DNA of 64,000 nt from Actinernus sp. WN-2022 (lineage: Eukaryota; Cnidaria; Anthozoa; Actiniaria; Actinernidae): positions 100,419,321 to 100,483,320 of the forward strand of contig JAOWCC010001634.1 of NCBI GenBank assembly GCA_030867875.1. Direction: 5' to 3'. Shown here piece after piece: positions 1 through 64,000 of the stretch. Position numbers and translations under genes: made by a program. How positions within the stretch are numbered: position 1 is the first letter of the stretch; the number at the start of each line of letters is the position of its first letter. Below the pieces are notes generated by a model. It saw nothing but the letters and a program-made list of their open reading frames with translations, made no database searches and had not been told where the DNA came from.

Positions 1-2866
1 TTTTAGGTTTAGGTAGGTATAGCTTATTATTTACAACGGCTCTAGTAGAATAATGATAGGAAGGTCTTGACAATAGCTTAGCGAGACATTCCGGACCAAG
101 ATTATTTAAACATTTAAAAGTCTGCGTTAGGATTCGTTGGCGAATAGCTTCATATATTGGAATCATCTTAAGGTCCTTGAATAGACTTAGGGATGGAGTA
201 GAGTAGTCGGCACTAAGAATGATCCTAGCAGCACGTTTTTGGGCTAGTAGCAGTTGGTCTAGGCATTCAGTGGAACAGTTTCCCCATACACTGCAGCAAT
301 ATTCTAGTGTTGGTTTGGCGATGCTGTTATGGAGTAGGAGTATTTCCTTAGATGGAAGATAGGGTTTGACTCTTCTAAGCATTTCAAGTTTGGAGTTATA
401 CTTTTTGGTAACTGCTGCGATGTGGTCATTCCAGGTAAGTGATGCATCGATGTTGACACCAAGGAGCTTTTCACAGGTAGAATGAGCAATAGTGAGTCCA
501 TTGAAAGAAACGTCTAGGAGTTCAGAGTTAGTAGCAAGTTTCTTTTGGGTGCCAATGAGCATGACTTTGGTCTTGCCAGGGTGGATGGCCATTTTATTCT
601 GAACAGCCCAGATGCTCAAGTTATCAGCTCCACATTGCAGAGATGCGTTGATGGAGCGTATTGATTGATCCGATCTGGTTAACGTAGTGTCATCAACGTA
701 CATATATGTGCTACAATCCTTATTTATTAGGGGAATATCGTTAATGAATAAAATGAAGAGTAGAGGGCCTAGGGATGAACTCTGTGGGACTCCGCTACGT
801 ACTGGAAGTACATCAGAAGAGAACTGACCAATGGACACTTTTTGTCTTCTTCCTGTAAGGTAAGACGTAAACCAGCAAAGTGCAGAGTCTCTGATTCCAT
901 AAATGGAGAGCTTTTTGATTAAAATATCATGGTCAACTAGATCAAAAGCTTTTCTAAAGTCAACCAGAAGAAGCCCTGTAAGTTCGCCGTTATCCATAGA
1001 ATTAAGCCACTTGTCCGTAAGATATAATAATAGTGACTCGCACGAGTGACGTGGGCGTGATCCAAACTGGGAGTCGTTAAGAAGACGGTGTTCATGAAGG
1101 AAGTCAAGCAGGTGGAGTCCACAATGGCGTTCTAAAATCTTTGACAACACAGATAATATAGATATTGGGCGATAGTTGTCTTTGTCTTGCCTAGAACCCT
1201 TTTTGTGGATTGGAGTAATTTTGCTGATTTTCCATTGATCTGGAAAAATTCCAGATCTTATACTCATGTTGTATATATAAAGAAGAGATGGAAGGACTTC
1301 GTGGCGGCCGATTTTAAGAAGTTTTACGTTGATGGAATCGATTCCTTTAGCTTTGTTACAGGATAAATTCTGAATTTCCTTTAATAGAAAGTCAGCAGAC
1401 ATCCGCGGAATAGAAAAGTGCTGATCTTCTGGTAGACGATCGGCCACAAATTGATGAAGTGCATCAGTGCTAAGGTGTTGATTTATGATGGAATCAGCGA
1501 TTTGAGAAAATTGTGAGTTAAAAACATTGGTAATGTTTTGCAAGTCGGTGATAGAGCTATCATTGTGATGTATACAATTTGGAGTAGTGCCTTTAGATCT
1601 TGCATTGACGGCGCATTTTAGTACCTTCCATAATTTCTTTGAATCATTTCTATTCTCTGAAATTTGTTGTGTATAGTAGTTCTTCTTAGCCAATTTAATA
1701 TTGTAAGTGACTTTATTTCTGAATTGTCTGTATAGTTCCCAGGGTACGGTGCCTTGACTAGATTTAGACTTGAGTTGATCCCTTTTTTTTATGTCAGATA
1801 GAATATCGGATGACATCCATTGGGGAAGCTGAAGTGACTTAACACGTTTAGTTCGAAGAGGTGCATGGCGGTTAACAATGTTTTTAAAGAGGTCATACCA
1901 AGTTGCAAGGGCATCAGATGGATCGTCAAACGACTCGATCACAGACCAGGGGGCAGCGCGCAAGTCTTCGCGAAACTTAGCTTCATCAAAGTTGATGAGG
2001 GATTGGTATTGAATGGTATCGTGGCTAGATTTCTTAGTCTTTATAGCTGCATTGCAACGACGGACAATAAATATCGGGTAGTGGTCGCTAAGTGAAAGAC
2101 TCGGTACATGTACAAGGGCGACATTCCTCTTCGATGAGGTGTATATGTGATCGATTAGTGTAGAAGAAACAGTAAATGTTCCATTAGTGTAGCGTGCCTC
2201 AGTTCGTGTTGGTACAGTTACTATTTGTTTGAGTCCAAGTTGATGAAGGCTCTTTAAAAGTTTGGTAGAGCGGGATTTACGACACATTACATTGATGTTA
2301 AAATCTCCAAGCACAAAACACTCCTTGTTTTCTGACACCAGTCTTTCAATAATGAGCATCAGGGCAGTGTCGTAAGTACTATCTGCAGATGGAGGTCGAT
2401 ACACATTTAATACTAGGATCGGCGATGTGTAAGGTGGTCTAATTTCGATGCAGATCGACTCGACAGTGTCATGTTCTAGATCTTGTCTACGGGTGAAAGG
2501 AATAGAATTGTGGATATAGCTGATATTTATCCCTCCGCCATGAGCATTTGCGGACCTGTCACGCCTAACAATAAAGTAGTTAGGGATGGTTAACATGTCA
2601 TCGGTCCAGGTATGATTTAGCCAGGTTTCGGAGAGTGAAAGAATTTGGATTGTCGGTTTCTGGAGTAATAGTGCTTTTAGTTCATCTAGTTTAGTTCCAC
2701 ATTTAATGCTTCGAATATTTAGGTGTCCGATGATTAATCCCTTTGTGCTTTTTGGTAAATCAAAACATCCGTTTGGATTTGAATTATTTTCAGGCTGATC
2801 ATCCAGGAAACTCTCATCAGGCTGTGATATTTCGCTCAGATCATAAGGTGTATCGGCAGAATAGCA
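1..2866 (-). CDS. LINE ORF2: endonuclease and reverse transcriptase (partial)
   Basis: Encodes the enzyme that nicks target DNA and reverse transcribes the LINE RNA. The frame opens just after a TAA at 2867-2869 and I read it without a stop to the window edge. Endonuclease motifs in order: HLNIRS (about 2710-2730), SETWL (about 2620), GDFN (about 2300) and SDHYPI (about 2080). Reverse transcriptase motifs: LLLVDFRKAFD (about 930-975), SGVPQSSSLGPLLF (about 740-790) and MYVDD (about 690-705). There is no early Met; the first is near 2597. The reading therefore probably continued from the upstream ORF, which ends 27-31 bp into this one in a different frame. Reading further leftward would need sequence outside the window. 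Confidence 0.8.
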
Positions 2867-3561
2867 TTATCGGCTGTGGCGCTTTCGTCCTCGCTATGCG
2901 GTGATGAGCAATTTGGGCAGACCCAGCTGGTGTCAATGATCGCTGATTGAATGAATTGGTCATATGACTGAGATAGACAGCGATTGTGCCACCAAAGATT
3001 GCATAAATCACAGAGAAGGCCAGAAGTAAAATTAACATTGTCATTGCATTTAGTGCATGTAGTTTGTGGAGTCATGGAGGCAATATTATTATCGTTAGTG
3101 GTTGAGTCCGTTTCAGATGGGCCAGGGTTAGTTTCCACGTCACCACTATTTAAGATTAGATTAAATACGCATATCGAGTTAGAGTAATACTGTATTCTGC
3201 TCAAAGACCATCGCAGCTTATGGAAGCGATTGCGTTGTAGTCTAGGAATAATTCTTGGCAGTGACAATACGCTGGCCCAAGGTTGTTGATAAACACAGTA
3301 AGCAAAAAATGAACCTCTTGTTACGTAAATTGGGTGATTGTCATGATGCGTAAAGTTTGTTGGATACGGATAGCCAGTATTGAGAATAATAGTGATTTCT
3401 CGACGGTTTACAATCTGGGTTTGAAAATCTGTGAGGTTGATAGGTTTTCCATTTAGTGATGTTTTGTTGACGTCTTGTTGATGTTCTTCTGGACATGTGT
3501 TGTTGTTGATGCTCAAAATATGAAAAATAAGAAAGCTCCCAATTGCCCAACAGTACGTCAT
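2836..3561 (-). CDS. LINE ORF1: signal-like segment, 2A-like motif, PHD finger
   Basis: About 241 aa from the ATG at 3561 (the frame stays open to a GTG at 3585). Residue numbers here count from that GTG codon. A hydrophobic stretch at about 9-26 resembles a signal peptide. The motif SGDVETNPGP at 147-156 matches the 2A ribosome-skipping consensus. A Cys4-His-Cys3 PHD-type finger follows at about 177-226 (CTKC, CDLC, WWHNRC, WVCPNC). Known: 2A-like sequences occur at the N-termini of some LINE proteins, for example in sea urchins, where they act in ribosome skipping or in protein targeting. Inferred: this element uses the same device. The ORF ends at 2836 while the endonuclease frame has already opened, so a -1 frame change would join them. 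Confidence 0.8.
   Translation of the reverse strand: MTYCWAIGSFLIFHILSINNNTCPEEHQQDVNKTSLNGKPINLTDFQTQIVNRREITIILNTGYPYPTNFTHHDNHPIYVTRGSFFAYCVYQQPWASVLSLPRIIPRLQRNRFHKLRWSLSRIQYYSNSICVFNLILNSGDVETNPGPSETDSTTNDNNIASMTPQTTCTKCNDNVNFTSGLLCDLCNLWWHNRCLSQSYDQFIQSAIIDTSWVCPNCSSPHSEDESATADNAILPIHLMI
3118..3147 (-). other. 2A-like ribosome-skipping motif
   Basis: The codons read SGDVETNPGP in the frame of LINE ORF1, matching the D-V/I-E-x-N-P-G-P consensus of 2A peptides. The skip would fall between the final Gly and Pro, releasing the hydrophobic N-terminal part from the PHD/endonuclease/RT part. Skipping activity is inferred from the motif only. Confidence 0.85.
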
Positions 3562-3751
3562 GATCGAGTTTGATCCAACGTACACCAGCAGGATTGTCGT
3601 TCACGGTTGCTTGCTTGAACAATTCGTTATCATTGAGCTCATTGTATGCATCCGTATTTGTTTTGATACGATGGGTAACTAGTTCCTGTAAAAACTAGAC
3701 GTCATAGTGTTGGTCTGCGTCGGCCGGGAAGATAAACACTGATATAATCAA

Positions 3752-3830
3752 CTAAAGTTGATTAAGGTATGCTAACCGCCGTGGGAAGCGAGTAGCAGCT
3801 GACGTTTCGAGCGCTATAAGATAAGATAAT
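3752..3830 (-). repeat. Dispersed repeat fragment (shared with 25.8 kb)
   Basis: About 55 bp around 3763-3817 matches, in reverse complement, 25805-25856, with the core CTCGAAACGTCAGCTGCTAC in both. It lies upstream of the LINE ORFs and may be part of its 5' leader or an older repeat next to it. Confidence 0.6.
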
Positions 3831-4027
3831 CCTAACAATAAACTAAGATGGTTAGTTACTCTTTCCTCGGTTTTGATGCCCTCGGGAACTAAAATCGCTT
3901 TGTCACCTTGGAACGAGCAACTAACCATCACATAACACAACATTCTTTGCATCGAATTCGAACTAACTTAACCGGCCTTGACACAGTGATTTTCTTTTTG
4001 TGCAATTTTATAATAGAGATCTCGAGC

Positions 4028-4038
4028 ACTATAAATAT
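4028..4038 (+). promoter_or_regulatory. TATA-like box upstream of CLN3-like block
   Basis: The stretch CTATAAATATC lies just upstream of the open frame beginning at 4044, with an initiator-like TTAGTT about 30 bp downstream. It could be a promoter for an intronless copy or chance in AT-rich DNA. No transcript evidence is available. Confidence 0.3.
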
Positions 4039-4043
4039 CCTAA

Positions 4044-5063
4044 GCTCACGTTCGTGTTGTTAGTTCTCTCCATTCTCTTAATAAAATTGTGAATGGTTTA
4101 GTTTTACTAAGACATGTCTCCTGTTCTATATTCTCTACCGTAGCCCTTACTACGTGGTTCTGTATAGCTCCCCGTACAGCAGTAGCCACAAGCCTGCCGA
4201 TATCGCTTCTTCTTCTGCTACTCTACAAGATACTGAACAAGAACGATCTAGAGAAGATACGTGACCTCAAGTATATGACACTGGTTAGCGAGGATGACGA
4301 AGATTCTGACGAAAGCGAAGATCGCACAGCCATTAGTAACAACCTCCAAAACAAAATTAAGAAGAACAAACAGGACCTGAAGAACTCAACTATGACGAGC
4401 AAGAAAACTGTTTGTGAAGACGCTAACTCGAGTGAGAGGTCCTGCATTGACAAAATCCTACTTATCATGCAAGTATTCCCATTAATAACGTTCTTCTACT
4501 TGGATTTCGTTGCAATATTCGCCTCTCAGATATCGGTTTTAACAACAATAGCAATTCCTGACGCACCCTTCCACCCACGGGACCATTACGTATACTACAC
4601 GCTGAGCTTTGGCATTTTGAGGTTCATTGGAGGGGGCTATATGCTAGTGGTGTCTCGTATCTGTCCTAGATTGGTGCCTTACCTAAAGGTCAAGAAAGTG
4701 TGGATTTTGTCCCTAATGGATTTGGGGCATTTGATGTTTTTCATTTTCGAGTCGTGGTACCGGTTCGTCCCTTATGTATCTATCATAATTTCACTCTCTG
4801 CTACTCAAGGCCTCATCAATGGAATGTTGCATTCGAATGGGCTTCTTGTTGTTGTCGATAAGTTTGAGGACGAGAAAAAGCGAGGAATGGCTATGGGCCT
4901 GGTTACAGTGGGGTCCACCGCTGGACAGTTAGCAGCAGGTATCGCGGGCTTGTACGTAGAGCCCAACCTTAAGAACCATTGTACGTACGAATTACACTTA
5001 AAGGAATATTGTTTTACGCGCTTCAATAACACAATGGGTTGGTCTAGAAACCGGTATTGTTGA
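4044..5063 (+). CDS. CLN3 (battenin)-like protein, C-terminal part
   Basis: CLN3 family proteins are multi-pass membrane proteins of lysosome and late endosome, distantly related to MFS transporters; loss of human CLN3 causes Batten disease. The frame is open from 4044 (preceded by TAA) to TGA at 5061-5063. It shows a hydrophobic segment (LPISLLLLLLYKIL), an acidic Ser-rich loop and then the C-terminal CLN3 half. Family-like landmarks are a V-PL membrane segment, HPRDHYVYYTLSFGILRF, a TM followed by WYRFVPYVS, QGLINGM and DEKKRGMAMG. The N-terminal half of a full-length CLN3 (human 438 aa) is absent. The first in-frame ATG is at 4275, giving about 262 aa. So this is either a last exon whose upstream exons lie beyond the LINE, a truncated copy, or a short paralogue. 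The last residues look unrelated to CLN3 and fall in a duplicated segment. Confidence 0.65.
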   Translation, partial: AHVRVVSSLHSLNKIVNGLVLLRHVSCSIFSTVALTTWFCIAPRTAVATSLPISLLLLLLYKILNKNDLEKIRDLKYMTLVSEDDEDSDESEDRTAISNNLQNKIKKNKQDLKNSTMTSKKTVCEDANSSERSCIDKILLIMQVFPLITFFYLDFVAIFASQISVLTTIAIPDAPFHPRDHYVYYTLSFGILRFIGGGYMLVVSRICPRLVPYLKVKKVWILSLMDLGHLMFFIFESWYRFVPYVSIIISLSATQGLINGMLHSNGLLVVVDKFEDEKKRGMAMGLVTVGSTAGQLAAGIAGLYVEPNLKNHCTYELHLKEYCFTRFNNTMGWSRNRYC

Positions 5064-5300
5064 TAAACAAGGAAGCGAATAATTAACTGAGAACAGCTTT
5101 AAAAGAGTCACTGGCTTCATCAAACAATATGATTACGGCAATCTGACTCGATTAGCACTTTTACCTATCGTTTTACGCGCTTCAATAACACAATGGGTTG
5201 GTCTAGAAACCGGTTTTGTCGATAAGCAAGGAAGCGAATAATTAACATCAAACGATATGATCACGGCAATCTGAGTCGATTAGCACTTATACCTATTTCG
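5012..5300 (+). repeat. Tandem duplication over the CLN3-like 3' end
   Basis: A 76-bp segment at 5012-5087 is repeated at 5171-5246 with a few substitutions. The following sequence is also repeated (from about 5118 and from about 5249), but about 30 bp is missing in the second copy. The first copy contains the last codons and stop of the CLN3-like frame. Confidence 0.85.
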
Positions 5301-7082
5301 GATTGCCAGTGCCCACTCAGTTTTTATAAATATGTAATTTGTGTCTGTATCTATATACTTCTAAAAGTCACGAATATCCAATTAGTGCGAGAGCCAATCT
5401 GGTGCGATAGATTATACCACGTGATAACCTTTATAAACGACAATACAACACTGGAACACTTATATAACTACATTGCGTCACCAGTTCTATAAATGTTCCA
5501 GTTGAATAGCTTAGAGTGTTCTATATATTCCAGTTCGATAACCTATAGCTAGAGTGTTGTAAGTTTTCCAGTTCAATAATCAGGAGTTTGTATGTGTTCT
5601 AGTTCAGTACACACTCATCAACTCCGCACTCCCCTGAACTATTCAAACCAACTCCCAAATTTTAGCCTTCAAATGTAAAAAACAAATTATGTAATTGAAT
5701 AAAATCATTCATTATTTGATTTACTAAAAGGACTTTTACCTAGGTATATATTTTTTATCTTTCAGTATATATAGCCAGTAGTTACAACTCTCAAGTTTTA
5801 GTGGCCGGGTATTCTAAAGTTGCGCCTTCATTCCAGTAGATTACCAGCCCTGGAACGCCCTGGAATATGTTTACACCCCATTTCATTGTCGAATATGAAG
5901 AATACTGGCTGGAATACTATAGATTCAAGCAACTCTTGTTTCTTCTTTGATATCTTTAGCTTTCGAAATAGCGCCATCTCAGGTTAGAAGAGATGAACCT
6001 CACCCCACAAACTCAACCTTGCAGCTGACTGTACTAGTGAAATTTGAAATGCAAATTTGTTTTGAGCTAGAAATCATAGATAAAAACATTGTTGTTTCAA
6101 AGTACGAAGGAATTCTTCCGGATTATTATTCAGTGAAATAAATATTGCACTCAATCTTGACTTATTTTGGTTATATTGCGTTTGAATAGTTATGTTTGAG
6201 TTTTCGGATCTGTATCAACCGATACAATACGACCTCTTATTTTGAAAATAGTACTTCATTTTATATTAATTTATATACTTATCTATACACTTGTAATTTA
6301 ACCTAAGACACAAATAAACTTAGTGTTGTTTTAAGTTTTTGTTATTATTAAACATACTTGTAATTTAACCTAAGACACAAATAAATTGTTGTCATAAATG
6401 CTCTCCAGAGAGCCGTGTTACCAATACAAACTACTGAGTATTATTTAGTAAATACTCATAATTTATAAGCTAATTACCAAATGTGAATGCTGAATTTCTT
6501 AGCCCATATAAAAAAATAATGCTTTCTTTAATGAAACTGTGTGCTAAGAGTTATAGGCTAAGTTTACTCGTTTCCGTAATATTTTTATTTCTTTATAGCA
6601 CGATTGTAGTAACGTTGTAAGGCACACAAACTTTTCTTTGTGTTTTTTGAAGTCACAGCCATTTCAGCTTCTGTGTATTTCAGTGACAGCTATAGTATAT
6701 TTATTTCCACTAATCCAGCTTCATTCAATTCAGTCGTTTTTGCTGCAGTTGTTTTCATCGAACTGGCGAGAGCCGGAAAAACTGCATTAATCGCTCTAAA
6801 AAGTTGAATTTTAGCTGAAAAACGAAAAAGCAGAAATAGTTTTAAATTAGTATTTGCCTTCATGTAACAAATTGTTTAGTTTCTTTCAAAATGTACGGGT
6901 TTTATCGCTATTTGTTTACGAAGAGTTGTGAGCGAATTTGGAAAATCCTGAGCGGGCAAAATGAAAAAATCTTGCCCGCTGAGCAACCAATCAGATTGCA
7001 GCATTCAAGTCATCAGCTGCCATATAATAAGGGGAGTTATTAAGGAATTGTAAATAGTATTAAGGTTATAAGTCGGCACAAA
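5301..7082. other. Intergenic, no gene seen
   Basis: AT-rich sequence with no ORF resembling a known protein. The only structure I support is a short direct repeat: a roughly 30-bp phrase containing TTGTAATTTAACCTAAGACA at about 6290-6318 and again at about 6358-6386. Confidence 0.5.
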
Positions 7083-7288
7083 TAGAGGTAATCGGCTAAT
7101 GCTGTTGCCACCCAATTCAGATCATGTGATGTAAACAGGTGCTACTCTGGGGAATTATTCCGTTTTCATACTAATCATAATGCAGTCACTTTGTGCCTAT
7201 CTGAATAAAATTAATTTTCAAAGAGTCAATCAGTCCAGAGTAATGTGTGTTTACATCACATGATCTGAATTGGGTGGGAGTACCTCTA
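7083..7288. mobile_element. Foldback/MITE, about 206 bp
   Basis: Inverted arms. TAGAGGTA (7083-7090) pairs with TACCTCTA (7281-7288). Inside, a 29-bp arm from CACCCAATTCAGATCATGTG (7109 on) pairs with its complement at 7247-7277. No coding capacity. Confidence 0.8.
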
Positions 7289-7543
7289 TGGTTTGAGTCT
7301 TCTCAAATCTTCTTAGAAATTTAATCTATGTGAGATTCCCACGTGAGAAGCTCGTCGACATGCACTTCAAGATATTTATATATACAGACCAGCCTTGAAG
7401 AAGATAATAGCAAGAATAATTGGATCTATATAAGACCTACGGTACAAAAATCTATAATAGAAAATACATAAGCAAATACCGTGAACAAAAATACAGCAAA
7501 AAATACGGGAAATTACTTCTATTTTGACAAACACGCGTGAAAT

Positions 7544-7700
7544 CAGGGGCGTAGCTAGGCATTTTCAAGTTGTACGCACAAGTGCAGTAGCTATCGGTTT
7601 TAAGGGCCCCCTCTCGTAAAAACATTACCAGGCCAAACAGGAAATTTTCGTCTCAAAGTGTACGCACGTGCGTATATGCGTACAGGAAGCTACGCCCCTG
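7544..7700. mobile_element. 157-bp MITE with CAGGGGCGTAGCTA termini, 5-bp target duplication
   Basis: Terminal inverted repeats are CAGGGGCGTAGCTA and its complement ending at 7700, flanked on both sides by GAAAT. The insertion sits in the first of two direct repeats (about 7508-7743 without the insert, and 7810-7885). The second repeat shows a related site without the element. A related but disrupted copy begins near 34061. Confidence 0.8.
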
Positions 7701-8340
7701 GAAATGTATCCCTAATTTCACTCGTCCCCATTTGATTACCTATACTTATCATCCTTCAAATATTTAATTTGACGCGCGCTTGTACGCTCACAGGGGGTGT
7801 ATGGGTGTATGCGAGGGAAATTACGTAGATTTTGACAAACACAAGTAGAATTTATCCCTAATTTCACCAGTCACTATTTGATTACCATTAATATTATGGA
7901 TAGCAAATTAAATTACGATGCAGAAATTTTTTTTAAGCGCACGAAGTCGGCGTTTGAAATTTCACATGTAATAGAAATATAGATACGATAGTACGCGCGC
8001 TCTGATTGGCTAAAAAGCCATGTTTTATCAGAGTATATAATATAACCCAGATAGTATGAGCGCTCTGATTGGTTTATAGACTCAAAAATCTATGGTCTAT
8101 TGTGCCGGTAAACACATAGAAATCGGCACACCTGCTTGCGTTGGGTCGTAGTTATATCATAAAAGCAATAGACCACACATTTAAAGTGTTTACTGGCGAA
8201 ATAAATGTGAAATGTGTGGTATATTGCTTAAATATAACATGGTTTGCCGTGTTTTATTGTTTTCAACTGGCGGTTTCCTTTCATCGCGCGTGTACATCTA
8301 TATTATAAAACAGATAAAGAATCCTTAAATCCATGTTTTA
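7701..8340. other. Intergenic, repeat-derived, no gene seen
   Basis: Contains the second direct repeat noted above (7810-7885). From about 8000 it contains AT-rich sequence with phrases (TTAAATATAACAT, GTGTTTTATTG) that recur near 10265-10305. No convincing coding region. Confidence 0.4.
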
Positions 8341-8460
8341 TACTATCTTCAAATACTCATAAATAATTAATGAGTATTTTGTCCAATCAGATGAAGCGAA
8401 TCACTCACGTGCATGCTCATTTATACCCGATAAAACGCAATGGTCTTTATACAACTTAGT
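8341..8460. repeat. Dispersed repeat family, copy A
   Basis: The segment containing ATTTTGTCCAATCAGATGAAGC followed by GTGCATGCTCATTTATACC recurs in inverted orientation at about 10178-10243 and in the same orientation at about 26476-26575. Short inverted phrases (ACTCAT and ATGAGT around AATTA) suggest a MITE-type origin. Confidence 0.75.
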
Positions 8461-8476
8461 ATACAACTTCATGGTT

Positions 8477-8622
8477 GAGCCTGATACTCTATGGTCTATT
8501 GGAGATGGCCCTAGTATACAACTTCATGGTTGAGGCCTTTTTCCTTTGTCCAACAAAGGAAAATGGCCTCAACCAGTAAGTTTTATATAGGGCCATCTCC
8601 TCGTAACCTGAGTATCAGGCTC
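8477..8622. mobile_element. Foldback element, about 146 bp
   Basis: The whole segment is an imperfect palindrome. GAGCCTGATACTC at the left pairs with GAGTATCAGGCTC at the right, then GGAGATGGCCCTA, GGTTGAGGCC and CCTTTG pair toward a small loop near 8550. Confidence 0.85.
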
Positions 8623-8861
8623 TCAAGAAGAGAAGACGGGGTAGAGAAAAGGAAAGAGAGCCTGACACAGACCCATTGAGAAAGGCCTTCCGCCTCCCAA
8701 GCATACGTCATCGAGCCATCACTTTTTAACCAATGAAATTTATTTCCGGTTTTCGGAGATTAACATAACTGTCATCACGAGTTTTGAACTGTTGGCCGGA
8801 TTTTCGATCTCTGTATAGAAAATTTTGGACTTTAATATGGTATTTATATTTCATCTGTTTT

Positions 8862-9338
8862 GTGCTACGACTAACGTATCAGTTAATTCCAAACCCGTGC
8901 ACCCCCCCCCCCCTCCCCCCACCGGGCCACCCCCGGGCATTTGATCAGAGGCTTGCTCCCGAGGGTGGGGAATTTGACGAGTATCTACGTTTATTATAAA
9001 GTATATAACTGAAACAAAGAACGATCGAGCCGGTAGAAATGATTGTTCTCATCCCTGACCGGTTGAAGGTGGTTTTCACCGTCGATGTTTCCAGTGAATT
9101 GCTTGAGACAGACTGATTCTGAATAAAACAATGATTTCATTTATTTGTCAATAGTCTTTGCCTTGTCAAATTTTCTGATCCGGTCCCCGATGGTGATTTG
9201 AACAGCCTGGATGAAAAACTGGTGGGGCATTTGAACAGTTTTTCTGCCTTGGTAGTGGGGCATTTGATCTATTTTTTCCCCAAAATGTTCAAGGGGGGGG
9301 CATGCACGGGTTTGGAATTGACTGATACATAACACACA
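8862..9338. mobile_element. Foldback element with poly-C/poly-G arms
   Basis: The left arm (about 8875-8945: TATCAGTTAATTCCAAACCC then a C-run) pairs with the right arm (about 9232-9335: a G-run then GGGTTTGGAATTGACTGATA). Both arms also carry GGCATTTGATC-type phrases. The short ORFs across it are by-products of the repeat. Confidence 0.7.
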
Positions 9339-9450
9339 TGATTCAATATCATAACTACTGATACATAACACAGAGTTCTGTTGTTCCTTCAAGGATAATA
9401 AGCCTATAATTCTCTCGAAGGTTTTGAGTTAAGTTTATGTTGCCGTGGGA

Positions 9451-9739
9451 ATAGGCCCTTTGCAGCTAACAAATCACGTGGTTGTACTGGAGAGCAAAAC
9501 ATTCTGACTTCATTTATTTAAAGGCCTTGTACGAGATCGGTAGTGTTATTAGCAAAACCTGTTTGTAAATGCTATTTTCCACCTCCAATCGATTGTCGAT
9601 CTTTCTAAAACAACGTTTTTGAAGATAGCTTGCTCTCCAGCATCCATGGCAACGCCTTTCCCATGGGGATCACGAGCTCAATTCATTCGTTAACGAAGTA
9701 TTATATCAGCACGTGACTGTTAGCTGCAAAGGGCCTATT
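9451..9739. mobile_element. MITE, about 289 bp, 21-bp terminal inverted repeats
   Basis: AATAGGCCCTTTGCAGCTAAC at 9451-9471 is the reverse complement of 9719-9739, with CACGTG just inside both ends. No coding capacity. Confidence 0.85.
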
Positions 9740-10572
9740 GTTTTGTTTTGTTTTGAATGTGAAAAAGTTCCCTCGCTGCAAGCCGAACCTTCTTCAACTT
9801 GCTGTGTTTTTATCAGCTTCAGTGGACTGACCTGACTGACGGCTACAATAATGACGTACGGTGACGATATTTGCTTCTCTTGTTGTTCGGTTTCCAGAAC
9901 TGTGAGAAGATCGGAATAAAATTCCTGCCGGCAACACTCCGCAGGACGTCCAGTTTCTTTCGAGAAACATGCCTTCGAGACAGTTTTTGTGCAGGCTTAA
10001 GAATAATATTTGGTAAGAACTGTTAAGCGGCTTCCAATGCTTTTATGAAATCCATTTAAATCGTCAGATTCTGGATGTTGAACACGAGCCAGTGAATGGA
10101 TTTGTGTCAGGCTCTCTTTTCTTTCTTTCCCCCCTATAGGGCCACACTCGTACAGTGAAAAGTTGTATAAAGACCCTTGCGTATTATCGGGTATAAATGA
10201 GCATGCACGTGAGTGATTCGCTTCATCTGATTGGAAGCGAATTGAATTAAGCTAAGGCTTCTTTATTTGTTAAATATAACATACGCGAGCGTGTTTTATT
10301 GTTTGAACTGCTTGTTTGCTTTCTTCGTGCTTCTAAATCTTTATCATAAAGCAAACAAAAAAAGCTCCATGCCAAAAGCACGTGCCTTCGGCTTGTGCTT
10401 TATAATTTCAACATTTCTCTTGTATTCGGCTAAGGCTTCTTTATCTGTTAAATAAATCGAAGAGCATTTATGAATACGTCATAACACGAGTGCTCTCCCC
10501 CCAGGGTTCCAGATATATTATATCTGATCTGGTGATATACCTCTCCACAGAATTTCTTGTGTAGTCGCACTT
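9740..10572. other. Intergenic with inverted repeat copy B, no gene seen
   Basis: Includes the inverted copy of the dispersed repeat at about 10178-10243 and a twice-repeated phrase GCTAAGGCTTCTTTAT near 10251 and 10430. No gene recognised. Confidence 0.45.
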
Positions 10573-10704
10573 AAGCCCGGTTTCCATATGATCGCAACGA
10601 TCGCAGGGATCGCAGGTTCTTTTGTTCTGCGTATAAATGTACGCTTCGATTCACACCGAACAAAAGAATCCTGCGATCGTTGCGATCATATGGAAACCGG
10701 GCTT
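10573..10704. mobile_element. MITE with perfect 34-bp inverted repeats
   Basis: 10573-10606 (starting AAGCCCGGTTTCCATATGAT) is the exact reverse complement of 10671-10704. Inner phrases TCTTTTGTTC and GAACAAAAGA also pair. The structure would fold into a very stable hairpin. Confidence 0.9.
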
Positions 10705-10959
10705 TAGCCTGCGAACACAGACGTCTCTCGTCGGGAGCCACAATCAAAACGTGTCCCCGGAGCAGTTCGAGGCGATTTATTTATTTATTTAATTATTTGT
10801 GTATCTTGTATCCGACCGTATATATATTTCCATTATATCAATATATTTGCGTTACCTAGCTTGATTAGCTTTTAAGTTATTTCTAGGTAACCCATACCAT
10901 TAAATTGTTTAATTCTCCCTCCCTTTATTATGTAAAACATTTCGTTATGGTATGAATAA

Positions 10960-10990
10960 AATCGTTGTTGTTGTTGTTGTTGTTGTTGAG
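10960..10990. repeat. (TTG)n microsatellite
   Basis: About nine consecutive TTG units. The reverse strand reads as a short Gln run in a minor ORF, which I do not regard as coding. Confidence 0.8.
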
Positions 10991-11157
10991 GCCAAAATTC
11001 CATGCGGCCACGATAATATCTGGTAATATTTAGGCATACTAGCCAAGTGACGCAACCAGATCCTGGCGGCAAACGTCATCAGTATGGAATTTTTGGCCTT
11101 GAATCGCAGACGTCTCTCTATTGGGACGCGTTTCAGAATTGTGGCTCCCTATGTGTA

Positions 11158-11722
11158 ATAGATCGATTTCACTTAGGTCACGTGAATCCTAAAAATCTTT
11201 ATTGCTGATTCAAATAAAATCAAGGTGCGTTTTTCTGAAAGAGAACTAAAAAATACGTATTTTTGACAAGTTTTATCAATCTAGGATATTTCTCGCCCAA
11301 AATATAAGCGATCAAATGTGCGCCATGTTTACAGTAAAATGTATGGCGCCGCCATCTTGGTGTACCTCCAAGGTACACCAAGATGGCGGCCAGATTACCA
11401 AGTTTCATTAAAGTTCACAATTACCAAGAATTCTGACCTAACATGTATCTATTTGCATAGATATTCACTTATTTAACATGTTGGTTTGTATTTAGAAGGT
11501 TTTTGGCTGAAAGTTGCACTAATTTGACTCCTCAAAATACGTGACTGGTGTTGCGTGACTCAAATCGCTTCATCGATATCTCCGGAACAAAGTGAAAGAA
11601 ACCGATGAAATTTGGTGTGAAGACGTGTTTAGATAAGCTCTAAACTGTATCAAAAGTACAACTTGGTAGAGTTCATAGTTTCGAAGTTAGCAATTTGATG
11701 ACGTCACATGAAATCGATCTAT
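11158..11722. mobile_element. MITE-like element, about 565 bp, with internal perfect hairpin
   Basis: The ends ATAGATCGATTTCA (11158-11171) and TGAAATCGATCTAT (11709-11722) are inverted repeats, with GTCACGTG/CACATG-type phrases next to them. Inside, 11348-11367 and 11371-11390 form a perfect 20-bp stem around a 3-nt loop (GCCGCCATCTTGGTGTACCT and its complement). Confidence 0.75.
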
Positions 11723-11854
11723 ACACGTGCACAGTGCTAATTATAGCTCTAAGGATCTAGTAAATCACCCTTCCTATGGCCGGGATTGCTCTCTGGTGAC
11801 CTGGTAACTAACTGGTTGAAAACCGCTGACCGGTAAGATTCAAAACAAATCAAA

Positions 11855-11893
11855 ATGGCTTCCGCGTTTAGAATCAGGGACAGACAACGTTAA
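11855..11893 (+). other. Upstream ORF candidate in the CHMP6 5' leader
   Basis: An ATG in good context (AAAATGG) opens a 12-codon frame that ends in TAA 41 bp before the CHMP6 start codon. It is only a uORF if transcription starts upstream of 11855, which cannot be seen here. Confidence 0.35.
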
Positions 11894-11934
11894 AGATAGA
11901 ATCTTGCTTTCTTCTCTTATAACACTAAGACGCA

Positions 11935-12006
11935 ATGGGAATCTTCTTTAGCAGAAAGAAGGAGCCGGAAAAACCGAAAATCACCGAACAAGATAAGGCT
12001 GTTCTG
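11935..12006 (+). CDS. CHMP6: CHMP6 exon 1
   Basis: Codes residues 1-24 and ends in phase 0 before GTAATC. The start is fixed by the family-typical MG[I/N][F/L]F-RKK N-terminus. Confidence 0.95.
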
Positions 12007-15000
12007 GTAATCTATACGATAGGTTTATATTTTATTCGGGTGTACAAAATATATGTAATTTGAAGTTTGGGTTGTTCAAGTTCCCCTCCCCCGGGCCAAA
12101 AAGGTTGTTCAAAATTAGGCCCCATGCCATGATCATATTAGGCGATCAAATTCCGCTACCCCCGCAACATAGCATTAGTTGTGACACTGCATTTTGTTTT
12201 TAACAGACAGTTTAAATATTCGTAAACAATTTACATTTATATTTTAATACCTTCAAATACAGTGCAAATTAGCTTTTAGAGTCCCTTTTTGGAAGCCAGT
12301 CTCTTACAAATTCAGATTTTTGGCCTTTGAAGTCGTATAAAGTGACCGTCTGCTCCAATTTCGCCATTATTTCGATCGAGGAAACCACGTAACATGAAAT
12401 TGAAACAACTTGATAATAATAATAATGTGTCATATTTGTATGGCGAAATTAACATCTTTTTTATTTATTTTTTATAAACATATTTATTCCATACAATTGC
12501 CCCAAGAGCAGAAGCTCATCTGGGAGGCTCTCATACAACTATTAAATATATTTCAACAGAGGAAGTAGGGAGCAAAACAGAAACAACAGAAAGTAGATTA
12601 ACATATAACTTTATTATATAATTTATGATAAGATGCACCAACGTGTGAAATCCTTGGGGGTGGGGTTATGATTTTGACATGGAAGTACATGTTCATTAAT
12701 TTATTTCTCTTAGCTTTTCTTGTTATTTTGACAGTGATCTTGAAAATAAATAGAGAAAGATACCAAACCACAGGAAAATTTTCATAATGGATTAGATAAC
12801 ACAATTAAAGGTTGCTTTAGCGGTGCATGAAAATAATAGGATTCAGATTTTTGGTGTCATGTCTGGGGGAAATTGTATCAAACTGACTAAATTAAATTTC
12901 TAATAAAAAATGTGAAGTTCAGAAAAAATTCGAAGGAGCAGCCAACAAATACTCACAACAGTTTCACAGATATGGCCTATTTACTCGGACTGCCTGTGGC
13001 AGCACCGATTCTTAAAATGCAAGCGGTTATTTTTTGTTTGTTTTTGTTTCATGCAACAAAATTTTGACTTTTGACCCATATGGTTCTTTTTTCTTTGTTC
13101 CCATGTATTAAATTTCAAGTTCACCACCAATCAGATTGCACTGTGCTGGTCACGTAACACTCTCCAGGTTAATTTATTTACATAATTTAATACAGTAAAT
13201 CAAGATGGTCGACCTGCGAGGAAATTTCTCTCAAATTTGGAGTCCCATCTCTCAAATGTAAGCAGTTTAATGTTTTATTTAACTTCACCGTGTGAAAGCC
13301 TTCCAACAGGCTCAGGATATTTCAACTGGCGCTCTTGTTTATTCACAAAATACCAAAGGTTTAATGCATATACATTGTAGTAATACACCTTTTCACCTCC
13401 TTTGAAGGATGAAATTAAGCCATCTTGGATCAAAAGCAAGGAAGACTCTACCATCAATTTGTGATGCACCTCATATTATTTCCATGAAAAATACCCCAAG
13501 CAAATTCCCCCACATTTTCCCCACCATAAGTAGAGGAAATCACATTAACGCAAGTGCTATAAGGGATTTATAGGCACTGAGTGATATTTGGAAAGTTCTC
13601 AAATTGCACAAGCCTTTTTTCAAAATATCGCTCAGTGCCTGTAAATCAAGTATAGCATGAGCAGTTCATGCAATTTTTTGTTTATAATAAAATATCATAT
13701 GTGAAAACATGTTTCAGGGATGGAGCTTACATTTTGCGTCTTTGACAAACTCTCTAAGTACACTCAAATTGTAAATATCACATTCACGATCGACTTGACA
13801 CGTCAACATTCAATGCCTGAAGAATTGATGCTTTGTGATTGGGCAAATCTTAGTACTTCAAAAGCCATGCCTCCGGTTGAACAATCAACCGGTCAATTTG
13901 GTGCGTTGCAAGCGGGAAAAGTCCTTCGTGCAGGGGGCTAAGAAGGACTTTGAGAAAATCTATCTCAAACCATACTGAGCTCTCGTGATTTTTGAAAGTC
14001 CACCACCTCGTTAACAATGATCCCAACGTCTCCAAACTCATTCAACACACAAATTGTGATGTGATATTTCTTGTGGTGGGGTTTATTATTTTTATTTGAT
14101 ACATTTCAATACGCAGCCCCAATCTTTTTTCATTTACAAAATGGTTAATAGGATGTAGAAAAATATAATTACATGTATATTAATATTTTAAAAGATGTCA
14201 GTAATTGTTGTGCTGAACATCTTTTTCTATTTACCTTCCAACAGGCTCTAAAGCAGCAAAGGGATAAATTAAAAAAGTACCAAAAGAAGGTAATTATAAA
14301 CTGTATAGTTATTTCTACCCTGGCACCAGAGGTGTATTGCCCCTCTCTCTACACTAATTTAAGGCATGAAGCACCATCAGCAAGGAGCAAAGCGATGAGA
14401 AACCAGAAATAACCTTGGGTGGCAGTGGTTGATAATCTCACATCCATGTTCGGATCAGGTACAAGATGTGTATCTTGTTGCCGATTGGTTCTCTATTTCA
14501 CATGATCTATCAGCACCATACATGATTGGTTGAATCATGTCATGCAAAATAGAGAATCAATCGGCAACAAGGTACGCATCTTGTACCTGATCCGAACATG
14601 GAAGTGAGATTATCAACCACTGCCGCGAGAGGTTATATCCTTTCTTGTCACTTCGCTCATTGCTGTAGAGAAGTAATAAACCTCTGGTTACATAAGGTAA
14701 GTTATTGTGGTCTAGGAGATAAGAATTTTTGTCTACGTTATTATGGAATTCCAAGACCCTGAAATTGTTCATACCAATGTTAATAATGGTTTATGGTCTT
14801 TGCATATTTTTTTTTAGTTAGTACTGACAATAAATTGCAAAAAAAATGATATTTTATCAATCCATAATTTAAATATTAAAGTAAAATGAGAAACATTCAA
14901 CAATTCATGGACCTAAATGCATAGATGTAGTTCAGCTTTTCTTAATCACACTCATGCACTAGTAATTTCTTGGCAATTTGAATTGCTTCCTAAAATGCTT

Positions 15001-18000
15001 ACAGTAACAGAAAAAAATCAATTGTTTGAAACAGAATATTAGGATATTTTACAATTATATTATTAACACAATTTGATTTTACAATAATAGATCAACCAGA
15101 ATCTAGAAAAGGAGAGGGAACTAGCAAAGGAACTATTAAAACAAGGAAAAAAGAAGTATGTTGTTCTGACTTGCACTCATCCATTCACTTATCATGACTC
15201 TACATCAGAATTAATTACCAGAATTTCAGTGCTTCCTAGACATATGCTACAGTTGTACAAGGGTATATAATTACTGTTTTATTTTGTTTTCGAAAAGAAA
15301 AGATAATTTTGAGTAATTCTGTGAAAAAAGTTTTGAATTTGCATTAATCCTTAATTTTTTATGAGCGATTGAAAATGCAATTCTGATGACAAAGCGCTGC
15401 CAATAGAATTATGGCATAAGTGAAGGATTTTTCTTTCTGAGCATGGATGCATACATGTATGCACGTTTTGCGTTAATGAAGTCAATCCACTTCTTGCACC
15501 TTTTTCTGGCTAACAAACTCAAATCTCCCCAGAATGGAATTTTGTGAAGACTGATATATTGCTTGGGGTCTGAACGGTTGCTGCAGCCCCCTACAACACA
15601 CCTATTTAGCATTTAAACGTCGTTTTTTTCTCAATTTCGCTAACCAGAATTTCAACTATTCTGACCGCTTCTCTTTGTAAATTTTGACGACTGAAACAGA
15701 CACTTTTCCTTCACTTACGTCACAAGACTCATTATTATAATAATAATTAGGATGTGCGCCACTACATACAGGATTTTGTCATCTTTAAACGCTCATAAAA
15801 TAATCTGTTGCAAAATATTTTTTTCTCACACGAAAATTCTCAAAATTACCTCTTCTTTTAAAAAAAAATAATAATTGGGGTTGAGGGGCACTTTGACATA
15901 ATTGAGTTAGTAGAAAAGTATGATAAAAGACTCTTTAATAAGGTCAACAACACCGAGCCAGCCGATAAAGGTACTCCAATTACCTATAAGGCTAAACAAT
16001 CTGTCATTATATTGGTACGTCAACAAAAAAAGAAATCATGTTATGATCTGAAAATTTAAACACTGCTTGTCAACATGAATGCTTTTGTAAATATATTAAT
16101 TTTAAATATGACTTGGCTGCATGTGCAGTAAACCTACATTTTTATAAGTATTAATTTTATTATCCTTTCTAGAGTGTAGTAATTATTTAATAGCTTTTTA
16201 CTATGTTAATACACACTTTCTGTAACTTTTGATAGGTATTTTTATCAGTATTATTGTAATAAAGACAAATTATTATTATTATTGTGCCAAGTTTATATGT
16301 TTATTAGGGACAGAAATTACCAGCAATAACTGTTCTGTTTTACAGCAAAGCTAAGCTGCTGTTGAAGAAGAAGAGATACCAGGAACAGCTGTTGGGCAGG
16401 ACAGATAATCAGTTGGAGAATCTGGAAAAGATGGTTTGTACATGTAGAAAGAGGATTTCAAAATTGATGAGGGAAGTGATGATGACGGTGATGATAATGA
16501 GGATCATGTCATATACATTGTACCTTTAGTTAGTGTTGTCACCATACACACCCATCAATATAGTCCATTGCTTTTATGGTCATACAAAATCCACTGTTAT
16601 TTCAAATTATGGTATTTTTCAATGCTGTCTGGATTGACATCTTGCCATGTTTTTCCCTTGTTAGCTAAATATCCAGGAGCTAGGCTGTCATGTCTTTGAG
16701 AAGTTTTAAGATTACAGACGCAATTTTGATTAATTATCAAATCATTTGCCTTGTCTAAGTGACGAAAAGGTTTCCCAAATGAGATTATAAATATGCACAT
16801 TTAACGTTGTGTGAACTCTCTATGACTGGTCTCTTGTTTCTGCCATTTTAGGTACAAGATATAGAATTTGCACAGGTGGAGATCCAGGTTGTGGAAGGTT
16901 TAAAACAAGGAAATGAATGTTTAAATCAATTACACGAGGTATTGTGCATGTATGTCTCAGACTTATGTTTGCTTTTTACTCAGAGAACAAAACTAATGCA
17001 AATTGGTACTCTACATACTCCTTTTGTTTCAACTGTATCTCCTTCCTTATAGATAAGAGAAGACCTGTACATTTTTGTTAGTGGGCTGGGGCTTGAGAGG
17101 GGAGGGGCATTAAAAAAACCCAGAACATTTGGGAAGGACTTGTAAGCCGTTACTTTATTGGAAGGGTCAACGTCTTTTCCATTTTCATTTTATTGCTTTT
17201 AAGTTTTGTTACATATAATTATTAAGAAAAAAAATAATTTGATATTTTATTAACAAAATTATTCAAACATTTTTCACTAAGGCAGACAAGAAAACTACAG
17301 ACACTCGTTTAATATACCAAACACGAGGTCCAGACAGCCGGGGGATACTGGTTGAGTTCTTTTTTTAAATTTTAATACAAACTGAGCCACTAGGCCAGGG
17401 TCATAAATTATATATGAAAACCGCTTCACACATAATTTCCATTTCATTTTTCAACAGAATACAAAGGGGAGGGTCACTTGTTTTCTTGTGGCTTTAAGTG
17501 AGGTGCCGTGAAACTGGCTTGTGAAGGGAAGGGGAGGGCCACAGAAAATCCCAGATCCCCAGCCCCTCCCTGATAAAAACATATTTGCCCTAAACATATT
17601 GACACTATAGCCCAATTTACACAACAAGCTTTTTGGGCTCGGCACTCCTAACTTGAGCACGGCACTCCTAACTTGAGCACGACACTCCTAACTTGGGCAC
17701 GGCACTCCTAACTTGGACACGGCACTCCTAACTTGGACACGGCACTCCTAACTTGGGCACGGCACTCCTAACTTGGGCACGGCACTCCGAACTTGGGTAC
17801 GGCACTCCTAACAAGTGGGCTGAGACTACCTTTTCACAAGGTCTCAGAACCCCTGGATTTTCAGGCACACGTACCTGGAACATTCCCATTTACTCGACAA
17901 AAAATAGGGATGCCGTGCCGATGATATTGGGCACTTGTGCCTAAAATTTAAGAGTGCCATGCCTAAAATACTTGTCATGGAAATCGGCCTTTCGTTTGTT

Positions 18001-21000
18001 TGTTTCCTTTTTTCAATTATATTTACTTTTCTTTTGAAATCTTAGACTGATTTTAAAGGTTGATTCATCCTATATTAATTTATTTACCAAAATATTACGC
18101 TGTAAAAGTTAATTATTCAATTTTATTATTTAACATTAACTGTTGAGTAGCACATGTACAACTCAGAACTCTATGGTTTCATTTGTAAACTTTAAAAAAA
18201 AAACAATTCATGCATTTTTTTTTACTTGTATACTACGATCTTCAGGGAGTTTAATTTACAATAAATCTATTAACAGAAGTATATATTGCCAACATGGATG
18301 GTGTCACCTCCACAGGAAGTGACTAACACTCAATTTTGATATGAAGTAATGTTTTGCGTGTTCATGTTTGCGTGTCTCTTAACCTGTTGACAATTCTAGT
18401 ATTACAGGCCCGTTGCCAGGATGCTTCCCCCCCCCCCCCCCCCCCTCTCCCCCCGAGTCTTCTCCACAGTGAACAACTTAACAAGCAATTTACGTTTTTT
18501 CACGATAACAATAAAAAAAAACACTCGTAAAACCATGGTAAAAGGTTTTCCATATATAAAAAAAGACATTTGATTCCAGATCCTCTCGTCAAAAGCACAA
18601 GATTGAGGCAAACAAAACAATGAGAAACTCGAGCCTTTTGAGATGTAAGGTGTTCAAAATCAGAGTTCTGGAAACGGTCCTATATTACAATGTGATTGGG
18701 ACCACTTTAAAAAAAGTTGAATAAGTTTGGGTGTGGCGTATCCACGGGTAACGGTAGCTACTGTTTTTGGCAAACTGGAGAACCTCAGGGACATAGTGGC
18801 GAAAACATTGTAACACAGTCTTGATGTTTCCCAGTTTAAAGTCTTGTTTGCTATTGTTGTTGTATCCTTTCCAGATAATGTCAATAGAAGATGTCGAGAG
18901 AATAATGGACGAGACAAAAGAAGCTGTTCAGTATCAAAAGGTAAGAGAATTTTTTTTTTTTATCGTTTATAATATACATTTTATTAGCTATGATTGGACA
19001 GTTTGCGGTCCATAACTTCTCATACTGACAGCAACGTTGAAGCAAAGCTTATGTTGTATACTTTGAGCCAAATTAAAAACTTATTAAACTCATTTGTTCG
19101 GCCCACGCGTGCCGTACATGTAAGTCGTGGATCGTCATTTTTCTCCCTTTTTACGACTCGCACGGATCTCGCTTTGACCAAGTACCTTATTCACACCCAC
19201 ACAGCGGCAAAACGTTACGCGCATGCGTATTTGCTATTTCTTGTCGGCGCGCGGCCGCCCCCAGTTTCCCCGCGAAAACTGAACAACAGGCACATGTACC
19301 CGTGATTTTAAAATTTCTGCTTAAAAGTATCCATTTGTGAACTGTTTTGTCAAAAAGAAAACTACTGTTTTGTCAAAAAGAAAACTAATTAAAAGATAAG
19401 CCTAAGACTTTAACAGGTTGAAGTTTTCTTAATTTGTAATTCACTGTGAGTTTACTAAGTTATAAAATTATTTACTAAAAAAGTTGAAACCCTCGGTAAT
19501 TTGTATTTGATAGCAGAGCCTTCATTCATTTGGCCAGCGGAGCATACCGTTTTGCCGCGGTGTGATTCACACCTAATACCCACGCGGGAAGAAGCCTGGT
19601 AACAATGGTATCGGAGTGAGGCCAGTTGTACCAAAGATTACAATAATGGCGTCGGTCAGAAATGTCTTAGTTTCTGTCATACAACACAGTCTGCCATGTA
19701 CCTTATTCATACCTCATGTCCACGTGGTAAGAAGTCTGGTAACAATGGTATCAGAGTGAGGCCAGTTGTACCAAAGATTACAATAATGGAGTGGGTCAGA
19801 AATGTATTAGTTTCTGTCATACAACACAGTCTGCCATGTACCTTATTCATACCTCATGCCCACGTGGTAAGAAGTCTGGTAACAATGGTATCAGAGTGAG
19901 GCCAGTTGTACCAAAGATTACAATAATGGAGTCGGTCAGAAATGTCTTAGTTTCTGTCATACAACACAGTCTGCCATGTACCTTATTCATACCTCATGCC
20001 CACGTGGTAAGAAGTCTGGTAACAATGGTATCAGAGTGAGGCCAGTTGTACCAAAGATTACAATAATGGAGTGGGTCAGAAATGTTTTAGTTTCTGTCAT
20101 ACAACACAGTCTGCCATGTACCTTATTCATATCTCATGCCCACGTGGTAAGAAGTCTGGTAACAATGGTATCAGAGTGAGGCCAGTTGTACCAAAGATTA
20201 CAATAATGGAGTCGGTCAGAAATGTTTTAGTTTCTGTCATACAACACAGTCTGCCATGTACCTTATTCATACCTCATGCCCACGTGGTAAGAAGTCTGGT
20301 AACAATGGTATCAGAGTGAGGCCAGTTGTACCAAAGATTACAATAATGGAGTTGGTCAGAAATGTCTTAGTTTCTGTCATACAACACAGTCTGCCATGTA
20401 CCTTATTCATACCTCATGTCCACGTGGTAAGAAGTCTGATAACAATGGTATCAGAGTGAGGCCAGTTGTACCAAAGATTACAATAATGGAGTGGGTCAGA
20501 AATGTATTAGTTTCTGTCATACAACACAGTCTGCCATGTACCTTATTCATACCTCATGTCCACGTGGTAAGAAGTCTGGTAACAATGGTATCAGAGTGAG
20601 GCCAGTTGTACCAAAGATTACAATAATGGAGTCGGTCAGAAATGTCTTAGTTTCTGTCATACAACACAGTCTGCCATGTACCTTATTCATACCTCATGTC
20701 CACGTGGTAAGAAGTCTGGTAACAATGGTATCAGAGTGAGGCCAGTTGTACGAAAGATTACAATAATGGAGTGGGTCAGAAATGTCTTAGTTTCTGTCAT
20801 ACAACACAGTCTGCCATGTACCTTATTCATACCTCATGCCCACGTGGTAAGAAGTCTGGTAACAATGGTATCAGAGTGAGGCCAGTTGTACGAAAGATTA
20901 CAATAATGGAGTCGGTCAGAAATGTCTTAGTTTCTGTCATACAACACAGTCTGCCATGTACCTTATTCATACCTCATGCCCACGTGGTAAGAAGTCTGGT

Positions 21001-24000
21001 AACAATGGTATCAGAGTGAGGCCAGTTGTACCAAAGATTACAATAATGGAGTCGGTCAGAAATGTCTTAGTTTCTGTCATACAACACAGTCTGCCATGTA
21101 CCTTATTCATACCTCATGCCCACGTGGTAAGAAGTCTGGTAACAATGGTATCAGAGTGAGGCCAGTTGTACCAAAGATTACAATAATGGAGTCGGTCAGA
21201 AATGTCTTAGTTTCTGTCATACAACACAGTCTGCCATGTACCTTATTCATACCTCATGTCCACGTGGTAAGAAGTCTGGTAACAATGGTATCAGAGTGAG
21301 GCCAGTTGTACCAAAGATTACAATAATGGAGTGGGTCAGAAATGTCTTAGTTTCTGTCATACAACACAGTCTGCCATGTACCTTATTCATACCTCATGCC
21401 CACGTGGTAAGAAGTCTGGTAACAATGGTATCAGAGTGAGGCCAGTTGTACCAAAGATTACAATAATGGAGTCGGTCAGAAATGTCTTAGTTTCTGTCAT
21501 ACAACACAGTCTGCCATGTACCTTATTCATACCTCATGCCCACGTGGTAAGAAGTCTGGTAACAATGGTATCAGAGTGAGGCCAGTTGTACCAAAGATTA
21601 CAATAATGGAGTCGGTCAGAAATGTCTTAGTTTCTGTCATACAACACAGTCTGCCATGTACCTTATTCATACCTCATGCCCACGTGGTAAGAAGTCTGGT
21701 AACAATGGTATCAGAGTGAGGCCAGTTGTACCAAAGATTACAATAATGGAGTCGGTCAGAAATGTCTTAGTTTCTGTCATACAACACAGTCTGCCATGTA
21801 CCTTATTCATACCTCATGTCCACGTGGTAAGAAGTCTGGTAACAATGGTATCAGAGTGAGGCCAGTTGTACCAAAGATTACAATAATGGAGTGGGTCAGA
21901 AATGTCTTAGTTTCTGTCATACAACACAGTCTGCCATGTACCTTATTCATACCTCATGCCCACGTGGTAAGAAGTCTGGTAACAATGGTATCAGAGTGAG
22001 GCCAGTTGTACCAAAGATTACAATAATGGAGTCGGTCAGAAATGTCTTAGTTTCTGTCATACAACACAGTCTGCCATGTACCTTATTCATACCTCATGCC
22101 CACGTGGTAAGAAGTCTGGTAACAATGGTATCAGAGTGAGGCCAGTTGTACCAAAGATTACAATAATGGAGTGGGTCAGAAATGTATTAGTTTCTGTCAT
22201 ACAACACAGTCTGCCATGTACCTTATTCATACCTCATGTCCACGTGGTAAGAAGTCTGGTAACAATGGTATCAGAGTGAGGCCAGTTGTACCAAAGATTA
22301 CAATAATGGAGTGGGTCAGAAATGTATTAGTTTCTGTCATACAACACAGTCTGCCATGTACCTTATTCATACCTCATGTCCACGTGGTAAGAAGTCTGGT
22401 AACAATGGTATCAGAGTGAGGCCAGTTGTACCAAAGATTACAATAATGGAGTGGGTCAGAAATGTCTTAGTTTCTGTCATACAACACAGTCTGCCATGTA
22501 CCTTATTCATACCTCATGCCCACGTGGTAAGAAGTCTGGTAACAATGGTATCAGAGTGAGGCCAGTTGTACGAAAGATTACAATAATGGAGTCGGTCAGA
22601 AATGTCTTAGCTTCTGTCATACAACACAGTCTGCCATGTACCTTATTCATACCTCATGCCCACGTGGTAAGAAGTCTGGTAACAATGGTATCAGAGTGAG
22701 GCCAGTTGTACCAAAGATTACAATAATGGAGTCGGTCAGAAATGTCTTAGTTTCTGTCATACAACACAGTCTGCCATGTACCTTATTCATACCTCATGCC
22801 CACGTGGTAAGAAGTCTGGTAACAATGGTATCAGAGTGAGGCCAGTTGTACCAAAGATTACAATAATGGAGTCGGTCAGAAATGTCTTAGTTTCTGTCAT
22901 ACAACACAGTCTGCCATGTACCTTATTCATACCTCATGTCCACGTGGTAAGAAGTCTGGTAACGATGGTATCAGAGTGAGGCCAGTTGTACCAAAGATTA
23001 CAATAATGGAGTGGGTCAGAAATGTCTTAGTTTCTGTCATACAACACAGTCTGCCATGTACCTTATTCATACCTCATGCCCACGTGGTAAGAAGTCTGGT
23101 AACAATGGTATCAGAGTGAGGCCAGTTGTACCAAAGATTACAATAATGGAGTCGGTCAGAAATGTCTTAGTTTCTGTCATACAACACAGTCTGCCATGTA
23201 CCTTATTCATACCTCATGCCCACGTGGTAAGAAGTCTGGTAACAATGGTATCAGAGTGAGGCCAGTTGTACGAAAGATTACAATAATGGAGTCGGTCAGA
23301 AATGTCTTAGTTTCTGTCATACAACACAGTCTGCCATGTACCTTATTCATACCTCATGCCCACGTGGTAAGAAGTCTGGTAACAATGGTATCAGAGTGAG
23401 GCCAGTTGTACCAAAGATTACAATAATGGAGTCGGTCAGAAATGTCTTAGTTTCTGTCATACAACACAGTCTGCCATGTACCTTATTCATACCTCATGCC
23501 CACGTGGTAAGAAGTCTGGTAACAATGGTATCAGAGTGAGGCCAGTTGTACCAAAGATTACAATAATGGAGTGGGTCAGAAATGTCTTAGTTTCTGTCAT
23601 ACAACACAGTCTGCCATGTACCTTATTCATACCTCATGCCCACGTGGTAAGAAGTCTGGTAACAATGGTATCAGAGTGAGGCCAGTTGTACCAAAGATTA
23701 CAATAATGGAGTCGGTCAGAAATGTCTTAGTTTCTGTCATACAACACAGTCTGCCATGTACCTTATTCATATCTCATGCCCACGTGGTAAGAAGTCTGGT
23801 AACAATGGTATCAGAGTGAGGCCAGTTGTACGAAAGATTACAATAATGGAGTCGGTCAGAAATGTCTTAGTTTCTGTCATACAACACAGTCTGCCATGTA
23901 CCTTATTCATATCTCATGCCCACGTGGTAAGAAGTCTGGTAACAATGGTATCAGAGTGAGGCCAGTTGTACCAAAGATTACAATAATGGAGTCGGTCAGA

Positions 24001-27000
24001 AATGTCTTAGTTTCTGTCATACAACACAGTCTGCCATGTACCTTATTCATACCTCATGCTTACGTGGTAAGAAGACTGGTAACAATGGTATCAGAGTGAG
24101 GCCAGTTGTACCAAAGATCGCAACATAGCTGATGTTACAGTGGCGTCTACGAATAGCAGTTTCAGCGGTTTTGACCCGAACGCCTCACTTCGATGTAATG
24201 AAGCACTATTCAAACTGTAACTTAGTCGTGCTTGTTGAAGAAGGTGTTTGTATCATGCAAGAATGATGGTTTCAATGGCGCTTCATTACCGAACGGAAGT
24301 GAAGTGTTCGGGTCAATACCGCTGAAACCACTTTTCGCAGATGCCACTGTCATATCGGCTATTGGAGTCGGTCAGAAATATCTTAGTTTCTGTCGAACGC
24401 ACTGTTGCATTCTTTTGTGTCATAACCTTGAAATTATCATTATTTTCTGCCATCGGCTGTAGATGCTTTCTCTTAATTACTGTCACAAGCTTGGAGAATT
24501 GGCCTCGCTTTAATAATAATAATATAATAATCTTTTACCAAGGTAAACCCTTCAGCGAATAGCTGATATCAACGGGTGCCCTGGATATAACATATTGAAA
24601 AAAAGGAGAGATTTAAATATGATAAAACCTACCTAAAAACTACAAGAATTTAAAAACGTTTACCTTTATAAGTAAGGTCTTTTAGACCATTTTACAGTTC
24701 ATGCGCAGTTCTTCACGTTTTTTATTTCAACTGGAGGGCCACCATTGTCTAACATCTGTCTGCCTGCCAAATAAACAAAGGATTTGTACGACTGTGCAGG
24801 AACCGTAAACTACTCTAAAGTGTTTTCTATTTCCTTTATAAAATTAATGAGGAAAATCACGGAAAACGCTCGTTTAACTTCATCATCAAACCGTAAATTC
24901 TCCCAACTAGCTCAAGCGCGCGCTCAACTTTTTACGTTTCTATAGAGTTTTAGTAAAAACCAACTAGTGTTGTTACTCCCTATCTATTCTCTGATAAATA
25001 GTGAGTAGCGAAAAAGCTGGTTTTCAAAAGCAAAAGAATGGCTGCGAAGTCGTCAAAATGTAAAAAAATCTTCTTGCTTCAGTTTAAGATTGAACTACTA
25101 GTTGGTTTCTACTAAAACAATTACACTACTCGCTCTCAGTTTCTATGACTGACAGTTGACTCAGAGCTACGCTCCTCCTCAACTATTAGCCAATAGAAAC
25201 TTCGAGCTCATAGTCTAATCACGTCTTTCAACCAATCAGCGCGCGTACTATCCAATCTATTTTATATTTTGATTTTTTTTTTTTTACTAAGGTTATGTCG
25301 AAACTGTTGCCCATAAAGTATGAGTCCTACAAACAGCATCTTATTTCTTTCAGGAAATTGATGAATTGCTAAGTGGAGGCTTGACGGATGAAGACGAAGA
25401 AGCAATCTTACAAGAGCTTAACAGTCTCTCCGAGGTACATAAGCATACCAGTAATTTATTTGTTTTAGAGGGGATTTCGTGCCGTATTCTTGTCCCACTC
25501 GTACTAAAATATATTACGTTAAGTTTGTGTTTGTTTTATAAAACCTATATAATGTGCAAAATATACATATTTGAAAATCTATCCTTGTTATTTCGTACTA
25601 AAAGGTGGCATTGAATACTTAACACAGGCGATATAATTTTAGTTTTCTCCAAAAATCGAAAGCAACCCAAGTGTGACGAGAATATGTGAAAGTTTGATCC
25701 TGTTTTGTCTCAAGTTTGAAGTCACCAGCCTCGCTTCGCATATATTCTGAAATACATGTCGGAAACACTGGAAGAAAGCCCTTTTTTGCTCTGACAAGTC
25801 TAACGCTCGAAACGTCAGCTGCTACTCGCTCCTCGCGGCGGTTAGCATACCTTAAGGGAGCAGGCTTTTTTTCAACAGACAGCTGTCAGCGCAGGGTACC
25901 ACCCCCTTCCCCCATTTATGACCATCTATTTTCCATTCTGGGGGGCCTATAGTGGTAATTGAACACAAAAAATGAAATGATAACGTAAGACAAAACATGC
26001 AGTGCATTTGTTTCTAGATTATGCCTTTTAGTTTTGAAGATATTCAAGAACAAATTATTTTTAATATTGAGTTTTCTCTCCAGAGGAGATGGCTGGCAGC
26101 AGCCCCCACCCCCCTACCCCAAAATGGGTCCGTCGAGAGGGCATGTGTTTCGACCTGCTCCCTAATCGACTTTTAGTTGATCATACCAACGTTTATCTTC
26201 CCCGCCGACGCAGGCGAACACCAGTTTTTTTACAGGAACTCCATTATGTCGGAAATAGTTTGCAATATGTTAATACGGTGTAGCTTAGTACAATTTTCCG
26301 TTCTTCACTCCACAAATTCACCCGTTAAATAGTTTTTTTTCCAGTGTCAGGTGTCAGATATTTTGTTGTTGTTTTCAGTCTGTGGGAGAGAATCTTCCTG
26401 AAGTACCAAAGGAAGATCTTGACATTCACCTCCCAGAGGCGCCTACGAAAGAACCTGGTATGTATTGTAAATAAACCTTCAAAAACTCATGAATAATTAA
26501 TGAGCATTTTGTCCAATCAGATGAAGCAAATCAGTCATGTGCATGCTCCTTTATACCTGATAAAATCTCATCATTCTAAAAAGCCCGCGGAGGGATTTGA
26601 ATTCTGTCCCAGGGGGAAACGGGGTTTAATAATGATTGAAACAATGGATAAGCACCTTGCAACTCTTGGAATTTCTATTGATGTTTCAGCTTTCTCGTTG
26701 AATTGCTAATTAGGAAGAACGTTTTATATAAAGAATACTAATGAACATGAAATTTTATTTTAAGTTTCATCCTAATTAAGAATTAACTGATAAAGACCCA
26801 AAGATTAGCAAAAAGTACACGGAACATAAGGTATTTTGCACTAAATTTACTAATATCAGCAGACCACAGAGATACACAGATAATATTTTTAAAATGAAGT
26901 TATCCAACTACCATTACTTGTTTACCGAGCCACTGTTTAGTTCCAATTGCCGTAAAATAATAAAAACGTGCATTAAACTTACAAACATCATCTTCATATT

Positions 27001-30000
27001 TTGTGCCGCTAAATATGCTTGAATTTCATGGTTGTGTCGTGAATTGCTTGTTGCACGTTCATCAACAATAACTCACAGGTTTATGATCTTGAAGTTTAAT
27101 CACAATCACGGTTTGTCTCTTGTCACAATGTTTCACTCACTCCGTCTCTCGATCACCCACACACTCTCTCTCTCTAATCCGGTTGTTTTTTGTGTCTCTG
27201 AGTTACATGTCAAGTACATACGAATCGAGTATCCACATCTGATTGGATAACTAACGCCACACCCTGTATTGTGAATAGTTGTCTGGGTGTTACCTTACAC
27301 TGTGCTTATGAACTAATTAAACTTCATTCATAACGCTCCACGCTTCACTTGCTGCATAATTATAATATATAGTATTACAATGGCCAATCTCCGACACACT
27401 CCCCCCATATATCTCCTCGAGAGATATATGTCCAGTAAGGAGTTTAGCCATAACCGATTGCGTTGAAAGTTTAACAAAACGAAATGTCTGAAATGTTCAT
27501 ATCAGTTCATAGTTCCTATAGCCTATTGCTCATTCTCAGCAATGTCCTGAACCCGTAGGCGCGCTGCTGCAGCTGCGTCTCGTCTTGGTCTGAATGGTAC
27601 CGCTTGTGCATTCAGCTGCATTGGTGCTAAAGGTGCCTGTCTGTCGCAGGAGAGTTCCAGCGGATATAAGTGTTGAACTGCACGTTCCATGTAGGACTTC
27701 CCGGCGCGCAGTTTCGCTCCGCGTACTACCCCATCTTTGCCCTCGATTAGTTTCTCCACGATACCCATCGTCCATTTCCCGCGATTCTTCTCATCAGATT
27801 GTATTATCACAACGTCGCCGACAGCTGGCGAGTCTCCCTGAGCTCCGCCGCATGCGCGGTGTCTCTCGCGTAGACTGCGTAGGTATTCCCGAGTCCAACG
27901 GCTCCACATGGCGTCTTTGCACTTTAGCAGGTGTTTGGCTCGCTTGCGCAGGTCAGCATTCTCAATGTGATGTGGTTGTTGTTCTGGCAGCACATTGCTA
28001 TTCGCAAACAGCAAGGAGTTTGGTGTCAGCAGCGGCAGTTGTACGTCGTCCTCGGCATAGCTCAACGGCCGATTGTTAAGCGTTATCTCCACATCTAACA
28101 GCACTTCTTGCAGCTCTCTCCAGCGTAGTACACCGTTCCCGATTGTCTTGTTCAGCGCGGACTTTACAAGACCAACCATTCTTTCGAACTGCCCACCCCA
28201 CCACGGGGCGCGGCTCAGGTTAAATTGCCATCTGATCTGATTTGTAGACAGGTAATCTTGTAAGCGCTCATCCTTTGCGACGTCGCGTATCCACTTTGCA
28301 GCCCCGACAAAGGTTCGGCCGTTGTCGGAATAGATTCTATTTGGTCTCCCACGGCGCGCGATGAAGGCCTTTAAGCTTGTCAGGCACATCTCAGTTTCCA
28401 GGTTCGGCAGGAGATCAAGATAGATTCCTCTTGTCAGGCTGCAAGTGTATAGCAGGACGTATGCCTTTCCCTCTCGTTCTTTGGATATCCTGTATCGTAT
28501 TGGTCCAGCGTAGTCCATTCCGATCACTTGGTACGGGTTGGTACCCTGAGTGCGCGTAGTCGGCAGGTTCCCTGGTGGAGGTGCTGTGTATGCTAACGCC
28601 TGAAAACGCTTGCATCCGTGACAATTTCCCCGCACTTTTTTGACCATTCGCCTCAGACGTGGAATCCAATAACGATCACGCACTTTCGATATCGTAAGAC
28701 CCACTCCCCCGTGTATAGTTTGTAGATGCGCTTCCTCTACCACGCGTAAAGCCAGTATGCTAGAGTCCGGCAGATATATCGGGTAATCTCCCTGCACTCT
28801 GCCCCGACACTCCAGTAACCCCTCCTTGTTGGACTGTAGGTTCAGCGCCACGCGATCTCTCTCTGTGTCGTAGCTCTCCTGGGCCTGTTTTATCCAGAAT
28901 AGTCTCTGTCGGTTTGTTTCGTCTGTGGTCAGCGGTCCTGTAATCCGCTGCATCCCTCGGCTGCGAAGACTGTTGTTGGCGAACCTCCGCATCCACGCGC
29001 ACACACGCACGGCTTTCTGTAGCGGGAACTTCCGCAGCACAGCCTCGATCTCGTTCTCCTCGTTCACTGCGACTGCCAGCACTTGCCTCACGAGTTTGGA
29101 TTCTGCCTTGCTCTCATCTGACGGATCGTTCAGTATATCCGCTGGCCAGCACTCAGGGTCCGCAAGCCACTCTGGACCATGCCACCATAAGTCAGCTCCT
29201 TGCACAGATCCCCCGCGACTTCCGAGATCAGCTGGGTTGTCTGTTGTGGGAACATGGCGCCATGTCACCCCCTGGTGACTATTGATCTTCTGCACGCGGT
29301 TGGAAACAAACTGTTTGTACTCTCCTTGTCCCCTGATCCAGTACAAAGCTACTGTACTGTCCAGCCAACTGTGCACTGACCACTGGAAGCCCATCCAGAG
29401 CATTCCTCACATTGCTTAATAGATTAACAGCCATGTGTCCGGCCACAAGCTCTAGTCGTGGAATCGTTAGTCCTTGCTTGGACAACCTAGACCTGGCTGC
29501 GATCAGTCCTTGACTCGTTCCAGACATTTGTTCGATGACTGCATAGACACAGGCTGCGACACCATTTCCGCATGCGTCTCCAAATGAATGTAGCTCGATC
29601 CGTTGGATATCTTCCTGGTGTAAAACGAGCGATCTCGGTACTTCAGTGCTATGCGGTAGCCCTCGTTCCCATTTGATCCACATCTTAGCAATGTTCGGCG
29701 GTATCTTTGCATCCCACGCGATCTTCTCGTTACACACAGCACGGTAAATTATCTTTCCACTGAGAGTTATTGGTGAGACGAGACCCAAAGGGTCATATAT
29801 CTTAGCCAACTTTGCTAAGACACCTCTCTTTGTAAGGCTCGCCTTCTCTTCTGGTACAGACACGCTCAGTGTATCCCGTCCTCTGTTCCATCCAAGTCCT
29901 AAGAGACTGCAATCGCCCCCTGATGTAGTCCCGAGCTGTTGCTTCGCGTAAGTAGGCTCGGCTTCTATTGTTGGCTCGACCGACTCCAACCCTCGCACGT

Positions 30001-33000
30001 TCGAATGCCACTTGTGCAGCTTGAACCCAGCGTCTTGAAAGATGGCCGTCGCCTTTTGTTTAAGCTGATGCGCTTCACTCACAGAGGTGGCTCCGGTAAT
30101 CAAGTCGTCCACGTACAACTCTCGCTTGATTCTAGCCACTACTTAAGGCTCTCTCTCCTCCCAACTGCTGAGATGGGTCTCAATAACTCCCCCGAGCAGA
30201 AATGGCGATGGCGCGAGCCCGAAAAGGGCCCTGGTAAATCTTAAAGTCTCTACCGGCGACTGTTCGCTCTGACGCCAATGAAATCGCATTGCGTCGCGGT
30301 CACTCTCCCTCACTCGCACCTGTAGAAACGCTTTCTGTAAGTCTCCTGTCACAGCTACCGGATTAAAACGGCCACGAACGAGAACGTCCCACAACTTGTT
30401 TTGCAATGGTGGTCCTGCGTGTAGACACTCATTGAGTGACGGGGCTCCGTCATACGCTCTCGCTGAAGCGTCGTAAACAATCCTTAACTTTGTTGACTCT
30501 TCTTCGGCTCGCACAACCGGTTTATGCGGAATGTAAAACTCTCTCCCCATAGCTGGTGTTTCAGCGCTCTCTACGATTCCTGTCGCCCTCTGCTCTTCTA
30601 TTATCTCGCTGTATTTGGCGGTCAGGTTTTGCCGTTCGATTTTGCGCACCAAACTGTTCAGGCGGCGCAGACTCCCCTCTTTGTTGTTGGGCAGCGGTCG
30701 ATGATCACCTCGCCATGGCAACCCGGTTTCGTAATATCCCTGCTCGTCACGCGTGAGCTGTTCTTTAAACTCAGTGTACACATCTCCTTGGTCGTTTGGC
30801 GGGTTATCTGCCAAGCCCAGCACGTCCAGACGGCACAACTCTTCATAATCTACATGCGAAGTTTGACATAGCAGCATGTTTGTTAGATCAACAGAATCCT
30901 TCCCCGGCGACATAATTGTCCATCCAAATCGCGTCAACTCTGCTATCGGTTCTCCCGTCTCGCCAATTTTAGGTGCAGTGTTTATCTTGAGTTTCGCATA
31001 TTCGCTTGCACCCAAGATCAAGTGAACCGGAAGTTTGTCTTTATTTCCAGGCTCATCCATGTGTACGCCAGTTAAATGTGCGTAAGATTGAATTAAATCT
31101 TTGTAGTGTGGATTGTCCAAAAACAACAGTTCACTCTTGTTGACCTTTGTTACTTGGACAGCCATAGAGAATTTGCTATCCAACGAAGTAATTTCTATCC
31201 TTGACAACTCAACTTCACGTGTGGTAGATCCCAGCATCATGTCAATTTTCCTCATTTGCTTCGTTGTCGAACGACGTTTCAGTTGATCCAAAAGTGCAGC
31301 TGAAGCATATGAACTTCCGGCTCCAGTGTCTAACAATGCTCTACATTTTACCCCTTCGATATTCACAATAACAACAGGATAAGTTACAGAACTTTGCTTG
31401 TCTCCTGTTGCGATAAGCATGTGATCACTTCCGTTCAAGCTGTCACATATTGAAGTGTAGTGTCGACGTTTGCAAACAAGACAACTGCCTTTGCTGGCGC
31501 ACTCATTGGCCCTGTGTTTTCCAGCTGCACAATTGAAACATAGCTTCTTCGTCGCCAGTATATTCTTTCGTTCCTTGACATCAGTCACTTTAACACAGTC
31601 TTTCGATTTGTGAGAGTCGTTCTCGCAGTAAACACAGCCAGCAGCATTTCCGGATCGCGGCTCCTGTTTACTCTGGGCGTTGTATAACGCGGTACGCGGT
31701 GTTTGCTTTTGTGTTCCACTGTGCCGATGTGGTGAAGGCCTCGGTTTATCCGGAGTGCTTTCCTCAACAGGATTGATGTCAATCCAACGTTTAAGCTCCC
31801 TCAACAGATCCTTAAAGTCCCAATCTCTCCAATTGTCATGTCCACGCACCAAGTCCGCTTTGATCCCTTTCAACTTGTCCAGCGTCGATCTCACATTCCC
31901 TTTCACGTCGCCCAATTTACCCAGCGTATCCAGGCTTTGCACATTGAATCGCAGTTGTTTATAGAAATCCTTTACCTTCCATGCACTCGAGCCATTAATA
32001 AAAGGGAGTTCCATAATATTTCGCGTATACGTGTTTATTATCTCACTTGTGTTACCGTATTCTGCTTCCAAGATAGCCTTTGCATTTTCGTATCCATCCT
32101 CAGTGAACGGGAGCCCGTCGATATCCGATCGTACGTGGTCTTCAAGCAATTCCTTCAAGTACCCAAACTTTGTGAGACTGGGCAGTTTGCTCGCGTCAAT
32201 CTCTGACTTAAACTTCCCCCAGAACGACAGCCAATCTTGCAGCCTTCCACTAAACCGAGTAATCGAAAGTTTCGGTAACTTCGCGGCACAATGAGTACCT
32301 GTACTCGCCTTGGCTGCGATCCCCGCTTCGTGTTCGAAGACACCTTTCTGTTCGAGCAACTCCTTTTCGAATTTGAGATTTTGTTTGTGTCTTTCAACCG
32401 CATCTTCCTCCCTTTCTCTGTCACTCAGTTCCTTTAGTGTAAGCGCCACTTTCTTGATCGCGTCGTCTCCTGATTCTAAGTATTTGTCGATTTCTCGGCT
32501 CCATTCCGCGATGGCGTCTTCGTTTTCACCCTTACCAAACTTCTTTTCTTCGATTGTTTCCTTTAACTCGGTAATTGCCTCCAGTATTGATTGAAGTGAT
32601 GTCTGATGTCTCTCTAAGCCCAACTTGTCTTGCTTTGAGAGCACATCGTCTGTTTTCTTCTGTCTAAAGCTAAGCGTTTTGAGCTTGTTGTTCAAATCAG
32701 CTATTAACTTATCCATTTTGTCTCGTTTGGGTTCTTCGCTCTTTCGAGCTTAAATCACGTTGATTTCAGTCCCTTCGTGGTCGCCACTGTGTCGTGAATT
32801 GCTTGTTGCACGTTCATCAACAATAACTCACAGGTTTATGATCTTGAAGTTTAATCACAATCACGGTTTGTCTCTTGTCACAATGTTTCACTCACTCCGT
32901 CTCTCGATCACCCACACACTCTCTCTCTCTAATCCGGTTGTTTTTTGTGTCTCTGAGTTACATGTCAAGTACATACGAATCGAGTATCCACATCTGATTG

Positions 33001-36000
33001 GATAACTAACGCCACACCCTGTATTGTGAATAGTTGTCTGGGTGTTACCTTACACTGTGCTTATGAACTAATTAAACTTCACTCATAACGCTCCACGCTT
33101 CACTTGCTGCATAATTATAATAGTATTACAATGGCCAATCTCCGACAGTTGTTCATGAAGGTGATCCACTGCCAAGCAAACGAGCAGCCTTGGTGGTTAT
33201 ATTCCTTGAAAAGAACTCTGTTGTTCGCATTCAGCTTCTGAGAATTGCAACTAATTTCTGCATCGTGAAACAGCTATCTGCTACGTCATCAGTATGGAAT
33301 TTTCTGCCTCGTTGCTCAGATGTCTCTTTCGCGAGTGGGGGAGCGATAAGAGTCGGCTGGTTTCCCAGGCTACCATCATGTCAGTCACATCGCTTTCCAA
33401 GTCTTGAACTTTATCGACGCCAAATCCTTCAAGTGCAGCTTCTTGTCCAAGCTTGTTCTTTGCCACACAATGCTTTCAGCATTGCGAAACGCCGCTTCAA
33501 ACAACATCGTATGGTAATTTCTTCATGTCATTCCCTTGAGATGTTCGTAATCGCAGGCGGTGATTACTCGAATATTTTGCATGGCGTTGTGAATACAAAG
33601 GTTCAATGGTTCATTAAGTAATATTATAAGTTTTTTAAGCCGTTTAATAAACTCACAGCACGTGTTTTATCAGGTCTAAAATTCTCGGGCTGCACCCTGG
33701 AGTTTTAAACCTGATAAAACACTGCTGCTCGTTTATTAAACAGTACTTTTAACCGGGTCGATATAAAAAACGACGAGGAGTACAGCTGTTTCAAATCTCG
33801 TGCAATGCGTGTTGCATTGCGCATGTTGAATTGTACGCATTGCATTGCGCATGTTGTGTTGCGTATGTTGCATTGTGCGTGTTGCATTGCGCATGTTGCA
33901 TTGCGTATGTTGTGTTGCGCATGTTGTGTTGCGTATGTTGTGTTGCGTATGTTGTGTTGCGTATGTTGTGTTGCGTATGTTGCATTGTGCGTGTTGCATT
34001 TCCTTGCAACTTCTCTCCCAACGGCTGAAAGCGATGTCTTGCAGTTGCATGAAAGAGGCAGGGGCGTAGCTAAACCTTGAGGTGTACGCACAGAGGACAA
34101 ACCTGTAGAGACCAAGCAGCCTGGGCTCAATCCCGGTTTCTGGGAAACTACCCACCCACCCCTCCTTGGTTATGCATCGTTCTATTAATGTATAACCATT
34201 AAAGGTTAGGGTGAAGTGTGGGGGAGGGGTGGGGGTTTCCCAGAAACCGTGATTGATCCGCAGCCTGTGGGAGTGGTCGGGGGGGGGGGAGCAAAGTATA
34301 ATAAAGTCATCAAGATTAAGTATACGCACGTGGGTATGTGAGTATAAATAGGCAATGTTTTATGCAACTTCTCTCTCGAAGTTGACCACAAAGCTTACGT
34401 AAATGAGCATTTCGTTGCGGAAAGTTCTACAACTTCGTATAACGCTTGAGCAAGCTGCAACAAAAATGTTGCGAAACATGTTGATTTCTTGGTATGTTAT
34501 ACTACGCAAATTGCGAGACAAGTTGCACCAAACGTTGCCTAGTACAGTATAGCAGTGCCTTTAAAGTGCCTATCACCTTTTTGCAATTTTTATAGCCTTT
34601 TTAGTATGAACCTCCGAAACATTTTGAGTACTTCTGTGAAGAAAGTTTTGGTTTATTACAGTGAATACGTTCTGTTCTACGCTTGTTTGAAATCGTGTAA
34701 ATGTGACCTTTCCTGACACAGGACCGCGTAAGTAAAAGCCTGGGTCGATACCTGTATAGACGTCATCTTGACGTCATCTAATTGATTCGACTTTGCAATC
34801 ATTTGAAGAAATACTTAGTGCATATATGCATGGTCAACAATTTGTATCATTAATATCAATTCTGCATCAAATGAATAGTTGAATAGTAGAATATTTCTTG
34901 ATTGAGTGTTGCGTCTACGAGTTAATGTGTTTATATTGGGCATTCGTAATCAGCGCTTTGCGCATTCCCTAAGGACCTCCCCTTGGAATATATAAGCATG
35001 TAATCACATTACGAATTCACTTGACCTTACCAGTTTACATTACTCACTTTGTTCTGCTACCGGGCCTAATTTTATTCAGTATTACAATGCATAATTACCA
35101 ATATGCATAATTACCAATATGCTAATATGTGACGTGTTTCGGGAATATACTGTCATTTCGTTTTCCTTGTGAATGAAACCGTTTACTGATTTTGACAAAA
35201 TATTTGGTAAAATCGCTGATATAAGCTTCAAATATAACATAGATGTTTATAAAAGGTCATTTATCTCTACCAGCAAGTTAGTTTTTGTATAATAAATGAA
35301 GAGCGGTTTGAAGTCACCGGCTTGAATATATTATAAATAAACCTCTATAACTCATGGATGCAACACTCAAATCGAGAAATATTTTACTATTCAACTATTC
35401 GCTTGATGTAGAATCGATAATTAATGATAAAAATATTTGACCATATATACACTTTAACCCTTTCCCTACTGGACATGTTTGGCTCAGTTGGTGAAATCCT
35501 GAGTGCTAACTCAACTCTCCCCCCTCAGTTCAAGTTTGGCTAGCCCGGGTCAGTTAAATACTGCTGACTTTTTAAGCCGAGGGCTCAAACTTTTCCCACA
35601 ATGCCATTTGGGAGAATTCTATTCACTCGTTGACGGTAGGTATGGCTGCTTCGGTAGGGTTTCTAATGAAATGAGCTCTAATTTTGGATAAATATGTTAC
35701 TGTCAGAGAGCTTGAAGACATCATTAAGTCTGAGGTTGGCTGAAAAGTACTTGGTTTGCTTCTAGTAGGCTTTGTGAGGGGATTTCACAGGGCTTTTCCG
35801 TTGTGTTTGTGATTTCAGACACAGGAAAAAATTATTCACTGAAATCCTTGGAATCCTGCAGTTGGCAGTCTTTTACCCCTGCTCAACCTATTAGGATGTG
35901 TTTTTGTCACTTTAAAGCAACGGCTTGAGTCCAAATCACCGCTCTTGGTTGTAGGGGTAAAAGACTTATGAAAAAAACCCTACCGGAGTACCAGAGGGGG

Positions 36001-37522
36001 GGGGGGGGGGGGACTCCTTGTGAAATGTTTGTCCATTACCCAGCATGCAATTGGAGGTGGGAGCAGGTAAATGTGGTCGAGTGAAATGCAGTGTAACCAT
36101 CGGTGTGGTTCACAGTCGTTTGGTGCGTTTTGTGCAAACAAACCTGCTGGTTGGAAAGATTAAACAAGGTACTGTAACGATTTCCAGCATGTCTAGGTTT
36201 GATGCAATAATGTTCTCCAGGTACATGCTTCATATTGGGCGGTTACGGGCGGCACAGGAGGGAAAGGGTTAAAGGGGCTATGTTATGGTACTGCGCATGT
36301 ATCGAGTAATCGCTCGTTTAGTGCTGTTAATTGGGTACAAACAGTTAAACTTCCCTCCCACAATGCTTGATTGAAAGGATTTTCAATATTTTCCCTGGAG
36401 ACTGTTTATATACACTGTTTGTTAGTCATTTTTGCATATTTGCTTTCATTTTAAGCATCCCAAATGGCCGAGAGGTTCGTTAGTTCATATCAAAATCAGT
36501 GGAAATAGCTCTTTCCGGCCCAGAAAAACGAATGTAAAGTCTTACCGTGACACAGCTCCTTTAACATGTTGACTAAAATGACTTTTTTCTTTACTAACAA
36601 CTCACAAACTGTGTATATTTTCTATGCATCGATGTTGTTACGATAGAAAGGCGCCATGGAGAATAAGCATTAATGAGATGACGTCTATACAGGTATCGAC
36701 CCAGGCTTTTACTTACGCGGTCATGGGACAGAAAAGGTCACAAAAGGTCACATTTACACGATTTCAAACAAGAGTAGAACATAAAGTACACTGTAAACCA
36801 AAACTTTCTTCACCGAAGTACTCAAAACTTTTCTGAGGTTCATAGCTATATAAATTGCGAAAAGCTTGTACTTTAAGTCTGGCAGGTTCACAATGGGCTG
36901 TTATCGCAGTTCGGCCATCTTAGATAAAACAATAGTTTTGGCCCCGGTTTCAGACTTGTTTACCGGACGAAAACAAAGGTTTTATTCTCCTGGAACTCAA
37001 CATGGCCGCCGTGCGATAAAATCCCATAGCGGTACAAGCACCATACACAGACGCAGTAAAGCCTGGTTCACACTAGTGACATAAGCACAAACAACATGCC
37101 GTATTTATCATTAGCAGTATTTGTTCTACTCATAGGTGTGAGATAAGAACAAGCACCGCTAATGATCAATACATTAAGCCTGGTTTTCACTAACAACATA
37201 AGCACAAGTAACATACACAGACGCAGTGCCGTATTTATCATTAGCAGTATTTGTTCTACTCATAGGTGTGAGATAAGAACAAGCGCCGCTAATGATCAGT
37301 GCATTACTGCGTCTTGTGTTTATGCCGCTAGTGAAAACAAGGCTCATCTTCATTCCCTCAAACATTTTCTCGTGAACATCTTTTAATTGGATCTTTAGTT
37401 TCTTCTTCCAAACGATGAATAAATAGAAACTCTTGTAATCATTCAATTGTTTACTTTCAGGAGAAGCAGAAAAGAGAGAACCGGAAAAAGAAAAGCGACA
37501 AGCAGAAATGGTTCCAGCATAA
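11935..37522 (+). CDS. CHMP6: CHMP6 (Vps20), ESCRT-III subunit, nine-exon gene
   Basis: Charged multivesicular body protein 6 links ESCRT-II (VPS25) to CHMP4 polymerisation on endosomal membranes during vesicle budding and membrane scission. The nine exons below join in frame with GT-AG junctions to 645 nt (214 aa; human 201). Landmarks: MGIFFSRKK start with Gly2 suitable for N-myristoylation; TEQDKAVL; LKQQRDKLKKYQKK; KAKLLLKKKRYQEQLL; IEDVERIMDETKEAV; TDEDEEAILQEL; a MIM2-type VPS4-binding stretch LPEVPKEDL at about 174-182; C-terminal RQAEMVPA, close to the vertebrate end. Residues 1-120 are strongly basic and helical, the tail is acidic, as in ESCRT-III. No lesion was seen. Introns 6 and 8 are swollen by satellite and transposons. 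An AATAAA lies at 37587-37592. Confidence 0.95.
12007..14244 (+). other. CHMP6 intron 1
   Basis: AT-rich, with no gene and no strong repeat structure recognised. Confidence 0.6.
14245..14289 (+). CDS. CHMP6: CHMP6 exon 2
   Basis: Fifteen codons (ALKQQRDKLKKYQKK) between ...CCAACAG and GTAATT. The intron phase is 0 on both sides. Confidence 0.95.
14290..15090 (+). other. CHMP6 intron 2 with foldback at 14427-14632
   Basis: About 14427-14500 (GTTGATAATCTCACATCCATG, CGGATCAGGTACAAGATG, TTGCCGATTG) pairs with about 14553-14625 in inverted orientation, a foldback/MITE of roughly 205 bp. The rest is AT-rich. Confidence 0.7.
15091..15155 (+). CDS. CHMP6: CHMP6 exon 3
   Basis: Starts after ...AATAATAG and ends before GTATGT with two bases of a split codon. 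It codes INQNLEKERELAKELLKQ and onward. Confidence 0.93.
15156..16345 (+). other. CHMP6 intron 3
   Basis: Holds a THAP-like fragment on the opposite strand (separate entry) and AT-rich sequence. Confidence 0.6.
15409..15612 (-). pseudogene. THAP-domain-like fragment
   Basis: A 67-aa minus-strand frame within CHMP6 intron 3. It begins with a THAP-like N-terminus: RCVVGGCSN with two Cys at residues 5 and 10, SLHKIPF, and KKWIDFINAKRA. THAP domains are C2CH zinc modules that bind DNA; they occur in host regulators and in P-element-like transposases. The later Cys-X2-His pair is not in frame before the stop, so the domain is incomplete. It could be a first exon of a nested gene or, more likely, a relic of a transposase or duplicated THAP gene. 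Confidence 0.5.
16346..16433 (+). CDS. CHMP6: CHMP6 exon 4
   Basis: Completes the split Asn codon and then reads KAKLLLKKKRYQEQLLGRTD, the most conserved ESCRT-III basic helix, up to the donor GTTTGT. Confidence 0.95.
16434..16851 (+). other. CHMP6 intron 4
   Basis: AT-rich; nothing recognised. Confidence 0.6.
16852..16938 (+). CDS. CHMP6: CHMP6 exon 5
   Basis: Twenty-nine codons, including EFAQVEIQVVEGL and GNECLNQLHE, between CATTTTAG and GTATTG; phase 0. Confidence 0.95.
16939..18874 (+). other. CHMP6 intron 5 with 20-bp minisatellite and poly-C tract
   Basis: Contains the minisatellite at 17641-17812 (separate entry) and a long C-run at about 18428-18456. No other gene is seen. Confidence 0.6.
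17641..17812 (+). repeat. 20-bp minisatellite, about 9 units
   Basis: The unit GGCACTCCTAACTTGGGCAC is repeated at exact 20-bp spacing with one or two changes per copy. A related 20-bp array in reverse orientation lies at 38501-38570, next to the Polinton. Confidence 0.9.
18875..18940 (+). CDS. CHMP6: CHMP6 exon 6
   Basis: Twenty-two codons (IMSIEDVERIMDETKEAVQY and two more) between TTTCCAG and GTAAGA; phase 0. The following intron contains the 140-bp satellite. Confidence 0.95.
19198..19564. mobile_element. 367-bp MITE with 9-bp target duplication, copy 1
   Basis: Termini CACACAGCGGCAAAACG and CGTTTTGCCGCGGTGTG are inverted repeats. The flanks ATTCACACC (19189-19197) and ATTCACACC (19565-19573) are identical. 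A second copy in opposite orientation is at 55309-55657. A 9-bp duplication fits Mutator-like elements, but no transposase is present to confirm it. Confidence 0.85.
19574..24118 (+). repeat. 140-bp satellite, about 32 tandem units
   Basis: Units repeat at exactly 140 bp with no indel over more than 4 kb (for example CCTTATTCAT falls at 19981, 20401, 20821 and so on every 420 bp). Variation is confined to a few sites: CATGCC/CATGTC, CCAAAG/CGAAAG, GTCGG/GTGGG/GTTGG and GTCTTAG/GTATTAG/GTTTTAG. Each unit contains CACGTG and a GGTAAGA donor-like string. The 67-82 codon frames across it are phase artefacts of the repeat. Confidence 0.97.
24125..24361. mobile_element. Foldback element ending the satellite
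   Basis: Arms of about 80 bp (24125-24205 and 24279-24361) are inverted copies, for example TCAGCGGTTTTGACCCGAAC and its near complement. The sequence just right of it (GGAGTCGGTCAGAAAT) resumes the satellite unit, so the foldback appears inserted in the last unit. Confidence 0.75.
24948..25119. mobile_element. Foldback element
   Basis: GTTTTAGTAAAAACCAACTAGTG (24948 on) pairs with TACTAGTTGGTTTCTACTAAAAC (to about 25119) across a loop of about 120 bp. Confidence 0.7.
25354..25434 (+). CDS. CHMP6: CHMP6 exon 7
   Basis: Twenty-seven codons (EIDELLSGGLTDEDEEAILQ and onward) between TTTCAG and GTACAT; phase 0. Confidence 0.95.
25435..26378 (+). other. CHMP6 intron 7
   Basis: Contains the repeat fragment at about 25805-25856 shared with 3763-3817. 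No gene is seen. Confidence 0.6.
26379..26457 (+). CDS. CHMP6: CHMP6 exon 8
   Basis: Carries the MIM2-type motif LPEVPKEDL for VPS4 binding. It ends with one base of a split Gly codon before GTATGT. Confidence 0.93.
27035..27396 (-). repeat. 3' LTR
   Basis: 362 bp. Differs from the 5' LTR by about one substitution and a 4-bp TATA insertion, implying a recent insertion. Confidence 0.92.
27397..27412 (-). other. Polypurine tract
   Basis: On the minus strand the bases directly upstream of the 3' LTR read ATATGGGGGGAGTG, a plausible plus-strand primer. Confidence 0.7.
27523..29403 (-). pseudogene. BEL/Pao pol, RNase H end and integrase (frameshifted part)
   Basis: 626 codons in a frame one base off from the upstream pol frame. 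It includes the RNase H end (LDSTVALYWI), the integrase zinc module (HGG followed by CHGC), the DDE residues (GMDYAGP, YSDNGRTF, WWGGQFERM) and the DUF5641-type C-terminus (KWTMGIVEKLIEG). The domain content is complete; only the link to the upstream part is lost, near 29380-29400. Confidence 0.85.
29279..30139 (-). pseudogene. BEL/Pao pol, RT palm and RNase H
   Basis: Begins two codons after the TAA that ends the Gag-Pol frame and stays in that frame. It carries the RT catalytic YVDD near its start and the RNase H start (SFGDACGNGVAACVY). It runs off frame near 29390, where the integrase-bearing frame takes over by a one-base shift. Confidence 0.85.
30143..32716 (-). pseudogene. BEL/Pao gag, protease and RT fingers, stopped by TAA
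   Basis: 857 codons. It has a coiled-coil N-terminus, a DUF1759-type Gag region (SITRFSGRLQDWLSFW), three CCHC-like knuckles (CVYCENDSHKSKDC, CFNCAAGKHRANEC, CLVCKRRHYTSIC), retropepsin (CRALLDTGAGSSY) and the start of RT (KLRIVYDASA, AVTGDLQKAFLQV). The TAA at 30143-30145 falls just before the RT catalytic YVDD, so this ORF alone cannot reverse transcribe. Confidence 0.9.
32772..32789 (-). other. Primer-binding site candidate
   Basis: Next to the 5' LTR the minus strand reads TGGCGACCACGAAGGG, the type of TGG-start site used for tRNA priming; Arg tRNAs are common in BEL/Pao. The tRNA match was not tested. Confidence 0.6.
32790..33147 (-). repeat. 5' LTR
   Basis: 358 bp, near-identical to the 3' LTR. 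It should carry the element's promoter. Confidence 0.92.
33803..33998 (+). repeat. 14-bp minisatellite, about 14 units
   Basis: Units of the type TGTTGCGTATGTTG with GCGCATG/GTGCGTG variants. Because 14 is not a multiple of 3, overlapping ORFs appear in all frames on both strands; they are artefacts. Confidence 0.9.
34061..34350. mobile_element. Disrupted CAGGGGCGTAGCTA element with foldback inside
   Basis: The start CAGGGGCGTAGCTA and TGTACGCAC phrases resemble the MITE at 7544-7700, with further TACGCACGTG phrases near 34322. In between, about 34130-34255 is a foldback: CCCGGTTTCTGGGAAACTAC pairs with a GTTTCCCAGAAACCG-type arm. Confidence 0.6.
35459..36268. mobile_element. Nested TTAA element, 810 bp
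   Basis: TTAA at 35455-35458 and 36269-36272. Terminal phrases CCCTTTCCCT and AGGGAAAGGG are inverted. It contains a G-run near 35997-36013. Confidence 0.75.
36273..36560. mobile_element. Nested TTAA MITE, 288 bp
   Basis: Termini AGGGGCTATGTTATGGT and ACCGTGACACAGCTCCT are inverted repeats. TTAA at 36269-36272 (shared with the previous element) and 36561-36564. Confidence 0.8.
37060..37344. mobile_element. MITE with internal 130-bp tandem duplication
   Basis: The outer phrases AGCCTGGTTCACACTAGTGA and CTAGTGAAAACAAGGCT are inverted. Inside, a segment starting GCCGTATTTATCATTAGCAG occurs at 37098 and 37228. Confidence 0.75.
37461..37522 (+). CDS. CHMP6: CHMP6 exon 9 (last coding)
   Basis: Begins after TTACTTTCAG, completes the split Gly codon and codes an acidic/basic tail ending RQAEMVPA and TAA at 37520-37522. 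The vertebrate tail RQAELV supports this exon despite an 11-kb intron. Confidence 0.92.
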
Positions 37523-37586
37523 CAAACAAACAGTACAACTGCCACGAAGAAACTCTTTTATTAGAATCAAGATGGCATCTTGTAAG

Positions 37587-37592
37587 AATAAA
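37587..37592 (+). terminator. Polyadenylation signal candidate of CHMP6
   Basis: AATAAA 65 bp after the stop codon. No downstream GU-rich element was checked. Confidence 0.5.
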
Positions 37593-37612
37593 TTCGGTTT
37601 GGAGATCATGTT

Positions 37613-37677
37613 TGAGCATGTATTCACCTTATTCGTATCTCATGCCCGCGCGGAGGTTTGGTAACAAGGATACCAGT
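37613..37677 (+). repeat. Degenerate single copy of the 140-bp satellite unit
   Basis: ACCTTATTCGTATCTCATGC, then GGTTTGGTAACAAGGATACC, follows the order of the intron 6 satellite unit with scattered changes. Confidence 0.65.
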
Positions 37678-38500
37678 TGTTTTAACGCCTCGCTTTGATG
37701 CTTTATGAATAAGGACTGACGCTGTGACGTCATGACCAAACATGTTCACTCGAATGCTCTCATTCACAGACTGGAAAATGACCCCCACCCCTAGGGTGTG
37801 GTTCTTTTTATATTGTAACCTTCCGTGGTCATATAAAGTAGGATCTGGGAAGGAGATAGGTTCGTTTCATTTACTTCGAATGTTAGATGTAATAGGGATG
37901 TGCATATAAATACCAAGGGCCTGTTTATACGAAGGGACGTTGGCCCTAGTATTAGGACCAGCAGCATTGTTGTCAATATAGAAAATGTTCAGTCTTGAGG
38001 GATGACATTACAATGAAGATAGCCCTAGTGCTAGGTTCAACCTCAATGTACACAGGCCCTAAATTAGTTAACATAATGGGAATGAAATAAGAAATAAAAT
38101 GTGTTTTAAAAAACAACAATTTAGCATTCGTCTTGTAGATTCCGTATATTTATATTAAGCAAACCTGTAAAAATTCGAGCTTCCCAAAAAGCGTGCAAAC
38201 GGAGATTTTGTTTCATGCATTTAGTAATGAAGGGAGCCCTTGGGATTGGTAACGAATACGCCTGTTGTAAAATTCATCGGTAGAGTTCATCGTCAACTTC
38301 CCAAGATATCTTCATGGTCTTGCCAAAATGTTTCGCCTATTATGTCTGTGTGTAGCACTATAACTCTTCGACGAGTTTTCTTCGTCCCTTGAACCTCGTC
38401 GTCTTGTACCGATGGCGTGCACTCCTCGTCGGCCTAAGAGCGTTTGAAACGAAATATTAATAACCCGGTGTTCACGACAAGCATTCTGGGTACGGCACTC
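37678..38500. other. Intergenic with a MITE at 37916-38060, no gene seen
   Basis: AGGGCCTGTTTATACG at the left and TGTACACAGGCCCT at the right form inverted ends of a roughly 145-bp element. The remainder holds no recognisable gene. Confidence 0.6.
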
Positions 38501-38570
38501 GTAAATGACCAAATTAGGAGTCCCGTGACCAAATTAGGAGTCCCGTGACCAAATTAGGAGTGCCGTGACC
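38501..38570 (-). repeat. 20-bp minisatellite, about 4 units, related to 17.6 kb
   Basis: On the minus strand the unit reads CACGGCACTCCTAATTTGGT, close to the unit at 17641-17812. It stops 35 bp before the Polinton. Confidence 0.85.
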
Positions 38571-38604
38571 AAAATGCTTAGCGTGAAAACGGCGGGCGGA
38601 TTTG

Positions 38605-38859
38605 AGTAGTATATATAATGGCGGTTCTGGCACGCACCTCCGTTTTCAGTTTTATATCACATCCGATGACCCCCTCCCCCTAACGTATTTTTTTGACTTT
38701 GTTATACCAAATACCAACTTATTATCTCTCGAGTACCATAGATGTTGTAATTTGATACAACAAAGTCCAACAAATACGTTTGGGTTCGGGGGCCATCAAA
38801 CGTGATATAAAACTGAAAACAAATGCGCTGCGACCAGAACCGCCATATTATATACTACT
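38605..38859. repeat. Terminal 255-bp palindrome, left end
   Basis: AGTAGTATATATAATGGCGG and AACCGCCATATTATATACTACT pair across a centre at CTCGAG (38728-38733). The inner arms pair around TTTTCAGTTTTATATCAC and AAAGTCCAAC-type phrases. The end of the element can thus fold on itself. Confidence 0.88.
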
Positions 38860-38920
38860 ATAGTACGCTTATTGTATTTTGACGCCCTATTAGAGGAGGG
38901 TAAGTACAAGGTATTACACT

Positions 38921-41900
38921 ATGTCTGAACATATACTAGCATTCGTCCGAGCACCCGGCATTGGGGTTGATTTACACGGATGGAAGATGGATGTCCAAGA
39001 TGGTAATCCTCTAGGAGCAGACCCAGCCGCTTTCCTCGCCGGTGTGCGGAAGCAGACTACCGAAAAGCTCGAGGAAGAGCTCCAAGACCTCAATAGCCTT
39101 AAGCTTCAGCTAGCTTTGCACATAACGCTCCGGTTCGACAAACCTGAGGGTTCAGTATATGATATAGTTACCTTTCGGAGCTCGCAAACCGTTTTGACCA
39201 ACAGCGCTGAGATCCGTGGGGCAATAGTAGAAGCACATGCATGCTCAGATCTACAACCACATCGAGAAGTGGATCAGTCGAGGATCGAACTGGGTTATAG
39301 ATAGAGTCAACATTCTATGGTTAAACATCGCTCGATATCAACCACTACGTGGAGGTTCATATTTACTACTGCCTGCAGAAATCGCGAATAAGAAAGCCGT
39401 GATCAATGTGAAAAACGACGACAACCACTGCGCACTTTGGACGATAACAGCAGCGCTGCATCAAGTTGCGAAAAAAACCCAGAGAATATCAAAGTATCTA
39501 AAAGAAGATTGGCCGAAACACGAGGGGGTGGACTCACCAACACCAATTTCGCAAATACCACTATTGGAGAAGCAAAACGAAATCTCCATCAGCGTGTATG
39601 GTTGGGATCCAAAGGAAAAGTGTTTGATCGTACACCACATATCAAAGGAGACCTTCTCAAAGCGCGTTAACCTCTTACTTGTAGAGTGCCCAAAGAGTGG
39701 CCGGCAACACTACTGCTGGATGAAGGATTTCAACTGCCTTCTATTCGATCAAACAAAGCACGAACATAGGAAACATTTCTGTGAGCGATGTCTACATGGA
39801 TACAGTACTGAAGATCTTCTTAAGAAGCACATTCCAGAGTGTAACGGTGTCGACCACCGAGCCATTCGCATTGAAATGCCTACCAATGAGAACAACATAG
39901 TATCATTTCAGAATATCCACAAACAGCTCAAAGTTCCCTACGTTATCTATGCCGACCTTGAGGCTTTAACCACTAAGATCGAAGGACCTGCCCAAGACCC
40001 TGAAAAGAGCAACACACTGAAAACAGAAGAACATATTCCCTGTGGATTCTCCTACGTCGTTGTACGTTCTGATGGTCATAGCGAACCACCTGTACTATAT
40101 CGAGGTACGGAAACGATCGAGCGCTTTCTACGATGCGTACAAGAGGAAGAGGCGAAGATCAAAGCCCAAAAGGCCAAGCCGCTATGTATGCTGCCGAAAG
40201 ACCAGAGGGTCTATAATAGAGCAACGATTTTCCATATCTGCCAGAAGCCCTTGGTTGGTAGCGATAGAGTACGTGATCATTGCCACATCACAGGCGAGTT
40301 TCGAGGTGCCGCACATAGAGTCTGTAACCTCAAATTGCGTATCTCACCTACCATTCCAGTTGTATTCCACAACTTGCGTGGATACGATGCACACCTACTG
40401 ATGCAATCCATCTCAAAGACAGAGGGTGATATCTCTTGCATCCCAAACAATATGGAGAACTATATTTCATTCTCGCTTGGCAACCTACGGTTCATCGATA
40501 GCGCACAATTTCTACTATCCTCTCTCGACAAGCTGGTAGCAAGCGCTGCCCAAGACACATTCCATTAAACTACAAAGAATACGCCCGACCCAGATAAAAA
40601 CAAGTTGCTGCTTCGCAAAGGTGTCTACCCTTACGAGTACATGGACACTTGGGAAAAATTCGCAGAGACTTCTCTTCCACCAAAAGATGCATTCTATAGT
40701 AAACTAACCCTAGAGGACATATCCGACAAGGGCTATGAACACGCACTAGAAGTTTGGAACGTATTCGGTTGTAAAACATTGGGAGACTACCACGACCTTT
40801 ACCTCCAAACCGATGTACTTCTTCTAGCAGATGTGTTTGAGACTTTTCGCACGACATGCATGCAAAACTATGGCTTGGACCCGGCTCACTACTATACTAG
40901 CCCAGGACTCTCGTGGGATGCATTGTTAAAGAAGACTGGCGTGGAGCTTGAACTATTGACCGACTATGACATGCATCTATTCGTTGAGAAAGGTCTACGT
41001 GGTGGGATATCTATGGTATCTCAACGTTATGCTAAAGCAAACAACCTAAATATACCCGCTTTCGATCCCAATAAGCCAAATAGCCATATAGTCTACCTTG
41101 ATGCTAATAACCTATGCTAATAACCTATACGGTTGGGCTATGAGTCAATATCTACCAACTGGAGGATTCGAGTGGTGTATACTAACAGAAGAACAAATCA
41201 CCCAGCACGCGAGCAATTCAGATAAGGGTTACATCCTCGAAGTCGACCTCGAATATCCTCGAGAACTTCACGACGCACACAACAGCTATCCGCTAGCTCC
41301 CGAGAGAATGCAAGTGGATAAAGCTTGGTTCTCAGAGTATCAGACTGATCTATTTGAGGAACTATACAAAGGCAATGGATCTTTGAAAGCGGAGAAGCTT
41401 GTGCCTAACCTATATAACAAAGAACGATATGTGCTTCACTACCGCAACCTACAACTATACTTATCTCTTGGTATGCGTTTGAAAAAGATCCACAGAGCAC
41501 TACGATTCGACCAATCCCCATGGATGGAGCCATACATACGAATGAATACAGATCTACGAAAACAAGCGAATAGCACTTTCGAGCAAGACCTCTACAAATT
41601 AATGAATAATAGCGTATTTGGCAAAACAATGGAGAATCTACGAAAACGTGTAGATATCAAACTAGTGCGCTCTTCAGAAGGAATCAGACTACAGCGTCTC
41701 TTGAATAAACCTAGCTATGCTCGCTCCACAATCTTTGACAACGATCTAGCCGCTGTGCACAACTACAAAAGTAAGCTACTACTGAACCGCCCAGTATATG
41801 TTGGAATGTCAATTCTAGATCTCTCAAAACATCTGATGTATGACTTCTACTATAATGAGCTCAAGAAGCAGTATGGACAACGATGTAATCTACTATATAC

Positions 41901-42477
41901 AGATACTGACAGTCTATTACTATACATCGAAACTGAAGACATCTATGCAGACATGGCTATCAACAAACATCTCTATGATACAAGCAACTATAGCAAGGAC
42001 CATCCATCGTATAACACAGACAACAAGAAAGTACTTGGTAAAATGAAAGACGAATGTGAAGGTTTTCCCATAGTTGAATATGTTGGGCTACGATCAAAGC
42101 TCTACTCGATATTGAAAGTAGGTGGTGGTGAGATTAGGAAGGCTAAAGGCACCAAGAAGGAAGTCGTGAAACATCGTATTCGTCATGAACAATACAAAGA
42201 GTGTTTACTAGATAAGAAAGTATTCCGCCATGGAATGCATATGCTTCGAAGTGAAGGTCACAGGATGTATGGTATGCATATGAACAAAGTATCTCTATCA
42301 CCATTCGATAGTAAGCGCTGGATTTCAGCAAACGGAATCGATACACTAGCCTATGGGCACAAAGACACCGAGGAAAACTTTGATGACCTCATGGATGAGT
42401 TGCTATCTTATGAACATAAAGATACGATTTCAGTAGAGGTAAACTTAGACGATTTTATTTGCGAGCTGCTATCCTAG
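38921..42477 (+). pseudogene. Polinton protein-primed DNA polymerase B, left copy (broken)
   Basis: PolB copies the linear element from a protein primer. Read in order: N-terminal part from the ATG at 38921; 3'-5' exonuclease motifs YADLE (about 39950) and HNLRGYDAH (about 40370); an inserted zinc/HNH-like module CQKP...RVRDHCHITGEFRGAAH (about 40240-40330); polymerase motif A DANNLYGWAM (about 41100-41140), motif B KLMNNSVFGKT (about 41600) and motif C YTDTDS (about 41900). Breaks: a 4-bp CATG-type duplication at 39236-39244, a TAA at 40566-40568 and a 13-bp tandem duplication at 41103-41128. The C-terminus is intact to TAG at 42475-42477 and overlaps the integrase end by about 20 bp. Confidence 0.92.
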
Positions 42478-43507
42478 GTCGGGTTGGCACGAATAGAATA
42501 CCCTTTGGAGGTAATTCCGTATCTAGTGGTACTATCTGTAGCTCTTCACGCACAAACCCTCGCTTTGGTGCATCTTTTCCCAAATAGTACAGAACTGGTT
42601 GGTTCGAAGATATCACACTTCGAGAAATAACATATGTCTGTAAACTCCACACAGGATCAGTTGCTCGCTTGGCTCCACCTTCCAACTCCCCAGGCGCATA
42701 GAGATATCGAACTAGAACATCGAATGGTATGCGCTTTTCTTCTAATCCAACAGTCCGCGAATATGTAGGAGTTTTTATGTTCACCTGCTGTGACACAACA
42801 GAATTCGAAGGGTTCTTTCCTGTCAGTCGACTAACTTCATTATTCATGGCTTTTACGACCTCTGGAAGACGCAGCACCCATTCTCTACTACGCGCATCCG
42901 ACCCTTCTGAAGTAAGCACCATCTCCTGTGCGTATTGATATCCAAACAATCTCTCGGCTAGCGTTCTATTTGCTCGCTCAACGAATCCTTGCGCCCTATG
43001 GTTACCAACCTCACCTCGTTGGACTTTCGTACCATCTAGTTCTAAGGTTTCAGACATACGCCCCATGAATTCTCTACCAGGATCGACTTGTAACGTTTTT
43101 GGCCATGTTAATGGACTACGCCGGTAGATTCGTTCAAAAGCTGCAGACACTTCACCACTATCTTTCGAGGCTAAGGGCTCAGCTTCTTTATATCGAGAAG
43201 CCACATCGATTACCACTAAGGCATATTTATAGAGCTTTCGCCCCCGTCCAGGTCGATCGTGAGGTAGAAAGATCAAATCAGCCTGGTGAACCTCATTAGG
43301 TTTCGATACAGTCCAATGTGGTCGTGGGATATATCGCGGTGGTGGTAGGTATATCTGCCATAGTGCTTGTTTCTCTAACAAACTTGCAGCGGCGTCTTCT
43401 GATACCTTTGCTGCTACTGATAGCTTACCAATCGCAGCGCGGCCTTTCCAGTAGCCAAGAGGACCATAGAAGATATTTGCAAGGCGAGCATCCATCATAT
43501 ATAGCAT
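42455..43507 (-). CDS. Polinton integrase, left copy, intact
   Basis: 350 aa retrovirus-type integrase that joins element ends to target DNA. The catalytic triad is D77 (HQADLIF), D142 (LQVDPGREF) and E177 (GFVERAN), spacing D-x34-E. The N-terminal part (GYWKGRAAIGKL) and a C-terminal region with PRRG-like basic residues and EELQIVPLD follow the Polinton pattern. It converges tail to tail with PolB. The open frame is intact here and in the right arm. Confidence 0.93.
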   Translation of the reverse strand: MLYMMDARLANIFYGPLGYWKGRAAIGKLSVAAKVSEDAAASLLEKQALWQIYLPPPRYIPRPHWTVSKPNEVHQADLIFLPHDRPGRGRKLYKYALVVIDVASRYKEAEPLASKDSGEVSAAFERIYRRSPLTWPKTLQVDPGREFMGRMSETLELDGTKVQRGEVGNHRAQGFVERANRTLAERLFGYQYAQEMVLTSEGSDARSREWVLRLPEVVKAMNNEVSRLTGKNPSNSVVSQQVNIKTPTYSRTVGLEEKRIPFDVLVRYLYAPGELEGGAKRATDPVWSLQTYVISRSVISSNQPVLYYLGKDAPKRGFVREELQIVPLDTELPPKGILFVPTRPRIAARK

Positions 43508-43532
43508 AACGATGAGACCCTAATACTAAGAC

Positions 43533-43586
43533 AAAAAAGAAGAATAAAGACTCGTCTAGCCCAACTAGTTCTTATTCTTCTTTTTT
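43533..43586 (-). promoter_or_regulatory. Intergenic hairpin between retropepsin-like gene and integrase, left
   Basis: AAAAAAGAAGAATAA pairs with TTATTCTTCTTTTTT across a 24-nt loop. It lies after one minus-strand gene and before the next. A role in 3' end formation is a guess. The mirror copy is at about 47855-47908. Confidence 0.5.
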
Positions 43587-43607
43587 GCATTGATTTATTC
43601 TCAACCA

Positions 43608-44192
43608 TCATTCGTATATTGGTATTAGGTCTAAGTATCCACCACTCTCCATATGGAGCAGACTTTTGATTTGTCGGGGTTCTGGATTACACTTGAGCAT
43701 TACCGTCTCTTTATTTTCGACATATAAGTCTACCAGATGTTCGTGCCCTATTACCAAACCGATTTTGCCTACCCTGGATGTAGGTAAATCCTGGAGAAGC
43801 CACTCAAAGTACGTATTGTTTAAGACTTCATGCGAGTAAACCACAGCACTACGAAGGTTGAATAATCTACCCTCCTCAATAGATTGCAATTCTAGATCTA
43901 CTAAGGAGAGTATCTTGGTTCCATTACCTTCTAAACGTAACTCAGTTGTATCGGCTGACCGTAGCTCTACCGACTCTACCTCACGTTCGAAACCTAACTC
44001 GGCTAGTAGATAATAGGTACAATATGAAATAGGAGAGTTTAGGTCCAGTAAAGCACATTTAGCCCTTACATTAACCGATGCTACCCGTACGGGCCTTTCC
44101 TCGTGTTTTGAATGTGTCCCGTTGGGCATCTTAACTTGTGCGTTAATCGAAAGTTGCCTCTTGAAGTTCTCCTTGACTTGCACTTCTTCCAT
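43608..44192 (-). CDS. Retropepsin-like (DUF1758-like) protein in Polinton, left copy
   Basis: About 194 aa from ATG at 44192 (the frame is open to 44258). CALLDLNSPISY at about 46-57 aligns with the ALLDSGSQ active-site strand of retropepsins of BEL/Pao and DUF1758 type, with LN in place of SG/TG. GLVIGHEHLVDLY later matches the second conserved psi strand (IGxDxxxxL). A 24-bp stretch just before the Asp is missing relative to the right copy, flanked by a shared TG, so this copy has a small in-frame deletion. Polintons normally carry an adenain Cys protease instead. Whether this protein cleaves anything is uncertain since the Gly after Asp is absent. Confidence 0.55.
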   Translation of the reverse strand: MEEVQVKENFKRQLSINAQVKMPNGTHSKHEERPVRVASVNVRAKCALLDLNSPISYCTYYLLAELGFEREVESVELRSADTTELRLEGNGTKILSLVDLELQSIEEGRLFNLRSAVVYSHEVLNNTYFEWLLQDLPTSRVGKIGLVIGHEHLVDLYVENKETVMLKCNPEPRQIKSLLHMESGGYLDLIPIYE

Positions 44193-44221
44193 TTTAATAA
44201 AAAGTTGCCTCTGATACGTAT

Positions 44222-44236
44222 GTGTATATATAGCTT
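44222..44236 (-). promoter_or_regulatory. TATA-like box of the retropepsin-like gene, left
   Basis: On the minus strand GCTATATATACAC lies 30-40 bp upstream of the ATG at 44192, supporting that start over the longer frame. It is mirrored at 47180-47194. Confidence 0.5.
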
Positions 44237-44341
44237 TAAATGGATGTAGAAAAAACAACTTTTGCGCTATACCTAGTAGTCTAGTAAGTAATTGCCAGCA
44301 ACCTCAACGAACATAAAAAGACTCGTTTTTAAAAAGCATAG

Positions 44342-44773
44342 CTATAGCCAGCGGCTAGCAGCGTAGCCAGCGCCTAGCATTCCACCCCCAACAGAGATCA
44401 ACTCACCAGTCTTCTGCTCACTCGAAGGTCGATAGTAGTCAGATACCTGAGGTTCTTTCATTGCTTTGATTCGTTCCAGTGCCTGGCGTAGCTTATCGGA
44501 TCGCACGAAAGCTTTGTTGGTGTCTTTTAGCGCATCGTAAGCAGAACGCTCCTTACCTTCCTGTTCTATAGCATTATCGTATAATCTTTGACGTTCCTTG
44601 TTGTAGACCATCATGGCATTTTCTTGCTTCTCTATGGCCCTATCGTGTCTCTCTCGTTCTATAGCGATTCTTTCACTATCTTTTCCAGCAAAGAGCTTAG
44701 CAATCACCCCACCACCGGTGAATGCCGTCGCATTCAAAACAGCTCCGAAAATGGCCATTCCAATGCCCACCAA
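44342..44773 (-). CDS. Polinton small membrane/coiled-coil protein, left copy
   Basis: About 143 aa. An N-terminal hydrophobic Gly/Ala-rich segment (GAVLNATAFTGGGVIAKL) is followed by a long charged helix (IERERHDRAIEKQENAMM) and a hydrophobic C-terminus (GGGMLGAGYAASRWL). It looks like a virion-type minor membrane protein. The mirror copy shows an ATG five codons upstream of this start, mutated to ATT here, while that copy has a stop shortly after it. No family name assigned. Confidence 0.6.
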   Translation of the reverse strand: MVGIGMAIFGAVLNATAFTGGGVIAKLFAGKDSERIAIERERHDRAIEKQENAMMVYNKERQRLYDNAIEQEGKERSAYDALKDTNKAFVRSDKLRQALERIKAMKEPQVSDYYRPSSEQKTGELISVGGGMLGAGYAASRWL

Positions 44774-44790
44774 TGTTGCAATGGGTACTC

Positions 44791-45012
44791 TTACAAATAG
44801 TCCGGTATGTATTTATATTTTAAGAGATATTGCTTTGCGGCTATGCCACCAGCCACCACGGCCGTCCACTTCACGTAATTTACTATAGAAGCAGAAGGAT
44901 CGTTAAGCATAGGTTCCTTAACGACCTTTCTTGCAATCCAACCAATGCCTGTAGCGAGCCCAGTAACTATAGCAGCGTCAGCTACTGCCTTCATCAAATT
45001 ATTCTCTACCAT
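44791..45012 (-). CDS. Polinton small transmembrane protein, 73 aa
   Basis: Contains hydrophobic segments (AIVTGLATGIGW and WTAVVAGGIAAKQYLL). This is the only full-length copy: the right arm begins inside it at GIGWIARKV, joined to ATPase sequence. Function unknown. Confidence 0.6.
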   Translation of the reverse strand: MVENNLMKAVADAAIVTGLATGIGWIARKVVKEPMLNDPSASIVNYVKWTAVVAGGIAAKQYLLKYKYIPDYL

Positions 45013-45061
45013 CCTCCTATGACATATAACCTATGGTCCTAGTCTTCAAATGTTTATCGTT

Positions 45062-45331
45062 CTACTCCATATCCGGCAATGCTACCTTCGTAGTCCCTAC
45101 TGGACTCGCGGGTTGTATCGTACTAATATTCTTAGGGGCGTCGTCTCTGTATATTCTGTATTGATAGTACGCCCCCACCAACGAAGCGCCTACGCCAATG
45201 GCTGCTAGAGTAGTATTGGTAGATATGGTTTTTGACCAGCTTCCCCCCACATCGGTTTCTTTAGATAATTCACCTTCACGTGTCAACTCTCTCTTTTGAG
45301 CCTCTCTAGCGCGTTTATTGCTTTCTGCCAA
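45062..45331 (-). CDS. Polinton small transmembrane protein, about 89 aa
   Basis: A basic N-terminus (KRAREAQKRELTREGE) and one membrane segment (TLAAIGVGASLVGAYYQY). The open frame extends upstream with DPKRVAAGKALAES before 45331. An ATG lies one base out of frame near 45367, so the start may be damaged. It lies in the single-copy centre. Confidence 0.55.
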   Translation of the reverse strand: MAESNKRAREAQKRELTREGELSKETDVGGSWSKTISTNTTLAAIGVGASLVGAYYQYRIYRDDAPKNISTIQPASPVGTTKVALPDME

Positions 45332-45374
45332 TGCTTTTCCAGCTGCAACACGCTTTGGATCTTTTCATTTTTTC

Positions 45375-45932
45375 TCAGGCACAGTCTTTGGGGGATTCGC
45401 AGTTATCTGATCCGTTTCCTCCATCTTGCTTCGATATAGTAGTTATGTGTGAAGGTTCAATAGGTGTGATAGTAGAGGTACCAGGAAGGACTATGTGACC
45501 AGATACATGGAACAAGACGCTAGCTAGCGCTACAAAGCGACCTGCTTTAAGTGATAATAGGCCAGTCACAGCACTGATCTCATTGCGGACTAGGTGGTCT
45601 TCTTGTAGATCTTTGATCAGTGCTTCTTGAGAGTCTATGGGTACTAGGTAAGCAACTAATCGGGTAGCTAGACGCATCACACCATCGACTAAGCTTCCTG
45701 TTATTTGCTGAGCTAGAACGGCCTGATATCTTCTATATAATCTATCTACTTCTTTCTCAGGTAGTCTAGAAATGTCTCCTAGAGAGAAATTTTTCCCTAG
45801 ATAATCCTTTGTTGTACCTGTTGCAGCCAAAATTGCAAGTGCTTCGCGGTTATCTGTTACGACGTCCTCTGTTTTAGGCGGTGGGCCTGTTACATCCTCA
45901 CCCTCTAGTAGAAGTACTTTTTCATCACCCAT
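45375..45932 (-). CDS. Polinton hypothetical protein, 185 aa
   Basis: Starts MGDEKVLLLEGEDV and has an acidic N-terminus, then an amphipathic middle (YLGKNFSLGDISRLPEKEVD, QAVLAQQITGSLVDG) and a hydrophobic stretch (SLKAGRFVALASVLFHVSG). I cannot name the family. Single copy, in the centre of the palindrome; its start overlaps the stop of an upstream minus-strand frame. Confidence 0.55.
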   Translation of the reverse strand: MGDEKVLLLEGEDVTGPPPKTEDVVTDNREALAILAATGTTKDYLGKNFSLGDISRLPEKEVDRLYRRYQAVLAQQITGSLVDGVMRLATRLVAYLVPIDSQEALIKDLQEDHLVRNEISAVTGLLSLKAGRFVALASVLFHVSGHIVLPGTSTITPIEPSHITTISKQDGGNGSDNCESPKDCA

Positions 45933-46130
45933 GATAATATGCAGTAGGTGCGGGTAGCTCTAACACTACCGCAAAAGGATGTCGTAAGCACAAACATATG
46001 CGAGCGAACTTGTGAGACCGAAGCACTGCTCGTAACTCACTGCCTTCTTGCGAGCCTCCATAGTCCCCGAATAGCCTTTTTCCATCTATAGCCGATGCGG
46101 TATGGAAGGCAACTACGACGGTTAAGTTTT
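45925..46130 (-). pseudogene. C-terminal remnant of an unidentified Polinton gene
   Basis: A minus-strand frame ending in a stop at 45925-45927 that overlaps the next ATG, as linked viral genes often do. Upstream it runs into the ATPase fragment, which lies on the opposite strand. I infer a junction near 46125-46140. The residues are not recognised. Confidence 0.35.
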
Positions 46131-46456
46131 CGTGGTAAGTTTGACTACATAGTATTAGTGTGCCCCACGTACGCCCACAACAAAACATATCGTGGATTCG
46201 CCAATCGAGATCCACACTTCTATGTTGTATCACCACCACAGGATTCTATTAATGCCGCATTACATATTTGTGAAACCTTTTGGGCTGGGACCAATACTCT
46301 ATTGATTCTAGATGATTGTGCCGCCTCAAAGGATGTCAAGAAACGAACCAACAAACTCGTGGATTTGGCCTTTTCTGCTCGACATATCGGTATTTCAGTT
46401 TGGGTGCTCTCCCAACAATTAACAAGCATATGCAAACCTTTCCGCGAAAACGTAGC
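46131..46456 (+). pseudogene. Polinton packaging ATPase (A32/FtsK-HerA type), fragment
   Basis: Encodes a middle portion with GKFDYIVLVCPTY, TYRGF and the Walker B strand NTLLILDDCA (about 46300-46325), then SARHIGISVWVLSQQL. This pattern is typical of Polinton and NCLDV packaging ATPases. The Walker A N-terminus is absent (a TAG sits in frame at 46089-46091). The 3' end is fused at 46457 to the mirrored 73-aa membrane gene, so the protein is truncated at both ends. Confidence 0.75.
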
Positions 46457-46622
46457 CGCTACAGGCATTGGTTGGATTGCAAGAAAGGTCGTTAAGGAAC
46501 CTATGCTTAACGATCCTTCTGCTTCTATAGTAAATTACGTGAAGTGGACGGCCGTGGTGGCTGGTGGCATAGCCGCAAAGCAATATCTCGTGAAATATAA
46601 ATACATACCGGACTATTTGTAA
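46457..46622 (+). pseudogene. Truncated copy of 73-aa membrane protein (right arm)
   Basis: Carries only the GIGWIARKV-to-stop part, in frame with the ATPase fragment, giving a chimeric frame 46095-46622. The fusion is a by-product of the junction. Confidence 0.75.
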
Positions 46623-46654
46623 GAGTACCCATGGCAACATTGGTGGGCATTTGA

Positions 46655-47071
46655 ATGGCCATTTTCGGAGCTGTTTTGAATGCGACGGCATTCACCGGTG
46701 GTGGGGTGATTGCTAAGCTCTTTGCTGGAAAAGATAGTGAAAGAATCGCTATAGAACGAGAGAGACACGATAGGGCCATAGAGAAGCAAGAAAATGCCAT
46801 GATGGTCTACAACAAGGAACGTCAAAGATTATACGATAATGCTATAGAACAGGAAGGTAAGGAGCGTGCTGCTTACGATGCGCTAAAAGACACCAACAAA
46901 GCTTTCGTGCGATCCGATAAGCTACGCCAGCCACTGGAACGAATCAAAGCAATGAAAGAACCTCAGGTATCTGACTACTATCGACCTTCGAGTGAGCAGA
47001 AGACTGGTGAGTTGATCTATGTTGGGGGTGGAATGCTAGGCGCTGGCTACGCTGCTAGCCGCTGGCTATAG
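46655..47071 (+). pseudogene. Polinton small membrane/coiled-coil protein, right copy
   Basis: Mirror of 44342-44773 with three residue changes over 138. An ATG at 46630 is followed after seven codons by TGA, so translation would need the later ATG at 46655. Confidence 0.65.
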
Positions 47072-47222
47072 CTATGCTTTTTAAAAACGAGTCTTTTTAT
47101 GTTCGGTGAGGTTGCTGGCAATTACTTACTAGACTACTAGGTATAGCGCAAAAGTTGTTTTTTCTACATCCATTTAAAGCTATATATATACACATACGTA
47201 TCAGAGGCAACTTTTTATTAAA

Positions 47223-47831
47223 ATGGAAGAAGTGCAAGTCAAGGAGAACTTCAAGAGGCAACTTTCGATTAACGCACAAGTTAAGATGCCCAACCGGACA
47301 CATGCAAAACACGAGGAAAGGCCCGTACGGGTAGCATCGGTTAATGTAAGGGCTAAATGAACCGGAAAATTCGTCCACACTCGTGCTTTACTGGACCTAA
47401 ACTCTCCTATTTCATATTGTACCTATTATCTACTAGCCGAGTTAGGTTTCGAACGTGAGGTAGAGTCGGTAGAGCTACGGTCAGCCGATACAACTGAGTT
47501 ACGTTTAGAAGGTAATGGGACCAAGATACTCTCCTTAGTAGATCTAGAATTGCAATCTATTGAGGAGGGTAGATTATTCAACCTTCGTAGTGCTGTGGTT
47601 TACCCGCATGAAGTCTTAAACAATACGTACTTTGAGTGGCTTCTCCAGGATTTACCTACATCCAGGGTAGGCAAAATCGGTTTGGTAATAGGGCACGAAC
47701 ACCTGGTAGACTTATATGTCGAAAATAAAGAGACGGTAATGCTCAAGTGTAATCCAGAACCCCGACAAATCAAAAGTCTGCTCCATATGGAGAGTGGTGG
47801 ATACTTAGACCTAATACCAATATACGAATGA
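47223..47831 (+). pseudogene. Retropepsin-like protein, right copy (nonsense)
   Basis: ATG at 47223 corresponds to the left ATG at 44192. A TGA at about 47358-47360 interrupts it. This copy keeps a 24-bp segment, absent on the left, that leads into the Asp strand (GKFVHTRALLD), which is closer to typical retropepsins. It is thus the ancestral length with a later nonsense change. Confidence 0.6.
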
Positions 47832-47931
47832 TGGTTGAGAATAAATCAATGCAAAAAAGAAGAATAAGAACTAGTTGGGCTAGACGAGTCTTTATTCTTC
47901 TTTTTTGTCTTAGTATTAGGGTCTCATCGTT

Positions 47932-48984
47932 ATGCTATATATGATGGATGCTCGCCTTGCAAATATCTTCTATGGTCCTCTTGGCTACTGGAAAGGCCGC
48001 GCTGCGATTGGTAAGCTATCAGTAGCAGCAAAGGTATCAGAAGACGCCGCTGCAAGTTGGTTAGAGAAACGAGCACTATGGCAGATATACCTACCACCAC
48101 CGCGATATATCCCACGACCACATTGGACTGTATCGAAACCTAATGAGGTTCACCAGGCTGATTTGATCTTTCTACCTCACGATCGACCTGGACGGGGGCG
48201 AAAGCTCTATAAATATGCCTTAGTGGTAATCGATGTGGCTTCTCGATATAAAGAAGCTGAGCCCTTAGCCTCGAAAGATAGTGGTGAAGTGTCTGCAGCT
48301 TTTGAACGAATCTACCGGCGTAGTCCATTAACATGGCCAAAAACGTTACAAGTCGATCCTGGTAGAGAATTCATGGGGCGTATGTCTGAAACCTTAGAAC
48401 TACATGGTACGAAAGTCCAACGAGGTGAAGTTGGTAACCATAGTGCGCAAGGATTCGTTGAGCGAGCAAATAGAACGCTAGCCGAGAGATTGTTTGGATA
48501 TCAATACGCACAGGAGATGGTGCTTACTTCAGAAGGGTCGGATGCGCGTAGTAGAGAATGGGTGTTGCGTCTTCCAGAGGTAGTAAAAGCCATGAATAAT
48601 GAAGTTAGTCGACTGACAGGAAAGAACCCTTCGAATTCTGTTGTGTCACAGCAGGTGAACATAAAAACTCCTACATATTCGCGGACTGTTGGATTAGAAG
48701 AAAAGCGCATACCATTCGATGTTCTAGTTCGATATCTCTATGCGCCTGGGGAGTTGGAAGGTGGAGCCAAGCGAGCAACTGATCCTGTGTGGAGTTTACA
48801 GACATATGTTATTTCTCGAAGTGTGATATCTTCGAACCAACCAGTTCTGTACTATTTGGGAAAAGATGCACCAAAGCGAGGGTTTGTGCGTGAAGAGCTA
48901 CAGATAGTACCACTAGATACGGAATTACCTCCAAAGGGTATTCTATTCGTGCCAACCCGACCTAGGATAGCAGCTCGCAAATAA
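47932..48984 (+). CDS. Polinton integrase, right copy, intact
   Basis: 350 aa, four substitutions from the left copy, none in the D77/D142/E177 triad. Two intact integrases within one element mean it could still be mobilised if ends and replication are supplied in trans (inference). Confidence 0.93.
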   Translation: MLYMMDARLANIFYGPLGYWKGRAAIGKLSVAAKVSEDAAASWLEKRALWQIYLPPPRYIPRPHWTVSKPNEVHQADLIFLPHDRPGRGRKLYKYALVVIDVASRYKEAEPLASKDSGEVSAAFERIYRRSPLTWPKTLQVDPGREFMGRMSETLELHGTKVQRGEVGNHSAQGFVERANRTLAERLFGYQYAQEMVLTSEGSDARSREWVLRLPEVVKAMNNEVSRLTGKNPSNSVVSQQVNIKTPTYSRTVGLEEKRIPFDVLVRYLYAPGELEGGAKRATDPVWSLQTYVISRSVISSNQPVLYYLGKDAPKRGFVREELQIVPLDTELPPKGILFVPTRPRIAARK

Positions 48985-48996
48985 AATCGTCTAAGT

Positions 48997-51900
48997 TTAC
49001 CTATACTGGAATCGTATCTTTATGTTCATAAGATAGCAACTCATCGATGAGGTCATCAAATTTTTCTTGGTGTCTTTGTGCCCATAGGCTAGTGTATCGA
49101 TTCCGTTTGCTGAAATCCAGCGTTTACTATCGAATGGTGATAGAGATACTTTGTTCATATGCATACCATACATCCTGTGACCTTCACTTCGAAGCATATG
49201 CATTCCATGGCGGAATACTTTCTTATCTAGTAAACACTCTTTGTATTGTTCATGACGAATACGATGTTTCACGACTTCCTTCTTGGTGCCTTTAGCCTTC
49301 CTAATCTCACCACCACCTACTTTCAATATCGAGTAGAGCTTTGATCGTAGCCCAACATATTCAACTATGGGAAAACCTTCACATTCGTCTTTCATTTTAC
49401 CAAGTACTTTCTTGTTGTCTGTGTTATACGATGGATGGTCCTTGCTATAGTTGCTTGTATCATAGAGATGTTTGTTGATAGCCATGTCTGCATAGATGTC
49501 TTCAGTTTCGATGTATAGTAATAGACTGTCAGTATCTGTATATAGTAGATTACATCGTTGTCCATACTGCTTCTTGAGCTCATTATAGTAGAAGTCATAC
49601 ATCAGATGTTTTGAGAGATCTAGAATTGACATTCCAACATATACTGGGCGGTTCAGTAGTAGCTTACTTTTGTAGTTGTGCACAGCGGCTAGATCGTTGT
49701 CAAAGATTGTGGAGCGAGCATAGCTAGGTTTATTCAAGAGACGCTGTAGTCTGATTCCTTCTGAAGAGCGCACTAGTTTGATATCTACACGTTTTCGTAG
49801 ATTCTCCATTGTTTTGCCAAATACGCTATTATTCATTAATTTGTAGAGGTCTTGCTCGAAAGTGCTATTCGCTTGTTTTCGTAGATCTGTATTCATTCGT
49901 ATGTATGGCTCCATCCATGGGGATTGGTCGAATCGTAGTGCTCTGTGGATCTTTTTCAAACGCATACCAAGAGATAAGTATAGTTGTAGGTTGCGGTAGT
50001 GAAGCACATATCGTTCTTTGTTATATAGGTTAGGCACAAGCTTCTCCGCTTTCAAAGATCCATTGCCTTTGTATAGTTCCTCAAATAGATCAGTCTGATA
50101 CTCTGAGAACCAAGCTTTATCCACTTGCATTCTCTCGGGAGCTAGCGGATAGCTGTTGTGTGCGTCGTGAAGTTCTCGAGGATATTCGAGGTCGACTTCG
50201 AGGATGTAACCCTTATCTGAATTGCTCGCGTACTGGGTGATTTGTTCTTCTGTTAGTATACACCACTCGAATCCTCCAGTTGGTAGATATTGACTCATAG
50301 CCCAACCGTATAGGTTATTAGCATCAAGGTAGACTATATGGCTATTTGGCTTATTGGGATCGAAAGCGGGTATATTTAGGTTGTTTGCTTTAGCATAACG
50401 TTGAGATACCATAGATATCCCACCACGTAGACCTTTCTCAACGAATAGATGCATGTCATAGTCGGTCAATAGTTTAAGCTCCACGCCAGTCTTCTTTAAC
50501 AATGCATCCCACGAGAGTCCTGGGCTAGTATAGTAGTGAGCCGGGTCCAAGCCATAGTTTTGCATGCATGTCGTGCGAAAGGTCTCAAACACATCTGCTA
50601 GAAGAAGTACATCGGTTTGGAGGTAAAGGTCGTGGTAGTCTCCCCATGTTTTACAACCGAATACGTTCCAAACTTCTAGTGCGTGTTCATAGCCCTTGTC
50701 GGATATGTCCTCTAGGGTTAGTTTACTATAGAATGCATCTTTTGGTGGAAGAGAAGTCTCTGCGAATTTTTTCCCAAGTGTCCATGTACTCGTAAGGGTA
50801 GACACCTTTGCGAAGCAGCAACTTGTTTTTATCTGGGTCGGGCGTATTCTTTGTAGTTCAATGGAATGTGTCTTGGGAAGCGCTTGCTACCAGCTTGTCG
50901 AGAGAGGATAGTAGAAATTGTGCGCTATCGATGAACCGTAGGTTGCCAAGCGAGAATGAAATATAGTTCTCCATATTGTTTGGGATGCAAGAGATATCAC
51001 CCTCTGTCTTTGAGATGGATTGCATCAGTAGGTGTGCATCGTATCCACGCAAGTTGTGGAATACAACTGGAATGGTAGGTGAGATACGCAATTTGAGGTT
51101 ACAGACTCTATGTGCGGCACCTCGAAACTCGCCTGTGATGTGGCAATGATCACGTACTCTATCGCTACCAACCAAGGGCTTCTGGCAGATATGGAAATCT
51201 TGCTCTATTATAGACCCTCTGGTCTTTCGGCAGCATACATAGCGGCTTGGCCTTTTGGGCTTTGATCTTCGCCTCTTCCTCTTGTACGCATCGTAGAAAG
51301 CGCTCGATCGTTTCCGTACCTCGATATAGTACAGGTGGTTCGCTATGACCATCAGAACGTACAACGACGTAGGAGAATCCACAGGGAATATGTTCTTCTG
51401 TTTTCAGTGTGTTGCTCTTTTCAGGGTCTTGGGCAGGTCCTTCGATCTTAGTGGTTAAAGCCTCAAGGTCGGCATAGATAACGTAGGGAACTTTGAGCTG
51501 TTTGTGGATATTCTGAAATGATACTATGTTGTTCTCATTGGTAGGCATTTCAATGCGAATGGCTCGGTGGTCGACACCGTTACACTCTGGAATGTGCTTC
51601 TTAAGAAGATCTTCAGTACTGTATCCATGTAGACATCGCTCACAGAAATGTTTCCTATGTTCGTGCTTTGTTTGATCGAATAGAAGGCAGTTGAAATCCT
51701 TCATCCAGCAGTAGTGTTGCCGGCCACTCTTTGGGCACTCTACAAGTAAGAGGTTAACGCGCTTTGAGAAGGTCTCCTTTGATATGTGGTGTACGATCAA
51801 ACACTTTTCCTTTGGATCCCAACCATACACGCTGATGGAGATTTCGTTTTGCTTCTCCAATAGTGGTATTTGCGAAATTGGTGTTGGTGAGTCCACCCCC

Positions 51901-52500
51901 TCGTGTTTCGGCCAATCTTCTTTTAGATACTTTGATATTCTCTGGGTTTTTTTCGCAACTTGATGCAGCGCTGCTGTTATCGTCCAAAGTGCGCAGTGGT
52001 TGTCGTCGTTTTTCACATTGATCACGGCTTTCTTATTCGCGATTTCTGCAGGCAGTAGTAAATATGAACCTCCACGTAGTGGTTGATATCGAGCGATGTT
52101 TAACCATAGAATGTTGACTCTATCTATAACCCAGTTCGATCCTCGACTGATCCACTTCTCGATGTGGTTGTAGATCTGAGCATGTGCTTCTACTATTGCC
52201 CCACGGATCTCAGCGCTGTTGGTCAAAACGGTTTGCGAGCTCCGAAAGGTAACTATATCATATACTGAACCCTCAGGTTTGTCGAACCGGAGCGTTATGT
52301 GCAAAGCTAGCTGAAGCTTAAGGCTATTGAGGTCTTGGAGCTCTTCCTCGAGCTTTTCGGTAGTCTGCTTCCGCACACCAGCGAGGAAAGCGGCTGGGTC
52401 TGCTCCTAGAGGATTACCATCTTGGACATCCATCTTCCATCCGTGTAAATAAACCCCAATGCCGGGTGCTCGGACGACTGCTAGTATATGTTCAGATAGT
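48997..52500 (-). pseudogene. Polinton protein-primed DNA polymerase B, right copy (broken)
   Basis: Mirror of 38921-42477. The start codon region lost 2 bp near 52496, there is a 2-bp deletion near 51194-51201, a TGA at 50858-50860, and a 1-bp loss near 49061 that shifts the C-terminus. Between these, exonuclease motifs and all three polymerase motifs are present (DANNLYGWAM near 50320, NNSVFGKT near 49820, YTDTDS near 49530). Lesions other than the 50858 stop differ from those of the left copy. Confidence 0.92.
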
Positions 52501-52559
52501 GTAATACCTTGTACTTATCCTCCTCTAATAGGGCGTCAAAATACAATAAGCGTACTATA

Positions 52560-52814
52560 GTAGTATATAATATGGCGGTTCTGGTCGCAGCACATTTGTT
52601 TTCAGTTTTATATCACGTTTGATGGCCCCCGAACCCAAACGTATTTGTTGGACTTTGTTGTACCAAATTACAACATCTATGGTACTCGAGAGATAATAAG
52701 TTGGGATTTGGTATAACAAAGTCCAAAAAATACGTTAGGGGGAGGGGGTCATCGGATGTGATATAAAACTGAAAACGGAGGTGCTGTGCCAGAACCGCCA
52801 TTATATATACTACT
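52560..52814. repeat. Terminal 255-bp palindrome, right end
   Basis: Mirror of 38605-38859, with about five changes, and again self-complementary around CTCGAG. Confidence 0.88.
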
Positions 52815-53577
52815 TGTTGTACCAAAGTGAAGCTTGGTGGTGATCAATTCATTCGTTGTATCTCCGCGCGCCTCGGTATGATTCTAGTTAATCTTTTTTC
52901 CTATAAAAATAATAATATTTGGAGCTAATAGTGGATTACTTTTAGGTTTAAATTGTGTTCGTAAGATCAAATTGTGTGTTATAGTACAGGTGCTGTTCAT
53001 TAACCACAATCCTTTGCGGTAAGAAAACGTTAAAACGTGCTCTGGTCTTCCCTGATTATCGAGGGAAGCTTAAAATCTTCAAAAACTTGTCGACAAAAAA
53101 TAAAAATTGCGTGAGGTACGCCGAAAAATGTACCAACTGAATTTAAAAACTCTCAGAAAAACCAACCATACTTCGGTACAATTTCCTTTTGTTTTCAGAC
53201 GATTTGACAAGTGACCAGCGCAGAGAATTGGAATAAAATGGACGGCCGCTATTTTGTGGTCCAGCTCATAATTTTTGCAACTGCTGCTCTTTTTACTTTT
53301 TTATATTTGCGGAATTTTTGGAAATCTTTTTTTTTTCACGAATGGAACGTTATTATCATGAAGTGAAACGACCACTTCTCAATTTGTTCCTCAAGCGACC
53401 GTGACTACCTGTGATTTCTATTTTTCTATTAACCTGAGCTGAGAGGCCACCTAGAAGCTAGAGTTTATACAAAAGTTCATTTTGCAATTCTAGTCGTTGG
53501 TTATAAAAAGGTCTTCATTTATATACGGTGCAAATTCTATATGAATATATTCAAATGCGCTCCACAAGGTTATTTAA
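52815..53577. other. Intergenic, no gene seen
   Basis: AT-rich. A phrase at about 53367-53430 recurs at 55970-56033 (containing TTTGTTCCTCAAGCGACCGT). Confidence 0.5.
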
Positions 53578-54793
53578 GGACGGTGCCTACTAATTGCAAA
53601 CCAATTTGTTTTCTAAAAATCTATATGGATTGTTTGAACCCCTAAGGAGCTTTTGAAATCAGAAAAAAATGTATGGGGTACCCATACGTTTAAGAGAGAT
53701 AATTAAGGATGAAAATCGAAAAAAGTGCTGACTCAGCATTTTTCTTTGTCCGAGAAACAATTTTTTAATTCGATTCATATTTTGGGTTATCTGGCAAAAT
53801 ATTAGGGCAAAAAACGTTATACATAGTTTTCTTCATAAAGGATGCCAATCAAACTATTTATCTTACAATGATTATCATTTTTTGTACAGATTTTGCTTTC
53901 TAAGCCTCATTAGTGACCATGAACAGACATTTTTTTTTTGCTGAAATGGGCATCAAGTTTCAATTTTATAAAGACAAAAAATATATGTAAACGTTGTTTA
54001 GCTTCTATATTATAGATTACAAAAATAAAAAATGGGGGTATCCACGCGTTTTAAAAAGTTATGTGGATCAGTAGGCCTCTTTAAAGCTAATTTTATTTTC
54101 AAAAATTGACATTTTTTACCAAGGCCTCCCTAGTAAGTCTGAAAATTGGTTTCTTTTATTGCATTCTGGGAGATTTTCAAGATGGCTGTGGGGAAAAGAG
54201 TTTCGACTTTCTTCATTGAAAATCAAACCTGTTACTGCTTCCTTTGTGCTCAAACCCCATACAGTCCTCCCTTCTTCATTCTTCTTTGGATTTCCAAGAG
54301 GTTTACCCGTTTTCACAGCTTATTTGACCGTATTCACACATTGTTTATACTCGGCCGAGTTCATGTTTGGAGAAACTGACGAAACTCGAAAGCATCGACA
54401 GGCCTAAAGCACAAGGCGCTGGGCGAAAAGACAGCAGCGATTCATGGTAGTCGAAACAACCTTCATTCAATTGGTCGAGTAAATCTCCTAAATCTACGAT
54501 TCTTCGACCATCTCCCCACGATAAATCATTGAAATGGTCGGCTCTTTTAATACCATTTTAGCTGAAAATTGTCTTTCGTGACCGTGTAGTGGAATTTTAA
54601 GATTTCCCAAATCGTTCATTTCTCAAGCATATCTTTCGACCGTATTTTAAAATCCTTCATCTTTCTGTCTGTCAAATTACACAATTAACACAGCTTTTTC
54701 AAAATAGTTCTGCAAATGGCCTATCTCGCGGGATGACCCGCGGGACGCAAGATGCGCAGAACGGCGTGCGCGCTGACATAGTAGGCACCGTCC
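53578..54793. mobile_element. TTAA-flanked DNA element, 1.2 kb
   Basis: TTAA at 53574-53577 and 54794-54797. Termini GGACGGTGCCTACTA and TAGTAGGCACCGTCC are exact inverted repeats. The short ORFs inside do not resemble transposases, so it is non-autonomous. Confidence 0.88.
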
Positions 54794-54849
54794 TTAAGTG
54801 ATAATAACTGCTTATTGTGGCGCAATGTGCTGCCGTGCAGTTAACAATC

Positions 54850-55112
54850 ATGAGTGATTGTTATATAGTACCTCGGAATACCAGGCTGTTGTGTCGGGAG
54901 ACAATCCCCTACTCTTTCTGGAAATAACACAAGGCCAACGCCTTATACGTCCCTGCCCAAGGACGCGGCTGGGATTCGAACCCCCGACCTCCCGCACTGA
55001 ATTTCTAACACAACCTGAAACAGCCATAAGAGGCTGATCAAAGGCAGGACCCGCCTAATTCACAGATCGAATTGGAATTTAGACCGTGCTCTACCAACTG
55101 AGCTAACCAGTG
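54850..55112 (-). mobile_element. tRNA-derived SINE
   Basis: On the minus strand a tRNA A box (GGTTAGCTCAGTTGGTAGAG, about 55088-55108) is followed by a B box (GGTTCGAATCCCAGCC, about 54968-54983), with body sequence to about 54850. The A-to-B distance (about 105 nt) is too long for a normal tRNA, so this is a SINE head or pseudo-tRNA. Confidence 0.7.
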
Positions 55113-55149
55113 GGCGGTTATTCTAGTTTTTGATTATTTTTACAGTCAT

Positions 55150-55790
55150 TATCATGTATGATCTCTTAATAATGTGATGGAGTCGAGCAATAATGTTTTA
55201 CTTACGAAATGGGACAGATCTTCCGTGTTTGCACAGGCTCATGCAAACCTCGGTAAGTTTGGGAGAATTCGAGAGCAGAACAAATCAAACAAACACGAAA
55301 CCGCAGGTACACCGCGGCAAAACGGTATGCTCCGCTGGCCAAAAGAACGAAGGCTCTGCTCTCAAATACAAGTTACCGAGGGTTTCAACTTTTTTAATAA
55401 ATAATTTTATAACTTAGTAAACTCACAATGAATTACAAATTAAGAAAACTTCAACCTGTTAAAGTCTTAGGCTTAGCTTTTAAGTAGTTTTCTTATTTTT
55501 GACAAAACAGTTCACAAATGAATACTTTTAAGCAGAAACGTTAAAATCACGGCATGTGCCTGTTGTTTCATTTCAGTTTTCGCGGGAAACTGGGGGCGGC
55601 CGCGCGCGGACAAGAAATAGCAAATACGCATGCGCGTGACGTTTTGCCGCGGTGTGGACCGCAGGTCGAGTGGTTGTACCTGTTCGAGAATTCTCCCAAA
55701 CTTACCGAGGTTTGCATGATCCTGTATACAAACACGGAAGATCTGTTTCATTTCTTTCATAAAATAATTATTTTGATAAAAGAAGCACTT
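55150..55790. mobile_element. Foldback element carrying a MITE in its loop
   Basis: About 55201-55274 and 55685-55760 are inverted arms (CAGATCTTCCGTGTTTG, CCTCGGTAAGTTTGGGAGAA). The loop is largely filled by the MITE at 55309-55657. Confidence 0.75.
55309..55657. mobile_element. MITE with 9-bp target duplication, copy 2
   Basis: Reverse-complement relative of 19198-19564. ACACCGCGGCAAAACG and CGTTTTGCCGCGGTGT termini, flanked by ACCGCAGGT at 55300-55308 and 55658-55666. Confidence 0.85.
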
Positions 55791-55824
55791 ACGGTGCTTG
55801 TCTTACGGTGTGACGTCATTTCCA

Positions 55825-56142
55825 TGTTTGCACAGGCTAATGAAAACATGGCTATCAGCCAATCAGAACGCGCGTACTGTCTAAATTATTTTATAAATAC
55901 AGTTGTCACTTTATTTTGACTAATATTTAACAATAGTTCGTTATTACGAAGGGAAAGTTCATGATATGAACGACCACTTCTCGATTTGTTCCTCAAGCGA
56001 CCGTGACTACCTGTGACTTCTATTTTCTATTGTTTGCACAGGCTAATGAAAACAGCCAGTCATATTGCGCGTACTATCTAAATTATTCTATAAATACAGT
56101 TGTCACTATATTTTGACTAATATTTAACAATAATTCACCGAA
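55825..56142 (+). repeat. Direct repeat pair, about 115 bp
   Basis: 55825-55940 and 56030-56142 share GCACAGGCTAATGAAAACA and TAAATACAGTTGTCACT phrases in the same order. Between them lies the repeat also found at 53367. Confidence 0.75.
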
Positions 56143-57594
56143 GTGGAAGAACTTGGAGGTGAATAGTGGTGGATATTTACCTCGTCGTGCCAGAACCAGA
56201 GTTATTTTATTTTCTGTCAAATGGCCAAAAACTCGCGCGAGGTGATCGCTGCTTCGCACGGAGGTGAATAGCAAAGGATATCCCATGTTTGAGTAGCCAA
56301 TCAGAGCGCGCGAAAAGCACTATTCACTGGTGTGGTTATATAGTAATTACATATAGCAGGATTCCCACACATTTGCAGGAAAAAAATATCACCACATTCA
56401 TCTGATATTAAAGGTAGCCAACTTAGTAGATAATCTGTTAATGAACAAACCTTTTCCCAAATGAGAACGCTGCCTTTCCTGTACACGTGAGGAAGGTTGT
56501 TGTAGTTTATGTTGAACTCTGAAAACAGGAGTTCGTTCTTTTCACTTGACACTGTTCCCTGTGAGAAAGTGGAACGAATGTTGGTTGATCAAATATACTG
56601 CATCAGGGGACTGCTGAACTTTATCGTACCAGTGGTGGCTTTTCGAAAACGGTGGCAGTGAGTGAGGACGATTTGTAGCGATTCGCACCTTGTTTTATTT
56701 GTTTTAGTGAATAAATAGAGGCTATTAGTCGGCTAAGAAGCCAATACGGTTGTGCAATTTTAAAAGTAATATGTATTTTGGCGAACCTTTAAGGTAGCCT
56801 GGGTACCATACTTGTCAACCGTCGCGATTTCTGCGGGACAGTCCCGGAGTTTAGTAATTTATCCCGCGTTCCGTATGGCCGTAAACATGTCCCGGATTTT
56901 CGTTTCCACGTTTGTGTCCGTCATATTTACTTATTAACGACTTCCTTCAGTGTTATTTTGTATTAACATTTCGTTTCTATCCCGGACTTCTCTGTATTTG
57001 TTATCAGCGTTTGGTTGCAAAGATATGTGAAAGAACACTTTCTTCCACTTCCACGTCGTGTTCCGCATTTGAAGGCAACTAAGTAGAGCGCACCGACAAG
57101 TCTCCGAGGCTCGCCACTTTGGCTCTCGCTACCTACCAACAAAAGGCAAAACATTTAACCTCTGATTGGGTAACTAAGGTAACCTGTAGACGAGGTAAAA
57201 GGCGATGTCGAGTAACAATACATCCGTATTAGCTGGTTAACTGAGGAATAAGTTGGTTATTATATAATCTGCAAAAACACTGTACATGATAACCGAGAAG
57301 CCATGTTAACGTTACTACAATACGGTCACTTATTATACGACTGTGACGTAATACCCACTAGACTTTCCATATTGCCCTGTAGAATACCTGTTTGACATTC
57401 CATGCCGCTGCCTTATGATCTAACACTAGAAATTGGATTATCAAGTTCCCTTCAATTGTCACACTTCTTTCATTTTACCACGCGTGATTCGTTCCTTTCA
57501 GATTCTATTTTCCTGGCTAGCACTGGCTCCCCGATAAAAATACGTTTAAATGGGACAGAAACCCACGAAGTAAGAAGGCTGTCGTATAATAAAT
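56143..57594. other. Intergenic, no gene seen
   Basis: Some short inverted phrases (GAGGTGAATAG near 56155 and 56263) suggest further MITE debris. No gene recognised. Confidence 0.4.
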
Positions 57595-57740
57595 CCCTTA
57601 TTAGATGTTTCTCGAGGTATTACGTGCTGATATTTAACTCATTGCTCGCATTTTCCTCGCCCCTGCGGGGCTCGGAAAAATACATTCGCAACTCGTAAAA
57701 TATCAGCACGTAATACCTGGGAAAAACATCGAATAAGTGG
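57595..57740. mobile_element. Foldback element
   Basis: GAGGTATTACGTGCTGATATT and AATATCAGCACGTAATACCT arms pair, with outer CTTATTAGATG and CATCGAATAAG. The loop contains CCCCTGCGGGGC. Confidence 0.85.
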
Positions 57741-57971
57741 TATATATTTCTTGCGTTCTTGTGTACAGTACATGCGTTATTTTCAGATTTATATCATAAC
57801 TTGTTGTAATTCTCTCGAAATACATACACACAGTCTTTCCTCTGCCTTTGTTTGAGTCAGTCTACCCTGCTGAACTAAACACCAGAAACACGTGTTGTAA
57901 AGATTGTTTATGTGACCTGAAATGAAAAAGAGTTGAATGTCTGTGAACAGTAGCGCAAATGTTATTGGACT

Positions 57972-58092
57972 GGGCCGGGTTGTTCGAAGCAAGGTTAACT
58001 TTAACCCTATAGGTTAACGCTAAATCTGTAATTGTAATCTGTACAGTTTTACCCCGGGTTAGCGCTTAACCTTGCTTCGAACAACCGGGCCC
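57972..58092. mobile_element. 121-bp MITE with long terminal inverted repeats
   Basis: GGGCCGGGTTGTTCGAAGCA and TGCTTCGAACAACCGGGCCC-type ends, with GGTTAA/TTAACC next to them. No coding capacity. Confidence 0.88.
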
Positions 58093-58095
58093 AGG

Positions 58096-58680
58096 TCAGT
58101 AACTAGAGGGGGCAGTGGAGGGACTGGTGCAAATGGAAAAAACACAGATACGCAGATACAACACATGGTACATTGGAGTGTAGCTAATAAGTATTACTGT
58201 ACAAATAGTCGCGTAATAAAATATATATATATAGTATAGATGTAGAACTGAAGACACTTTGTCACGCACATTAAAATATAAACTAGGGATCTTCGTAGAA
58301 TTAAAATATATGCTATCGTAAACGTATTTTGCTGCTAAATGAGCTACTTCCGTGGGCGGATTTTTGCCGACTAGTTTGAATAATTGTTCATCAGGCATAT
58401 GACTTGTTTTGACTGTTGATTTAATTTCAAGGGTGCGAAGAAAATATTTTCTTATCGTGTCATATGTTTCGCAATTGACAGTGAAATGGAACTCGTCTTT
58501 TACACTTTTATTGCAGGTGGGGCATATTCTCTCTTCTGGTTTGGTGTAGGCCAGTGATTGCTAATTCTAAGCCTAGTTAAAGCAAGATCGAGAGCGTTTT
58601 TTCTTTGTTATTAAAAACATCTCTTAGCCAATGTTGATATTCAGTGTCTTGCAATCTCAGTTTGATTGTGTTAAAAATCC
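58096..58680 (-). pseudogene. LINE 3'-terminal coding fragment
   Basis: Minus-strand translation gives a LINE-type RT tail: RLRISNH followed by a zinc motif CPTCNKSVKDEFHFTVNC, then the helical tail with DEQLFKLVG. A frame change lies near 58545 and a stop upstream. It is a 5'-truncated, decayed copy and not obviously the same family as the element at 1-3965. Confidence 0.65.
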
Positions 58681-58744
58681 TTGGTAATCAGATCTTTCTT
58701 ACTGAATTGACCAAGTGTTACCAAAACCCAGTCTGTAAATTCTA

Positions 58745-59160
58745 CTGCACCATGCCCAACCACTCATACGAAATCTGCTCTGAGCCATTTCAATGTCACG
58801 GCATGCCGTACAGTAACCGTGCCGTAAGTCATTGCCGTCACTTCACCACTCATACGAAATCCGCTCTAGCTTATTGAATCAGAAAGGCAATGTATTTCAA
58901 TACTAGAGAATACTTCGCGAAAGTGGGAACGCTGTCATCCACAGTTACAGTACGGCCAAAATAGAGCAGATTTCGTATGAGTGGAACAAACTACGGCATG
59001 TCCATAGCTTACCGTAGCCTTACTGTACACTAACTCTGTAATTTGATTGGATCAGCAGGTTAAAAACAATGGGTAACCATTTCAATGTCACGGCATGTCG
59101 TACGGTAACCGTGCCGTAGGCAGTTCCGTAGTTTGTCCCACTCATACGAAATCTGCTCCA
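58745..59160. repeat. Composite repeat with ACTCATACGAAAT phrases
   Basis: ACTCATACGAAATCTGCTC-like phrases occur near 58762, 58850 and 59139, and in inverse near 58966. CAATGTCACGGCATG and GTAACCGTGCCGTA phrases lie between. Probably overlapping foldback copies. Confidence 0.65.
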
Positions 59161-60130
59161 CTGTTAGGGCCTTGATAGAATATATTTTGATAGAAACCCT
59201 ATTAGGATCACCAACAAATGCAAAATAAAGGCGAGTGATCTAAAATTTAGTTCTATTTTTCAAGAGGGCCGCTATGATTGAGGTCATCTGTTATTTGTGC
59301 TACCCTCGCTTACAGGGGTGTAGGGGGCCCTGCATACTCACCGGAAATTGTTTTACATTTATAGACACTCGTAAATGCCTTCTCCTGCACTTTCAGGTCA
59401 TGTTTTATATTTCAACTTCTAAATATTTGAGGGAAGTGCTTCTCTTTAATTCTCAATTCTCTTCTTTTCTTTTGTATATTGTAATAAATATGGTAAAAAT
59501 GTGTAGGCCCGGGCCTGGTTTATAAATAAGCTGTTATCATTGCCAATATTGCCTACTGCTGTTTATTATTATTGTGAGTTTTGTTTGTAGGCTTCATTAT
59601 AGTTTGTATTGTTATTGTTTTTATGCTTACAATCAGCTTGTCTCCAACTAAGGTAATCCCGTAGATTCTTATTGTTTGGGTACAAAACGACTCGACCATC
59701 AAACATGGGTGGGTAGAGGAGCTCCTGGTTAGAGAAAAATGTCCTCCAATGGAACACATAGGATGAAGCAAACAGTGACACAACATTGGTGATGATTTTG
59801 CTGTTGAAAAAAAATAGGTTATTAGGGACCGTTCATTATTTATCGGAGGGGGGGAAAGGGGGGGGGGGGGGGGGGGGTGGGTGATAAATTAGCAAACCCT
59901 CCCTTTTTTACATGTACCCCCTTAGAAAAACTGCAACAACTTTTAAGGACCCCCTACTCTACCCCTCCATTCTACTCTATCCTTGAAAACTGATTCAAAA
60001 ATTCAGGGCCCCCCATTAAGCCAAACAAAAATCTCAGTACCCCCCATTTTCTCACCCTCCCCTCCAAAACATTTAAAACACATGGAATTTAGCTTGTTGG
60101 TTTTTGTAGAGGAAGGAAAACCGGAGAACC
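59161..60130. other. Intergenic with poly-G tract at 59846-59880
   Basis: No gene recognised. The G-run (more than 20 consecutive G in its right half) and nearby C-rich phrases are low complexity. Confidence 0.5.
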
Positions 60131-60262
60131 CGGAGAAAAACTCTCGGGGCAAGAGCGAGATACCAACTAACTCAACTCACATATGGCGCCGCGTCCGGGG
60201 ATCGAACCTGGGCCACAGAGGTGAGAGGTGAAGCGCTTAACCACTGCACCACCCCGGCTACA
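60090..60262 (-). mobile_element. tRNA-derived SINE
   Basis: On the minus strand, GGTGCAGTGGTTAAGCGC (A box, about 60233-60255) and GGTTCGATCCCCGG (B box, about 60198-60211) are at tRNA-like spacing, then a body with GAGTTTTTCTCCGGGTTCTC and CTCCGGTTTTCC. The body marks it as a SINE, not a functional tRNA. Confidence 0.75.
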
Positions 60263-60363
60263 AAAACAACTGGCAAGAAAGCCATTTTATTGTTCTAACC
60301 CGGTCTCATATTTCTTGCGGTCTTGTGTATGCTTATACCTCATGTGTTGTTTGCAGATTTATG

Positions 60364-63300
60364 TATTAACTAGAGGCTGCGTGTAGCCTGTACTCGGGCT
60401 GTATATTAACTACAGGATGCACGCAGCCTGTACTCGGGCTGTATATTAACTAGAGGATGCACGCAGCCTGTACTCGGGCTGTATATTAACTAGAGGCTGC
60501 GCGCAGCCTGTACTCGGGCTGTATATTAACTACAGGATGCGTGTAGCCTGTACTCGGGCTGTATATTAACTACAGGATGCACGCAGCCTGTACTCGGGCT
60601 GTATATTAACTAGAGGATGCGTGTAGCCTGTACTCGGGCTGTATATTAACTACAGGATGCGTGTAGCCTGTACTCGGGCTGTATATTAACTACAGGATGC
60701 ACGCAGCCTGTACTCGGGCTGTATATTAACTAGAGGATGCGTGTAGCCTGTACTCGGGCTGTATATTAACTAGAGGATGCGTGTAGCCTGTACTCGGGCT
60801 GTATATTAACTAGAGGATGCACGCAGCCTGTACTCGGGCTGTATATTAACTAGAGGATGCGTGTAGCCTGTACTCGGGCTGTATATTAACTAGAGGATGC
60901 GTGTAGCCTGTACTCGGGCTGTATATTAACTACAGGATGCGTGTAGCCTGTACTCGGGCTGTATATTAACTACAGGATGCGTGTAGCCTGTACTCGGGCT
61001 GTATATTAACTAGAGGATGCGTGTAGCCTGTACTCGGGCTGTATATTAACTACAGGATGCACGCAGCCTGTACTCGGGCTGTATATTAACTACAGGATGC
61101 ACGCAGCCTGTACTCGGGCTGTATATTAACTACAGGATGCACGCAGCCTGTACTCGGGCTGTATATTAACTACAGGATGCACGCAGCCTGTACTCGGGCT
61201 GTATATTAACTACAGGATGCACGCAGCCTGTACTCGGGCTGTATATTAACTAGAGGCTGCGCGCAGCCTGTACTCGGGCTGTATATTAACTACAGGATGC
61301 ACGCAGCCTGTACTCGGGCTGTATATTAACTACAGGATGCACGCAGCCTGTACTCGGGCTGTATATTAACTAGAGGATGCGTGTAGCCTGTACTCGGGCT
61401 GTATATTAACTACAGGATGCACGCAGCCTGTACTCGGGCTGTATATTAACTAGAGGATGCGTGTAGCCTGTACTCGGGCTGTATATTAACTACAGGATGC
61501 ACGCAGCCTGTACTCGGGCTGTATATTAACTACAGGATGCACGCAGCCTGTACTCGGGCTGTATATTAACTACAGGATGCGTGTAGCCTGTACTCGGGCT
61601 GTATATTAACTACAGGATGCGCGCAGCCTGTACTCGGGCTGTATATTAACTACAGGATGCACGCAGCCTGTACTCGGGCTGTATATTAACTACAGGATGC
61701 GTGTAGCCTGTACTCGGGCTGTATATTAACTAGAGGATGCGTGTAGCCTGTACTCGGGCTGTATATTAACTAGAGGATGCGTGTAGCCTGTACTCGGGCT
61801 GTATATTAACTAGAGGATGCGTGTAGCCTGTACTCGGGCTGTATATTAACTACAGGATGCGTGTAGCCTGTACTCGGGCTGTATATTAACTAGAGGATGC
61901 GTGTAGCCTGTACTCGGGCTGTATATTAACTAGAGGATGCGTGTAGCCTGTACTCGGGCTGTATATTAACTACAGGATGCACGCAGCCTGTACTCGGGCT
62001 GTATATTAACTACAGGATGCACGCAGCCTGTACTCGGGCTGTATATTAACTAGAGGCTGCGCGCAGCCTGTACTCGGGCTGTATATTAACTACAGGATGC
62101 GTGTAGCCTGTACTCGGGCTGTATATTAACTACAGGATGCACGCAGCCTGTACTCGGGCTGTATATTAACTAGAGGATGCACGCAGCCTGTACTCGGGCT
62201 GTATATTAACTACAGGATGCGTGTAGCCTGTACTCGGGCTGTATATTAACTACAGGATGCGTGTAGCCTGTACTCGGGCTGTATATTAACTACAGGATGC
62301 GCGCAGCCTGTACTCGGGCTGTATATTAACTACAGGATGCGTGTAGCCTGTACTCGGGCTGTATATTAACTACAGGATGCGCGCAGCCTGTACTCGGGCT
62401 GTATATTAACTACAGGATGCACGCAGCCTGTACTCGGGCTGTATATTAACTACAGGATGCGCGCAGCCTGTACTCGGGCTGTATATTAACTACAGGATGC
62501 GTGTAGCCTGTACTCGGGCTGTATATTAACTACAGGATGCGCGCAGCCTGTACTCGGGCTGTATATTAACTACAGGATGCGTGTAGCCTGTACTCGGGCT
62601 GTATATTAACTACAGGATGCGCGCAGCCTGTACTCGGGCTGTATATTAACTACAGGATGCGTGTAGCCTGTACTCGGGCTGTATATTAACTACAGGATGC
62701 GCGCAGCCTGTACTCGGGCTGTATATTAACTACAGGATGCGTGTAGCCTGTACTCGGGCTGTATATTAACTACAGGATGCGCGCAGCCTGTACTCGGGCT
62801 GTATATTAACTACAGGATGCGTGTAGCCTGTACTCGGGCTGTATATTAACTACAGGATGCGCGCAGCCTGTACTCGGGCTGTATATTAACTACAGGATGC
62901 GTGTAGCCTGTACTCGGGCTGTATATTAACTACAGGATGCGCGCAGCCTGTACTCGGGCTGTATATTAACTACAGGATGCACGCAGCCTGTACTCGGGCT
63001 GTATATTAACTACAGGATGCGTGTAGCCTGTACTCGGGCTGTATATTAACTAGAGGATGCGTGTAGCCTGTACTCGGGCTGTATATTAACTAGAGGATGC
63101 GTGTAGCCTGTACTCGGGCTGTATATTAACTACAGGATGCACGCAGCCTGTACTCGGGCTGTATATTAACTACAGGATGCACGCAGCCTGTACTCGGGCT
63201 GTATATTAACTACAGGATGCACGCAGCCTGTACTCGGGCTGTATATTAACTAGAGGCTGCGCGCAGCCTGTACTCGGGCTGTATATTAACTACAGGATGC

Positions 63301-64000
63301 ACGCAGCCTGTACTCGGGCTGTATATTAACTACAGGATGCGTGTAGCCTGTACTCGGGCTGTATATTAACTACAGGATGCACGCAGCCTGTACTCGGGCT
63401 GTATATTAACTACAGGATGCACGCAGCCTGTACTCGGGCTGTATATTAACTACAGGATGCGTGTAGCCTGTACTCGGGCTGTATATTAACTACAGGATGC
63501 GTGTAGCCTGTACTCGGGCTGTATATTAACTACAGGATGCACGCAGCCTGTACTCGGGCTGTATATTAACTACAGGATGCACGCAGCCTGTACTCGGGCT
63601 GTATATTAACTACAGGATGCGTGTAGCCTGTACTCGGGCTGTATATTAACTAGAGGATGCGTGTAGCCTGTACTCGGGCTGTATATTAACTACAGGATGC
63701 GTGTAGCCTGTACTCGGGCTGTATATTAACTACAGGATGCACGCAGCCTGTACTCGGGCTGTATATTAACTACAGGATGCACGCAGCCTGTACTCGGGCT
63801 GTATATTAACTAGAGGATGCGTGTAGCCTGTACTCGGGCTGTATATTAACTACAGGATGCGTGTAGCCTGTACTCGGGCTGTATATTAACTACAGGATGC
63901 GTGTAGCCTGTACTCGGGCTGTATATTAACTACAGGATGCACGCAGCCTGTACTCGGGCTGTATATTAACTAGAGGATGCGTGTAGCCTGTACTCGGGCT
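60364..64000 (+). repeat. 40-bp satellite, about 91 units, running off the window
   Basis: Unit: GTATATTAACTACAGGATGC then GTGTAGCCTGTACTCGGGCT. The period is exactly 40 bp with no indel over 3.6 kb. Variation is limited to TACAGG/TAGAGG and to the block after GGATGC/GGCTGC (GTGTAG, ACGCAG or GCGCAG). It continues past position 64000. Confidence 0.98.

Follow-up and report, generated by a model that had tools for sequence, protein, structure and literature searches.

When examining a 64,000-nucleotide stretch of contig JAOWCC010001634.1 from the actiniarian Actinernus sp. WN-2022 (the window), we observed a 14-kb palindrome that consists of two inverted copies of the same end of a Polinton (Maverick) element. 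The origin that we favour, with slightly more confidence than doubt, is that two Polinton copies were inserted separately, broken internally and joined by a deletion or an inversion. When the window is compared with itself, 38605-44956 aligns with the reverse complement of 46457-52814 in a single long match that is 98.6% identical across 6,380 columns, with 40 mismatches and 10 gap openings, and that also resolves as nine ungapped blocks; its E value of 0 rules out a chance origin of the palindrome. Global alignment of the two arms counts 42 substitutions (20 transitions and 22 transversions) and 9 indels. The original prediction of a Polinton palindrome with arms of about 6.35 kb around a single-copy centre of about 1.5 kb is thus upheld by both the self-comparison and the arm-to-arm alignment, the centre measuring 1,500 bases (Table 1). 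Also as predicted, the arms far exceed the terminal inverted repeats (TIRs) described for Polintons, namely, 46-1,447 bp in intact vertebrate Mavericks (PMC8097293). Outside the palindrome, no further sequence resembling this Polinton was found in the rest of the window.

Table 1. Features of the palindromic element and its flanks (positions in the window)
Feature	Position	Strand	Basis
Left flanking hexamer GATTTG (candidate target-site duplication, unpartnered)	38599..38604	+	
Left arm: Polinton end, from terminus to inside the 71-aa ORF	38605..44956	+	98.6% to reverse complement of 46457-52814
Left terminal near-palindrome, AGTAGT...ACTACT (end motif at either side)	38605..38859	+	self reverse complement 77.9%
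PolB, left copy, broken	38894..42477	+	ORFs, arm alignment, homologue comparison
rve integrase, left copy	42455..43519	-	ORF open over 354 codons
231-aa ORF, left copy	43608..44303	-	ORF list
156-aa ORF, left copy	44342..44812	-	ORF list
71-codon ORF, own Met in left copy	44800..45012	-	right copy cut at 46457
Single-copy centre: left copy running on, plus ATPase fragment	44957..46456	.	ORFs, self-comparison, Pfam
100-aa ORF, single copy	45062..45364	-	ORF list
186-aa ORF, single copy	45375..45935	-	homologue search
Open frame, possibly the tail of another ORF; cut estimated by eye at about 46105-46130	45928..46110	-	
Packaging-ATPase fragment without Walker A	46110..46456	+	Pox_A32 profile 39-149 of 242
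Right arm: same Polinton end, inverted copy	46457..52814	-	self-comparison and arm alignment
Right copy of 156-aa ORF, 138 aa from Met	46655..47071	+	ORF list
Right copy of 231-aa ORF, shortened to 156 aa	47361..47831	+	ORF list, arm alignment
rve integrase, right copy	47920..48984	+	ORF open over 354 codons; PF00665 E=1e-9
PolB, right copy, broken	48997..52514	-	ORFs, arm alignment, homologue comparison
Right terminal near-palindrome, same design	52559..52814	-	self reverse complement 80.9%
Right flanking hexamer TGTTGT (candidate target-site duplication, unpartnered)	52815..52820	+	

Each arm starts with an intact Polinton/Maverick terminus, followed by PolB convergent with an rve integrase and then by small ORFs, in accord with the expectation of PolB, integrase and several small genes in both copies. 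Judged from its homologues, the PolB is of the Polinton type: the ten best ones are 67-71% identical to it, nine of them matching PF03175 only and the tenth matching PF02945 too; a Pfam scan of the window's own PolB pieces gave no PF03175 match. The gene is broken in both arms. One in-frame stop is common to the two copies, lying in the same codon on the left (40566-40568) and on the right (50858-50860), and every frame break found in a comparison with 9 of the 120 PolB homologues is confined to one arm, those of the left copy being near 39236 (a 4-bp duplication) and 41101 (a 13-bp duplication) and those of the right copy near 51199 and 50772. The right integrase has 3023 homologues, and the 120 listed matches are 56-65% identical to it. 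Among the small ORFs, the left copy of the 231-aa one weakly resembles the aspartyl-protease region of BEL/Pao elements, and the arm alignment places a 24-nt insertion at the start of its shortened right copy. No capsid or cysteine protease was matched by Pfam in the 12 ORF pieces of the element, Pfam being weak for Polinton capsids and for these proteins.

The differences between the arms look neutral: among the 25 coding substitutions, 18 are replacements and 7 are silent, against an expected replacement share of 77.7% (p=0.47). When 11 replacement codons were compared with homologues, six could be clearly assigned, two as changes in the left arm and four in the right. The outer 436 bases carry 8 substitutions (p=0.007, post hoc), and two long stretches are identical between the arms; together with the shared PolB stop, these stretches suggest either arm-to-arm conversion or a common defective parent.

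The palindrome opens with AGTAGT at 38605 and closes with ACTACT ending at 52814. These are the Maverick end motif, 5'-(AGT)2//(ACT)2-3', as given in PMC8097293, and, since both termini are intact in this respect, both ends plausibly were made by an integrase. Nevertheless, the 6-bp target-site duplication (TSD) is absent around the whole composite: the flanking hexamers GATTTG and TGTTGT agree at 2 of 6 positions. The 6-bp rule comes from vertebrate Mavericks and may not hold for this subfamily. Lengths of 5-9 bp, placed no more than 3 bases from either end, were tried as well, and a single-mismatch repeat turned up just once, with 4 of 5 positions matching. With an arm divergence of only 0.7-1.8%, loss of a TSD by decay is hardly likely; in a simple binomial calculation, the chance of at least 4 mismatches in 6 is about 3e-8 at 0.33% change per arm, about 3e-6 at 1.1% and 0.001 even at 5%. 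The left flank has a 20-bp minisatellite that is found again at 17.6 kb in the window, but this site was rejected as an empty site because the sequences diverge past the array, and the right flank has no match there.

The termini are, in turn, near-palindromes of 255 bases, and each bears the end motif at either side. The right one, which was the end folded, reaches -84.3 kcal/mol as DNA (z=-20.4 against 200 shuffles). The inner copies of the end motif belong to these terminal hairpins and therefore provide no evidence for a second insertion nested in the first, with four TIRs in all; this possibility is ruled out, the outer ends being the only two.

The earlier picture needs correcting in that the centre probably holds a piece of a Polinton core gene, the FtsK/HerA-type packaging ATPase. 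The left copy continues as far as about 46110, with ORFs of 71, 100 and 186 aa along the way, and is followed by the ATPase piece on the opposite strand, which ends at 46456; directly after it, the right arm begins inside the 71-aa ORF, with whose remnant the ATPase fragment is in frame. The ATPase match is to a fragment of Pox_A32 only and falls just below the cut-off (E=1.1e-4, 22.2 bits against 22.8), and no Walker A pattern occurs in the three plus-strand frames from 45700 to 46160. The 186-aa ORF has one homologue (50% identity over 70% of the length), and one of the related contigs (L014) carries a 29% match to it downstream of PolB; the open frame that follows it has no Pfam match. One junction, 46456/46457, is certain and non-homologous. 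From the truncation of the ATPase, rather than from an alignment to a relative, we infer a second junction near 46105-46130, so that the centre looks more complex than a single copy-back switch would leave it.

The relatives examined comprise 18 loci, two from viral contigs and 16 from genome contigs. Viral contigs yielded two distant loci (45-46%) with the PolB alignment as query and none with the integrase alone, the integrase alignment, the end motif or the ATPase fragment; the genome contigs, 15 of the 16 being 3-7 kb long, are filed under bacterial or archaeal metagenome-assembled genomes (MAGs). In self-comparison of the 18 loci, the inverted repeats seen were all short, measuring 24-76 bp and coming from L003, L005, L017 and L018; a more sensitive comparison of five loci added imperfect ones (33-49 bp), two in L001 and two in L002; and none has a terminal repeat like that of the present palindrome, which carries little weight given that the loci are pieces of contigs. 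PolB and a significant integrase match occur together in four loci, convergent and adjacent in L008 and L017, and with the integrase upstream of PolB on the same strand in L006 and L011. Among the closest comparisons is L008, a Polinton-like contig in a MAG labelled Oligoflexia that is probably animal contamination; it resembles the window element in the main part of PolB (58-63%), the integrase (61%) and their convergent adjacency, but its N-terminal PolB part is only 36-40% identical, and this 5.1-kb contig lacks a terminus and shows no inverted repeat. With the vertebrate Mavericks, as described in PMC8097293, the window element shares the (AGT)2/(ACT)2 termini, Polinton-type PolB, rve integrase, an ATPase (here a probable fragment) and small ORFs; it differs in its long arms without a TSD for the whole element and in the adjacency of PolB and integrase, which form separate modules in the vertebrate elements.

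Intact termini combined with unmatched flanking hexamers favour two insertions over one. Under the scenario that we favour, two copies of one Polinton subfamily would have integrated at different sites, each via its own integrase; an internal break in each copy would have been repaired by joining two same-side halves, either through deletion between inverted neighbours or through inversion between copies in the same direction, leaving the short ATPase piece at the join, and arm-to-arm gene conversion may have followed; the opposite end of each copy is missing from the window. The layout of the centre, the neutral differences between the arms and their arm-specific PolB frame breaks also count in its favour. 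The shared PolB stop speaks against this scenario, which would not predict it from a working parent; to account for it, the parent would have to have been defective and mobilised in trans, or the arms would have to have undergone conversion later. The similar depth of the break points, about 7.5 and 6.4 kb, is a mild coincidence that also counts against it.

A rearranged pair of insertions is nonetheless more likely than the origin originally proposed, in which an extrachromosomal, protein-primed Polinton switched template and so produced a defective genome, palindromic and identical at its two ends, which then integrated. Palindromic defective genomes with two identical ends and an internal unique centre are known, in unintegrated form, from adenovirus; the window element shares the identical ends and the unique centre, but here no TSD marks integration as a single unit and the centre seems patched. 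Literature searches at the level of listings returned nothing on this parallel. That the palindrome closes on either side with the same intact terminus, that the arms differ neutrally, as if near-identical at birth, and that they share the PolB stop, as would be natural if one molecule yielded both, is all consistent with such an origin, as is the protein-primed PolB encoded by Mavericks (PMC8097293). The junction at 46456/46457 is the one expected from copy-back if the truncation of the ATPase near 46110 is a separate deletion; the centre would then still be compatible with copy-back, but the missing TSD would not, and either the ends would have to be joined to two different target sites or the locus rearranged later exactly at a terminus. 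The probable second junction adds to the difficulty. Of the earlier reading, Polinton DNA with long inverted copies of one end stands, whereas integration of a ready-made defective palindrome does not fit the flanks and is not well supported by the centre, and we regard it as unlikely. Quite doubtful is a variant in which Polintons produce extrachromosomal copy-back palindromes, this one integrated aberrantly with its ends at two target sites, and the 255-base near-palindromes would be part of a replication end prone to folding back.

A wrong join made during assembly, between two loci that belong to the same repeat family or between two haplotypes, is a rather unlikely source of the palindrome, even if arms of this length at 98.6% identity exceed short reads: the window contains no Ns, the substitutions and indels follow a neutral pattern unlike that of a folded single read, an artefact ruled out on these grounds, and the joins lie in sequence unrepeated in the window, which is not the usual place for a join caused by repeat collapse. 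Inverted duplication at the host level, by break-induced copying of one integrated and already decayed Polinton end with no second insertion, would account for the shared stop and the ATPase piece at the join. It is very improbable, given that the copy stops exactly at the transposon terminus with no inverted left flank beyond it; if recombination with the far TIR of the original had terminated it, the TSD should have been preserved, but it is absent. Long inverted repeats in host genomes are known to be trimmed at the centre, and the window element resembles them in its inverted copies and asymmetric spacer, but adds the opposite-strand ATPase piece.

For annotation, the implication is that such a structure would be scored as a single Polinton whose TIRs set a record, and intact termini that lack a TSD offer a clean test. 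Whatever the origin of the palindrome, the hairpin-forming termini merit attention in intact relatives. Should it after all be an integrated defective genome, it would constitute physical evidence for extrachromosomal, protein-primed linear replication of Polintons.

Self-comparison of the window confirmed the 14-kb palindrome that had been proposed from the sequence: its only large inverted repeat consists of two arms of ~6.35 kb, 98.6% identical over 6,380 alignment columns, which carry the Polinton-type DNA polymerase gene (PolB), an integrase and several small genes, and the single-copy centre, predicted at ~1.5 kb, measures 1,500 bases. From either end inward, the terminus is followed by PolB and then, on the opposite strand, by the rve integrase and ORFs of ~231 and ~156 aa. 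The 354-codon integrase frame is uninterrupted in both arms, and there are 3,023 integrase homologues, with 56-65% identity among the 120 matches listed. For PolB, identity reaches 72% among the matches listed (best 120 of 7,990 scored), which include named homologues from molluscs (Elysia, Bradybaena), a nemertean (Tubulanus), a coral (Oculina) and a snake (Pantherophis); judged by sequence similarity, this distribution places the element among the widespread animal Polintons.

Features of the palindrome and of the surrounding window
Feature	Position	Details
Left arm	38605-44956	
Centre	44957-46456	
Right arm	46457-52814	inverted copy
Terminal near-palindromes	38605-38859; 52559-52814	left; right
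Protease-like Polinton ORF	43608-44303	right copy 47361-47831
Packaging-ATPase fragment	~46105-46130 (by eye) to 46456	other strand than 71-, 100- and 186-aa ORFs; Pox_A32 profile positions 39-149
20-bp minisatellite	38506-38573	adjoins left side of palindrome; recurs inverted at 17626-17812
LTR element, BEL/Pao type	27033-33147	end repeats 98.6% identical; domains DUF1759, protease, integrase, DUF5641
Satellite arrays	19565-24118; 60364-64000	periods ~140 and ~40 bases
CLN3-like gene piece	4044-5060	Pfam CLN3 E=1.8e-20; probably host gene

In vertebrate Mavericks, as described in PMC8097293, PolB and the integrase sit in separate modules, whereas here PolB is followed by the integrase on the opposite strand. 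In the nearest of the loci compared, the short contig L008 with a bacterial MAG label, PolB (identity 58-63% over the main part and 36-40% over the N-terminal portion) likewise has a convergent integrase (61% identity) immediately after it, as it does in the more distant locus L017. L006 and L011, also more distant, show another order, with both genes on one strand and the integrase upstream. Because the order of the arms recurs in two of the four loci that have both genes, the nearest included, it is probably native to this element. Sixteen contigs assigned to bacterial or archaeal MAGs (L001-L016) carry a Polinton-type PolB and are probably eukaryotic contamination. In a single comparison, the protease-like ORF matched the aspartyl-protease region of the window's BEL/Pao element at 27% over 124 aa (E=3e-4); Pfam, searched up to E=1, gave no match, and the D-T/S-G-like site, the aspartyl-protease motif, is altered in the ORF.

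The arm-to-arm alignment terminates exactly at the outer ends, AGTAGT... on the left and ...ACTACT on the right, which is the commonest end motif in vertebrate Mavericks according to PMC8097293, where intact copies carry 6-bp target-site duplications (TSDs) and the TSD is among the criteria. Here, the hexamers beside the ends are GATTTG (left) versus TGTTGT (right), a search for repeats of 5-9 bp at most 3 bases from the ends found no TSD, with just one near match (4/5), and the window comparison found no similarity between the flanks. Given the low divergence of the arms (0.66% overall, 1.8% in the outermost 436 bases), loss of a TSD through decay is hardly possible, its probability being ~3e-8 if each arm has changed by 0.33%, 3e-6 for a change of 1.1% and 0.001 for 5%. 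If integrase made both ends, they are not products of one ordinary integration. Each terminus is itself a near-palindrome of 255-256 bases, with the end motif repeated at its inner edge (AGTAGT...ACTACT), and a DNA fold of the right one exceeds shuffled sequences in stability by 20 standard deviations. The halves of the terminal hairpin differ by 19-22%, far above the arm-to-arm difference, so it probably predates the large palindrome; it may be a hairpin replication end or the relic of a mini-element.

Past its arm, the left copy continues as expected of an intact element, with a 71-aa ORF with its own start and then 100- and 186-aa ORFs on the same strand. A single homologue, and a weak match on contig L014 that lies downstream of PolB and on the other strand, assign the 186-aa protein to elements of this kind. 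The ATPase fragment starts, by eye, past the position equivalent to Walker A of the L017 ATPase, and the Walker A pattern is absent from every + frame just upstream. At 46456/46457, the reading frame of the fragment passes without a shift into the right arm's 71-aa ORF; the two copies diverge here, with no further similarity found beyond, and this is certainly a junction. We infer a second one near 46105-46130, no relative having been found that covers that stretch.

Among coding substitutions between the arms, in the blocks compared, 18 of 25 are replacements and 7 silent (77.7% replacements expected without selection; p=0.47). The PolB frame breaks, located with nine homologues, are not the same in the two arms, and homologues allow a clear assignment for six of 11 replacement codons from the PolB and integrase genes, two to changes in the left arm and four in the right; so each copy decayed on its own in the host. 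Two facts complicate this picture: the PolB copies of both arms are interrupted at one and the same codon, by stops that are spelled differently, and substitutions are uneven. Relatives read through the stop: among 120 homologues, its site is spanned by 90 in the left-arm alignment (83 residues, 7 gaps) and by 88 in the right-arm alignment (81 residues, 7 gaps), and none of these has a stop there. Substitution-free runs span 1,187 and 1,109 bases (longest, P 0.008; second longest, 0 of 20,000 simulations), and the outermost 436 bases hold 8 of 42 substitutions (p=0.007, post hoc). Arm-to-arm conversion would explain both features; so would rate differences combined with a defective parent that already had the stop. 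Of the 22 transversions that separate the arms, 17 pair A with C or G with T, the other repeats compared being too small for a judgement of the host spectrum.

Misassembly is a less likely explanation: a simple one is disfavoured by the neutral arm differences and by joins that fall where the sequence occurs once in the window. The original prediction proposed here an extrachromosomal defective palindrome, integrated whole; this accounts well for the common PolB stop but, with no TSD, requires an aberrant integration. The same centre would also arise from copy-back with a small separate deletion. A search of open-licence literature found nothing relevant on adenovirus palindromes among the papers listed, so the parallel with palindromic adenovirus genomes is drawn from general background. 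Among the open-licence papers listed for palindromic or tail-to-tail Polintons, no title reports such an element; 'tail-to-tail', in PMC12721341, denotes gene orientation.

The combination of intact termini without a TSD, dissimilar flanks and a patched centre agrees with a history in which two insertions occurred separately and their interiors were joined afterwards. Two Polinton copies would have integrated separately, and the interiors could have been joined either by a deletion between inverted neighbouring copies or by an inversion involving copies in the same direction; the latter route would predict, elsewhere, a reciprocal join of both capsid-side halves.
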